A DNA stretch of 64,000 nt from Sphaerolaimus hirsutus (lineage: Eukaryota > Nematoda > Chromadorea > Monhysterida > Sphaerolaimidae), in contig OZ038450.1 in NCBI GenBank assembly GCA_964036195.1, positions 4,404,701 to 4,468,700 of the forward strand, in the 5' to 3' direction. Below, in pieces: positions 1 to 64,000 of this stretch. The notes under the pieces were generated by a model. That model searched no databases, was not told the DNA's origin, and was given only the letters and a program-made list of their open reading frames with translations. The translations under genes were made by a program, and so were the position numbers. How positions within the stretch are numbered: the first letter of the stretch is position 1; each line of letters starts with the position of its first letter.

Positions 1-1570
1 GTAAGTGAAAACTGAACCTTCAAAATTGTCAGTAGTCTACCGGAAATGTAGAACTTGACACTTCACAGCACGCTTAACTTTAATTTGTCACTTTTTAAAA
101 ATATTCAGGTAGCTTTTAAAAAACAGGTTTTTAAAACGCACCGCCGCCTTGACATCATCAGTTTTTCCATCCCCAGCCGGCGCCGCCTCTGAACACCGCA
201 AAATAATCGTCAAAATAACAATTGACAAGTGATAATAATCCATTCTTCTTTTCAAGCAGACGGAAGAATGTCGATTCGCAATTGATTCGTTTCGCAAACT
301 GAAAACGTTTTTCGATTGTGAATTGACGGTTGTAAAATAATATTCGGTGCGATTTTTGTAGTGGTCAAAACGCCTTCGGGGCTATAAACCGGGAATGAAA
401 TGAAATAAATAGATTCAATGTGATGAAATTTGAGTACCTTTGCGAGTTTAATTCATGCAAGCGCATGTTTCAAGATTTCTCTTTATACGAGTGACATAAC
501 AAAAAACTTGTAAGTACCATGAACGATTCAGTCAAACTCTTTGTGCTGATTAATGCGATTTTTATTACTGCAAACCGAAAAATTACGTCCAATAGAAATA
601 AATAAGGCTCTGAAATCAGAAATATTCCTATGGTATTTTTGAATATTTAAGTTTATACAATACGTTACATATTTAAGTGGAAAATTTGGACGAAGACTAA
701 TTTTGCGTGCTCTAATCGATTACAACGGTTTTTTTTCTTTGTAAAAAAGTTCATTGTCAAATTGAACATTGAACACAATATCTTTAGGATGAATGCCCCA
801 AAATAGCACAGATCGAAGGTTTTGTCAACTAATTCTTAATTGCCTGCTGCATCTTTGTATTTCTGAGCGCACAAACTCAAAGTGAAGAAATTTTAAAGAG
901 ACTACCAAAAAAAGATGGGAGGCTGAAAATATTAAACTGATCTAGGTAAGTAAACATGTTGCTTTCTTTGATGTAGGTATTTTACCACTTTTGTACGACA
1001 AAACGCTCAATGTACACAATTTCAATCACCGGAAGGGCCTAATTTCGGTTTTTATATCAATGATATCTCGCTGGGAAAATCCATGCGTGCAAACATAATT
1101 ACACCGCCAATAAAAACGGCGCCAAAAATTGGGCGAAATTTTGAATAAAGATGCTCGACTAAACGTAAATAGCATATCCAATGGATAATTTACGAGCGCG
1201 GACGAAATTTGAGCGATTGACAGATGGAAAACGGCCTTGGGATATAGATGTACAATAAAATCTTTTGTAAATTTTGTAAAACCTTTGTCAACAAGGCCTT
1301 CCTAAGGTAAACAAGTGTATGCGTTTTTGCGAAATCCCATAATCGGACAGATTTCCGGTGTATTTATTTGAAGTATATACTGTATTTCTTCTAATAGAAG
1401 GGCAGGTCTCCTCACCAATAGAAGGTGTCAATAACAGACCCTGTAAAATGCCCTATAAAATGTCAAATGTTAAATCCTGTCAACTATTTATGTAGAGGAC
1501 TGGCAACTGCCGAGGGAATATTTTCAATTGAAACTCCGTCGGATCTGGCAACCAGTTGACAATTCGCCAT
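1..1570. other. Gene-free stretch
   Basis: AT-rich sequence with no exon that I can support on either strand. The only open frame over 60 codons (88-297, minus) has no recognisable domain and no splice-site context. Near 1430-1530 there is a degraded copy of the MITE family whose ends read CAGACCCTGTAAAATG. Confidence 0.4.
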
Positions 1571-1572
1571 AT

Positions 1573-2011
1573 GCCGTATTCCCTCGAATTACCCCTCGGG
1601 GGATTTATTTTATCAGAGTGGAAATTTTGAGGGAGGGTTAAACGAGGGGGGGGGTATTTCGAGGGGGGTTATGATTTTGCCAGAAATTTTTTGAAATCCC
1701 AGTACTAAATCGCTGTTTGTAACGTACACGGACATCGAAAAATGCAACAAAAACCGCCATTTATAAGACTATTTAGGCCTTTATAAGTACGTAGACAGTA
1801 TAAACCCTGTTCATAGTCATTGTTTTTACGTGTGTTCTGCGTTTCCCAGATCACAGAACGAAGCTTTTGTCATCTACGTTCTGTATACACTGAATTTGGG
1901 GGGGGGGTATTCCGAGGGGGGGGGGGGTTAATAAATTCATAGTGCCCATTTTGAGGGGGTTTTTTTCGAGAGGGGGGGTATTTCGAGGGGGTTATTTCGA
2001 GGAAATACGGC
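1573..2011. mobile_element. G-tract MITE with CCGTATT ends, full-length copy
   Basis: The left end reads GCCGTATTCCCTCGAATTAC and the right end is its inverted counterpart, ending GGAAATACGGC. Just inside both ends are runs of 6-11 G with repeated TATTTCGAGG motifs. The central 200 bp (about 1690-1890) resembles the centre of the copies at 9053, 27739, 38060 and 41143, including a CGTACAC..GACATCGAAAAATGCA block. The family recurs at least ten times in this window. No coding capacity, so non-autonomous. Transposase class unresolved; a TA target is possible because the outer base pairs read TA..TA in better copies. Confidence 0.75.
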
Positions 2012-2542
2012 ACATATAGGTAAATAGTTTCTACCATAATTGATACCTAACATTTTTTGTGTTTATTTTTTCTTGCCACTAACGATGGCGAACCGAAAGT
2101 CGAAAATTGGAAAACGTTTTCGAATTTTCATTTTTAATTTGTTTGAGTTTTTGAATTTTTTTTTTTTAAACAAAAAAAATTGAAAACCGATTTATTGAAA
2201 AAAATCGAAAATTCAAAAAAGTTTTTGATTTTTCGATTCCTTTGGCTGAAAATGCATGTAAAATGCAAAAACGCATACAAAACTTTCATGGTGGACAATG
2301 ATAAAATTGAACACTTAACACTTTTTTCGTCCAGAGAGTTTTCGATCATTACTTGCCACTTGACAAACAAAGCGTGCGACTGCTACGAATTACCAGTGCC
2401 ATTTCATTTTTTATATCAATACGACTTGTCCAATGAATGGCGCCAAAAGAAAAGAGCCGGGCGCCATTTTTCTCTGGGGCTATTGGCGCTAAGAGTTAAA
2501 AAGCGCCATGGCGCTTTTGGCGCCAAAGTGTTGGCTCATTTC

Positions 2543-3353
2543 TAGTGATGTGAAAAGCGCCAGAACTTTGGCGCCAAGCGCCATGGCGCTTTTGCCATGC
2601 ATAGCGCCAAGCGCCAATGGCGCCACGACAATTTAGCGCCAAGCGCCAAAAGCGCCATGGCGCTTTACTAGACCACGGCGCCAAGCGCCAATGGCGCCAG
2701 AGGATGTTAGCGCCAAGCGCCAATAGCGCCAGCGCCAAAAAATTTTTCTGCTCATATATGCTAATACAGAGTTATTTATTCGTTAAACTCGCATAATAAA
2801 TTAAGTCAACTTCTGTACTCCAGTCAAGTTTTGCTATGTATTTTTGTCATATGATTTTACAGGGACTGGGAGTTTGGGCTAATGATGGGAAACCATCTGG
2901 AAAAAGTGCTTTAGTGTTTTCTTCCAAATTATTTTTCGAATTTTGGATTGGTTTGGATTGTTAGTTTGGACTAGTCTCAGAGGGCAGTCTGCGCGTTGTT
3001 AGGTCAAGTGTCAAATTCCATGTAAAATGTCAATAAGAATAAGTAATAAAACATTTTATCATTGAAATTTCGACATGACATTTGACAAAGTCACAGGACT
3101 TTTTACTGTTACACAATGACTTTTTGCTTAAAATAACGATGTATATTTTTAAGTCATTGGCGCTTTTTCAAACACAAGCGCCAAGCGCCAATGGCGCCAG
3201 AGCATCATAGCGCCAAGCGCCAAAAGCGCCATGGCGCTTTTTCATAGCACAGCGCCAAGCGCCAATGGCGCCACAGCAAAAAGGCGCCAAGCGCCAAAAG
3301 TGCCATGGCGCTTTTTGCTTTGGCGCTAGCGCCATGGCGCTTTTACATCACTA
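2543..3353. mobile_element. GCGCC-palindrome MITE, 8-bp TSD CTCATTTC
   Basis: It starts TAGTGATGTGAAAAGCGCC and ends GGCGCTTTTACATCACTA. Exact copies of CTCATTTC flank it at 2535-2542 and 3354-3361. An 8-bp duplication and TAGTG..CACTA ends fit the hAT superfamily. Both arms (2550-2735 and 3160-3340) are arrays of the palindromic word GCGCCAAGCGCCA/TGGCGCTTTTGGCGC. A non-GCGCC block at about 2755-3150 lies between them and may be a nested insertion. Another CATCACTA end just outside (3362-3370) and GCGCC sequence at 2440-2520 suggest it inserted into an older copy of the same family. Confidence 0.85.
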
Positions 3354-3704
3354 CTCATTTCACATCACTACTATGGCTTTTTGGGCGCCATTACATTACA
3401 TCGAGATGTTTCTTTTGATGACAGACTATAAACTGCTGTTTGGCTCCTTATTCTATGTTGGCATCAAACCAAGTTCATTTGAGTTGAAAAGAAAACTACC
3501 GTATGCAAATAGGTGAAGACCACTTGGGAATTGTAACCAAATCGGGCGCCAAATTTTCGGGACAATTATCACATATTATGTATTTGATAATTGGCCCGAA
3601 AATTATATGTATTTATAATATTTATGTACTGCATAAAGTAGGTAGGTAGAATACCTATGTATCCAGGAAAATAAAGTACAAACTGCACTGGTAAAAGTTT
3701 TGCA

Positions 3705-3842
3705 TACCGTATTATATCGTGGAATAACACCCCAGGGGAGTTATTTTTTCATCAGAAGTTTTTGAGGGGGAGTTATTCGATGGGGAAGAGTTAATTTACG
3801 TCAGATAAAAATTTTCCCGCAAAAGTTCGAGGATATACGGTA
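3705..3842. mobile_element. Short G-tract MITE with TACCGTAT ends
   Basis: Left end TACCGTATTATATCGTGGAA, right end GAGGATATACGGTA, with GGGG-rich sub-terminal words between. It lacks the central block of the 1573-2011 copy, so it is an internally deleted member of that family. Confidence 0.6.
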
Positions 3843-6471
3843 CATTAATTCCATAAACCTGTAAGTCAGAATGAAATGGCATAATTGAATCAATGCTAGC
3901 TAGCTCCAGCAACTTTACACCTTGCACGCGTGTTTCTCCCTGGAAGCGTGCCAACAAGTATAACCCATGCCACATTCATAAAAAGTTCAACAATTTCATT
4001 TCTGTTATAACATGCGACATCATCGTGTTCACAGCAATGAACCTTTTCATCTTTTTACAAAAAAACAACACGCTTTAATTATCATTGGCACACTTCCAAC
4101 GTGAGGTATAAATCTGTGCGAGTGCATAGCATTATATCAAGTCCGCCGAGTATAGCAGAAGAGAATACAAAGGTATTCATAAAGAATACAAAGGTATTTT
4201 TAATCTTAAAGAATACATAAAACGTTTTTATGTAGGTTTTGTCTTTCCCACCGATCTGAAGGGTGCTATTTTCAAGGAGAAGACATATTCGAGGATATAC
4301 GGTACCTATTTAAAAGTAAAACCCAGTCAAGTTGTTTTTTAGCGATCAAACGTCGAGCACCAATTTCACTTGAAACCGTGATTGCACGATGATTTTTATA
4401 GATGGGCGCGAATAAAGATTTAGGCGGACTTGGGTTAAATTTTCGTGTTTCCTTACAAATCGCTTTCTTCAGCCGGCGCAATAAAACCCCAAAAAATTAT
4501 TTTCACTGCCCATAAAATCCCGGCGAGATGAGGTTTTTTTTATTATACATAAGTTTTCCATGCAGAAGTAAGTGGCTGCATAACAGAATGGGATAATTTC
4601 GATCACGAATACTCAGCTTTTTTATTCAATTTTCGGTAACACACGTCTACAAGGTATTTTTAGATTTTATTCCCTGGGGAGGAAATCAATCGTCCCGAAG
4701 TTTTGGGTATTGCCTTTCCGTCAGAATTTCCGTTTTTTAACATTTATTTTGACTTCCAAAATAACCCGAAAATCGTCGACTGAAATAATTAGTTATACGA
4801 ACTATATAGCCTACAAAGTGGCAGCCAGTTTAACATCCTGTACATAATTTCTAAGGAAATGTTTATTGCAAGGAAGATATTTTATTGAAGCTCACTCTAA
4901 CCTGGGGGTATTTCAAGGGGGTCGATCCGCCAGCAAAAAAACGCATCGGACAAAGTAAAATTTCCCCCAGCTTCACAATTTCATCCCGGGCATTGTCCAC
5001 CGAATTAAAAGCCCATAAAATCGTGCAAAATCATAAATATATTCACCTGGATAATCCAAGAAAGCACACGCAGATATAGTGTCCCTTTCCATTTCATTCA
5101 CTCCCCAAATAATGCATTATAAAAGGTAAGTTTTGGGGCGCGGCACCGTTGGCGACATGACTTGTGGCGGGAATGTTGGCCCATATGCGAAATTGTCTGC
5201 GTATTTTAGCCTTATTTACGATGTTATTTTATCTGAGGTAGATTTTTGGTTCACGATTATGGTGCACGTTCTCGATGATGACCATTATATTCAGGTTTGG
5301 GGCAGAAAAATCACACATAAATTGACTGGAATAGGTAGACTATTCCAGAGATGCATAGAAGTCACGCGAATGTCGAATGAACAATTTCTGAGAGTTTTTA
5401 TTCGCCGCAGAAATATATCAAAAAAATTATCAACTGATTTCAGATAATTTGCAATCATAAAAATACAAAAAACAGCAATTTTCATAAATTTGCTCGTTAT
5501 TTTGACAATATGAGGAATCGCAAAATGACAAGATTTTGTCAGACCGTCAAACACTTTGTCAGCCCCTCTATTCTAGTTGATAGTGGACTTGACCAAGGTC
5601 ACAACACTCGGTATTTGGTTATTGGAAATTCTACATGTCTCGAAGTACTGGCATCGATTGCGAAAACACTTAGACTTTACATCACAGGTGTAAATAAACC
5701 AGAATAAACGACCGATGCCACAAATGTCGGCAAAGGTTTTCAAGTTTTTTCCTCCCACCATCCTGTCGGATTATTTCACGCCCACTAAAATATTCGACAA
5801 TTCGATCCCTAGTTTAAAACCATTACGTAAATATTTTGACTTCAAAGGGAAACAAATACAAGCACATTCCCTTGACCCCAAAAAGTCAGTTAAACGCATT
5901 TCATCGCAATGAACACATTCGGAATTCCAAATGTCAAGTGTAGAAAACTGGAATTGAGAAAATGGAATCAGAAATTGCCAGACAAAACATTACAACTAAA
6001 TTTTGGTTAGTAAGATACGTGTAGTTGTTAGAAAGAACAATGTGACATTTTGCGGGGAAATTCGTTCTCGCACACCTTTCAAATTAATGTATATTTTTTC
6101 CATATACCTAAACAGAAGAAATGTTTGTGTAAATTACCCACGTGAATCAGAATCACTAGAAAATGTTTCTGCTTCCGGATATGTCTGTAAATAGACATAT
6201 ATAGGGACCTTGGTGCCAATGCAAACGCCAGTGGCGCGGTGCCGGCGCCATTCCCTCTTTACAGGGCCATCAAAAATCCTGCTACGTCGCTGCCCCCTAG
6301 GCATAAATTTGTTGTCCAATTTGAACGAAATGGCATGTTATTTTGCTATGTAACAAACACTTATCCCGAGGCGAGGTGCTAGCCAGAGTAGACCCAATAC
6401 AAATAAAATACGTAGTAAATGTTGATCCTGGAATACATTTACAGTAGCACATATACTTATGTAAATTATAC
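3843..6471. other. Gene-free stretch
   Basis: No exon supported. Open frames at 5133-5447 (104 codons) and 5510-5912 lack domains, splice context and a convincing start. A fragment of the TACCGTAT family end lies near 4290-4303 (GAGGATATACGGTA). Confidence 0.4.
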
Positions 6472-7010
6472 ACGTCAGCCGCACGGTTTCAATTGGCTCC
6501 CAACACGTCAATTTTGGATGGAAATGGCTGAAATTTGGTATGAGTGTAGATAAATGTACCCCATTCATTATGTTAAGTGCACGGTTTCATATCGCAATAT
6601 TTCGTGTTGAACGTGAAGCACAGTTTCATATTCACATGTTGAAAACAGTCCCAATTTAGGTGGTCCTGTGGAGTGACGTTTTTTTGCACATGATGTGATA
6701 AATGTGACAAATCTGGTGATATGAATGTGTGCGCTTAACATACTAAATAGAGAACATTTATCTACTGCCATGCCAAATTTGGGCTATTTTTATGAGGAAT
6801 TGGTGATTTGGTAGACAATTGAAGCTCGTTCGACAGTTCAAACACGTACAAAACTGTGTTTCACGTTATGACATGAATTTTTGCTATGTGGAACCGTGCA
6901 CTTAACACAACAAATGGGGTACATTTTTCTACCGACATACAAAATTTGAGCAGTTTTCATTCAAAATTGACGTGTTGGGAGCCAATTGAAACCGTGCGCC
7001 TGACGTGGGC
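6472..7010. mobile_element. Palindromic (foldback) element
   Basis: Arms of roughly 200 bp are inverted copies. The left starts CACGTCAGCCGCACGGTTTC and the right ends GAAACCGTGCGCCTGACGTG. Shared inner words include GGCTCCCAACACGTCAATTT and its complement. The centre (about 6610-6840) is not palindromic. No target-site duplication is obvious and no protein is encoded. Confidence 0.65.
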
Positions 7011-7047
7011 CACCCGATAGATCCCGGGGGAATTATTCGAGAAAATG

Positions 7048-7206
7048 GGCCCCCACACGCTAGTTGCCATCGGCACCAAATGTCAACTGGTGCCAATCCC
7101 GATTCAAAGCTTGCTGACGAGTGGACAAACGACGTTCAAACGCAATCTTTGAATTAGGAATGGAACCAGTTGACATTTGGGGTCGATGTCAACTAGCGTG
7201 TGGGGC
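7048..7206. mobile_element. Small MITE, CCCCACACGCTAGTTG ends
   Basis: The left GGGCCCCCACACGCTAGTTG is matched by the right CAACTAGCGTGTGGGGCC. Inner repeats of GTCAACTGGTGCC/GGAACCAGTTGACATTTGG extend the palindrome. It sits inside what looks like a short TACCGTAT-type element (7018-7218, ending AATACGGTAG). Confidence 0.65.
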
Positions 7207-8157
7207 CATAATACGGTAGACTATTTTCAATCGGGCAGAGTGAATACAATCGGAAATACGATTAATCGGGTTGACCAACAGAATGTCGGCATACATTTTT
7301 TTCGTATATATTCATGTCCACAAAAGCGAAGATAATTTTTCCCACCTTTATTCCATGCTCCATTCCATTTATAATATAAATATGTTATCAGACGCCATCA
7401 TAAGGATGGAAAAGGTACAGACAAATACAAGAATAATTTATGTGAATATGAATAGAGGCAAAATCTATACAGAAAATCAAAGCCACAGCATTAAAAATGG
7501 GAATAAAATAGTAAATTCGAAAGAGAAAACGGGTGAAAATACTACCCAAAACTACTTTCAAAATGTACAAGCTCATTTTACAGTTCAACCATCGATGGAA
7601 TCAGCTTACAACCAAGGCAAACGGCAGTAGAAAAGGCAGAAACAGAGTGATTGTTGGAAAACGGGGGATCTCATTTTTTCCTTAGGCTTTTGAGAAATCA
7701 CCCAGTTCTCAGAAACTTCAATTTCTGGACAACATTTTTTTGCAATTCCACTTGTCATCCAAAGTAAAAATTAGAAAACTTTCGCGTTCCACCAATCACA
7801 CGGCATTTCAAAGTGAAATACGCAGTTCCCTCTAGTTGTCAATTTTGGGGAACTAAAGGGCCACTTCGCGATGCTGTGCAAAAAAATTTGCAAAAATTTT
7901 TCCCCTCCAAACAACAAAAGAAAAAAGGTAATTTTCTTGCATCAGCACAGTCTCATGACCACTAGCAGCACAATCCATGACTCTTACATCTTTGGTGAAT
8001 CATTGAAGCAAAAAGAAAACACAAGCTGCACAGAGTCAAACACAAAAACACAATATTTGTCATGCTTCAATGATTCATCAGTAGCTCATGCAGTGGAGTA
8101 GAGGAACCATTAAATTAAAAATGGTCGCTTTTGAAATATTGAGGAATAATCTACTGG

Positions 8158-8319
8158 TGCCAGTCTCAGACCCTGTAAAATGTCATACAAAAGTATCAAA
8201 GGTCATGTAAAATGCCGTGTAAAATGACAAACGTACGCTTCCCGTCTTCCAGGGCATTTTTACACATGTCTTTTGACACTTTGCATGCCATTTGACATTT
8301 TACAGTGTCTGGGACTGCC
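8158..8319. mobile_element. CAGTCCCAGACC MITE copy
   Basis: Left end TGCCAGTCTCAGACCCTG, right end CAGTGTCTGGGACTGCC, with repeated AAAATGTCA words inside. Flanks are ACTGG on the left and CCTGG on the right, resembling the CCAG-type target seen for the copy inside the channel gene at 58777-58890. Confidence 0.6.
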
Positions 8320-8452
8320 TCCTGGATTCAATATTGGACAGTGTAATTTTAGCTATGTATACCAGATGTAAATGCATTATCCGGTTGTTATAAAACCCCA
8401 ACATCTCAAAAGTTTGAAAAACAAACACAGGGCACACAAAAAGTGCAAAAAA

Positions 8453-10941
<2,489 letters not shown>

Positions 10942-13900
10942 TTTGTAAGGTTGTTAACTGTTGACGAGCTAGAGACAATAACAGCAAGGAAATTTTTTCG
11001 TTTTTATTTTTCTTTATGACATCGAATCGGAATACTATACGCAAACACTGAACAAAGAAATGCAGCTACATGCCTTGGAACCAAATATCAAGACAATATC
11101 AAGACACTTCATGAAAAAATATGTGTGAAAAAATCGCATGCTTAGCAAAACTGTAATAAAACGATAAGTTCCTGTCTACAATAATAAACCAATTGGTATG
11201 GAAGCGTATATATTTAGAGTTTAAAATGTTACTCGTTTGGATATGCAGAATTTGAGATACCGATACACTTCTGAGTAATGCCAGTCTACAGTTAAAAGCT
11301 GCCGCTGAAAATGATGCTTAGTAAATTACATGAAAGCTGATAAATGTACACTATACTGTGATTTGACACCATACCGTCACAGAAAGCAAAACATAACATG
11401 AATACAAAACCAAATATATGTATCTGTGATTGTCACTGAGAGATCATGACAAGTCATGTCATGGGTGTAACTAAATTCACCATTGTAAGATGAAGTGATT
11501 GTGATATGTGAGTACTGAAGAATCATACATTTCACAGATTGCATTATCAACCACTTTTTGTGGAGCTGTCAATTGTGCCACATAGTGATAATGGTGCAAT
11601 ACAACACATGCCATGGCCAGACAACTGACAAGTTATAATGGAATCCATTTTTTTTGAGCGATTATGATGGTGAATATGGGCAAAATGGACCTAATTGAAG
11701 CGATTTTGAGCTTTCACTTTTGTTTGTAGAATACGCAATCCAAAACTTGGACGTGGCCTAGTTAATATATAGTCCCCAATCCTTATTTCCCCATCTCGCT
11801 CAAACCTGGGGGTATTTCGAGGGGGGTGTTAATTCGAGGTCATATGGTGTTCTTTCATTTTCTGTCCAAATGTCACCTTTTGTCAAAATCAGACTTGTTA
11901 TAAGTACTGAACTTTTTCAAAAGTACCCATACTGGTAAATACTTTCATTTTTACACATCCTCAAAAAATACCTGGGTAAAATACTTTGTTTTTCACCCAG
12001 TACTTGTGTAAAATTGCGTAAAAGGTATTTTTCAAGTATTTTTGAGTAAATCAAGTATTTTTTTGTCATGTGTGTAAAATCGATTATTTTTGGGTACATG
12101 GGTGCTTAAGGTAAGTGACACTGGGTTTAGACAAAATATGCCTGCATTATAAGAACTAATTACATGTGAAAGTATTAATTAATGCAGGCATACAGTTAAT
12201 AAATGGTTACTTTTTTCTTTATGTGTGCATTTTTGAATTTTCTGTAATACTCAGAAGTACCCTGTACTGATGAAAAAGTACACATACAGATGGGTACTGG
12301 TACAATAAAAGTATTGTACCCATGAGTATTTACCCAGTACGCAGTTTTACGCGTATTTCAGGGTAAGAGTAAATACCACCATCAACTCTGGTCAAAATGT
12401 TAATGTATCCAATTGGTTTTCTTTCTACTAACTTCCTTCAAGTTTTACATTTTAACAGCTTGTTGAGCATTTTACGAAAGTTCTCCAGAACGCTGACGCA
12501 GAATTCATGCTCAACTAGATGTCCAAATTTTAAATAAATAAACCTATCAACAAGCAAGTAACACAACAAAATTCTCATTGTGTACTTCATTCCAAAGCTT
12601 TGCGTATCCAAAACGATTGTTGGCACAATGCCCAGAATCCGTGACGTCAGTCGCTGTGCGAATAATCTTTGTACAATCGTACAATCGATCGATTTTTGTC
12701 GTGAATGTTATCTCCGAAGCGAATGTCGTGAGCACTGATAGCTGAAAGCACAGTATCTATCCGGATTGATATTATCCGTTGCCCGTTTGTCAATTTATGT
12801 GTTTTTCGTGTACGTTTCGGTGTTTAAATTGAAATACCTAGTTTTCACATGTCAGCGTGGCGGGGCGGTACTCTGTACACATGTCTATCATGTTTATGAT
12901 GTTCAGGCAATGGTGCTAGCGCCGGAGCAGTTTGCTCTGGCGCTTTTGACGCCTGGCGCCTTTTACATCACTAATCATGAGTAATGTCGTTTTTTTGTAT
13001 AGTCTTTCGCTTTCCCACCTCCCACACATTTGAATCATTTCAATGTCTGTGTGAAGAATTTTTTCACGGGCGGGGCGCATTTTTTGTACACCGTGTGATT
13101 TTCGGTTGATTGAAGGTGTCTTTAGATTTTTGTGGAATTTTTCGTTCTGATCAGTTTTCTTCACTCACCAGATAACAAAATCACGCCGTGCATCTAAAAA
13201 TATCGGCGTCGATCGATCGATATTGCCAGGCAAATTGTGCGCGCTCTCGCAGTGTGCAAAACGTGTATTGACATCGTAAATATGCTGTGAAATTTTGAAT
13301 AAATAGTAAACCTGCACCTGCGCTAACTATACACAATATTTATGTGAATACTTCACTTTTTTAAACGAAATAGCAGGTCGCAAGCTCTGAAAGTGTTTTC
13401 CCACCTTTCTAAATGTTGGTTTTAGTCGAAAAGGTAATAACGACAGATTTTTTTCAAACGTTATCCTTTCGATAAAAAACAATAAATTTTACCACCAAAT
13501 GCTGAAACCTCTCTATATTTGTGGTGTGAGCTGTCAGAATTTTTCTGGGGGGGGGGGGTCTTGGGGGGGCAAAATATATAGTTTTTTCAGTGCATAGAAG
13601 GCAGAAACGGGAAAAAAAATCGCTAAAAACAGGTTAAAAGTAGCTAAAATAGGTAAATAAACATGGGTATACGTGAAAGCCGCGAATTTGAAGGTTAAAA
13701 ACTATAAAATGTATGAAAATTTATGATTTGAAGCAATAATTTGGGCAAAATTTCTCAAAAATCGGACCAGATAGGTAGATAGCTGGCCGATTATGGGGAT
13801 AGATAGGCAAAAATTTTGCCTCCAGGATAGATAGATAGCTGAGCAGCCTCTGGGAGAGATAGATAGCTGGCGGATTTGGGGGGAGGCAGCCCCCCCAGCG

Positions 13901-14027
13901 CCCCCCCCTAGGAGACCCCCCTAGGAGCCGAGGAAAAAAGGGAGAAAAATTGCTAAAAAGCAGGTCACAAATTGGTAAAGATAGGTAAAAAACTTATTAA
14001 TAAAAGTGAAAATGGGTAAATAGGCAC
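10942..14027. other. Intergenic repeats, no gene
   Basis: No exon supported. About 11893-12389 is a degraded hAT-like copy of the family with ACTTTTNAAAAGTA sub-terminal repeats, ending in a recognisable CAACTCTG. 11800-11845 is a TACCGTAT-family fragment. 12909-12978 is the right end of a GCGCC MITE (CTTTTACATCACTA). 13541-13925 is an inverted copy of the CTAT-repeat/C-tract element. Confidence 0.5.
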
Positions 14028-14035
14028 ATATAGTC

Positions 14036-16170
14036 TAGGGATGGCCGGAGTTTTTTAAACCATTTTTTATATAAAAAACGTTGTTTTAAAAAAAAGGCAT
14101 CGAAACCGTTTTTTTTATAAACATCAGCCAAATTTTTTTAGTACTTATGCACTATGTATTTTGCAATTTTTGCGCACAAGCACGCAATTTCACATGCACA
14201 TTACCATTGGTGGTTGTTTTCATTGGTCTTTGAAGCATTTTTTAGTGAAAATTCTCCATTTGTTCATGCTATTGCATGATAATAAGCCGTGATATGTTAG
14301 TGTAGCATAAAATATCCAGCCAATGTGCTCCCACATACTTCTACAGTGTGATCCATCACTGTCAATGGATTAGCCTGATATTATAACTTTGTATTGCTAT
14401 TCCATGCAAAACTTGACGCCACGAACATTCGACAAAAGGCGATATACATAAAAAGTTGACAAAAAATGGATATTTTTGACAGAAATCACACTTATAATGC
14501 TATCCTATGGCTCTACAGCCATTCTGTGGCTATATAAACACCTTCCCGGACAAGTTCACCACCTATTTTTTTATTTCACTTTGAATGCAATATCTCTGTC
14601 CATGGGGGTGTTATAAGGCTGAAACTTTTTATATATAAAGTTGTAAGACTCCCTTACTGCCCAACAATGGGGGGAGGTGCGGCGACTCACTACAGGGTTG
14701 GTTGCCCTATATGCAAAAAAATTTGTGGCGTTTTGGTGTCCCAAGCAAGTTCACCACCCACTTGATTAGCTACACTTTGAAGGCTATATCTCCAGCTGTG
14801 AGGGCGGTAGAAAGCTGAAATTTGGGGGATGTCGTGCCAACAGCCCCCTCACAATACACCAGTGGGGCGGCTGCCGACGACCCACTAAAGCATGGGTCAC
14901 TGCATATAAAGTTGATAATTTTTTAAGAACAGCCCAAGTGTCCCAAACGAGTTCGCCACCCAAATGCATTATAAAAAAATGTTGTGAGAACATCCCTGAT
15001 ATAAAATTGAATCAGATTTGAACCCTAGTTCTGCTCATTAAAACTTTTTCAGTAGGGCACCCACACTGTCCCATAAACAGCAGACTGAAAATTTCACTTT
15101 AAACCAATTTTTTGTATCACACTTAAAAAGTTGGTTTACAAAGTTCACTAGGGGAGGGTCTAAGGTTCAAAGTTATGTAAACAACATAACCTCTAAAATG
15201 CTTCCATAAGGAAATTTATTTGGGGTGAATGAAAAAGTGAAAATTTTGTAAAATTTTGTTCCTGAAATGACATCATTTTGACATCATGGAATTCACCCCA
15301 AGTAAATTTCATTATGGAGGCATTTTAGAGGTTATGTTGTTTACATAACTTTGAACCTTAGACCGTTCTCTAGTGAACTTTGTAAACCAACTTTGTAAGT
15401 GTGAAACAAAAAAGTGGTTTAAAGTGAAATTTTCATTCTACCATTTATGGGACAGGGTGGGTGCCCTACTGAAAAAAATTTTTTTGGCTGAAATAGTGTT
15501 CCAACCCGATTCAGTTTTAGATTAGGTATGTTGTTGCAAAAATTTTTTTAATGCAGTTGGGTGATGAACTTGTTTTGGCACACTTGGGCTGTTTTTAGAA
15601 AATGATCAACTTTATATGCAGTGACCCATGCTTTAGTGGGTTGTCGGCAGCCGCCCCACTGGTGTATCGTGAGGGGGGTTGTTGGTAAGACATCCCCCAA
15701 ATTTCAGCTTTATACCGCCATCACAGCTGGATATATGGCTCTCGTAGTGTAGCCAATCAAGTGGGTGGTGAACTTGTTTGGGACACCAAAAACGCCAAAA
15801 AAATTGTTGCATATAGGGCGACCCACCCTGTAGTGAGTCGCCGCACCTCCCGCATTGTTTGGGGGTAGAGGGGTCTTACAACTTTATATATACAAAGTTT
15901 CAGCTTTAAAACACCCCCATGGACGGATATATTGCATTCGAAGTGAAATAAAAAAATGGGTGGTGAACTTGTCCGGGAAGGTGTTTATAACATCACAAAG
16001 TACTGGCAATTGTTTGATATACCTGTATATGTTGACCCATAACCATATCTGGGAGCTTTAAAAAACCCATTTTAAATTTGAAAAAACGTTGTTTAAAAAA
16101 ACGTTTTCTTTAATAAAAAACATGGTCGTTAAAAAAATCCCTTGCGTTGGTCGTTTTTTGGCCATCCCTA
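14036..16170. mobile_element. hAT-type palindromic element, TSD ATATAGTC
   Basis: It starts TAGGGATGGCCGG and ends TTTGGCCATCCCTA, flanked by perfect 8-bp copies ATATAGTC (14028-14035, 16171-16178). Sub-terminal sequence is rich in AAAACGTTTTTT. The two arms (about 14430-15160 and 15250-15980) are long imperfect inverted repeats around a centre near 15200, so the whole element can fold back. Internal motifs such as GGTGGTGAACTTGT recur. No transposase is encoded. The small element at 61996-62088 has the same style of end and the same AAAACGTTTT filler. Confidence 0.9.
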
Positions 16171-16184
16171 ATATAGTCAGGTAG

Positions 16185-16838
16185 TACCATAGATAGAAGT
16201 CACTAAACCTGCGATTATCATGTTTCACTGTAATATCAGCTAAAAATAAGGTGTAGGTTATGTCAACTAGCGATTTTGAGTGAAAATTGGGATAAAATTC
16301 CTCAAAAATCGCTTCCAGTTAGATAGATAGTAGCCAAAAAATGCCAAGGTGCCCACCAATCCACCACCTAGTTATCTACGCCGAAGGCAAATTTTTTGGC
16401 TACTAACCCCTAACCTCCCCAAATTGTCCAACTATCTACCAATCTGAAGCAATTTTTGAGAAATTTTGCCCAAAATTTCAATGAAAATCACTAATTCCTT
16501 TTTCTTAGTTTTTCACCTTCAAAATCACTAGGTCATATGTTTTATTGCCTTTTTCAGCTATTTTGTGTACTATATATTTGTGTACTTGTGTACTATCTCT
16601 CCGGAGGAGCGATTTACTATCTCTGAATCTTTGCATCATATATCATAAATTCTCCACACCTTGAAAAAGCCCCTGTATACCTGTATTGAACCCCATTGAA
16701 GGCTCCCTCACCCCCCAAAATTTTTTCTTTATATTGTATTTATCTTTCTATTCCAACGCCAGATTTTGGCAATCCTCTGCACCCCCACCCCCAAATCGGC
16801 CTGTAATATAATTATCTGGAGCGACTTTTGTGAAAATT
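16185..16838. mobile_element. CTAT-repeat, C-tract element (degraded)
   Basis: Contains AGATAGATAG, CTATCTACCAATCTG and CACCTTCAAAATCACTAG words in the order seen at 22107-22625 and 62838-63325. It is interrupted on its right by the hAT MITE at 16839-17286. Confidence 0.45.
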
Positions 16839-17286
16839 CAGGGACGTATCCAGGATTTTTGAGCAGGGGGGGGCTGCTTGTTTAAGAGGGTCGGCGAACG
16901 GGGGGGGCTCAGCCCCCCCCCCTAAAATTTTTCCCTATATAGGTACGAAAAAGCGTTTTGGCGCTAGCGCCATACAAAGGCGCCACGCCATGGCGCTATT
17001 GGCGTTGGCGCCAGCGCCTGGAACCGCTTTATATGTATGTAATTATGCATACATATACAGCGAAAAGTTGTAAAAATGTGTTCATTTCTAAGGATATTGG
17101 TTTAAAGGGACCAATCCGCTGAAAATACAATGCATGGGGACGAAATTGCGCGCTTGCGCGCAAAATTTTTAGAAACATCAAAAATTATATGGGAAAAGTC
17201 GCATTTTCCGGGACTTTTTAGGTTTCACCCCGGGAAGGGGGGGGGCTGCAGCCCCCCCCGCCCCCCCCCCCCTGGATACGTCCTTG
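16839..17286. mobile_element. hAT-type MITE, TSD TGAAAATT
   Basis: Ends CAGGGACGTATCCAGG and CCTGGATACGTCCTTG. Identical TGAAAATT octamers at 16831-16838 and 17287-17294. Interior G/C runs surround a GCGCCA palindromic cluster (16960-17020). Sibling of 9408-9828. Confidence 0.9.
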
Positions 17287-17372
17287 TGAAAATTAATGTG
17301 AAATTTGGCTTAAAATTGCTTATTTTATACATTTTCACATATCACCTCCCATGCGGCTTATATATACATACC

Positions 17373-17662
17373 TAGTGACGTAAAAGCGCCAGAACTTTGG
17401 CGCCAAGCGCCATGGCGCTTTTCCGACCCCTAGCGCCAAGCGCCAATGGCGCCAAGCGCCATGACGCTTTTTGCTTTGTCGCTAGCGCCGAGCGCCAACA
17501 CCAGGCATTTTGTTCCTGGCGCCAGTCAAAAATAGCGCCAAGCGCCAGGGCGCTTTTTATAGGCATGACGCCAAGTGCCAATGGCGCCACAGCAAAATAG
17601 TGCCAAAAGCGCCATGGCGCTTTTTGCTTTGGCGCTAGCACCATGGCGCTTTTACATCACTA
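17373..17662. mobile_element. GCGCC-palindrome MITE, TSD TACATACC
   Basis: A 290-bp element from TAGTGACGTAAAAGCGCC to GGCGCTTTTACATCACTA with perfect 8-bp duplications TACATACC at 17365-17372 and 17663-17670. Nearly all of it is built from GCGCCAAGCGCCA/TGGCGCTTTT words. Confirms the element borders used for 2543-3353 and 59284-59536. Confidence 0.92.
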
Positions 17663-17667
17663 TACAT

Positions 17668-18869
17668 ACCGCAATTCCTTGAATAAGTCCCCCTTCGAAT
17701 AACATCCCCTTTTAATAACTCCCCTGTTGGCGAGCTGAAGAAAAAATATCCTCCCCTGAACACCTCCCCCCCTCAAATACTTCTGACGAAAAAATAACTC
17801 CCCTGGGGACTTATTCGAGGATTGAGGGTATTTGAGCCATTTTCATCCCTAGTGGAAACCGCACATTGCCCATTCACCCAGAAAACACGCTGTCTAAAAA
17901 TGTCTGAATTTACCAGTAAATATTTTTTGCGTATTTATTTGATGCATAGTATTTACATGCACACACCAGCCATGTTATGCTGAACAATGAAAAAAATTGC
18001 CATCGGTCACGCACCAGATGTGCATCATTAATTTTATGCGATTGTGCCTGGTGTAGAAAACCTAATTTGGGCGGTAAAATTCAGCGGATCCAATACGTAT
18101 TTGCATATTTATGTGCAGCTTGTTTTCAATTTTGATTGAAACGGATGTGTGTATTTCCGGTGTCTGTGTGTTTGTATGTCGTTGCACATGTTGGATGAGT
18201 GCCAATTTTTCTCGTGACGATGGTTTACATCTGTTCGTTCGTGATGATTCATCTGTATAGAGAACCGCAAAAACCCAGCAAATAGTTTGCATATTTCGCT
18301 TTTTATGTTGTTGTTGGTATGCAGCTGTTTTGAATCGCTCAAAGGCGGATTACATTACGGTGCTGCGCCCACTAGTAAACGAAAACATGGTAAACTAGAA
18401 AAAATGTTTTTTTGGACACATTTGATTTCACTAGAATACAGAGTCTGCCAACTACCGCTGACAGCGATCAAAAATCATCCATTCTGGTAAACTCGAAAGT
18501 GTTCAAATCAGATCTACGAGTTCCCCAAATTTCGATGGTGTACTAGTGTTCGTAGCCTAGCCACTACATGTTTTTATTACGTTTATTACATGGCAACCGG
18601 TTTTATCTACATTTTTAGTCCTTGTTATTTCCATTGCGCAAAGTGTTTATTTGTGAAAAATATAGCTTACGTATTTTAAAGTGCTTCACACGTGCAAAAA
18701 AGCCTCTTATCACTCGCAGCTACAAAGTCTAATAGGCAAAAAATTTTCAAGTGTCTGTACAATTGTGCGTTTTTTATTCTACCTACGAAATTCTTGCCTC
18801 CCATTTCCCAAAGAGAAGAAAAGTTCTAATTATTTCGACTGCTGAATAAATTGCAGAAAATTTTACAAC
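17668..18869. other. Repeat remnants, no gene
   Basis: 17668-17830 is a short TACCGTAT-family copy with C-tract and TCGAATAA words. 18355-18560 is a possible MITE with CACTAGT near both ends, similar in layout to 59974-60127. The rest shows nothing recognisable. Confidence 0.4.
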
Positions 18870-19181
18870 ATGCATAGTTTCGATGATACGCACGCTGGAA
18901 AATCGTATAAAATGTCGGTGGGAACAAACACTGACGAGTCGCATGCGAATAAAGTGCAGCCGACGTCGACTGGGCAAGTTTTGATGTTTTGGGTCAAAAA
19001 CTTTGTTTGCATAAGATTTTGGTGCAAAATGAGTTTTCGTGAATCGTTGTTTGATTATTTTTCAGGGTTGGCGCAAATGCGGGAGCCCTGCATTTTGGAA
19101 GTTTGAAATGGTTGAAATTAATTTTGACACATCCGGATGAAAGCTGTATAATATACAAACTTTTAACTTTTAAATAGATGG

Positions 19182-22100
19182 ATGCAGCCGGCATTAGCAT
19201 TTGAAAGCCATCCAAATTCAAAAAAAGGAATGGTTCGGGATATCAGAGCGCACATACAACAGTCGAATCTCAACTCACCCCTCAAACCACTACCACCCCT
19301 ATTAAACCCCCCCCCCCCAACACACAGACCCCAACCCTCACCCCCCAGCAACCTACCCCCCTCCCTGGAAACAACCTCCAGCTGCACATCGACCACATCA
19401 CGCTGCACCAGCACCACTTCCCCCACATCAGAGGGCCTCCCCCATGGGGAACTGGTCGGGTCCCCTGTGGACTCTGAGGGGAGCACTGTTAGTGGAGGGG
19501 AGTCTATTAGGGCGCCCAGCGATGTGGCCGATGATATACAGGTGGGGTTTTGGTACGAGTGTAGGATCCGGGAAAATGTCATGTGGAATGTCAAGTGTCA
19601 AAAGTCATGTAAAATGAATGCCGTGGAAAATGGCGAACGTACGTTGCCGTTGTTCGTTGTAAACTTTCGTTGGTAAAGGCCAATTTTTCAGGGCATTTCA
19701 CATTAGTTTTGACACTTTTTATGTCATTTTACAGGGTGTGCCATGCCTATAATAGTGGGTGAATAGTGAGATTTACTGTGCTGTTGTATTTACTTGCGGT
19801 GACCATTAGGGTTCAAACGGGATCCCGATCCCGATCCCGGATCCCGTGAAATTCCGGGATTTAGCAGTCCCGATCCCGATCCCGAATATTTTCAAATCCC
19901 GATCCCGAGAAACTCCAAAGTCCGGGATCCCGATCCCGGAAAAATTAGAGGAAATTATCATAAGTGAAAAAATGACGTTTTTGCATGCAAACATGTGAAC
20001 GCAAACCCCCAGCGTTCATTTTATGCCACTTTTCTGGCATCCAACAGTGTTTTGAGACCTTTATGAACAACTGTGAATGCCAGAACATTAGGCAAATACT
20101 CTATCCCAAGACCCCAATCCCGATCCCGAAAAAATGCCAATCCCGATCCCGTGACCCCAATCCCGGCCAATCCCGATCCCGATCCCGAAATCTCAAAAAA
20201 AACAATCCCGATCCCGATCCCGAAAAGTCAATCCCGTTTGAACCCTAGTGCCCATTCCACAAGTGGATAAGTGATAAGTATGGTCATAAGTGACAAGTAT
20301 TGTTTACCATTGTTATTAGTATGATGCAATGACGTAGCCAGGAATAGGGTTCAAACGGGATCCCGATTCCGAATCCCGAGCAATTTCGGGATTTAGCGGT
20401 CCCGATCCCGATCCCGAAACCTCAATCCCCATCCCGATCCCGAAATTCCTAAATGCCAATCCCGATCCAGAAAGTTTTCAAAACCCAATCCCGATCCCGA
20501 AAAAATTTATACAATCCCTATCCCGATCCCGGAAAAAATTGCCAATGTGTTTAAGCGCCATTTTTGCACTAATAAATGTGAACGGAAACATCAATGTCCA
20601 CTTTATGCCACGTTTCTGCCATCCAGGCGTGTTTTTAGGCTATTTTTGTGAAAAAATCAGCGAAAACATGTATATGTTCGGACCCTTTCTAAAATGCCAA
20701 TCCCGATACCGAAAAAATGCCAATCCCGGTCCCGATCCCGAAACCCCAATCCCAATCCCGATATCTCAAAAAACGAATCCCGATCCCGATCTCGAGAGCT
20801 CAATCCCGATCTCAATCCCGAAAACTCAAAAAGCCAATCCCGATCCCGAAAAGTCAATCCCGTTTGAACCCTAGCCAGGGGGGCGGCGGGGGAGGGGGGC
20901 CGACCCCCCCTCCCGGGTCGGACATAAAAATATGCCAGAAATGGCACTTCATAAAGCGATTTTGTCGGCAGAGAAGTGAGAAGTGAAATGGCAAATAAAA
21001 AGTTTGACGCTAACTAAAATGAGGAGTGAAATGAGAAGTGACAAGTGAAAAGCTAAGTCAATTGTGAAGTGAGAAGTTAAGAAAAAAGTGAAAAGTTTAC
21101 TTCGCTTTAATTTCTCATTTCTCCTCACTTTTAATTTAACTTCGGTTTCCACTTTTTACATGCCATTTCACTTCTCACTTCTCATTTTACTTATGATTCT
21201 TGGTACAGTAGACGGAGCCTGGCGCAAAAAAAACCCTACACCCACCTCTAAATATCCACAATCCATCCAGAAAAATAAATCCTCAAATACCCCCCCCCCC
21301 AGGAAGAACTGACGGACATCTTCAACACGATAGCCGACTCGATCCGGCACACGCTCCGCACCGAATTGGACGGGTACGAATGCGAAGATTTTCCCGAATT
21401 GCCCGACAATCCGCCCGACAAACATGTTTATTTGATGCGTGATGCGGGCACCCTGATATTGGAAAAGAATAGGGCGAGATTTGAGGCTATGATTGAGGCT
21501 TGCATGGTGACGCCTAGGACGGCGTATCCTACGTTTTCTAGGGTTGTGAAGGAGCTGTTTAAGGTGGGTTGTTAATTATCGATGGTTTTTAAGGTTGGCT
21601 TGGGTCGTGTGCAGGGCAACAGTCTTTTTTCTGATAATTTTTTTTGTGTTTTGTCCAGCTTTTGGTTGTAGGGTTCGAACGGGATAGACTTTTCGGGATC
21701 GGGATTGGTTTTTTTATCATCGGAATCGGGATAGGAATTGTCGTTTCAAATTTTTGGAATCTGGGCTTCGGGATCAGGACCGCAAAATCCCGAAAATTAT
21801 CTGGGTTCGGACCCAATTTGGCTACTGACCCAAATTCAATCCCAAATCCAACCCCCCAAATACATGCCATCCTCCCCAAAACCAAAACCAAAAGCAATGT
21901 CTCAAACACCCCCCCCCCCCAGGACGGCGTGATCAACTGGGGTCGCATAGTAGTTTTGGTGGCATTCGCGGGCGCCCTTTCCACGTACTGCGTGCGGCAG
22001 GGTTACGGGGAACTGGTGCCGAGCATTGCGAACTGGTGCACCTGGTTCATACAGAGCAGACTCGGCGATTGGATTAGAGTGAATGGTGGATGGGTCAGGG

Positions 22101-24362
22101 GTCTCGAATGGGGGGGGTTGGGGGGGGGTTACCCCCCCCCAAACCGCCCAGCTATCTATCTATCCCGGAGGCCGCTCAGCTATCTATCTATCCCGGAGGC
22201 AAAATTTTGGGCTACTACCCCCTAAACCCCCCCCAAATCGCTCAGCTATCTACCTATCTGGAGCGATTTTTCAGAAACTATACCCCAATTTTCGCTCAAA
22301 ATCGCTATTTTTCATACCTATATATAGATTTTCACCTCCAAAATCACTGGTTCATGCGTCTAACTGCCTATTTTCAGCTATTTTAAGTACTATATGCTCT
22401 TGTGTACCCATTTTGAGCTATTTTACACCTACTTTTAGCGATTTTTCTCCCTTTTCTTCCTTCTATGCCCCGAAAAAGCCTATATATCGAACCACCACAA
22501 CCCCCCCCCCAAACCCCCCCCCAACCCCCCCCCAGAAAATTTTTCAGCTATCTATCCCTCCGGAGGAGCGATTTGCTATCTATCCAACCACTCGGAGGGT
22601 CAAAATTCAAGATACCCCTGGGATGGGTGAGTTATTTGGTTTTGATACGGGTTTTGGTTGAGCGAATTTTTTGCGTTTTTTGGGCGTTTGGAAGTATTTT
22701 TGTATATTTTGAAGCTGCATAAAGTGACAAGTTGCTTTTGTTGGTCCTGTCAAACTGCATGGGCACTGAATTTTTGTTCTCAATGTTGTTTTTGTTAGAA
22801 TTGATTGCGCAATCTCTACATGTTTATGGCGTGTTTTGAGGATGGATGGCAATTATTTTTTGCAAACTTGTTTATTTTTGAACTCCAATTTCTGGTCCAA
22901 AATTTCTGATTTTCGCACACCCTCTTGTCCCAGTAAAATGGTCAATTTCCTCGCTCAAAAACTGAAATTAAAATTCAATTTTCGAAAAACGCGTTGAAAT
23001 ACAAATACACAACCACCTCTTGCCGACACTAGTCTCAACGTACATAAATACCTACTTGAGTACACATAAATTCGCTTCTGTTAGTGGATTACTGTAACAA
23101 AAATGATGAATCACTAGACGCGCGCGCGCCCATTCGCTGATAGCGCGCCGCGCATAGATCACAAAGTTAACGATGGTAAACAACATCTCGAAAATTATAA
23201 AACTTTTTGAATTTTTTACACTCAATACGCGAAAAAGACTTTAAAATCGAGTTTTTTACCTCAGGTTTTTGTTGAAAATGTGTATTAAATGCAGGAACAG
23301 AATTCAAAGCGTAAATTTTACATGGATATTTTCGTAGCGGCATGGCATAAATATGCTAATATCTCTGCGGTAACAGCTCAGAAGGCTGCAAAACATAAAG
23401 ATGTATTCAAAATTCAGCAGAAAAATTCGAGTGCAATACTTAAGTTCAAAAAATTCGAAAATTCGAAAAATATTCCGAAAAATCGTAATTTCGAAAAGGT
23501 AATTTCATAATAAAAACGTTAAAAATATAAATACTTTATTCAGCGATTTATTTTCCAGACTTTTTCCCGTCGTTACACAAAAAACATCAAAGTCACTCTG
23601 TGGTGCCTTTGCAAATGCACGTTTTGAATTTCCATTTTTTGCCAACCTTTCATCAGACACTGATAGCAACCTACATGTAAGCAGCGTAAGCGGTTAGCTG
23701 AAAAGCTGAGATAGGTCACGTGAAGCGAGCTAAAAGTGTAGACCTAGGTAAAAATGTAAATATTAGTAGGCTGTTTCCGCTGTGAACGACTTGTGCAGTC
23801 CCACGAGTGCGCATTTAACAATACAATGTATCCCGAGTGGGGCGCATACTTTGCGCAGAATCCTACCATAATTTAATGAATAAAATCTTGTGATAAATTA
23901 TTTAATAATTAATCCATAATAAAAACAACATATTATGGTGAAAAACTGCACAATTTTTGGTTTAATGTGCAATTTTTGTGAAATTTCGCACGCACATTTT
24001 GCAAAATTACCACTGAATTTTTTTAATTATAAATATGTAGGATGAATGTAAAGTTAAGAGGATAAGTTTGACCCTTTTCAGAGCTTTTCACTCAGAGCTC
24101 AGAGAGAAGAGCTTTTCACCAAACTAATTTCATCATTTTAGAAGTTATCACCAAACTGATTCTGGGACAGCTCTCTCCCTTAAATCAATTTTCAATAAAT
24201 TCTCACACATCGCAGGATGGTTTCGTCAAATTTTTCGATCAAGACGATGGCCAAATTTTGGACAACGCCGAAAATCAGCATAATGCGAATTTGCGATGGG
24301 GAATTGCCTTCACGGTGGGGGCCGCCGGCGCCGCCGCACTGTCCAGAGTTTTGACGAAGTGA
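19182..24362 (+). CDS. BCL-2 family apoptosis regulator, MCL1-like
   Basis: Exons 19182-19541, 21303-21563, 21923-22093 and 24216-24362, all phase 0, give about 312 aa. The first exon is a Pro/Ser/Thr-rich disordered region. Exon 2 has a BH3-like segment (LMRDAGTLILEKNRARFEAM). Exon 3 has BH1 (NWGRIVVLVAFAGAL). BH2 is split at the exon border as WIRVNGGW then DGFVKFF, the intron position conserved across animal BCL-2 genes. A hydrophobic C-terminal tail (WGIAFTVGAAGAAALSRVLT) suggests anchoring in the mitochondrial outer membrane. Members with BH1-BH3 control outer-membrane permeability. NWGRIV plus WDGFV most resembles MCL1, so a pro-survival role is inferred. Exons 2-4 are strong. The first exon is less sure: an upstream in-frame stop at 19164 and the ATG at 19182 make it plausible, and 18870-18977 could be a further 5' exon. 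Confidence 0.88.
19807..20247. mobile_element. hAT-type MITE with GATCCC filler
   Basis: Starts TAGGGTTCAAACGGGAT and ends ATCCCGTTTGAACCCTA. Octamers GTGACCAT (19799-19806) and GTGCCCAT (20248-20255) match at seven of eight bases. Sub-terminal zones are repeats of CCCGATCCCGAT. Lies in the first intron of the BCL-2-like gene. Confidence 0.85.
20255..21215. repeat. AAGTGAGAAGTGA-type foldback sequence
   Basis: Repeats of GATAAGTGA/AAGTGAGAAGTGAAA at 20255-20310 and 20960-21090, and their complements CACTTCTCACTTCTCATTTT at 21110-21200. Likely an old foldback MITE related to 53281-54016, interrupted by the GATCCC hAT element. Confidence 0.45.
20345..20873. mobile_element. Second hAT-type MITE with GATCCC filler
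   Basis: Same termini as 19807-20247. Flanks GCCAGGAA (20337-20344) and GCCAGGGG (20874-20881) match at six of eight. The flanking GACGTAGCCAGG plus the G/C run at 20880-20920 look like the broken end of another hAT-type element into which it inserted. Confidence 0.75.
21670..21830. mobile_element. Fragment of GATCCC hAT MITE
   Basis: TAGGGTTCGAACGGGATAGA starts an arm of GGGATCGGGAT words. No matching right terminus. Located in the intron between BCL-2-like exons 2 and 3 (21564-21922). Confidence 0.5.
22107..22625 (+). mobile_element. CTAT-repeat, C-tract element, near full length
   Basis: G-run, TTACCCCCCCCCAAACCGCC, then CTATCTATCTATCCCGGAGG blocks, a CACCTCCAAAATCACTGG core, C-runs, and a terminal CTCGGAGGGTCAAAATTCAA. 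The best copy for defining the family. It begins 14 bp inside the BH2 intron of the BCL-2-like gene. Confidence 0.6.
22626..24215. other. Remainder of the BH2 intron
   Basis: No further exon is required, because W|D joins in phase across 22094-24215. The open frame at 23289-23510 lacks any feature supporting translation. Confidence 0.5.
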
Positions 24363-24944
24363 TTTTTGTGTTTTTATTATTATTTTTGAGCATTCTTTTT
24401 TGTGCATAGTGATCTGTTCGGAAGTATTGCTGCACTGATGACCGCGTGCTTTATACTTTACGGGTGCAGTTTAGTGTCAAAATATTTTGTATTTTGGCAA
24501 TGCGCCAATAGTTTACTGTAAAAAATCTATCACAACTGCCGAGAAATGTTAAGCACGAGGTCAGTGGGGATTACACCGTGTAAATATTTTACAACCAACA
24601 ATACCCACTGTGTTAAGTAAACTGTAAATGCTTATTTCAAGTGAATATCCGTGTTCAATGCTGGTTCCCAGAAATTTTTGTTGTGGTTACATCTCGATTA
24701 TATGTTATTCCAGTGTTTCGCACTTCGGAAAAAAGTTTGAAAAAGTGTTCGAGAGCCAATACCGCACCCTGAAAAGTGCATGATGTACTTTCGATGCTGT
24801 GAATGAAAAAACTGGTGGTTATCCGCAGTAGCATTCTGTTGAGTAAAATAATTTTAAACAATTTTAATTTGAAACCACACAATTTAAAAAAACCCCGTCA
24901 CATCACAGAAACAATGAAATTGAATGTCATGATGTAGAAACAAC

Positions 24945-25391
24945 TACCGTATTACCTCGAATTATCCCCCCCTTGAATAAACCCCCCCCCCTCGAATTAA
25001 CCCCCCCCTCAAAATGGGCTGGGGAAATAATAACCCCCCCCCCCCCCCTCGAAATACCCCCCCCCCCCTTTGGAATGATGTACGTCATGTACATAATAAA
25101 TACGTCCAGTACGCAATGTACATGATGTACATTACTGTTAATTTGCATTGCAGCATGTAGAGTAGTTTGTGTAGCTATCTACGTTTTTATGTCCAAATAT
25201 ATCCTGTTTGGACACATTTATTACCTTTTTTGGGTACGAAAATGCCTACTATTTACTACGATCCTTACGAAAATTTCTGACGAAATAATAAAACCCCCCT
25301 CGAATAACCCCCCCCTCGAATAACCCCCCCCTCAAATTTTGCTGGCGAAATAATAAACCCCCCATGGGGGGTATTTCGGGGTAATACGGTA
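24945..25391. mobile_element. TACCGTAT G-tract MITE copy
   Basis: Left TACCGTATTACCTCGAATTA and right GGGTAATACGGTA, C-runs in the left arm and CCCCTCGAATAACCCC words in the right arm. The centre contains repeated TGTACAT words not seen in the other copies. Confidence 0.65.
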
Positions 25392-26228
25392 TACTCTATC
25401 AGATAGGACAGTTCAAATTACATAAATCACTAAAATTTAGTCGACATGAATTCAGTTGACATCCAGTGTGTGTAGCTGGCGCCATGGGTGCGGTTTTGCG
25501 CTGGCATTTTCCATTTGCATGTGCAAATTCATTTGCACACCAGTTTGCAAACTCACTGAGATGTGATTTAATAAATGCGCATTTATGCAGAATGTCCAGA
25601 GTGCATTAATTAGTATTTTTCTGGTCGAATTCTGTCACTTTTTCGATGTGAATGGCTGTCGATGAATATTGTTAATGTTGAATGTTCAGAATTTTCCCGA
25701 ATTGGCAGGTCATTGAATGGAACCATGTGTCTGTACATTTGCTTCACTTAGATTTAAAAGCGGCATTAAGTTTGAAGCGGAATTGTTCCCTCATAAATAG
25801 TTGATTACCGTAAATCATCGAATAAGTTGAAAAATTCTCATCTGTATATGTTCATTTTCTCGTCTTTGTCCTATTATACTCGGAAGACCGCTTGCTATGC
25901 ATTTTTCTGTGGGAAACACTCCATCATGACGTCATCATTAATAAAATAAACTTGATTCCAGCAAAAAAAGAAAAAACATGACAGGAAAAAAACATTTCCC
26001 GTTTGTACGCGACTCCGCTTTTTTTCTTTTTTCAAATATTTTCCTTTTTGTGAAAGTGCATACATAAGTATCCAGCTCTCGCGTGATCGACCAAGACATA
26101 AATAATTTTGGGCGCATACTTTGCGGTCCGCTGAGTATACCCAGGTCGATAACTCTATGGTGTTCCCATAACTAAATAAAATTCTCCCTTGAACGACCCA
26201 GCCAGCTTGAGGTAGAAATGGCTCCCCA
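25392..26228. other. Unannotated intergenic DNA
   Basis: No exon, repeat border or regulatory motif that I can support. Confidence 0.4.
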
Positions 26229-26333
26229 GGGGCAGTCCCAGACCCTGTAGAGTGTAAAGCAAAGTGTCGAATGTAATGTAAAATGTAAATCAAAACAAAA
26301 AAAAAGATTTTATTACAGTGTTTGGGACTGGTA
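26229..26333. mobile_element. CAGTCCCAGACC MITE copy
   Basis: Left GGCAGTCCCAGACCCTGT, right ACAGTGTTTGGGACTGGTA. CCCAG precedes it and CCAGG follows, again a CCAG-like target as for 58777-58890. Confidence 0.55.
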
Positions 26334-26872
26334 CCAGGGGACTTATCCGATGATTTTCGATCAAGTTTATCTAAATTAGTATTTTACACAATTGTGCATA
26401 AAAAGTAAACCATAGTTCGTTAATTTTTTTGAATAGGTGGTAGATTGGATTTCAAACGACTAGTTTCTGCTTTACCATTCTTCTTTGCCTCGCGAATTTT
26501 CAATTTTGCAAAATTTTGTGGTTATTCGATCGATGCACAGCTTGAGGACGCTTAATTGGGAGAGTTTGTTTGCGTTTTTTTCATTCGGATTTCTTTTCAC
26601 ATGCAGTGAACTCGAATAAAAATGATAAAAAATTTCAGTTCATATGTTTTCGTCGCGTGGTCGCAGATACGGCGGTATAAAGGTGCACTAGCAGCACAGC
26701 GGAAAAAAAGGTTGCGCCTGACCAATCATCGGCATCCAAATCATTCAAATACACATTGCGGTGTACCCATCAAATACCTAGAGGGGGAGTTATTCAAGAG
26801 GGGGGACTTATTCGAGGGGGTGTTATTGTTTCCTCACCTGGCCAACAGGAGGGATTTATTCAAGGATATAAA

Positions 26873-27182
26873 TACGGTATTTCCTCGAAATACCCCCAGG
26901 GGGTTTATTTTTTCAGTGAAAATTTTGAGGAGGGAGTTATTATTTAATCAGAAAATTTCGTGAAATTCATAGGGTAGAATACGACTGTACATGCCTAAAT
27001 ACGGGAATAAACGTGTCCAAATAGGATTGATCGGAACATAAATATTAACGTACATCTATACACAACTTAACGTATATGTGTACCTGCGATGCAAACCAAG
27101 ATACCTAGATACATGATGTACATTATTCCAGACGGGGGTATTTCGAGAGTGGTTAGTTCAATGGGGGGTAGGAAATACGGTA
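26873..27182. mobile_element. TACCGTAT-family copies
   Basis: A copy running from GGTATTTCCTCGAAATACC to GGTAGGAAATACGG, directly abutting another fragment at 26770-26872 (GGGGGAGTTATTCAAGAGGG). Both are non-coding. Confidence 0.55.
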
Positions 27183-27738
27183 CGGTAGGTATTTTACCTA
27201 GGTATATAAGGTATATGAACTTTCCTGATGGCCAAACGTTTGCCAGTTCACGCCACTTTTGTCACAATTGAACAAGTAATTAATTCACTGTGCATCATAA
27301 ATTCTTTTGTTCTGTTCTGGTGTGGCTTTTCGTTGGTTGAGTTGCCGACAACTGTATCTGAATAACAATGGCGTCATCAAAGCATCTTTGAAAGGACCAT
27401 AAAATACACAATAGGAAACAATTAATAAGAAATTAGCACCAAATACGTGGTTTCTGGACTCATTTTTTCTCGTAGGTTTTACAAGCCTAGCTCTACCATT
27501 TCGCTCGGCGCTATCCGTTTTGAAAGCAACATTGCTGATGAAATTTGAATTCATGATATTTCCGCATTCAAATATCGATTTAGTAAAAAATACGAATATC
27601 AATATTGCCAAACGCTGGTAAATATGGAGATGGACATCTGCGCACGAATTTACATTTTATGCACTTTATCAGGTAATAAACTTAGATATAATAGTAGAGG
27701 GTGAATAATGAGTAAGAAATACCACAGTAGGTAAAATA

Positions 27739-28232
27739 TACTATATCCTCGAAATACCCCCCCCCCCTCAAAATCGACAATTTGCATTTATCAAACCCCT
27801 CAAAATACCCCCCCCCCCAAATTGAGTGTAAAGAGAACGTAAATGACAAAAGCTGCGGTTTGTGATCTGGGCAAGGCAGAACACGCAGTAAAAACAATGA
27901 CTTTGTTACGTCAGAACGGTTTATATAATACCGTTTATATTATAATTTATATTTTATATTTATATACCTAATAATGGTTGATATAATACCAATTACATAC
28001 CAATATAATACCAATTACCAAGGATTAAGTCTATAGACTCTTATACATGGTGCTTATTGTTGCATTTTTCGACATCAGCGTACGTTACAAAAAAATGCGA
28101 ATTAACTAGTTCTGGGAGTTCGGAAGATTTCTGGCGAAATAATACCCCCTCCACCCTCCGTTTAACCTCCCTCAAAATTCTCACTCTGAAGAAATACACC
28201 CTAGCTCGGGGGGTGTTTAGAAAATACGGTAT
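27739..28232. mobile_element. TACCGTAT G-tract MITE, inverted copy
   Basis: C-runs with CTCAAAATACCCC on the left, the family's central block (complement of the 1690-1890 block) at 27820-28130, and a right end TTTAGAAAATACGGTA. AT-rich expansions (27920-28020) differ from other copies. Ends 12 bp before the hAT element at 28245. Confidence 0.6.
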
Positions 28233-29225
28233 TCACATTTCTACCAGAGTTGTTAAAAGTACTGAATTTTTTAAAAAGTAAACGTAAATGTAAAGTATTT
28301 TTCTTCTACTCACCCCTGAGTACAGAAAACGTTAATTTTTAAAATACTTTTACACTGCGTAAAACATGAGTAAAATACTTTTTTTCAGAGAAAATGTAAT
28401 AATGAATTTTTTTCTGGAGAAAACATAAAAAGGGTATTTTTTTCAGAGAAAACGTAAAAGTTAGTATTTTTCTCAGAAAAAGTCAGTATTTTTCGAATTC
28501 ATGCTCTGATATACAAAAAGATGTGTTTTTCTCTCCTGCTAAGTACACTACCGTGCAGAATAGTTGAGACTTTTCACACATAGAGAAACAGTAGGCTGCG
28601 GGTCCACCACACTTTTTTGCTTCCCAATTTCTTGTCCCTTGCCCAATTTTGATGCCGTTTGAGTATGTGGGGGTTTGATGCTGGGGCTAGCACAAAAATT
28701 TTTTGTTTGCTCAAATAATCCCCCAGGCCTGAGATAAGGGGGGTCTATAAAAAGATGGTCAATAAATATACCAAAAATGGGCAATCTGGATGAGTGTCTT
28801 TAAAGCTTGATAACTCGACCATTTCTGGGCCGATTTCAATCATTCAACACTTAAAATGATTGGGAAAACCTGCAGATTCTATTTTTGCAGTCAGTTTAGT
28901 GATGTCTAATTTCTGTATGTCGATTTGACCCAGTTTTTGAACATGGAAAAATGATTTTTTTGAACATGCTATCATATACTTTAGACAACGGGGATTCATC
29001 AAAACATATACAATTGTGAAAGAATTGCGTGCTAGGTATGCCTAATGTAAAAGATAGGACGCACAATCACAGGCCTCATTGTGCCCAATTCGTGTGTGTT
29101 TTTGCACACAATGCAGTCACTATTTATTAGTACAAATGCCCTTTACAAACACGATCCACAATCTTGACAAACAGGGTTAGTAGATGGCAAAGTTGCTTCC
29201 CAAGAATGCAATTGCACATGTATAG

Positions 29226-29430
29226 GGGGTTGACTTGAGTTTTTAGGGGCTGAGTTTACAATTGAGGGTTGAGTTGATGGGTGTTTATAAATTAGGGTTG
29301 AGTTGACAGAAGTTTAAAAATAAGGGGCTGTTGACACAAGTTCACAAATTAGAGGCCGAGTTTATGGGAGTTGAGTTGATGGGTGTTTGCCAAATTAGGG
29401 GCTGAGTTTATGGGAGTTAACAATAACATT
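29226..29430. repeat. Degenerate GGGGCTGAGTT minisatellite
   Basis: Repeats of roughly 30-50 bp built on AATTAGGGGCTGAGTTTA and GTTGATGGGTGTTT. The same unit reappears at 32266-32318 on the other side of the 116-bp array, as if the array expanded within it. Confidence 0.6.
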
Positions 29431-29449
29431 ACCATAATCCTTAAGTGAG

Positions 29450-32260
29450 GCCCCCGGGGCTAAAAAATATAAATTGTGATATAATGCATTTGTGGGTTAC
29501 TGATTACAATGATTTGAAATATGCACTCCATTCTGACAGTACATTACAATAACCCTGAAATTGAACCCAAAATGGGGCCAAAACTTTCAAATTGTGAAAT
29601 GATGCATTGTGGGTTTCTAATTGCACTGATTTGATATATAATGCACTCCATTTTGACACTACATTACCATAACCCTGAAAATGAACCACTGGGGCCAAAA
29701 ACTTTCAATTTGTGAAATGATGCAATTTTGGGTTTCTGATTGCACTGATTTCAAATTTAGGTTTCTGATTGCACTGATTTGATATATGCACTCCATTGAC
29801 ACTACATTACCATAACCCGTTAATGAACCCATGGGGCCAAAAACTTTCAATTTGTGAAATGATGCAATTTTGGGTTTCTGATTGCACTGATTTCAAATTT
29901 AGGTTTCTGATTGCACTGATTTGATATATGCACTCCATTGACACTACATTACCATAACCCGTTAATGAACCCATGGGGCCAAATACTTTCAATTTGAGAA
30001 ATGATGCATTTTTGGGTTTCTGATTGCACTCATTTGAAATATGCACTTCATTTTGACACTACATTACCATAACCCTGAAAATGAACCACTGGGGCCAAAA
30101 ACTTTCAATTTGTGAAATGATGCATTTTTGGGTTTCTGATTGCACTGATTTCAAATTTGGGTTTCTGATTGCACTGATTTGATACATGCACTCCATTTTG
30201 ACACTACATTACCATAACCCTCAAAATGGACCCATGGGGTTAAATACTTTCAATTTGAGAAATGATGCATTTTCGGGTTTCTGATTGCACTCATTTGAAA
30301 TATGCACTTCATTTTGACACTACATAACCATAACCCTAAAATGAACCCCCTGGGCCAAAAACTTTCAAACCATAAAATGATGGATTTGTGGGTTTCTGAG
30401 TGTAGCGATTTCAAATATGCCCAGGGCTTAAAAAATTAGAAATTGTGAAATGATTCAATGTGGGTTTCTAATTGCACTGATTTGAAATATGCACTCTGTT
30501 TTGACACTACATAACCCTGAAAACTACATAACCATAACCCTGAAAATGAACCTCTGGAGCCAAAAACTTTCAATTTGTGAAATCATTCATTTTTGGGTTT
30601 CTGATTGCACTGATTTCAAATTTGGGTCTCTGATTGCACCAATTTGATATATGCACTCCATTTTGACACTACATTACCATAACCCTAAAAATGAACCCAT
30701 GGGGCCAAATACTTTCAATTTGAGAAATGATGCATTTTTGGGTTTCTGATAGCACTCATTTGAAATATGCACTTCATTTTGACACTACATTACCATAACC
30801 CTAAAATGAACCCCCTGGGCCAAAAACTTTCAAACCATAAAATGATGGATTTGTGGGTTTCTGAGTGTAGCGATTTCAAATATGCCCAGGGCTTAAAAAA
30901 TTAGAAATTGTGAAATGATTCAATGTGGGTTTCTAATTGCACTGATTTGGAATATGCACTCTGTTTTGACACTACATAACCCTGAAAACTACATAACCAT
31001 AACCCTGAAAATGAAGCTCTGGAGCCAAAAACTTTCAATTTGTGAAATCATTCATTTTTGGGTTTCTGATTGCACTGATTTCAAATTTGGGTCTCTGATT
31101 GCACCAATTTGATATATGCACTCCATTTTGACACTACATTACCATAACCCTAAAAATGAACCCATGGGGCCAAATACTTTCAATTTGAGAAATGATGCAT
31201 TTTCGGGTTTCTGAAAGCACTCATTTGAAATATGCACTTCATTTTGACACTACATTACCATAACCCTAAAAATGAACCCCCTGGGCCAAAAACTTTCAAA
31301 CCATAAAATGATGGATTTGTGGGTTTCTGAGTGTAGCAATTTCAAATATGCCCAGGGCTTAAAAAATTAGAAATTGTGAAATGATTTGATGTGGGTTTCT
31401 AATTGCACTGATTTGAAATATGCAATCCATTTTGACACTACAAAACCCTGAAAACTACATAACCATAACCCTGAAAATGAACCTCTGGAGCCAAAAACTT
31501 TCAATTTGTGAAATCATAAATTTTCAGGTTTCTGATTTCACTCATTTGAAATATGCACTTCATTTTCACACTACATTACCATAACCATAAAAATGAACCC
31601 CCTAAGCCAAAAACTTTCAAATCATAAAATGATGCATTTGTGGGTTTCTGATTGTAGCGATTTCAAATATGCACTCCATTTTGACACTACATTACTAAAA
31701 CCCTGAAATTGAACCCCTAGACCCAAAAATTTCTTATTGTGAAATGATGCATTTTGCAGGTTTCTAATTGCACTGATTTGAAATGACTCAATTTCAACTC
31801 TACATTACTGTAAGCCTTTAATTGAACCCATGGGGCTAATAAATAAGAAATTGTGAAATGATGCATTTGTGGCTTTTTGATTGCCTTGATTTGAAATATG
31901 CACTTCATTTTGACACTACATTACCATAACCCTGAAAATGAACCCCCAGGGCCAAAAATTTTCAAATCATAAAATGATGTGTTTGTGGGTTTCTGATTGT
32001 AGCGATTTCAAATATGCACTCCATTTTGACACCACATTACTAAAACCCTGATAATGAACCCCTGGGCACAAAAACTTTCAATTTGTGAAATGATGCATTT
32101 GTGGGTTTTTTATTGCACTGATTTGAGATGTGCACTCCATTTCTACTCTACATTACCATAACTTTTTAAGTCTAACCCCTGGGGCTAAAAAATTGAAAAT
32201 TGTGAATTGATGCATTTGTGGATTGATGATAGTGATTTTTTGAAATATTCATACCATTTT
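29450..32260. repeat. Tandem array, about 116-bp monomer
   Basis: More than twenty units containing ATGCACTCCATTTTGACACT, ACATTACCATAACCCTGAAA and GTGAAATGATGCATTTTTGG. Some units are longer by about 29 bp because TTTCAAATTTGGGTTTCTGA is inserted. A higher-order duplication is visible (30400-30700 versus 30880-31190). Short open frames across it are repeat artefacts. Confidence 0.9.
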
Positions 32261-32309
32261 CCAAATTAGGGGCTGAGTTTACAGGAGTTTCCAAACTAGG
32301 GGCTGTGTT

Positions 32310-35300
32310 TACAGGATTTAGAGGGGGTCCCCATGGGGTGCCATTTTTGGGGGGTCTCCAGGGGGTGCCATTTTCTGGAGGTACATATGGGGGTGCCATT
32401 TCAAGGGGGTCCACATGGGATGCCATTTTTTGGGTGGTCCCCAGGGGTGCCATTTTTTGGTGGTCCTCAGGGGGGTGCTATATTTTTTTTTGCGGGGGGG
32501 GGGGGGTCCATATGGGGTGCCATTTTGAGGGGGGGTCCCCAGGGGGGTGCCATTTTTGGAGAGTCCCCAGGGGGAGCCAACATTGGGTGGGTCCCCAGGG
32601 GGTGCCATTTTTGTGGGGGTTCCTAGGGGGTGCCATGTTTGGGGGGTCCCCAGGGGGTGCTATTTTTGGGGGGTCCCAAGGGGGTGCCATTTTTAGGGGG
32701 TCCCTAAGGGGTGCCATTTTCTGGTGGTCCTCAGGGGGTGCCATATTTGTGGGGCCCTAGGGGGTCCCATTTTTGGGCGGTTCCCAGGGGGTGCCACTTT
32801 TGGGGGGTTCCCCAGGGGGTGCCATTTGGAGGGGGGTCCCCATTGGGGTGTCAGTTTTTGCAAGCCTCTGAGAAGTGGGTACCTAAAGCAGGATTCTCTC
32901 CAACCTTCAGTTGGGTTTTGTAGAGTCACCAGGGGGAGCCAACTTTGGGTGGGTCCCCAAGGGGTGCCATTTTTGTGGGGGTTCCTAGGGGGTGCCATGT
33001 TTGGGGGGTCCCCAGGGGTGCTATTTTTGGGGGGTCCCTAAGGGGTGCCATTTTTGGGGGGTCCCTAAGGGGTGCCATTTTTTGCTGGTCCTCAGGGGGT
33101 GCCATATTTGTGGGGCCCTAGGGGGTCCCATTTTTGGGCGGTTCCCAGGGGGTGCCACTTTTGGGAGGTTCCCCAGGGGGTGCCATTTGGAGGGGGGTCC
33201 CCATTGGGGTGTCAGTTTTTGCAAGCCTCTGAGTAGTGGGTACCTATAGCAGGATTCTCTCCAACCTTCAGTTGGGTTTTGTGGTTCTCTACAATTTATA
33301 CCACAAGGATTTACAAACACAAAAAGAACAGCAAAGCACAAATGTAACCAATTGAAGATTACAACAAAGTTTGACACCTTGCAAAAACCACACTATCATA
33401 TCACAAAACCTATACCACACAGAATGCACAGGGTCCCCAGGGGGGTGCCATTTTTGGAGAGTCCCCAGGGGGAGCCAACTTTGGGTGGGTCCCCAGGGGG
33501 TGCCATTTTTGTGGGGGTTCCTAGGGGGTGCCATGTTTGGGGGGTCCCCAGGGGGTGCTATTTTTATGGGGTCCCAAGGGGGTGCCATTTTTGGGGGGTC
33601 TCCAGGGGGTGCCATTTTCTGGAGGTACATATGGGGGTGCCATTTCAAGGGGGTCCACATGGGATGCCATTTTTTGGGTGGTCCCCAGGGGTGCCATTTT
33701 TTGGTGGTCCTCAGGGGGGTGCTATATTTTTTTTTGCGGGGGGGGGGGGTCCATATGGGGTGCCATTTTGAGGGGGGGTCCCCAGGGGGGTGCCATTTTT
33801 GGAGAGTCCCCAGGGGGAGCCAACTTTGGGTGGGTCCCCAGGGGGTGCCATTTTTGTGGGGGTTCCTAGGGGGTGCCATGTTTGGGGGGTCCCCAGGGGG
33901 TGCTATTTTTGGGGGGTCCCAAGGGGGTGCCATTTTTAGGGGGTCCCTAAGGGGTGCCATTTTCTGGTGGTCCTCAGGGGGTGCCATATTTGTGGGGCCC
34001 TAGGGGGTCCCATTTTTGGGCGGTTCCCAGGGGGTGCCACTTTTGGGGGGTTCCCCAGGGGGTGCCATTTGGAGGGGGGTCCCCATTGGGGTGTCAGTTT
34101 TTGCAAGCCTCTGAGTAGTGGGTACCTATAGCAGGATTCTCTCCAACCTTCAGTTGGGTTTTGTGGTTCTCTACAATTTATACCACAAGGATTTACAAAC
34201 ACAAAAAGAACAGCAAAGCACAAATGTAACCAATTGAAGATTACAACAAAGTTTGACACCTTGCAAAAACCACACTATCATATCACAAAACCTATACCAC
34301 ACAGAATGCACAGGGTCCCCAGGGGGGTGCCATTTTTGGAGAGTCCCCAGGGGGAGCCAACTTTGGGTGGGTCCCCAGGGGGTGCCATTTTTGTGGGGGT
34401 TCCTAGGGGGTGCCATGTTTGGGGGGTCCCCAGGGGGTGCTATTTTTATTGGGGTCCCAAGGGGGTGCCATTTTTGGGGGGTCTCCAGGGGGTGCCATTT
34501 TCTGGAGGTACATATGGGGGTGCCATTTCAAGGGGGTCCACATGGGATGCCATTTTTTGGGTGGTCCCCAGGGGTGCCATTTTTTGGTGGTCCTCAGGGG
34601 GGTGCTATATTTTTTTTTGCGGGGGGGGGGGGTCCATATGGGGTGCCATTTTGAGGGGGGGTCCCCAGGGGGGTGCCATTTTTGGAGAGTCCCCAGGGGG
34701 AGCCAACTTTGGGTGGGTCCCCAGGGGGTGCCATTTTTGTGGGGGTTCCTAGGGGGTGCCATGTTTGGGGGGTCCCCAGGGGGTGCTATTTTTGGGGGGT
34801 CCCAAGGGGGTGCCATTTTTAGGGGGTCCCTAAGGGGTGCCATTTTCTGGTGGTCCTCAGGGGGTGCCATATTTGTGGGGCCCTAGGGGGTCCCATTTTT
34901 GGGCGGTTCCCAGGGGGTGCCACTTTTGGGGGGTTCCCCAGGGGGTGCCATTTGGAGGGGGGTCCCCATTGGGGTGTCAGTTTTTGCAAGCCTCTGAGAA
35001 GTGGGTACCTAAAGCAGGATTCTCTCCAACCTTCAGTTGGGTTTTGTAGAGTCACCAGGGGGAGCCAACTTTGGGTGGGTCCCCAAGGGGTGCCATTTTT
35101 GTGGGGGTTCCTAGTGGGTGCCATGTTTGGGGGGTCCCCAGGGGTGCTATTTTTGGGGGGTCCCTAAGGGGTGCCATTTTTGGGGGGTCCCTAAGGGGTG
35201 CCATTTTTTGCTGGTCCTCAGGGGGTGCCATATTTGTGGGGCCCTAGGGGGTCCCATTTTTGGGCGGTTCCCAGGGGGTGCCACTTTTGGGAGGTTCCCC

Positions 35301-35850
35301 AGGGGGTGCCATTTGGAGGGGGGTCCCCATTGGGGTGTCAGTTTTTGCAAGCCTCTGAGTAGTGGGTACCTATAGCAGGATTCTCTCCAACCTTCAGTTG
35401 GGTTTTGTGGTTCTCTACAATTTATACCACAAGGATTTACAAACACAAAAAGAACAGCAAAGCACAAATGTAACCAATTGAAGATTACAACAAAGTTTGA
35501 CACCTTGCAAAAACCACACTATCATATCACAAAACCTATACCACACAGAATGCACAGGGTCCCCAGGGGGGTGCCATGTTTGGGGGGTCCCCAGGGGGTG
35601 CTATTTTTATGGGGTCCCAAGGGGGTGCCATTTTTGGGGGGGCCCTAAGGGGTGCCATTTTCTGGTGGTCCTCAGGGGGTGCCATATTTGTGGGGCCCTA
35701 GGGGGTCCCATTTTTGGGCGGTTCCCAGGGGGTGCCACTTTTGGGAGGTTCCCCAGGGGGTGCCATTTGGAGGGGGGTCCCCATTGGGGTGTCAGTTTTT
35801 GCAAGCCTCTGAGTAGTGGGTACCTATAGCAGGATTCTCTCCAACCTTCA
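32310..35850. repeat. GGGTGCCATTTTT tandem array with higher-order duplications
   Basis: Units of about 26-30 bp such as GGTCCCCAGGGGGTGCCATT. Blocks repeat at larger scale: 32700-33377 recurs at 34826-35503 (offset 2126 bp), and 33371-34003 recurs at 34253-34886 (offset about 882 bp). A non-repeat segment with ACCTTCAGTTGGGTTTTGT is interspersed six times. The unit leaves several frames open on both strands (the longest is 232 codons, 33289-33987 minus), so open frames here carry no evidence of coding. Confidence 0.92.
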
Positions 35851-36224
35851 GTTGGGTTTTGTGGTTCTCTACAATTTATACCACAAGGATTTACAAACAC
35901 AAAAAGAACAGCAAAGCACAAATGTAACCAATTGAAGATTACAACAAAGTTTGACACCTTGCAAAAACCACACTATCATATCACAAAACCTATACCACAC
36001 AGATTGCACACTGCACACCATCATACCAAATCGCAAACTGTCTACATTTTACTACCGTGTTTCATGCCCAACCATTTTACAGAAGTTTACAAAAATCCAT
36101 TCCAAAACATTGCATCTTTGGTATTGGTCTTGTTATTGTTGGTAGATTACATACCGCATTTCAAAACACATGCCTAGCATGTGGGCAAACTTAACTAAAG
36201 TATCATATTTTCTCCAATGGTATT

Positions 36225-36275
36225 AATTGTAGAGAACCACAAAACCCGACCGAAGGTCGGAGAGAATCCTGCTAG
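36225..36275 (+). mobile_element. Possible Helitron-type 3' terminus
   Basis: A short hairpin (CCGACCGAAGGTCGG) is followed 11 nt later by CTAG and then T, the layout expected for a Helitron/Helentron 3' end. The inverted form of the same segment occurs six times in the adjacent array (for example 33240-33300), with CTAG mutated to CTAT or CTTT. No Rep/helicase frame is nearby, so this is only a candidate. Confidence 0.35.
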
Positions 36276-37315
36276 TTTAAAACAAAAATGAGTTCAATAT
36301 CTCTTTCCAATCAAAAGTTATGGCACTTCAAAATTATCAATGGTGTCTAAATATTTTATGCTGATTTTACTGGGGTTTTCAGGAATAAAATTGTGTTTTC
36401 GAACAGTCTATAAAATACTTTAGATAGAGAGAATTAATATGACACAAATTTTTTTTCAATATCTCTTTCCAACCAAAAGTTTTAGCACTCACAAGCTTTC
36501 ATCTTCATTCCATACAAAATAATTACACATTACTCATTCACAGTTGGGCCAACTTTTCTCCCTAATAGAGCAAAGCCAAAACCTCAAAATTACACACCAA
36601 ATAGCCCCACTCAGTAGTATGCCTACCCCCATTTCTGAGTTGCTGGCAATGGTTGCAAAACTGTAGCAAAAATAAATAAATGCCACAGTTCCATATATGC
36701 ATTGCAATATGCTGTTCATGCTTAGAATGTTTCTTGCTGCACACAGAGCTCAGCAATGCAGGCAAGCAGTTGCAATGCTAAAAATGTTGTTAAAAATGAA
36801 CATAGGAATTGGATATAGACTTTAAAGTGAGATACTGGGTGGCTACTGCCCAAAACAAGAAAAGTCTCAACTATTCTGAAACATGAACAAACTGAGTTAA
36901 TATGTTTGTACACTAGGAAAATACGCAGATTTGAACTTGAGGGGCGGTCATCCTGGGCACGTGTAGTCAACCCCCCCAGGGTACCCATGTATAGTATCCA
37001 AATGTTTTACATATTGACCATTTCGAAATTCTGGCAACATTACTCACGCAGTGCAAAAAGTCTCAACTATTCTGCACGGTAGTGTATTTCTTATGAAAAT
37101 GTCTTATGTTTGTCACTTTCTGTTTCGCAAAATGACATTTTCTGTCCCCTAAAAATACGTTTTCTGTATTCGCGTACTTTCAATAAGTACGCGAGTAAGT
37201 GAGTACTGGTATTTTTTCGGGAGGAAACGAAAACGTAGTTATGCAGTACTCGAGTATCCGTAATTATCGAGTAAACGTAAATACGTTTTAACAACTATGA
37301 TTTCTACCATGGCAG

Positions 37316-37481
37316 CGATCTGCGGCGCGGTGCCAGTCACGGAGGAGTACTGCACCAGGATCGCATCCAAACCACGCGAAGGCGAATGCGATGGGCCCAT
37401 TTCGACGGGATTTCGGCCCGCATCGCTCTGGGGATTTTCGCAACCCGAAGCAATCTGTTACATTTTGGATGGATCTACAAG
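37316..37481 (+). CDS. Possible internal exon of an unrecognised gene
   Basis: A GC-rich 166-bp island, unlike its AT-rich surroundings, preceded by ACCATGGCAG and followed by G|GTGGGC. One frame (CGAVPVTEEYCTRIASKPRE...) joins in phase to the candidate exon at 38532. Two other frames are also open, one of which joins to a short frame ending DLQGLSMADF. I recognise no domain in any of them. A 9-kb transposon was inserted 8 bp upstream of the 3' splice site. Confidence 0.35.
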
Positions 37482-37634
37482 GTGGGCATGTATAGATACA
37501 GGCTTGTTTCAAGGATGTACAGTAAATATAAATACCTAAGTTTAAATTTAAAGGAAATACAGTGCCTAAAAACAGTTTTTTTGGGTGTTTATACCCAAAC
37601 ACTCTTCCACAACTCTGGTTTGCACACTGCAGAT

Positions 37635-38525
37635 CATAGTTGTTAAAACGTACCTACCTATTTACGTTTACTCGATAAATTGCGTATATATGTTTACGTT
37701 TCCTCCCGAAAAAAATACCGGTACTCATTTACTCGCGTACTTTTTGAAACTACGCGAGTACAGAAAACGTAATTGAGAAAAAAATTTGGGGCGTATAAAA
37801 GCAAAAACCAATTAAATGAATACAAATGGCTACAAAAATAGCTGCGGAAATGATGGAAGTTGCGATGGGTAGGGAAAGTGATGACTCTTGCTTTAACTTT
37901 TACTCAATTTTACATCTTTCTATTCACAAAATCGAAAAAAATTACTTTTACGTTTTCCGTCAGTAAAATACTGGTATTTATGTTTACTCACGTTTTGCAC
38001 AGCGTAAAAGTAAAAAATTGCTTTACGTTTTCTGTACTCAGAGGTGCGTAAAAATAAAATACCGTATGTCCTCAAAATACCCCCGGGGGGTTTATTGTTT
38101 CAGAGTGAGAATTTTGAGGGGGGGTTAAACGAGGGGGGGGGGGGTATTTCGAGGGGGGGTTTGTTATTTCGCCAGAATTTTTTTGAAAACAAAGTACTAA
38201 ATTGTCGTCTGAAACGTACGCAGACGTCGAAAATGCAAAAATCGTCATTTATAAGACTCTAAAGACTTTGAGTGTGTAGACGTATAATCACTGTTCTCAC
38301 ATAACAGAGTCATCGTTTTTAACGTGTGTTTTGCATTACCCAGATGACAAACCGCAGCCTTTATCATTTACGTTCTCTATATTTACACTAAATTTGGGGG
38401 GGGGGGGTATTTCGAGGGGGGGTTTATAAGTTCATAGTGTCCATTTTGAGGGGGGGGGGGTATTTCGAGGAAATACGGTACTTTACGTTTACTTTGCAAA
38501 AAGTTCAGTACATTCTACAACTCTG
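37635..38525. mobile_element. hAT-type element inserted across a splice acceptor, TSD CTGCAGAT
   Basis: Begins CATAGTTGTTAAAACGTACC and ends CATTCTACAACTCTG. Perfect CTGCAGAT copies at 37627-37634 and 38526-38533. The duplicated octamer includes the candidate acceptor CTGCAG|AT of the next exon, so both borders now carry it. Interior is the AAAGTA/ACGTAAA sub-terminal repeat plus a complete TACCGTAT element at 38060-38480. Confidence 0.88.
38060..38480. mobile_element. TACCGTAT G-tract MITE, intact copy
   Basis: TACCGTATGTCCTCAAAATA at the left, TCGAGGAAATACGGTA at the right, G-runs just inside both ends, and the complete central block. Nested in the hAT element 37635-38525 and therefore younger than it. 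The cleanest copy for building a consensus. Confidence 0.8.
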
Positions 38526-38531
38526 CTGCAG

Positions 38532-38739
38532 ATCTGGCCTGTGCGATGCTCAGAAGTGTTGTAACGGATTTGCAGGGACTATCAATGGCAGACTTTTAAC
38601 AGCTCGGAATTTGAACCATCTGACAGCTGCAAAGGATTCTCTCTCTGCTTACTTACCACCAGTTGGTTCATTTATCTTTAAGCCGGATTTACAGCAGAAC
38701 AATAAAGAAAAAGTTATACGAGAAATAAAACGTCACTAA
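38532..38739 (+). CDS. Possible terminal exon of an unrecognised gene
   Basis: Follows CTGCTGCAG. The frame in phase with 37316-37481 reads SGLCDAQKCCNGFAGTINGR... and stops at 38739. An alternative frame stops near 38600 and would leave an AATAAA (38701) about 100 bp downstream as a polyadenylation signal, which favours that shorter reading. No domain recognised; frame undecided. Confidence 0.3.
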
Positions 38740-40576
38740 AAATCCATTATTTTCACGTTTTTAAGTTTTTTCTTATAAATCTTTTAAACGTTTACCCGAA
38801 ATACCCGGTTATTCGGGTATTTATACTCATGTTTACGTTTACGCTTTCCAAAAATACCGTTACGCTTTGTTACGTTTTCCTGGCACAATTACCCGGGTAC
38901 CAGAGAAAACGTAAAAATATGCTACACGGAACTGTTATTGTTTGACAAATGTAGTGTATTTTGATGAGTTCAACATGTTCTGATGTTGAGGAGTTATAAT
39001 TCCGCAATTGGAGAATTCAAACACCAAGTTGTAAGTGAATAAAAAGTCAAAGACATTTCAAGTGTTTTCTCATGACTGGCCATTTGTCTTTTAACTTGCC
39101 ATTTCACTTACAAATTTACTTTTCTTTCAATTTTTACTTGCCATTCAACTTTCCTTTACTTCTCACTCATAAATTTTGTGCGTTCTCCTGTTATGGAATT
39201 GGCACCTTATAGTTGACACCCACTAGTTGACAATGATGCAAAATGTGAACTCCAATCCCATTTCAATACCCAGATTCCATCATTCTTAATATATAACAAA
39301 TACAGGTTCATTCATAATGTTGTTAAAAAACCCATTGTGTTTTTTGTATTCTCTGATAGCGGAAGCACTTAATATAATTTTTACTTACGTTACTTTTATT
39401 TTACATTTTCCCCAGTATTTGGAAAATACCTTACGTTTTAGTATTTATACTTTTGATTTCGAAAAGGTATTTACGTTTACGTTTACGTTTTCCAAAAATA
39501 CCAGTATTTGTACAACTCTGGATGAAAGATGGTCCACCGTCAAATCAATTTCATGGTGAGACCCTAAAATCGATTTGTGCGGGGTCATTTAGATGCAATA
39601 ATGATATTTAGCCATTTTGTGAATGTGATTTAGATTTCATTTGTTTGGTATATACTGGGCTTTGAACAAAATTTAAGTGGCTGGTCACATTTGGGAGGTG
39701 TCACTGAGATTTAAAATCACTCTGTAGATGGAACTCATTGGGTTCAAAATCAGGTGGTCAAAAATTGGTTTAGAGTTATATAAACAAATATGTCCGGCTG
39801 CGGGGGGGGGGGTGTTCAGCCCGATTGGCGTGTACACTCACAGCGCATTGAGACCACATGTCACGTGCTGGCATGTAGCCCGTTTGGCGTATATGGCACG
39901 ATAGATGCCATGCGGGTCTACATGTCATGTGGGAAGAATTCCATGCCATGCGGGTCCACATGCTATGCGGTTTAGATGCCATGAAGCGCAGGCCAGTAAA
40001 TATGTAGCTCATTGCTCACATCGCTCATAATTATATGATCTCATTCAAATACTGCCTAATCTGTCCATTCACCTCTTCCAGGTATTGGCTATAGTTAGAA
40101 CTGACTTCTAGTGATAAAAGTGATATAAGTGTGTACCAGTTAGTTGTGCACCTAATATAGCTTGGAGTGAGTCTAGATCCAAGTCTCCTCCAATGCTTGG
40201 CTGACTGTCTAATTGCAGTTCTCTAGAGCACTGCATGTGGAATACTTGCCTTGTCACAACATGACACACTCAAAGCCCATTAAGCCTGCATCAATTGCAA
40301 GGTGGACTGCAAGGTCCAAACTCACACCTTTGCTTTGTTTTGAGGTCTGCCCTAGCAATGCACAAAAGTGCACAAAGTGACAGGCACACACTCAAACCTG
40401 TCACCAGGCAGTGAAACATATACAAAAGAACCTATCACTTTACGGTGATTGCCCACAATTGAGTGGTGCTTGACTAAATATACAGTCTGCTTTTATCATA
40501 AACATTGCCACACAGGCACTGGTAAAGGTGAAAGTACACACATATTATATATAAAACTGAGCTGGCATCCCAGAAG
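38740..40576. other. Mostly unannotated DNA with hAT fragments
   Basis: 38740-38930 and 39380-39520 carry the ACGTTTACGTTT/CAACTCTG words of the CAGAGTTGTT hAT family. 39560-40570 is non-repetitive by eye and could contain 5' exons of the channel gene, but I find no transmembrane exon. Confidence 0.4.
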
Positions 40577-40700
40577 ATGGACACTGAACAGGGTGAAAGC
40601 CCTGCATACCACACTGAATGCTCACAATGCCAAAATACAATGAGTGATAGTGCCACAGAAAGCAGTGCCACAGGGCACAATGCTGAGGCACCAGCAGCAG
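40577..40700 (+). CDS. Possible first coding exon (acidic N-terminus)
   Basis: Opens with ATG and reads MDTEQGESPAYHTECSQCQN..., 41 codons, Ser/Glu/Ala-rich and hydrophilic, then G|GTATAC (phase 1). It lies on the same strand upstream of the EGF-DEG/ENaC exons and could be its cytoplasmic N-terminus. However, the next candidate exon (42913) needs phase 0, so a TM1 exon is still missing between them. Speculative. Confidence 0.25.
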
Positions 40701-40916
40701 GTATACTGCCAAAAACAAAAATGATTTGATCTGCAGATGAAGATGAAAAGCGCTTAATTTGAACTTAGATAATCTATAAAATTATAAGCGATGCCATCTA
40801 GCTGCACTATATTGAACAAGAGTGCCTGGCTCCACTTTCTTTATTGAATTGAGACCAGTGAGAATTCTTATTGATGGGGTTAGGTCCATTGAAATGTACT
40901 GAGTGAAGCATAGTTA

Positions 40917-41734
40917 CAGAGTTGTTAGAATTACTGAACTTTTTTAAAAGTATATGTAAACGTAAAGTATTTTTATTTTACCCATCACAAAGTATAGAAA
41001 ACGTAAAATACTTTATTTTACTCGTACGTACGCGTAAATGTGAGTACAAAATTTGTTCCCAATAAATTCCAAAAGCGGGCACTTTTCTTCATAGAATATG
41101 TAGAACTGGGTACGCTTTCGAAGTACCTCACTCAAAATGGCCACTACGAATTACCTAATAGACCCCGTCGAACCTCGCCCCCCCAAATTGAGTGTAAAGA
41201 GAACGTAAATATCAGAACCTTCCTTTTGTGTTCTGTGAAATGCAGAACACACGTTAAACCAATGACCATATCATGTTAGAACAGGGTTTATACCAGCTAT
41301 ATTTATTTACATGCATACTTATATAGGTAACTTTTTTATACATAGGTATACTCTTATACATGGTGAATATTTTCTACCTCAGCGTACATGACAAACAACG
41401 AATTAGCACTGAGAGTTTCAAAACATTCTGGCGAAGTAATAAACCCCCCTCGAAATACCCGCCCTTGTTACCCCCCCCCCCCTCAAAATTTACACCATAA
41501 AACAATTTCGAGGGTTTTTTTCTCAAGGAAATAGAGTACATTGCAGTGTAGTCACCTTATAAATATTTACCACATTGAATTCACAGAAATACATTTTCTT
41601 TACGCGTATGCTTCAAAAACGTACGCGTACACGTGAGTACGTTACTTTTTTTAAAAAGTATATGTAAACGTATTTACCGCGTACTCGCGTACGTGTATTT
41701 TTTGAGTAAACGTACGTACCTTTTAACAACTTTG
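40917..41734. mobile_element. hAT-type element nested in a hAT terminus
   Basis: CAGAGTTGTTAGAATTACTG to CCTTTTAACAACTTTG with flanks CATAGTTA (40909-40916) and CATAGTTG (41735-41742), seven of eight identical. The duplicated octamer is the end of the outer hAT itself. An inverted TACCGTAT-family copy lies inside at about 41143-41535. Confidence 0.82.
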
Positions 41735-41894
41735 CATAGTTGTCAGAATGTATTTACATTTACCTGAAAAATACATATACTCGAGTACTGACTATACGTT
41801 TATGCTTACTGTGGAGATAATACACTTTTACACTTACTTTTTGGAAGTACTCGAGTACAGAAAATGTAATTCTGAAAAAGTAATGGGGGTGCAC

Positions 41895-42561
41895 CAGAGT
41901 TGTTAAAATACTGGTATTTTTGGAAAGTGTAAGTGTAAGCATCAATACACTTTCCAAATTTTGAGTATGGATACTGTAAGCATAAGGTATTTTCAAAATA
42001 CCTAGGAAAGTGTAAAAAAGTGTAAGCATAATTTTTTAAAGAGTGCTCTTGCTGTTGAGCATCGGATGACACCCTTCCTTTCACCTTAGATCAATTTACT
42101 GATCATTCCATTCATTTTTCACATAATTCTCATCAAACACAATCATCACACAATAACACAACAAATACACACTGTTAAACACCTGGGGTCTAGTAGGTGG
42201 ATTGGGGGTTGCCCCCCAAAATGCTCCAGCCATGATAATATCTGAGAGACAATTTTTTTACGACACACTAATATTTTGACACAATTTATATTTCTATCAC
42301 TATTTCCAGTGAGCTATTGCACGTGTGCAGTTTTTTGACACAAGTTCTTGTTCAATTTCTTTTGTAGTTTTACACTTTTTCAAAAGCATAAAACTGGCCT
42401 GTGTGAAAAATTTTTCACACTTTGATTACCTGGGTAATTTGGGCTGGGAAAGCATAAAAAAAGTGTACAGGTATTTTATAAAAGTGCAAGCGTAAGCGTA
42501 AATATAAATACCTATTTACCCGGCTATTTCAGGTAAGTGTAAATACACTTTCCCAACTCTG
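41895..42561. mobile_element. hAT-type element, TSD GGGTGCAC
   Basis: CAGAGTTGTTAAAATACTGG to CACTTTCCCAACTCTG, perfect GGGTGCAC at 41887-41894 and 42562-42569. Sub-terminal words are AAGTGTAAGCATAA rather than the ACGTAAA of its neighbours. Nested in 40909-42860. Confidence 0.88.
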
Positions 42562-42912
42562 GGGTGCACAAAAAGCAAAAACGTCTCAAATGAATTAAAA
42601 CAGTCTCGGAAATGGCAGCAGAAATGATTGAAGTAGGTGACGGGTAGGGAAAGCTACGACTCACACATTTACGTTTATTTTTTCGGGTACATAATCGGAA
42701 AATACTCACTTTTACATTTTCTGTGAGTAAAATTACTGGTTTCTACGTTTATTCACTTATTGCACAGTGTAAAGGTAAAAAATTCTTTACCTTTTCTGTA
42801 CCCAAGTAGAAAAATACTAGCATTTACTTTGAAAAAAGTTCAGTACTTTTAACAACTCTGGAGTGAAGAATCTTTTGAATAAGAAATTGCTAAACCACAT
42901 ATCAACCAACAG

Positions 42913-45900
42913 GAATTTCAATATCGCGTTGATGGATACGGGGCAGCAGGAGCTGGAGGCTACTACGTCACAACTTATGATGGTGTTGGGTGCCCTCATG
43001 TGGGTACCCTCTCGGTGTTGCGTGAGTTGATTAGCATATTAAGAATTGATGTCCTTTTGAGAAGACATAAAATAATTTTTATGAAAAATATTTTTGGAAA
43101 ATGGAAAATCGAATTCAATAATTCAGTCAAATATGAAATATTATCTTGAAAATAGAAAAAATACCATCTTGAGTATAATTATGTCATATATTTATGAAAA
43201 TTTATGTTTGTCCTAGGCAAAACGAGTGCTTGAGATCTAAATCGGTGTCCGACACAACAAATATTCAATTTTCGTGAATTTCAATTATTTGTTGACACAC
43301 GTCTCAGTGTAAACGCAGCTTAAGCAAATTTTTATCTGATCACAGCTGCTGATGTCAGTTATCTTGGTCCACTAGAGCCACATACTATCTATGGGTGCTT
43401 GGTTTGGATCGAGAATTCACAAGGACAAGGGTTGGAGGAGTCACAGTCATAGCTGAAATCGGGGGTAGCATTTTAGGGGGGGGGGTCAAACCTGCCGGCA
43501 CGTGTTTATATCTCGGGAACCGCTGGGCGAAAATTGTTGATATTTGAGTATAATAAGGTTTCAGGTCGGGGCTAACATGAAAATCAAAGGCGTCTTCCTA
43601 CGACCCCTCTGACCGGAGATAAGGTGGGTCTGAAAAAAAGTAAATTTTTTGATTTTTTTTGGGCGCCCAGAACACGTAAACTTTGCACGTCAATAATTCG
43701 ACTATTTGTGAAGCGATTTTAGTCATTTAATATTTTAAAATGATCACAAATGACTGGAGAGTTCACTTCTGGGGATATACATTTGTGTATAGACCGATTT
43801 GGCCCGATTTCTAAATGCTAAATTTCCGGAAAATTTTTCTTTTTGAACATGCTATCTTATACTCCAGATCGAGAGAAACACCATACCGAAAGAATGAGAT
43901 CGATATCTCTCTCCGATCAAAAGTTATAGCGCTTCAAACTTTTGCCTCCCATCCAGGGTTGGCAAAATCTCAGAAAAAAATAAAAATAAAATAAAAATAA
44001 AATGGAATATTTGAGAATAAAAAAAAATAAAATAAAATGGAAAATTTAAGAATAAAAATAAAAATTGTATAAAAATTTGAATTTTTGTAAATTTTTTGTA
44101 AAATTGTATAAAAATAAGTATTTTTGTAAAATTGTATAAAAATTCACATTTTTTGTAAAATTTTGTCTCATTGCTTGAGTCTCTACCTGTTTATTCATGG
44201 ATCTGGGGGGGCAGTTCCAAGCATTGTAAAGTGTCAAATGTCATATAAAATGTCATGCAAAGTGTCAATTGTCATGACAAATGTAAAGTAAAGTGTAAAT
44301 TGTCATGACATGTAAAAATTAAAGTATCAGTTGTCAAGCAAATTGTGTTCAAATCTCATGTTTTATTTCAAAATCTTATGTTTTGTATCCAAATTATGTT
44401 GTTGTTGACTCCAAATCTTATGTGAACATTTGGATACAAAAACATAAGATTTGGAGATAAAACATACTATGGATACAAAAACACAAGATTTGGATACACA
44501 ATTTACACTTTGCATGACATTTGTCATGACAATTGCCACTTTGCTTGAAATTTTACATGACACTTGACATTTTGCTTGACAATTGATACTTTACTTAACA
44601 TTTGTCATGACAATTGACACTTTGCATGACATTTTACAAATGTGCCCAGCACACTCCAGTAGTCCTGCTACTGAAAATGCAAACCATTCTTATCAATAAT
44701 TGTAAATTTACACTTGCAGCTAGCTAACAATACATACTGCATGCAACTTTTGAAAAGTAAGGGAAAAATTTGTCACAGGTTTTTCATGTATAGGTCTAAT
44801 TATAACAATTTTCTGGCTTTGCATGCATGTTTATGATTTTTTGTAAAAATTTTTGTACAATTTTTGTAAAATTTTTGTAAAATGTGTCATTTTATTTTAT
44901 TAATGACTTTTGGGAATAAAATAAAATAAAATAAAATGAAACAAGAATAAAAAAAAATAAAATAAAATTTTTATACAATTTTTATACAATTTACTAAAAT
45001 GAATTTTTATAAAACCAACCCTGCTCCCATCCACGTAAATAACCGCATGAAGGTCAATGCGTTCAAATTCAAAACTCCATATCTCGACCATTTCTCAGCC
45101 GATTTTTACCAATGAATACTTTAAATGATCAGAATAACCTGAAGAGTCCAGTTGTATGTTCAAATTGTCAATATGCTCTTTCAAAATGATAATTTCATAC
45201 AAGAGTTTGCATTATTTTCTTCTGTGGGAAATTTAAGTTCGGATACAGATAAGCTGAGCATACAAATGGTATCTTCAGGTTATTCTGATCATTTTAAGTG
45301 TTCATTGGTAAAAATCGGCTGAGAAATGGTCGAGATATGGAGTTTTGAATTTCAACGCATTGACCTCCATGCGGTTATTTACATGGATGGGAGGTGAAAG
45401 TTTGAAGTGCTATAACTTTTGATCGGAGAGAGATATCGATCTCATTCTTTCGGTATAGTGTTTCTCCCGATCAGGAGTATAAGATAGCATGTTCAAAAAA
45501 ATAAATTTTATGTAAATTTTGCATTTCGACATCCGGCCAAATCGATATATACACAATTTGGTATCACCTATTTGACCTCAGAAATGAACTCTCCAGTCAT
45601 TTGTGATCATTTTAAAAGTTAAATGACTAAAATCGCTTCACAAATAGTCAAATTATTGACGTGCAAACTTTACGTGTTCTGGGCGACACCCAAAAAAAAT
45701 CAAAAAATTTTACTTTTATTCAGACCCACCTTATCTCCGGTCAGGGGGGTCGCAGGAAAACGCCTTTGAATTTCATGTTAGCCCCGGCCTGAAACCTTAT
45801 TATACTCAAATATCAACAATTTTCGCCCAGCGGTTCCCGAGATATAAACACGTGCCGGCAGGTTAGACCCCCCCCCCCCCTAAAATGCTACCCCCGATTT

Positions 45901-48900
45901 CAGCTATGGTCACAGTGTGCTGCGATCACCTCCGGGGCCATATGTCAAGTTGTTGCAGGTGTGTTTGACTAATAACTGCCAACTGAATCTGAACCGTATT
46001 CTTTTGCGATACTGAAAAATGCATCTTTTCAATGCCGAACAGTTTGTATTAAGGTCTACCAGCATTTTTCAGCAGTCTTTTTTCACTTCAAATGAATAAA
46101 GGTATACGGCGCTACACGCAGTAGTTGACATTCGAATGTCAACTGGTTGATGTCAACTCATATTTTAGTTCACGTGTCACAGAGCGATCTTCAATTGCAC
46201 ATTTCGCTAGATTTATTGTTCTTCATTGCAGCACCGGCAATTGAAAATCGCTCTGTGAAACGTGAACTAAAATATGAGTTGACATCAACTTTTTTTACTC
46301 CTACTCATGCGTAAATGTGAGTAAAATACTTTAGGAAAATGTAAAAGCGACTACTTTTTCCCTGGAAAACGTAAAAGCCAAACTGGTGGAACATTTAAAT
46401 GGGAAATTGGTGTACCCATTTTTCAACGTAATCGCACAGGGCAACGGGCAGCCCAACTTGGCTGCCATTTGTTGTCGGGGTGCCCCCAACATTTGCCTAC
46501 ATTACTGTAAAGTGGCACCCCCTGGCACCCCTCTGTTCTGCTGCTTGAGATAAATATATCATTTTTTCATTTTTTCCCCAGAAAATATAAATGGAAAGAT
46601 TCAAAAACCCATGCAAAATAGTGTGGCGAGAAAGTGAACAACCATTTTTGGTGTGCTGCCAATACAAGCAATGCATATGCTTTTGCTGGTGCTTTTTTGA
46701 ACAATAAAAATCCTTAATCATTTCTCCATGCCCATATTTTGACCACTGGCTAGTTTGGGGGTATATTTATGCTCACGCTGCCCCTCCCAATAAAAATGGC
46801 GTCCAACACGCAGGCATGAGCCCCTAAACTATGTCTACAATGATTTTGTAATAATTTATCATCAAAAACGTGCTTGTAAATGAAAAAAACTTCATTTTTC
46901 CACTCTGTGGCCATGGTGTCTTACCTTGTCTGACCCATTTACAAAAGCGACAGGGTACACTGCCCTTGGAGCCCTGTTGGTTTTGAGAGACAATTAGTGC
47001 CCACATTCAATGAGCAAAACAATTCCATCATTTGTGACCTGACGCTGCAGGCGTCGGACACGCTGTCACACATATGCACCCTGAAAACAAGGGCATTTTC
47101 ACTGAGGGCCATAAAAACATACTGAGTGCAAAAACATGGCCCAAGACCAGCCATTTGTAGCACATGGCACTGAGGATAGCAATTCTGGCCACCATGTGCT
47201 GCATGAAGGTCCTGGGACAATAGATAAAACAGTTTTTCCAACCTATGTTTTGATCAAATTTTTTTTTAAAGTTTGAAAAACAATGCCATCATTGTATGGG
47301 GCTTCTGGGGGGCTGAGGGGTAGAAAAGTTGCACAAACTTACAATCTACCAATGTCAAAAAACGATTTAGTCTCAAATGTCCTGAAAAAAATGTATCAAA
47401 AATTTAACTTTCATTGGGAACAAAAATTTGTATTGATTTCCCATTTATATTTTCCAGAAAACAAGGGAAAAGAGTTATTTTCAGCACAAATGAAGGGCTG
47501 ATGGAGGTGCCTCCATGGGTATATAAATATAGCCTCACGCGTAAAATACACTTGGGGGGTTCCCTCACACAAAATGACAGCCTGACAGCTTGCCTGTGGG
47601 ATTTTTAAAATATAGTTTCTTGAAAATCCCATTTAAATTTTCCACCAGTTTACTACTTTTTAAATGCGAAAGTGTCAGTTTTACACTGGAAGGCATAATA
47701 GATGTCATTTTTTAGAGATTATTTAGTATTTTTAGAAAAATGATACGATTTCTTCTAAATTTTCTTTTTTTAGCAACAGAAAATTGTGATTTTAGCAACA
47801 AAAGTACATTTTCTCTGTACGCGTACAAGTGAGTACATTACTTTTTTCTAAAGTATATGTAAACGTATTTACTGTGTACTTGCGTACGCGTATTTTTCGA
47901 AAAACGTACGTACATTTTAACAACTGTGAACTGCACTGACATAAAAGTAACATATTAAAATTAACGCAGTGACGCCATGCTATGCAAACTCTGCTCTGTG
48001 CACCGCATTGGATTCAACAGCAGTATGTCAAGATGGAAGTGAGGACACATATACATGCACATGCACAGAAGGACAATATTGGGGAACACACTGCGAGAAA
48101 TGTCAGTTTGTCATGTGGTATTTATGTTACTGTGCAAAATAGTTGTAAAATAATACGGAACTAGTTGAATTGACTTGTGAACGATCTCCTATTCCTAACC
48201 GAGGAAGAGGACGAATGTGAACGGATGAATTGTGACGTGAAGCGTCGTCTCTTAGTTGATGTTCCGTTATTTTATCAATGTGATTAGTTGAGTTGAAGTG
48301 AAGTGACGTGAGTTAGTGTGAAGCAATATTTAGATTGTTTCCAAAAGGGTTTGATGAACGTTTTTATTTAGACAATTAAATACAAAGAAATAAATGTAAA
48401 TAAAATATACCAAAATAAAGGAATTAACTTACAGCTAAATTAATTACTTAAATTAAACGTAAATTAAACGCAAATTACCGAAGAAAATAGGCAATTTAAA
48501 GAAGGCACTTAATTACGACAAAAAGGCGATAATTAAGTGGCGCGGTTGTGAACAAAGCACCTTAAATAGCGCGGTTGTGAATAAAGCACTAAGGTGATTT
48601 AAAGCACCAAGGGTTAAAACTTAGCACCAAAAATAAGCGACTTAATAAAGGTGACAACGGCGCTTATTTAGATCCTAGGAAGAGATTTTTGTGAAGTTGA
48701 CGAGGTTGCAAACACTGCCGATTTTAGCTGTGAGATCGGCTTTTAAGGGCCAGACCGATGGCGACTAGCTTGGCGCCAATCGGTCGGCTCTAATCTCCGA
48801 TTTTTACCCAACATTTCCTATTGTGAAAGTTCAATTCTTGCCCGCTCGCTCTTCCGATGAAAAGCGAGCTAAACTGGCAAGATAGTGAAAATGTGAGACA

Positions 48901-51900
48901 AGCCAGACAGCATTTGAAATGGCGCGCGGGCCCGGCCCCCCGCTTGGGGCGAGCCCGCCGCTTAACATAAACATGTCGGCGTATTTGCGTGCTGCTTGTC
49001 AAGGAAGTGTGGCGGAATGTGAGCAATGACTAAGATCTAAATATGTGAGCAATGTAAAGCGCACGTTGTAAACATGATCGCTTGAGATATTAATTGATGA
49101 ATGTTGAGATGTTAAAAGGTGGAATGTGAAATGAAAAAGAATATTGATAAATTGAATTAACTAAATATAAAAGCGAACATAAGAATGTCAACTTAAATAT
49201 TAAAAGTTTTACATTTTACGATAATGTTACACAATAGTTGAGACTGTTGGTGTGCAGATTTTTTGGTAGGGGTACGCCAAGCGCCAATGGCACCACAGCA
49301 AAATGACGCCAAGCGCAAAAAGCGCCATGGCGCTTTTTCCTTTGGAGCTAGCGCCATGCGCCAGCATCATGGCGTTTTTTCATCACTAGTGCTCAATTTC
49401 ATGATTTGCAACAGTCTTAAACGTTGCTCATTTTGCATTATTGCGTTATTCTCCAGCAACTGGAAGCATGCCAATGGTTTATAATGCATGCAATTTTCAT
49501 AAAGATAGCTTACATTTACATATAGCATCATACAGCATTCACATATGAAGGGTGTGCTTCTAAAAGTACCGATCTACAAATTTTTCAAATTTGAGTTAGG
49601 ACCATTTTTGGGGTCCCCATAAACATGCGCTTCAAAAAATATATAATATGCGGGGGTGCGAAATTCAATTTTGAGATATGGGGGGTCAAAAAAAGCAAAA
49701 AAATCGCAAAATACAGTTTTAGACATTTTAAAAGTACCGATCTACAAGCTTTTTCAGCTTTTGTGTCTTTAAAAGTACCGATCTACACACTTTTTTCAAA
49801 ATTGTTCTTTTGAATGTAAAGATCTGCACATTATTTTTTGTGCTTCTAAAAGTACCGATGTCAGATCGGTGTCCGATTGAGCAAAAACTCATTTTGTGCT
49901 TTTTTATTATGGGTAAAAGTACCGATCTACAGCTGTCTGATTTTGTGCTTTAAAAAATACCGATCTACATGCTATTACCAATTTGTTCCTTTAAAATGTA
50001 CTGTACTACAAAAATATAATTCACTAAATTTTATAAAGCTAGTGTTATGTGTATAATCAATGATTATACCCATGCATGTGGATACCCAACAATATGGCCG
50101 AAATACCCATACCCAAAATTCCCATACCCAATACCCATGTATGGGTATTGCATACTCCAAACTTTCAATTGCGATTATCTCAAAATCGATTTTTTTGTAG
50201 ATCGGTACTTTTAGAAGCACACCCTTCATATACTGTTATACTACGACGTTTTATAGATGTACCTAGTTGACTGGCAAGTTATTCTACCTTTCAAAAAGAA
50301 TTTAGCCTGATGCCAATCCCACACCCTGTAAAATAACAAATGTCATTTTACATGTACTGGGAGTGGCTCCAGGATGTATTTCACATAAATACAGAGTGCA
50401 TTTCAGCAACACCGTGCTTTGGGAACTCGACTCTGTGCACTGCGTTGGACTCAACTGCAGTATGCGAAAATGGCAATGAATACGAGTACACGTGCACATG
50501 CACAGAAAGCCAATATTGGGGAACTAACTGTGAGAAATGTGTGTTTTCATGTGGTCTATATAAAGTTCAATACTTTCCGGTGGTCTATATAAAGTTCTGT
50601 AGTTTACATATCTTATTAGGTAACCGACCACTTTCCCTCAATGCAGATAGGTAGATATGAGCACCCTGTGAGATAAATATAACAGAAAAAGCATGCTGAG
50701 GTGAAACAATCAATAACTGATGAATTGGCCCTACACACACTAGTTTTCACCATGACTGATGTGAAAACTGAAATGGCGACATGGCGACATCTAGCCTACT
50801 CTTTTTGTATGCTATGTGTTTTAGTTTAAAAATTTTCATAGTTTAACTTTCATTAATTCAAATTCCAATTTAAATTGGATAAAATCATTCAACCGTGTTC
50901 ATAATTTTCCATTTGAAAAAAATGTCAGTTTTCACACGAAGTCACGGTGAAAACTAGTGTATGTAGGCACAATCAATCAAGAAGTTTGAAGTGCTCTAAC
51001 TTTTGATTGGAATGATATATTGAACTCATTTTTGTTTTATATGAATCCTCTTTGTCTAAAGTATATTGTAGCAGGTTCAGAATTTTTTTGTGTTAAAATA
51101 CTGGGTAAAATCAAGATACAGAATTTAGACATCACTAATCTGACCCCAAAAATGGAATCTTCAGGTCGTCCCGATCATTTTAAGTGTTGAATGATCCAAA
51201 TTGGTCTAGAAATGGGCAAGCAATTAAGGTTTAAAGTCAATCATCTAGATCAGCCATTTTTTATATTTTTATTGACCACCCTTTTATAGACCCCCTTTAT
51301 CTCGGGCCTGGGGGATTTTTCGAACAAACAAAATTTGTTCATAGTAGCCCCAACCTCAAACACCAACATACTCGACCCGAACGACAACAAAATTGGGCAA
51401 GGGACAAGTCACTGGGAAGCAATTAAATTGTGGCGGACCCCCAGCCCCATTTTTTGCTATCGGCAAAAATTCTTGTTTATTCTGCACGGTAGTGTATTAA
51501 GCGATTTTTCACCTATCTTTAGCAATTTGTGACCTGTTTTTAGTCATTTTTCTCCTTCTACACCGCGAAAATGCCTATATATTGAACCCCCCCCATGTTT
51601 TTTCTATGTATCCCTCCGGAGGAGGGATTTACTATCTATCTGAACGCCCGGAGGGGTCCAAATCCACTAAATTCCTGGATAACCACATATGCACTGTTTC
51701 ATGATTTTCAAATGTCTCAACCACAGGACTTATATCTGAGGTTATGGTATTGTAGTGCCACATTAGAATGCATATTTGAAGTCAACAAAAACTCCATGCT
51801 CACATTTTTACCATTTGCAATTATTAAGGCTTGGGGGCACATATTTGGATTACAGTGTCTGTGAGTGGCCCCAGGCCAGGATACCTTTCACATAAATACA

Positions 51901-54900
51901 GAGTGCATTTCAGCAACACCGTGCTTTGGGAACTCGACTCTGTGCACTGCGTTGGACTCAACTGCTGTATGCGAAAATGGCAATGAATACGAGTACACGT
52001 GCACATGCACAGAAGGCCAATATTGGGGAACTAATTGTGAGAAATGTGTGTTTTCATGTGGTCTATATAAAGTTCATTAATTTCCATGTTTTATTAGGTA
52101 ACAGGCCACTTTCCCCATCCAGTTAAATTCACTATGAGGGGAATTTAATGGGATGGCCAACTTACCTTCATATGATCAATTCAATTGACAAATCATCTCG
52201 TCATTTGCTGGTTCAATGGGAAAATCGTTTGAACATTTACAACACAATGGGCAATTTTTCCTGATATTTTCTATTGAATATTTGGATAAATTAGGCACCA
52301 GATGACCAGACGTTTGTCAATTGAATTAGCAAATGTTCAGATGGTTTGCCATGTGCCATGTACAATTCCTATTGTTGAAGTCAAAGATGGTTATGAAAGC
52401 TGGTAAAATATACATTTGAGTAGTCACGCTAATAGGAAAATGTAGGGAAATAACCGGTCGAGGGAACTTGACAGTCAGTTAAATCCCCCTTCAAGGGAAT
52501 TAAACTGGGAGGGGAATGTGACCTGCATTTGTTTTTAATGCATATTTAAATTGCCATTTTTCCATGCAGTAACACCATGTGCCAAAAATACAGGAATTTG
52601 CATTTCTGTTGATGATGCAGCAGTTTGCCAAAACCATCTAGACCTGGTGACAGGAACTGGAACCTATGAATGTATTTGTTCTGACACTAATTTTGAGGGG
52701 GTGCATTGTGAGATATGTTAGTCAACATGTACATTGCCTATTATCAATGTGTACATTTTGTGACAATATTGTTGGTTCAGGCCACCATGTCTCACAATAC
52801 TTTCATCTCATTTATCTGTCAGATTTGCCATGCAAGCAGGCAGTTTGCAACATGAGTGATGAAAATGCAACATGCATTGTGAAACCAGCCCCAGAAATGT
52901 TTGAATGCATCTGCTCATCTAATTACACCGGGAAATACTGCGAGATGCGTTTGTCAAATTCTTTCAAAAAATTGTTAAAAACCACTCTGTCAAGCTGACA
53001 ACCTGTTTTCAATTGCAGCTGCAGGGATTGATGTTCTGAAGATATTGGGCAGTCTTGGCATTTCAGTGGAGGTGGATAGACGACACACTTTACCTTGAAA
53101 TCTACCATATCCCACATCTAAAAGGCTGAAAAATTTGGAAAAATTTTTTTTTATTTTCACATCACATGCTTTCAATATACATGAATTTGAATGGTAACAT
53201 GAAAATATGGTAACATTCCTTGTAAAGTGTTCAGTCTAATCAGTACTTGACTGAATTATTTTTTCAATGAAAGAACTTCTGGGGCCAGTTCCGCAAGTGG
53301 ACAAGTTAAGAGTTAAGAGTTAAGAGTTGAGTAAAATGACAAATGGCGAGTTAAGAGAAAAGTTAAAGTTTAAGAGAAAAGTGAAAGTTTAAGAGAAAAG
53401 TTAAAATTTAAGAGTTGAGTTAAAAGTTGAGTTAAATGTTAAGAGTTGAGTTAAAGGTTGAGTCAAATGTTAAAATTTGAGTTAAAGGTTAAAAGTTGAG
53501 TTAAGAGTTGAGTTAAAGGTTAAAACGTGAGTTAAAAGTTGATTTAAAAGACAAATGGGGGAAAAATGTAATAAAAAATAATAATAAATTAAAAAAATGA
53601 ATTTGGATCTTGAGAACGTTAGATTTGAAACAACGTTCCGCGATTTTTTCTTTTTTTAGCGATAATTTTTTTGGATACATTATTTTCAAATGACGTGCAT
53701 ACAACATTGGCACCATGCCAGCGAACAGCCGTATCGATACCAATTTCACATTTTTATTTTTTTATATTTTTTTTACCATCATTTTCCACTTGTCTCTTAA
53801 CTCTTAACTCAACTCTTAACTCTTAACTCAACTTTTAACCTTTAACCCAACTCTTAACATTTAACTCAACTTTTAACTCAACTCTTAAATTTTAACTTTT
53901 CTCTTAAACTTTAACTTTTCTCTTAAACTTTAACTTTACTCTTAACTCGCCATTTGTCATTTTACTCAACTCTTAACTTTTAACTCTTAACTTGTCCACT
54001 TGCGGAACCGGCACCTGATGACAATTTCCACTTACATGCAGACCTATTCTAAAAGTGGAACTGATGGTGCACTGAGCGCACTCATGGCGGTGGCTATAAC
54101 TTTTCAAATAGCAGCTATGAGCGAGAAGGATAGATTGGATACCAGTTGGAAGATTGATGAACTTATCAGGTGACAATCATAAATTTTATACACTGCATTC
54201 ATCCATCTCTTCATCAAGTTTTGATTTGATTGCAACCCCCAACTGACCCAAAACATAAAACCCCTGCCTCTGTTACCCCTAAAAACAACAAAAAAACATC
54301 AAGACTTGATGAGGGGAGTATTCCTTTCTGAACGCAGTGAAGTGTGGTCTGTGGTGTAGTTGATTTTGAAGTAACTGCTTGTTTTTTGCGTCACAGATCA
54401 TGCAAGTTCAACCATGTGCCATGTTCCAGGTGAGTGGATTTTTTGTTCAGATTCAGCGTGGAAGGGATGCAGTCTTAATCAGACATCTCAGCAAAATCTG
54501 ATGATACAAGTAGTTAATTATAGTGGAAGCCATTCTTTCAAATTTCTAGTATTGGTATCAGTTCAAGATTCAACATGTTCATTAAAAATGTGTGTTAGTT
54601 CCCTTTGTAGTTGTTGATTGAACTTACAACAAAGTTAACTTTGTTGTAAGTTCAATCAACTACTACACCTCGATATTTAGAACATGCATAACACAACTAA
54701 ACCTAAGTGAATTTTTGGAATGAGAAAATTTCCAAAATCTTCCCCAAGGAAACTAAAGGTTAAAGGTAGATAGGTGAATACATAAATAGAACAATAATAA
54801 TATGCTCAGTGACAATGGTGATCTTTCAATATACTATGAGAAGTCAGTTGGGAGCTGTGTGAGGTTCAATTCAAATAGTACTAAGAATCCACATCAGATA

Positions 54901-57900
54901 GTTGGACCAGGAAAAATGGCAGGTTAGGAAAAATTGAACTTGATCATGGACACAAGTGAATCTGCACTACACAGATGAGCTAATGGTGTTTTATTTACAT
55001 TTGAAAATGTGACTACACCTTGCAACAAATGTATTAGGTTGTAAACTAAATAACCTTAATTTTTTTGCGATTTCACATTCATGCGTCCCATTTTGTTGTA
55101 CATTGGCGGAAATTAATGCTGTTCTAGTATGTTGGGGTTTGGGGTTGGGGCTATGACGAAATTTTTTTGTTTCCTCGAATAATCCCCCAGTCCCGAGATA
55201 AGGGGGGTCTATAAAAAGGTGGTCGTTTTGAATGGCCGATCTGGATGTTGGACGGATATTTGCAGCTCCATACATCAGACATTTCTGGGACGATTTGGGT
55301 CGATCAACGCTTAAAATGATCAGTAAAACTTGCGGATTCCATTTTTGTGGTCGGATTAGTGATGTAAGTTAAGCAAATCTTCTCCCATTGGAGATGCGTA
55401 AAGGATATGCATATGGAGAAGTTGCATTCCCGCGGCTTTATGCGGTTACTTTTTCTATAGTTAGGAGGCTAAATTTCAAAGTGCTATAACGTTTGATTGG
55501 AAAGAGATATTTAAAATTTTTTTTGCGTCAGATGAATTCTCTTTATCTAAAGTTTATGATAGCATGGTCAGAAACACAAATTTCTGGTGTTGAAAAACCG
55601 GGTCAAATCAGCATACGAAATTCAAACATCACTAATCTGACCACAAAAATGGAATCTGTGGGTTTCACCGATCATTTTAAGTGTTTACTGATTCAAATCG
55701 GCCTGGAAATGGCCGATGTATGGAGCTTCAAAGTCAACATCCAGATCGGATTTTTCAAAATGACCACCTTTTTATAGACCCCCATTATCTCAGGACTGGG
55801 GGATTATTTGAGGAAACAAAAAGATTGCGTCATAGCCCCAACTCCAAACTCCAACATACTCGAACGGCATTAATGTCCGCCAATGTACAACAGAATGGGA
55901 CGCATGAATGTGAAATCGCAAAAAAATAAGGTTATTTAGTTTACAACCTAATATTTTCCAAGCTGGAAAAGGTACTGTGATTGTGATTTTTTTTGCTGAG
56001 AGTCCACTATTGGACAGGTGGGGGATTTCCCCTTAAAAACTGTCAGTTTTGCAATGTATTTAGGATCATAGTGTACAAAATCAAAAACAGTTTATGGTAA
56101 CATTCTGTGTAAAATGTACAGACAGTTATTGCACAACATATTATTCATTTGCTATCAAACATCCTTTCTGTGAGTTTCAGGGTTGGAACTGGAAGTTGAT
56201 GTGTCAGCAATAAATTATCTCAACTGGATTGAAAACAATGGTATGAGGGTGTTCACCCACCAGCAGGGAGAGCCAGTGTTTGGTGAATCACCATCTGTGT
56301 CTGTTGCCAGTGGACAAGTCACAAGTATTGGCATTACATTTGTGGGTTCTATCTTCACCTTTATTGTGCACTTGAAAAAATGTAAAAATGACCGGAAAAT
56401 TCATTAAAAATACAAAATTTAGGATAAAAGTGTCAAAATCAATGGTGTGTATGGAGACTGCGTTGAATCACCCCATGAGGTGGAAAAGTACTTTTATGAT
56501 GGATTGTACTCAATAGAGGTTTGTAAACTTGGCAGACATTATGGAAGTCAATGGTCTGAGGAATTTTTGTATGAGTGCGGTATAAACCAACGATAGGGTC
56601 ACATGTGAAAAATAAAAGAACATAAAAGAAGGAAAGCTGACTTGTTTCATGTCTGCCGAGTTTATCTGTGGTTATTTTTACACAATGTTGGCCCAAAATC
56701 CATGCTTGTGTTGACAGTTGGATTGATCTCACTCTGAAAATGTTTTATTTTTGTCTATTCAAGCTGGAAAAATCAACCTGCAATAATACATGCTGTAATA
56801 AAGAATAGTTGAGAACTCCACATGGGTTCGGGCACTTGAAAATTTTTCATTCAAAGATTAATTCCACCAGAATGGGTGAACTCTTGAAATTTTGGCCAGT
56901 ATCAAATGAAAGCCCAAACATTTCTCTACAAATGCCCAGGGACACCCCCCCAGCATAACGCCATGTGTGCCGCGCAACCGGCACACACGTTTTTTATACA
57001 AAAATGCGTTGCTCACTTGGGTTCGGACACTTTCTTCTTATAGCGATAAATCTGTCTTCAAATGACGGATTTCGGATTTGAAAACTGAATGAAGCTCTGG
57101 CTCGTTGCCAGTGGCCCATTCCTTTATAAAATTCAGTTATGGGTAAGCTTTTTTCAACCCAAGTTTCTTTAGGCTTCACAGATCAGTTGACAGTCATTTA
57201 TCTAAGTTTTTTTGGTAAATTGAGTTGGCAAAGCCACGCCCCACTTCTCATTCATCCACAATGCCCCCACCAAACAGAATGACCCAGAAAAGTGCAATGA
57301 GGCACTGCACAGTGCGGGATAACCACTGATTTGGATTGCTCAAGCACAGTTGGTTATTTTGGCAAGCAATTCTGGACATTCAGCAGTGTGTAGGCCACTG
57401 GAAACAATCAGGACAGTTAGAGGAGGTTGTGGCAGATATTTTATACACACCCCCACTCGAGGAAACCTCCCCAAATTCAGCACGTTTAAATGCAAAATTT
57501 TGGGACTGAAAAAAACAAAATTTAGTAAATAGTAAAAAGGTAAGAAAAACACTAATTTTTTGCACTCAAACGTGTTGAGTTTGGGGAGGTTTCCTTTTGT
57601 GGAGGGGTGAATAAAAAGTTCGCCACAACCTCATCTAACTGTGCTAGTTGTTTCCAGTGGCCGACACACTGCTGAATGTACAGAATTGCTTGCCAAAATC
57701 ACCAACTGTGCTTGAGCGATCCAAATCAGTGACTATCCCTCACTGTGCAGTGCCTCATTGCACTTTTTGATGGTTGTTCTGGTCGGTGGGGGCATTGTGG
57801 ATGGATGAGAAGTGGAGCATAGCTTTGTCAATTCAGTTTACAAAAAAAAACTGAGAAAAATAACTGTCAACTCACCCAACAAGCATCAAGAAGTGAGTTG

Positions 57901-59853
57901 AAAAAAATATATCCAAATCAGATTTTTTAAAGGAATCAGTTGCTGGCAACTAGCCAAAGCATTATTCTGTCTTCAAAGCCAAAATCCGGCCTTGAAAGAC
58001 ATATTTATCGCTAAAAAAACAACGTGCCCGACCGAACCCAAGTGAGCAACGGAATTTTGTATAAAAAATGTGTGTGCCAGTTGCGCGGCCCACACGGGAT
58101 TCTGCCAGAGGGTGGCCCAAGGTATTTGTAGAGAAATGTTTGGGCTTTCTTTTGATACTGCCCAAAAGTACCAGAGTTCACCCGTTCCGGTGGAATTTAT
58201 CTTTGAATGAAACATTTTCAAGTGCCCGAACTCATATGAACATGGGTTTAGGTAGCTTATACCATACTTGGTCTGGATAGCCAGGTTTGAACATAATATA
58301 CTGAACTTTTGGTTGAAATAGTGTATATTATTTACAACACAAACACAGGGCTGCCAAAGAACATGCATGCAAAGGAAAGTTATGAAAAAGTGCTTATGTA
58401 CGGATCCCAGATATGCAGTTCAACACCAAGAAACCATCAGGTAAGTGAATTGGATAATAGTTTATTTTTTAGTTTTTTTAACTTTATCATTTGCCATGGG
58501 ACAATCTCTGCACCAATGCACACATTTTACAAATCAGGGGTACTTTGTCTACATAGTATGGAAACATATTTACATAAATCTTACATGCATCTTTCTTCAG
58601 TCGGTATAGGGGGGGGCGGAGATTTCAAAGCAAAGTGTGCAATGCAATAAATAATATAAATCTCTTAATCGGTCCTACTTTAATTTGCCCCAGAGCTTGC
58701 AATGTGAGTGACTACGAATGCTGCAACAGTGCCGTCAGTGACATCGACGCTGTCATGGCACAGTGCCAATGCCCAGGTGCCACTCCCAGACCCTGTAAAA
58801 TGTCAAATGTCATGCAAAGTGTAAAAGTCACGTAAAATACCTTGCATAATGGCAAACGTACGTGGGCACTTTACAGGGTCTGGGAGTGCCCCCAGACAAG
58901 TGCACGTGAGCGAATTAAAATATTGAGGCTCCTAAATTAACATATTTACATCGATAAATTTCAGGAGTTTCACAACTCAAAATATCGTGTCGCGAGCACC
59001 ACATACAGTATTAGATGAACAATGCATGAAATACACAAATCGGTCTGAATATGATCAGTGTCAGTATGAAAAGTCAACTGATATGGCCCATATTTATGTA
59101 TATGTGCATGATATGCTCTACAGAACTGCAAAAGAAACCCCGTCATTCCCAGTTAGTTCGACAGGGGTGCAGATTACCCGGGATATTGGACACATTTCGG
59201 AAGACGTAGGCTTCCTATCATGTAAATCAGCTGCTGCTGATCCCCCTAAAATACATTACTGGCGGTTTACATTGAGGAACAGGTAGTGATGTGAAAAGTG
59301 CCAGAACTTGGGCGCCAAGCGCCATGGCGCTTTTCCGACCCCTAGCGCCAAGCGCCAGGCGTTTTGTTCCTGGCGCCGGTCAAAAATAGCGCGAAGCGCC
59401 ATGGCGCTTTTCATGGGCGTGGCGCTAAGCGCCAATGGCGCCACAGCAAAATAGCGCCAAGCGCCAAAAGTGCCATGGCGCTTTTTGCTTTGGCGCTAGC
59501 GCCAGGCGCCAGCACCATGGCGCTTTTACATCACTAGGCACAGGGTTATTCGGTATATGGGCTGATGCGTGGGCTTGAGGCAAAATTGAAATTCCAGCAT
59601 TTTCTCCAACTTTTGATCCCATTTTAAGCATACGTGTATTTTCTTACACGTTGCATCTAGGTTAAGCGCGAAACGTTTGAATGTTTGTTTGAAACGACAA
59701 GTACATCAAACTTCACAGCCAATCGATTTAATACCAAAACTTGGAGGAATTCTTGGTCTGATTATGGGCATATCGATATTTTCATTGATGGAAATGATCT
59801 TCACCGTGATACAAATAATTGTTATATTGTGCACCGGGAAAATGCCACAGTAG
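42913..59853 (+). CDS. EGF-module DEG/ENaC sodium channel subunit
   Basis: Exons in phase: 42913-43021 (tentative), EGF exons 47970-48101, 50407-50538, 51914-52045, 52570-52716, 52823-52948, then 53019-53071, 54042-54169, 54397-54429, 54810-54922, 56181-56341, 56423-56518, 58349-58440, 58694-58776 + 58896-58905, 58965-59282, 59544-59552 and 59661-59853. About 650 aa from the first EGF. Amiloride-sensitive channel family marks appear in order: SCKFNHVPCS, SVGSCVRFN, GLELEVDV..GMRVFTHQ..SIGITF, NGVYGDC, YSIEGCQRTC..KKCLC, CQCPDKC, and the pore/TM2 LGGILGLIMGISIFSLMEMI with the GxS filter residues (GIS). The C-tail is very short (stop after GKMPQ). Such channels are trimeric plasma-membrane sodium channels gated by peptide, acid or force. 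TM1 was not found. Two MITEs interrupt exons but look spliceable. The ligand is unknown. Confidence 0.85.
43448..45908. mobile_element. Long palindromic element, TSD GTCACAGT
   Basis: Ends CATAGCTGAAATCGGGGG and CCCCCGATTTCAGCTATG, with perfect GTCACAGT at 43440-43447 and 45909-45916. Arms of more than 600 bp are near-perfect inverted repeats (for example GCCGGCACGTGTTTATATCT on one side and its complement on the other), so the element is essentially one hairpin. It is split by the hAT-type element 43954-45023. No protein is encoded. Lies in a channel-gene intron. Confidence 0.9.
43954..45023. mobile_element. hAT-type element nested in the palindrome, TSD CTCCCATC
   Basis: CAGGGTTGGCAAAATC to AAAACCAACCCTG, perfect CTCCCATC at 43946-43953 and 45024-45031. 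Sub-terminal filler is AAAATAAAATA. The core is a palindrome of TGTCATGACAAATG-type words. Sits near the apex of the host palindrome. Confidence 0.9.
46150..46290. mobile_element. Small palindromic MITE
   Basis: GTTGATGTCAACTCATATTT and its complement AAATATGAGTTGACATCAAC bracket inverted GAGCGATCTTCAATTGC/GCAATTGAAAATCGCTC. It abuts hAT-type sub-terminal repeats on its right. Confidence 0.55.
46291..47935. mobile_element. hAT-family remnant with a nested unclassified insert
   Basis: Outer parts (46291-46380 and 47800-47930) carry GTAAAATACTTT/GTATATGTAAACGTATTTAC words and an end reading CATTTTAACAACTGTG. The inserted 46384-47650 segment begins AAACTGGTGGAACATTTAAA and ends near TTTTCCACCAGTTTAC, suggesting its own inverted ends. 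Open frames inside it (for example 46939-47241 minus) show no known domain. Confidence 0.45.
47970..48101 (+). CDS. EGF module exon 1 of the DEG/ENaC gene
   Basis: A 132-bp phase 1-1 exon encoding one six-cysteine EGF-like module (TPCYANSALC...CTCTEGQYWGTHCEK). Acceptor ACGCAG, donor T|GTCAGT. A symmetrical 1-1 exon can be duplicated or inserted without shifting the frame. It is more diverged than modules 2 and 3. Confidence 0.8.
48144..49233. mobile_element. Solo LTR, 5-bp TSD ATAGT
   Basis: A 1090-bp segment starting TGTAAAATAATACGG and ending AATGTTACACA, i.e. TG..CA with TGT/ACA tips, flanked by ATAGT at 48139-48143 and 49234-49238. A 5-bp duplication is typical of Ty3/Gypsy-like LTR retrotransposons. 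No internal region remains, so it is the product of LTR-LTR recombination. The flanks rejoin as GTGCAAAATAGTTGAGACT, which resembles a terminus of the Tc1/mariner-like element at 28546-37084. Confidence 0.75.
49270..49397. mobile_element. GCGCC MITE fragment
   Basis: ACGCCAAGCGCCAATGGCAC and AAAGCGCCATGGCGCTTTTT words, ending GGCGTTTTTTCATCACTA. The right terminus is recognisable; the left one is degraded. Confidence 0.6.
49544..50231. mobile_element. Inverted-repeat element with internal GTACCGATCTACA repeats
   Basis: TIRs ATATGAAGGGTGTGCTTCTA (left) and TAGAAGCACACCCTTCATAT (right). The word AAAAGTACCGATCTACA is repeated about eight times inside, the last copy inverted. No coding frame. 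Intronic in the channel gene. Confidence 0.75.
50311..50375. mobile_element. CAGTCCCAGACC MITE, deleted copy
   Basis: TGCCAATCCCACACCCTG to ACTGGGAGTGGCTCC, only about 65 bp, just upstream of EGF exon 2. A similar remnant precedes EGF exon 3 at 51855-51876, as expected if exon and flanking intron were duplicated together. Confidence 0.5.
50407..50538 (+). CDS. EGF module exon 2 of the DEG/ENaC gene
   Basis: 132 bp, phase 1-1, six cysteines (STPCFGNSTLC...CTCTESQYWGTNCEK). It differs from exon 3 (51914-52045) at about three positions, and the flanking intron sequence (TTTCACATAAATACAGAGTG upstream, TGTGGTCTATATAAAGTTC downstream) is also shared, so the pair is a recent tandem duplication. Confidence 0.82.
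50729..50975. mobile_element. MITE with CACTAGTTTTCACC ends
   Basis: CACACACTAGTTTTCACC at the left and GGTGAAAACTAGTGTATG at the right, with CATGACT/AGTCACG just inside. Non-coding. A fragment of a related end occurs at 61874. Confidence 0.6.
50985..51495. mobile_element. Half of a Tc1/mariner-like element
   Basis: Matches the inverted left arm of 28546-37084. It includes GAGATAAGG-type and TTTTAAGTGTT modules in reverse and ends TTCTGCACGGTAGTG followed by TA. The other terminus is missing. The boundary on the left is approximate. Confidence 0.65.
51497..51680 (+). mobile_element. CTAT-repeat, C-tract element, 3' part
   Basis: GCGATTTTTCACCTATCTTT, C-run, then TATCCCTCCGGAGGAGGGAT and GCCCGGAGGGGTCCAAATCC, the distal portion of the family seen at 22107-22625. 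Directly abuts the TA flank of the preceding element. Confidence 0.5.
51914..52045 (+). CDS. EGF module exon 3 of the DEG/ENaC gene
   Basis: 132 bp, phase 1-1, almost identical to exon 2 (50407-50538) apart from Ser/Gly in the fifth inter-cysteine region. Acceptor TTTCAG, donor T|GTGTGT. It follows a duplicated intron segment. Confidence 0.82.
52570..52716 (+). CDS. EGF module exon 4 of the DEG/ENaC gene
   Basis: 147 bp, phase 1-1, six cysteines (LTPCAKNTGIC...YECICSDTNFEGVHCEI). Longer central loop than modules 1-3. Acceptor CATGCAG, donor T|GTTAGT. Confidence 0.8.
52823..52948 (+). CDS. EGF module exon 5 of the DEG/ENaC gene
   Basis: 126 bp, phase 1-1 (LPCKQAVCNMSDENATC...FECICSSNYTGKYCEM), six cysteines and an NxT glycosylation sequon. 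Next in phase is 53019-53071 (or 53025-53071 through a tandem CAG), which links to the channel ectodomain. Confidence 0.8.
53281..54016. mobile_element. Foldback MITE of AAGAGTTAAGAGTT repeats
   Basis: GGGGCCAGTTCCGCAAGTGG to CCACTTGCGGAACCGGCACC. Both arms (about 250 bp) are repeats of TTAAGAGTTGAG and its complement around a unique centre (53545-53780). Same family as 60292-60513. Ends 25 bp before the exon at 54042. Confidence 0.75.
54042..54922 (+). CDS. DEG/ENaC ectodomain exons (finger/palm start)
   Basis: Three exons: 54042-54169 (..MSEKDRLDTSWKIDELI), 54397-54429 (RSCKFNHVPCS) and 54810-54922 (..DLSIYYEKSVGSCVRFNSNS..GPGKMAG), phases 0/2, 2/2 and 2/1. The C-x-F-N-x3-PC and G-x-C-x-x-FN signatures are the family hallmarks preceding the palm domain. 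The last exon has a short acceptor (TGCTCAG) but joins in frame on both sides. Confidence 0.82.
54613..54660. repeat. Perfect 48-bp palindrome
   Basis: Two 24-nt arms with no loop, meeting at AAAGTT|AACTTT (54631-54642), in an intron of the channel gene. It could form a cruciform, or a hairpin in RNA. No adjacent T-run, no element termini. Confidence 0.85.
55034..55951. mobile_element. Mariner-like palindromic MITE, TA target
   Basis: TTAGGTTGTAAACTAAATAA at the left and its exact complement at the right, each bordered by TA (55032-55033, 55952-55953). Arms continue as long imperfect inverted repeats. Inner modules (GAGATAAGGGGGGTCTATAA, TTAAAATGATCAGTAAAACT) are shared with 28546-37084 and 43448-45908. 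Confidence 0.85.
56181..56518 (+). CDS. DEG/ENaC ectodomain exons (palm/thumb)
   Basis: 56181-56341 (GLELEVDVSAINYL..NNGMRVFTHQQGEP..SIGITF) and 56423-56518 (DKSVKINGVYGDC..YFYDGLYSIE), phase 1/0 and 0/0. These correspond to the conserved VxIHxxxExP-like strand and the YGDC thumb start of the family. Confidence 0.88.
56818..58236. mobile_element. 1.4-kb foldback element
   Basis: The left CATGGGTTCGGGCACTTGAA and right TTCAAGTGCCCGAACTCATA are inverted. Arms of about 700 bp pair across a centre near 57540, including CACTGATTTGGATTGCTCAA versus TTGAGCGATCCAAATCAGTG. Non-coding. Fills most of the intron 56519-58348. Confidence 0.8.
58349..58776 (+). CDS. DEG/ENaC thumb exons with cysteine ladder
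   Basis: 58349-58440 (GCQRTCMQRKVMKKCLCTDPRY..) and 58694-58776 (ACNVSDYECCNSAV..MAQCQCP). The C-x3-C..C-x-C spacing and the following CxCP are typical of the thumb. The coding sequence continues at 58896 after the MITE-derived interruption. Confidence 0.88.
58777..58890. mobile_element. MITE inserted in a coding exon, TSD CCCAG
   Basis: 114 bp from GTGCCACTCCCAGACCCTG to CAGGGTCTGGGAGTGCC. CCCAG occurs at 58772-58776 and 58891-58895. Deleting the element and one TSD joins TGC CCA G with AC AAG TGC, completing CQCPDKC, and leaves phase 2 at the GTGAGC donor 58906, which fits exon 58965. The interruption 58777-58895 begins GT and ends AG. Confidence 0.85.
58896..59282 (+). CDS. DEG/ENaC exon pieces after the CxCPxxC motif
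   Basis: 58896-58905 completes the cysteine motif. A 59-bp intron (58906-58964, GTGAGC..TTTCAG) follows, then 58965-59282 (..TVLDEQCMKYTNRS..MAHIYVYVHDMLYR..KIHYWRFTLRN). The segment MAHIYVYVHDML resembles the last extracellular strand. The frame is open throughout and phase 2 at the end matches the TM2 exon. Confidence 0.75.
59284..59536. mobile_element. GCGCC hAT MITE inserted in a coding exon
   Basis: 253 bp from TAGTGATGTGAAAAGTGCC to GGCGCTTTTACATCACTA with octamers GGAACAGG (59276-59283) and GGCACAGG (59537-59544), seven of eight identical. Splicing 59283 (GT made of the last TSD base plus the element's T) to 59543 (AG of the right TSD) would join AACAG to GGTTATTCG and then the donor GTATAT at 59553, in phase with the TM2 exon. 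Confidence 0.85.
59661..59853 (+). CDS. DEG/ENaC pore and TM2 exon, terminal
   Basis: Reads ..KRLNVCLKRQVHQTSQPIDL then IPKLGGILGLIMGISIFSLM.., ending CTGKMPQ and TAG at 59851-59853. Contains the pre-pore LGGILGL, the GxS selectivity filter (GIS) and a hydrophobic TM2. The TM2 frame differs from the longest open frame at this locus, so a longest-ORF gene model would miss it. The intracellular tail is unusually short, lacking any PY motif. Confidence 0.9.
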
Positions 59854-59973
59854 CCAATTTTTTACCGATTCAGTATAGTGGTATACATGGGAACGGGTAA
59901 CTTCGCCCAGATATTTTATTTATGCACATAATAATTGCGTTTTATAAGTATTGGAACGCATATTTAACGGCGC

Positions 59974-60127
59974 CGCGCACACTAGTATACCACCGAAATT
60001 TGGGAAACCTATTTGTTTGAATGAGAATAGACTATTCAAAAACCGTGATCAAAAATCATTCATTCTCTTAAACTCAAACGTGTTCAAAACAGATTTGAGT
60101 TTCCCAAACTTCGGTGATGTAGTAGTG
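59974..60127. mobile_element. Small MITE with GCGCACACTA ends
   Basis: CGCGCACACTAGTATACCAC at the left, GTGATGTAGTAGTGTGCGCG at the right, and inner inverted CGAAATTTGGGAAACC/GTTTCCCAAACTTCG. Just downstream of the channel stop codon. Confidence 0.65.
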
Positions 60128-60291
60128 TGCGCGGCCACAAATATCACAAATTCAATAGCTTCCCGGTAAGGCTATGGAAATTATAGTTCGCCAGTGCGAA
60201 GTAAACATTCTGTCAAACCACAATATGATAACCACGTGAACTGTACAAAATGAATAACACGTGCATTGGAATTACGTAAAATACTGTCACA

Positions 60292-60513
60292 CCAGGTTCC
60301 GCAAATGGAAAAGTGAGGAGTTAAAACTTAAAAGTTGAGTAAAATGATAAATGATAAGTTGAGAGGAAAGTTAAAAGTTAAGAGTTGAGTAAAATCATTC
60401 GTCGTTTTACTCAACTCTTAACTCTTTAACTTTACTCATAACTTGTCATTTGTCATTTTACTCAACTCTTAAGTTTTAACTCTTAACTTTTCCACTTGCG
60501 GAACTGGCCCCAG
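60292..60513. mobile_element. Foldback MITE of AAGAGTTGAG repeats
   Basis: CCAGGTTCCGCAAATGG to CCACTTGCGGAACTGGCC with TTAAAAGTTAAGAGTTGAG arms. A short member of the 53281-54016 family, between the convergent channel and VPS29 genes. Confidence 0.65.
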
Positions 60514-60583
60514 AACTCACCCCAATATCCAAAAATGGACTTAGGTAATTAAAATGACCAAACTCACAGTGACACAAATCCTA

Positions 60584-62836
60584 TCACAATTCCTTTTTCT
60601 TGAATTCTATCCTCTCAACTTTGACTTCATCATTGATTAATTGATAAATGTAGGTGACGATTACCGCTTGTTGAACGTCCATAAGCATGAACGTTGGCCG
60701 CACATCGCTGCGGATAAGGATGTTTGGATATTTTAAGTGTGTTTTTTATGAGAAAGGTTTGTGCAGCCACCAAATGTTTGGAGTTATACAGGTGAGATTT
60801 AGAATTACTATAATTACGCAAAGTCGTATTACAGGAATAATTTCTTGAGTATGCACAGATTCAGTCATAAAAATATGTACGCATCTTTTGGAAATTCACC
60901 GTCATTTGGAAATTCACCGTCATACGAGAGTCGTCGTTGAAACTATACATACACCGCATCGAATATCGAGTATGTTTCATAAAAAAACGGATTTCTTAAA
61001 TTGCTATCGATTCAAACGCAGAAAACAAAAACGAATAAACACACTTCAAAACAATAAGATATTTTACCTTTCCAAAGGCGCATAAGCACCAGTGATGGAC
61101 CCAGGATTGACATAAAATGCCCCGTCCAATTCAAAACAGTCCATTTTATGCGTGTGCCCAGTTATAAGCACGTCCACCCCCAGTTGACGCCGTAGAAGAC
61201 ACAGGGCCTGGGATAAAATTGTTGCAAACTGTGGTAAATTGTGGTTCACTTCAAGATATTTTGCGCGCAGATATTTTGCTTTGCATGCGGCGGTCCGCGT
61301 AAGCTCCGCCCACTTTCGTGTAAATGCCCGCGCGCGGTAACCTCGAAAATCACGAACGTTCCGTCAGGCTCGCCTTTTTTGTGTATGGGCTCTATAATGA
61401 CAGCGAAGATTCTACGTTTTCTTACATATTACAGATAAAGCACATAATTTTAGCCCTTTGTGCGTACGCTCCACCCACAATTTTCATTTTCAAGCGCGTG
61501 ATGGGCCTCAAAAAGTTCGTAAAAATCACAAGTTTGTATAGGGAAAACGACACGCGCGGCCGAGCAAAATTCACGTGGGGTTTAGTGATGTAGGCGGCCG
61601 CGAGTGCGCGGAGTAACAGTGGCACATGGCTCGGTGCCAATACGCACAGGAATCTATGCGCGCACTGCAGTTGCGATGCACATCGGACGCGAACGTTGCT
61701 CTTATTCCATGTGCAAAGCATAATTTAACAGAATTTACCGTGAATTGTGCAATGGCAATGAATAAAAACAACTCAATCGAAATGACGGCATGTTCGTTGC
61801 TACCGTACAAGCAAATGTAAAAACCACTCAGCTTACTCGCACGAAAATTCCTGACCCCATATTGTTACCACACACAGACTAGTTTTATACCGAAATTTCC
61901 AAAAAAGTTAACTATCCTAAATAATGTTTCGACGTATTTCAGTTGACAGCAGTGTATAATTTATAGTTTTGTCAACACCAGTTGACAGTCACCTCTAGGG
62001 TTGGAAAAAAAAACGTTTTTTTTTTAACTCGATGTTTTTTTTAAAAAAAAACGTTTTTTTTATTAAAAAAAAACATCGGCCAACCCTAGTCACCTCACAG
62101 CAGTAAACTCACATGCACTCAAAGGTGATTTACGAGTTTTCTATTTTTTTGGCTAATTTCAGTAGGTAACTAAAATAGGCAAGGCTATTTTTATTAACGC
62201 ACCTGCACGTCGCCCCAAGGTATGATCTGATGTCCGTGGCACACACCAATCCTGAAGTTTCCTATCGTGAGTACCTTCGTGTCCGGATAGATCGATACCT
62301 GCGCACATGAAAAGTAGAGCACTTCCATTCTAGTTGACAGCGGGGTGTCAACTGGGTTGAAAAAAATCAATTTCCTTAAGGTGCTTGTCGGGATGGTCGG
62401 TGTCTTTTTGCAAATTTCTTTTTTAAAGACTTTAAAAACCGAAACCATCTTTTTAAACACAAACATTTCTTCACTACAAAAATGCCCAGAAGTGGGTATA
62501 GTCTAAAGAATAAATATATGACGCGACGGACACGCCCCCCCCACCCCCCTGCAGGGTACGTCCTTGGCTAAAAACAGTGCACAAGAAAGTTCCCAACCAT
62601 TTTAGCGCCGAAATTCTGCCCAAAAAGTGCAAAAACCACCGCACCTCATCGAAATCGCCGCGAACAACGTGCACATCGCAGGAGAGACTCTTGAAATAAT
62701 CGAACATTTCTTTGGTGCACAAATTACCGGTGCACACCACGTGTTGGATTTTGTTCGGCACCAATAGCTTGCGGAATTTCGTCGGTATCGAATGCGCCCG
62801 GTGGGGAATGTGCGCATCGCCGACTACGAGGACCAG
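60584..62836 (-). CDS. VPS29: VPS29 retromer subunit
   Basis: Minus-strand exons 62836-62645, 62298-62203, 61207-61068 and 60707-60584, phases 0, 0, 2, ending TGA at 60586-60584. Together they give about 183 aa after the initiator Met, matching the usual 182-aa length. Signatures of the metallophosphoesterase-like fold are all present: [38 protein letters not shown] and [12 protein letters not shown]29 scaffolds VPS35 and binds regulators within endosomal retromer; in animals it is not thought to be catalytic. The first exon shown starts [11 protein letters not shown] directly after a splice acceptor, so the ATG lies in a separate upstream mini-exon (as in vertebrates) that I could not identify in 62840-64000. 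Confidence 0.95.
61996..62088. mobile_element. 93-bp hAT-type MITE, TSD GTCACCTC
   Basis: TAGGGTTGG to CCAACCCTA, perfect GTCACCTC at 61988-61995 and 62089-62096. The interior is almost only AAAAACGTTTTTT. Same terminal style as 14036-16170. Lies in a VPS29 intron. Confidence 0.88.
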
Positions 62837-62837
62837 C

Positions 62838-63325
62838 TGCGGGGGGGGGGGTGTATGTGTGGATGAAGGTTAATCAGGGGTTTAGTAGGGGGGTTAGATG
62901 AGGTTACCCTCCCCCAAATCCGCCAGCTACCTATCTATCCCGGAGACCCGCTCAGCTATCTATCTATCCCGGAGGCAAAATTTTTGGCTGCTATCCCCTA
63001 AACCCCCCCCCCCCGCCCCAAATCGTTCAGCTATCTATCTATCTGGAGCAATTTTTGAAAAATTTTCGCTCAAAATCGCTAATTTTTGTACTTTTTATAG
63101 TTTTTCACCTCCAAAATCGCTAGTTCATGTTCATTATCGCCTATGTGCTTATATACTTATTTTTAGCTATTTTTCACCTATTTTTAGCGATTTTTCCCCC
63201 TTTTCTTCCTTCGATACCTCGGAAAACCCTATATATTGAACCCCCGCGAACCCCCCACCCAGCAAATTTTTCAGCTATCTATCCCTCCGGAAGAGCGATT
63301 TGCTATCTATATGAACCCCCGCGGG
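62838..63325 (+). mobile_element. CTAT-repeat, C-tract element copy
   Basis: G-run at the VPS29 acceptor side, TTACCCTCCCCCAAATCCGC, CTATCTATCTATCCCGGAGG, CACCTCCAAAATCGCTAG, C-runs and TATCCCTCCGGAAGAGCGAT. Parallel to 22107-22625 over its whole length. Confidence 0.6.
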
Positions 63326-64000
63326 TAGGGCTCGAACTCGACTCGACTCGACTCGTGACTCGAGGGTAAAATAGGGTACCGACTCGACTCGGCTGACTCG
63401 ACCGGAAAAATGACTCGAGGTTTTTGCCTGACTCGACTCGAAATTTTGGCAAATTTCGAGTCAGGGTTCTCCATTCAATCATGTCAAAAATATCAATTTT
63501 AACTTGATTTTTTAAACATATATGTTAAAAATTTTGTGCGCAAATGCTCATTTCAACACCACATGCATGATTAATCATCAATTGGCTTGGCATATGTATT
63601 CAATGATAAATACATAGGATGTTGCTTTCCATTCCTTGTCTGAAATTGGCTTTTGTAATTTGCTGGCTGGTTGAGGGGTGGCATTTTTTCCTGGTTTTTA
63701 TGTTAACATGTTGTTTTATTATAAAAACCAAGTAATAAATATATTTCCATCCCTAGGCTGTTTTTATTTATGGCAATATCTGAACTTGTGTGACAAAAAG
63801 TTATTATTTTTGCTTTATCTTGCTCTAACTTGATATTAAAATGAATTGTTAGCTTTTTACTTCATTAAGTGTGTGGGAAAACATTGGTAAAACCAGTAAA
63901 AATAAAATTTCCACAAGCATCCTACCAGAAGGTAATACATCCGACTCGACTCGAGACTCGACATTTCTGCCTGACTCGACTCGATTTTTCAGTGACTCGT
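63326..64000. mobile_element. hAT-like element with GACTC filler, left part
   Basis: Starts TAGGGCTCGAACTCGACTCG, continues as CGACTCGACTCGTGACTCG sub-terminal repeats, an AT-rich unique core (63470-63930), then the inverted filler GACTCGACTCGATTTTTCAG at the window edge. The other terminus and TSD are outside the window. Confidence 0.65.

Follow-up and report, generated by a model that had tools for sequence, protein, structure and literature searches.

The window analysed here is a stretch of 64,000 nucleotides from the nematode Sphaerolaimus hirsutus (contig OZ038450.1). It contains a DEG/ENaC gene in which one coding exon is split by a 119-bp interruption. The relevant features are listed below.

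8157..8321, + strand: further copy of the same repeat family, CTG at both ends; joined flanks without a Pfam match
56423..56518, + strand: DEG/ENaC exon, DKSVKINGVYGDC..YSIE
58349..58440, + strand: DEG/ENaC exon preceding the split exon
58694..58776, + strand: split DEG/ENaC exon, 5' part, 83 nt
58774..58776, + strand: left CAG of the 3-bp target duplication, placed from the family ends and the empty site in paralogs
58777..58892, + strand: MITE copy, 116 bp, left end GTGCCACTCCC, right end GGGAGTGCCCC
58777..58895, + strand: proposed introner-derived intron, 119 bp, GT..AG; absent in paralogs, spliced reading open
58893..58895, + strand: right CAG of the target duplication, supplying the AG of the proposed 3' splice site; placed from the family ends
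58896..58905, + strand: split exon, 3' part, 10 nt, a would-be microexon
58906..58964, + strand: pre-existing 59-nt intron, with a donor position common to the paralogs
58965..59151, + strand: DEG/ENaC exon after the split exon
59719..59853, + strand: last DEG/ENaC exon, with the second transmembrane segment and the stop codon

The predicted spliced product (200 aa) is open and matches the ASC domain (PF00858) at 6.4e-28, and the 600 nt of coding sequence examined contain no stop. The dN/dS of the window gene against its four closest paralogs is 0.16-0.24. Polarised changes amount to 21 nonsynonymous and 9 synonymous on the window branch and to 21 and 16 on the sister branch, so that constraint on the window branch might possibly be relaxed.

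Re-reading of the window gave CCCAG at 58772-58776, GTGCC from 58777 and CCCAG again at 58891-58895, the layout described in the initial annotation. The 5-bp duplication CCCAG proposed there was ruled out, as the copies agree in CWG only and the duplication is 3 bp long across the family; CCCAG also fits as a duplication at this locus because the element ends in GCCCC. With this ending, the element measures 116 bp (58777-58892) and is followed by CAG; this replaces the former length of 114 bp. The interruption does start with GT and end with AG, as annotated: the first two bases of the element form the proposed 5' splice site and the duplicated CAG provides the AG, and the same holds for the CAG-ended copies. 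The window copy differs from the family consensus at 4 of 87 sites (about 4.6% divergence). Its arms (58776-58802 and 58867-58893) are 89% complementary. The two proposed splice sites are located within or next to a hairpin that is stable (-52 kcal/mol, z -4.6). The donor CAG/GTGCCA is weak and lacks the G at +5 that is present in 12 of 13 paralog donors of the split exon; the remaining donor (L052) has no GT at all. No clear pyrimidine tract was seen by eye at the 3' end of the window copy.

At up to 3 mismatches, the window has 10 occurrences of the terminal 19-mer (mean 0.01 in shuffled sequences), which bears out the dispersed copies reported earlier. In the 348-Mb assembly, the extended left end was found 5,045 times at up to 1 mismatch, and the reversed control not once. 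There are 2,601 exact left ends, with CAG outnumbering CTG (1,418 vs 1,183, p 4e-6); this excess is compatible with selection and with other causes too, and is not used as evidence. The short length, the terminal inverted repeats, the high copy number and the target duplication are those of a MITE moved by a cut-and-paste mechanism. The duplication is CWG, often within CCWGG. A gene-blind sample of 139 copies was taken from one contig (C1), with both ends found in 116. Both ends show CWG in 99 copies (38 CAG/CAG, 43 CTG/CTG, 15 CTG/CAG and 3 CAG/CTG), and in 81 of these the two W are identical (Fisher p 9e-12). The W agreement in this larger sample ruled out CWG as a fixed part of the element; a first set of 36 copies had given p 0.22. 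The genome has 163 DDE_Tnp_4 matches, and among those listed no consistent linkage to the listed left ends, of the kind expected for an autonomous partner, was seen by eye on C1. The right ends of L140 (one of the 15 CTG/CAG copies) and L173 are doubtful, with six mismatches, and that of L105 resembles a left end. L068 and L192, as well as L076 and L198, look like duplicates of each other, and none is among the exonic copies counted below.

The age of the insertions was assessed with paralogs from the same genome, for the window copy and for a second DEG/ENaC gene. The interruption is absent from 13 of 13 fetched paralogous exons; the four closest paralogs carry the empty site TGCCCAGACAAG and read TGCCCAGACAAGTGCACGTGAG. 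The site of the window insertion is therefore empty in its relatives within the genome, as expected for a new introner. The second DEG/ENaC paralog (L059) bears another family copy, in a different exon and in sense, and this position is uninterrupted in 9 of 9 other paralog groups aligned.

Copies inside coding exons were recognized by Pfam homology in both flanks (limit 0.01), and comparison with PDB was also used. Of the 139 sampled copies, 16 show such homology, all in sense, and 13 of these reach E<=0.001. The 127 antisense ORFs of the sample gave no two-sided match and a single one-sided match, to GDT1. The two-sided sign test gives p 3e-5 for 16 to 0 and p 2e-4 for 13 to 0. Other independent sense insertions interrupt exons of Kunitz (1.6e-15), KxDL (9.6e-9), HAO1 (2.3e-8) and HNF6/ONECUT (6.6e-29) type, and in the latter two the alignment runs across the junction without a gap. 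Together with the window copy, L059, L003, L004, L011, L012 and the 16 sampled copies, similar elements thus occupy many different candidate intron positions in one genome. Some exonic copies in open frames are old, such as L059 (22% from the consensus) and the Kunitz copy L011 (24%). The statement that a MITE sits in a coding exon like a ready-made intron is supported by the empty paralogs, by the copy in the second DEG/ENaC paralog and by the domains split in sense elsewhere.

For the first 79 copies, 39 of the 88 sense ORFs of at least 55 aa (mostly the longest per copy), six further frames chosen by eye (L123 among them) and all 73 antisense ORFs were scanned. For the last 60, all 54 antisense ORFs of at least 58 aa and all but four of the sense ORFs were scanned. 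Because of the limit of 0.01, chance matches get through, and the RIFIN, nec1 and Vpu matches among sense ORFs were taken as such. Modest matches include L070 (0.0084) and L118 (0.0047); L089 passes the limit with its left flank (0.0056) but not with its right one (0.038). Kept outside the 16 were L021 (kinase, CTG end), L008, L024, L028 (helicase, PDB E 0.27), L107 (no useful match), L148 and L200 (no match), L175 (match on one side), a CTG/CTG ORF matching Calpain_III, L151 (presumably AMPK gamma) and L019 (UNC13D, 5.7e-5), whose match runs just three residues beyond the junction. The codon score of the joined flanks is far above that of random DNA; antisense frames score high as well, and hence only homology was counted.

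Unexpectedly, a boundary AG is missing from five of the 16 exonic copies, whose last triplet is CTG; the kinase copy L021 is of this type too. Sense CTG/CTG copies lie in SLC23-, chondroitin-synthase-, fucosyltransferase-, dehydrogenase-E1- and 7TM-type exons. Splice sites supplied by the element and the duplication are thus a property of the CAG-ended copies but not of the CTG-ended ones, and the 'direct evidence' of intron birth claimed earlier is too strong for a family with an exonic class lacking the AG that its logic needs. Use of the last ACAG of the element as acceptor would give a 19-nt frame shift in 5 of 5 CTG exonic copies. The smallest frame-keeping GT..AG pair in the stretch searched is off by +/-51 nt in L111, L123 and L157 and by 30 nt in L132, and L159 has none there. 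The exonic share does not clearly differ by right triplet (CAG 11/53 vs CTG 5/46; p 0.20 was computed with 13 CAG vs 6 CTG exonic). A need for AG in exonic survival, considered from the first set (7/8 vs 14/30, one-sided p 0.045), was rejected on the gene-blind sample. One tentative explanation is that in this animal either triplet, CAG or CTG, can serve the spliceosome as the 3' end of these elements, and that exonic CTG insertions slowly become CAG. Such conversion would produce the excess of CTG-left/CAG-right copies in the sample (15 vs 3); the earlier 36-copy set had no excess (4 vs 5). If true, a sense insertion at any CWG would become an intron, either GT..AG or GT..TG.

The best explanation of these data is as follows. 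A transposase acting in trans would insert the element at CWG, often within CCWGG, and duplicate this triplet. The left end brings GT, and a duplicated CAG places AG at the opposite boundary. Within an exon, a sense insertion would then amount to a GT..AG intron, and taking it out would give back the former mRNA exactly; an antisense insertion would make no such intron, and its alleles would be lost. The spliceosome would remove the elements, in the window gene as well, and the sense-only orientation in the family may be read as indirect support for such removal.

Clean removal does rebuild the CxCPxxC motif, as first annotated. However, taking out the insert together with one copy of the target does this automatically, and the restored motif is hence no independent evidence of splicing. 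The junction 58776/58896 is also not the only phase-keeping reading: 24 GT..AG excisions inside the split exon keep the frame, as do three further donors joined to 58965 and skipping of the whole 93-nt exon. Only 58777-58895 matches the paralogs in length and sequence at that point. An excision of 58777-58886, ending at GGGAG, would keep the frame and add three codons, as known from other introners (PMC9860276, in the part considered). It is quite improbable, since paralog length is not restored and many copies read GGGACTG, which lacks that AG. Equally improbable is skipping of the split exon, which preserves the frame and leaves a channel 31 residues shorter; it would lose a conserved cysteine-rich segment found in 10 of 10 aligned paralog groups and leave the other families unexplained.

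An ordinary disabling insertion, left unspliced in a redundant gene whose allele is null or weak and has not yet decayed, is unlikely but better placed, given the weak donor, the 10-nt exon, the many DEG/ENaC paralogs and the possibly relaxed constraint. Nevertheless, the 600 nt are intact where lesions would be expected of an unconstrained gene, by estimate, at about 4.6% element divergence, and simply unspliced exonic copies should not all be in sense. That the MITE landed in an intron already present is hardly conceivable: nothing was found in its favour, none of the 13 fetched paralogous exons has an intron there, and the two flanks meet at the 3-bp duplication without leftover sequence. 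The interruption 58777-58895 is very probably a fairly recent copy of an intron-making, non-autonomous MITE family, that is, an animal introner family, most likely with NuwaI-like ends. This reading is largely supported, by the whole family more than by the window copy.

The origin of new spliceosomal introns in animals is a long-standing question. Here thousands of copies, empty-site paralogs, a range of insertion ages and a two-class target (CAG/CTG) occur in one family, in which one could directly measure how introns are born, what this costs and how splice sites mature. If the exonic share of 11.5% (16/139), extrapolated from one contig, holds across the genome, the 2,601 exact left ends alone imply about 300 introns in recognisable domains.

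Introners can be DNA transposons, multicopy and non-autonomous, that act as introns (Gozashti et al. 2022, PMC9860276). In the part of that study considered here, genes were enriched for introners in 161 of 175 introner-bearing genomes, and among animals and land plants introners occurred in two groups only, both animals; Harbinger does not appear in the main text as far as covered. The Chrysochromulina family described there likewise carries its own 5' splice site and takes the 3' site from the duplication; its duplication is 4 bp and it has no TIRs, whereas the present family duplicates the 3-bp CWG and has TIRs; TIRs occur in other introner families too. The exonic CTG class without AG sets the present family apart from the introners covered there, whose splicing was tested with RNA. 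PIF/Harbinger elements sensu stricto duplicate TWA, unlike the CWG found here. CWG is duplicated by the NuwaI group of PHIS DNA transposons, found mainly in animals and, in the portion consulted, usually with GGG- TIRs (Han et al. 2015, PMC4482050). In the present family, the reverse complement of the right end is GGGGCA; the left end differs in starting with GTG rather than GGG, and this change creates the proposed splice donor. Introns with GA/GG donors occur in the copepod Eurytemora affinis, an animal whose splice sites are often unusual (PMC5714493, as far as covered); there the donors vary, whereas the possible oddity of the present family lies at the acceptor.

The insertion site in the window DEG/ENaC gene reads CCCAG, GTGCC..., CCCAG, which is the layout described in the initial annotation. 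The MITE itself (58777-58892) has inverted arms of 27 nt with 89% complementarity, forms a strong hairpin (z -4.6), and differs from the family consensus at 4 of 87 sites. The part of the gene that was modelled runs from exon 56423 on, and the joint product of these six exons and exon pieces is open:

Exons of the window DEG/ENaC gene
56423-56518, exon
58349-58440, exon
58694-58776, exon piece 5' of the element
58896-58905, exon piece 3' of the element (10 nt)
58965-59151, exon
59719-59853, exon

With the element removed, the 200-residue product contains no stop and matches the ASC family at 6.4e-28; retention of the element leads to a stop codon. Excision of 58777-58895 had been considered the only reading that gives the right phase; however, 24 GT..AG excisions inside the split exon keep the frame, and so does skipping of the whole exon. 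The removal does rebuild the CxCPxxC motif, but this alone is no evidence of splicing, because any insert taken out exactly, together with one copy of its target, leaves the frame restored. The location and orientation of the copies relative to coding sequence were chosen as the test instead. A 1.4-kb element (56819-58238) occupies most of the intron preceding exon 58349; its inverted ends are 129 bp long (88%), with an additional 210-bp inverted repeat inside.

A protein search of the assembly (348,482,957 bases, 762 contigs) gave 57 matches at E <= 10. The paralog comparison covered the 13 other fetched loci having the split exon, while two weak unfetched matches, C1:15065511 (E 0.05) and C9:27073102 (E 9.3), may also reach this point. 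Because all 13 exons are uninterrupted at the insertion point, and the four closest paralogs read TGCCCAGACAAGTGCACGTGAG, the window sequence less exactly 119 bp, the insertion is most plausibly a gain by the window copy rather than a loss elsewhere. The host donors of this exon have G at +5 in 12 of 13 cases, beside which the window donor GTGCCA is weak. Between the window gene and these four paralogs, all on contig C13, dN is ~0.10, dS 0.45-0.63 and dN/dS 0.16-0.24, with no stop. Relaxed constraint on the window gene is possible, because the polarised changes on its branch lean nonsynonymous (21 nonsynonymous and 9 synonymous, against 21 and 16 on the sister branch), although saturated outgroups make synonymous changes hard to polarise.

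The extended left end of the MITE family occurs 5,045 times in the assembly at <=1 mismatch, and its reversed pattern 0 times; exact left ends number 1,418 for CAG and 1,183 for CTG. The left end is CWG followed by GTGCCA and the right end TGCCCC followed by CWG, frequently inside CCWGG. Since W is identical at both ends in 81 of 99 copies of a larger sample (p 9e-12), the target duplication is 3 bp, which replaces the 5-bp CCCAG duplication proposed initially. The GTG left end supplies a splice donor in one orientation only. The genome also contains 163 DDE_Tnp_4 transposase matches, many closely similar; most of those listed contain four internal TGA, as if each had the same interruption. 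Other features were observed in the window:

Other features of the window
2584-3367, 17409-17667, 49275-49389 and 59355-59549, dispersed repeats based on CGCCAAGCGCCA / GGCGCTTTT
29426-32260, repeat array with units of ~116/145 bp
32219-35879, adjacent array with copies 27-28 bp apart, higher GC and strong skew
47967-48109, 50404-50546 and 51911-52053, three similar stretches (77-78%), EGF-type exons by eye, with MITE ends just upstream of the last two
61064-61363, minus strand, presumably a VPS29-like coding stretch, from its motif

The first set comprised 38 copies, mostly recovered by similarity to the window copy. With the flanks joined in sense, 5/48 ORFs gave matches, to Kunitz, KxDL, protein kinase, C2 and FMN_dh, against one antisense match in 48, to CUT. 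By eye, the copy behind the CUT match lies within an element that is older and degenerate; the right end of that element (GTGCCTCACAG) adjoins the ONECUT exon in sense. At this locus (L012, about 1310-1690) the apparent old copy in the CUT exon holds the younger one in opposite orientation; introns of this kind may thus also take nested insertions. PDB alignments to HAO1 and HNF6 run ungapped across the junction, and that to UNC13D ends three residues beyond it. Another GT..AG copy, 353 bp long, lies in a different exon of a second DEG/ENaC paralog (L059), with the junction DMMYR^TSKE where the window gene has HDMLYRTAKE. This copy and the Kunitz copy are 22-24% diverged from the consensus, and their joined frames are open despite this. 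The copy at another locus (L021, about 2066-2250 on the reverse strand) has a CTG right end and splits a protein-kinase exon close to its end, 8 nt short of it as far as can be judged by eye; use of the internal AG in GGGAG would give three extra codons and keep the frame.

A gene-blind sample was taken from contig C1 in list order (139 copies; 59 CAG and 80 CTG left ends), and the right end was found for 116. For 16 of the 139, both flanks of the junction showed Pfam homology in sense:

Exonic sense copies of the C1 sample, by left/right end
CAG/CAG, L070, L083, L085, L089, L185, L191 and L201 (7/38)
CTG/CAG, L117, L118, L129 and L160 (4/15)
CTG/CTG, L111, L123, L132, L157 and L159 (5/43)

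Thirteen of these matches have E <= 0.001; the weaker ones are L070 (0.0084), L118 (0.0047) and L089 (0.0056 left, 0.038 right). PDB support was obtained for L085 (8e-15), L123 (2.9e-12), L083 (3e-12), L129 (3.6e-11) and L111 (2.8e-4). None of the antisense ORFs (73 + 54), which were scanned more completely than the sense ORFs, had homology on both sides, and their single match, GDT1, was one-sided. The bias is 16 to 0 (two-sided p 3e-5), or 13 to 0 (p 2e-4) with the stronger matches. Since an unspliced insertion is expected to be equally harmful in either orientation, this bias speaks more strongly than any other result for the removal of sense copies from transcripts.

The weak donor, the strong hairpin, the 10-nt exon piece and the other ways of keeping the frame all weigh against the introner reading, but its most important problem is the CTG class. 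CTG/CTG copies occur in sense within conserved exons with a boundary that lacks AG, and use of the element's last ACAG instead would add 19 nt. In L151, which we take to resemble AMPK gamma, one C is absent and the last ACAG would add 18 nt, in frame; a Pfam search of this locus gave no match. The possibilities are that TG is accepted, that AGs farther away serve as acceptors, or that these copies are harmful alleles awaiting removal.

The empty paralog sites and the sense-only exonic copies nevertheless argue, as initially proposed, that the MITE family is an introner family and that its copies are probably spliced; its duplication is NuwaI-like. The host is an animal, in whose genome ONECUT, DEG/ENaC and FAT4-type cadherin sequences were encountered. 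Among the leading results of a literature search, with later introner surveys outside its scope, no paper was recognisable as a description of an animal introner family with CWG targets. A 2022 survey reported introners in just two groups among animals and land plants, each of them an animal group, and its main text makes no mention of Harbinger (PMC9860276). The mechanism would be one known from other introners, in which the element carries the 5' site and the duplication provides the 3' site. Published descriptions of NuwaI elements give CWG duplications and TIRs starting GGG as their marks (PMC4482050); the present family likewise has the CWG duplication, whereas its left end is GTG.
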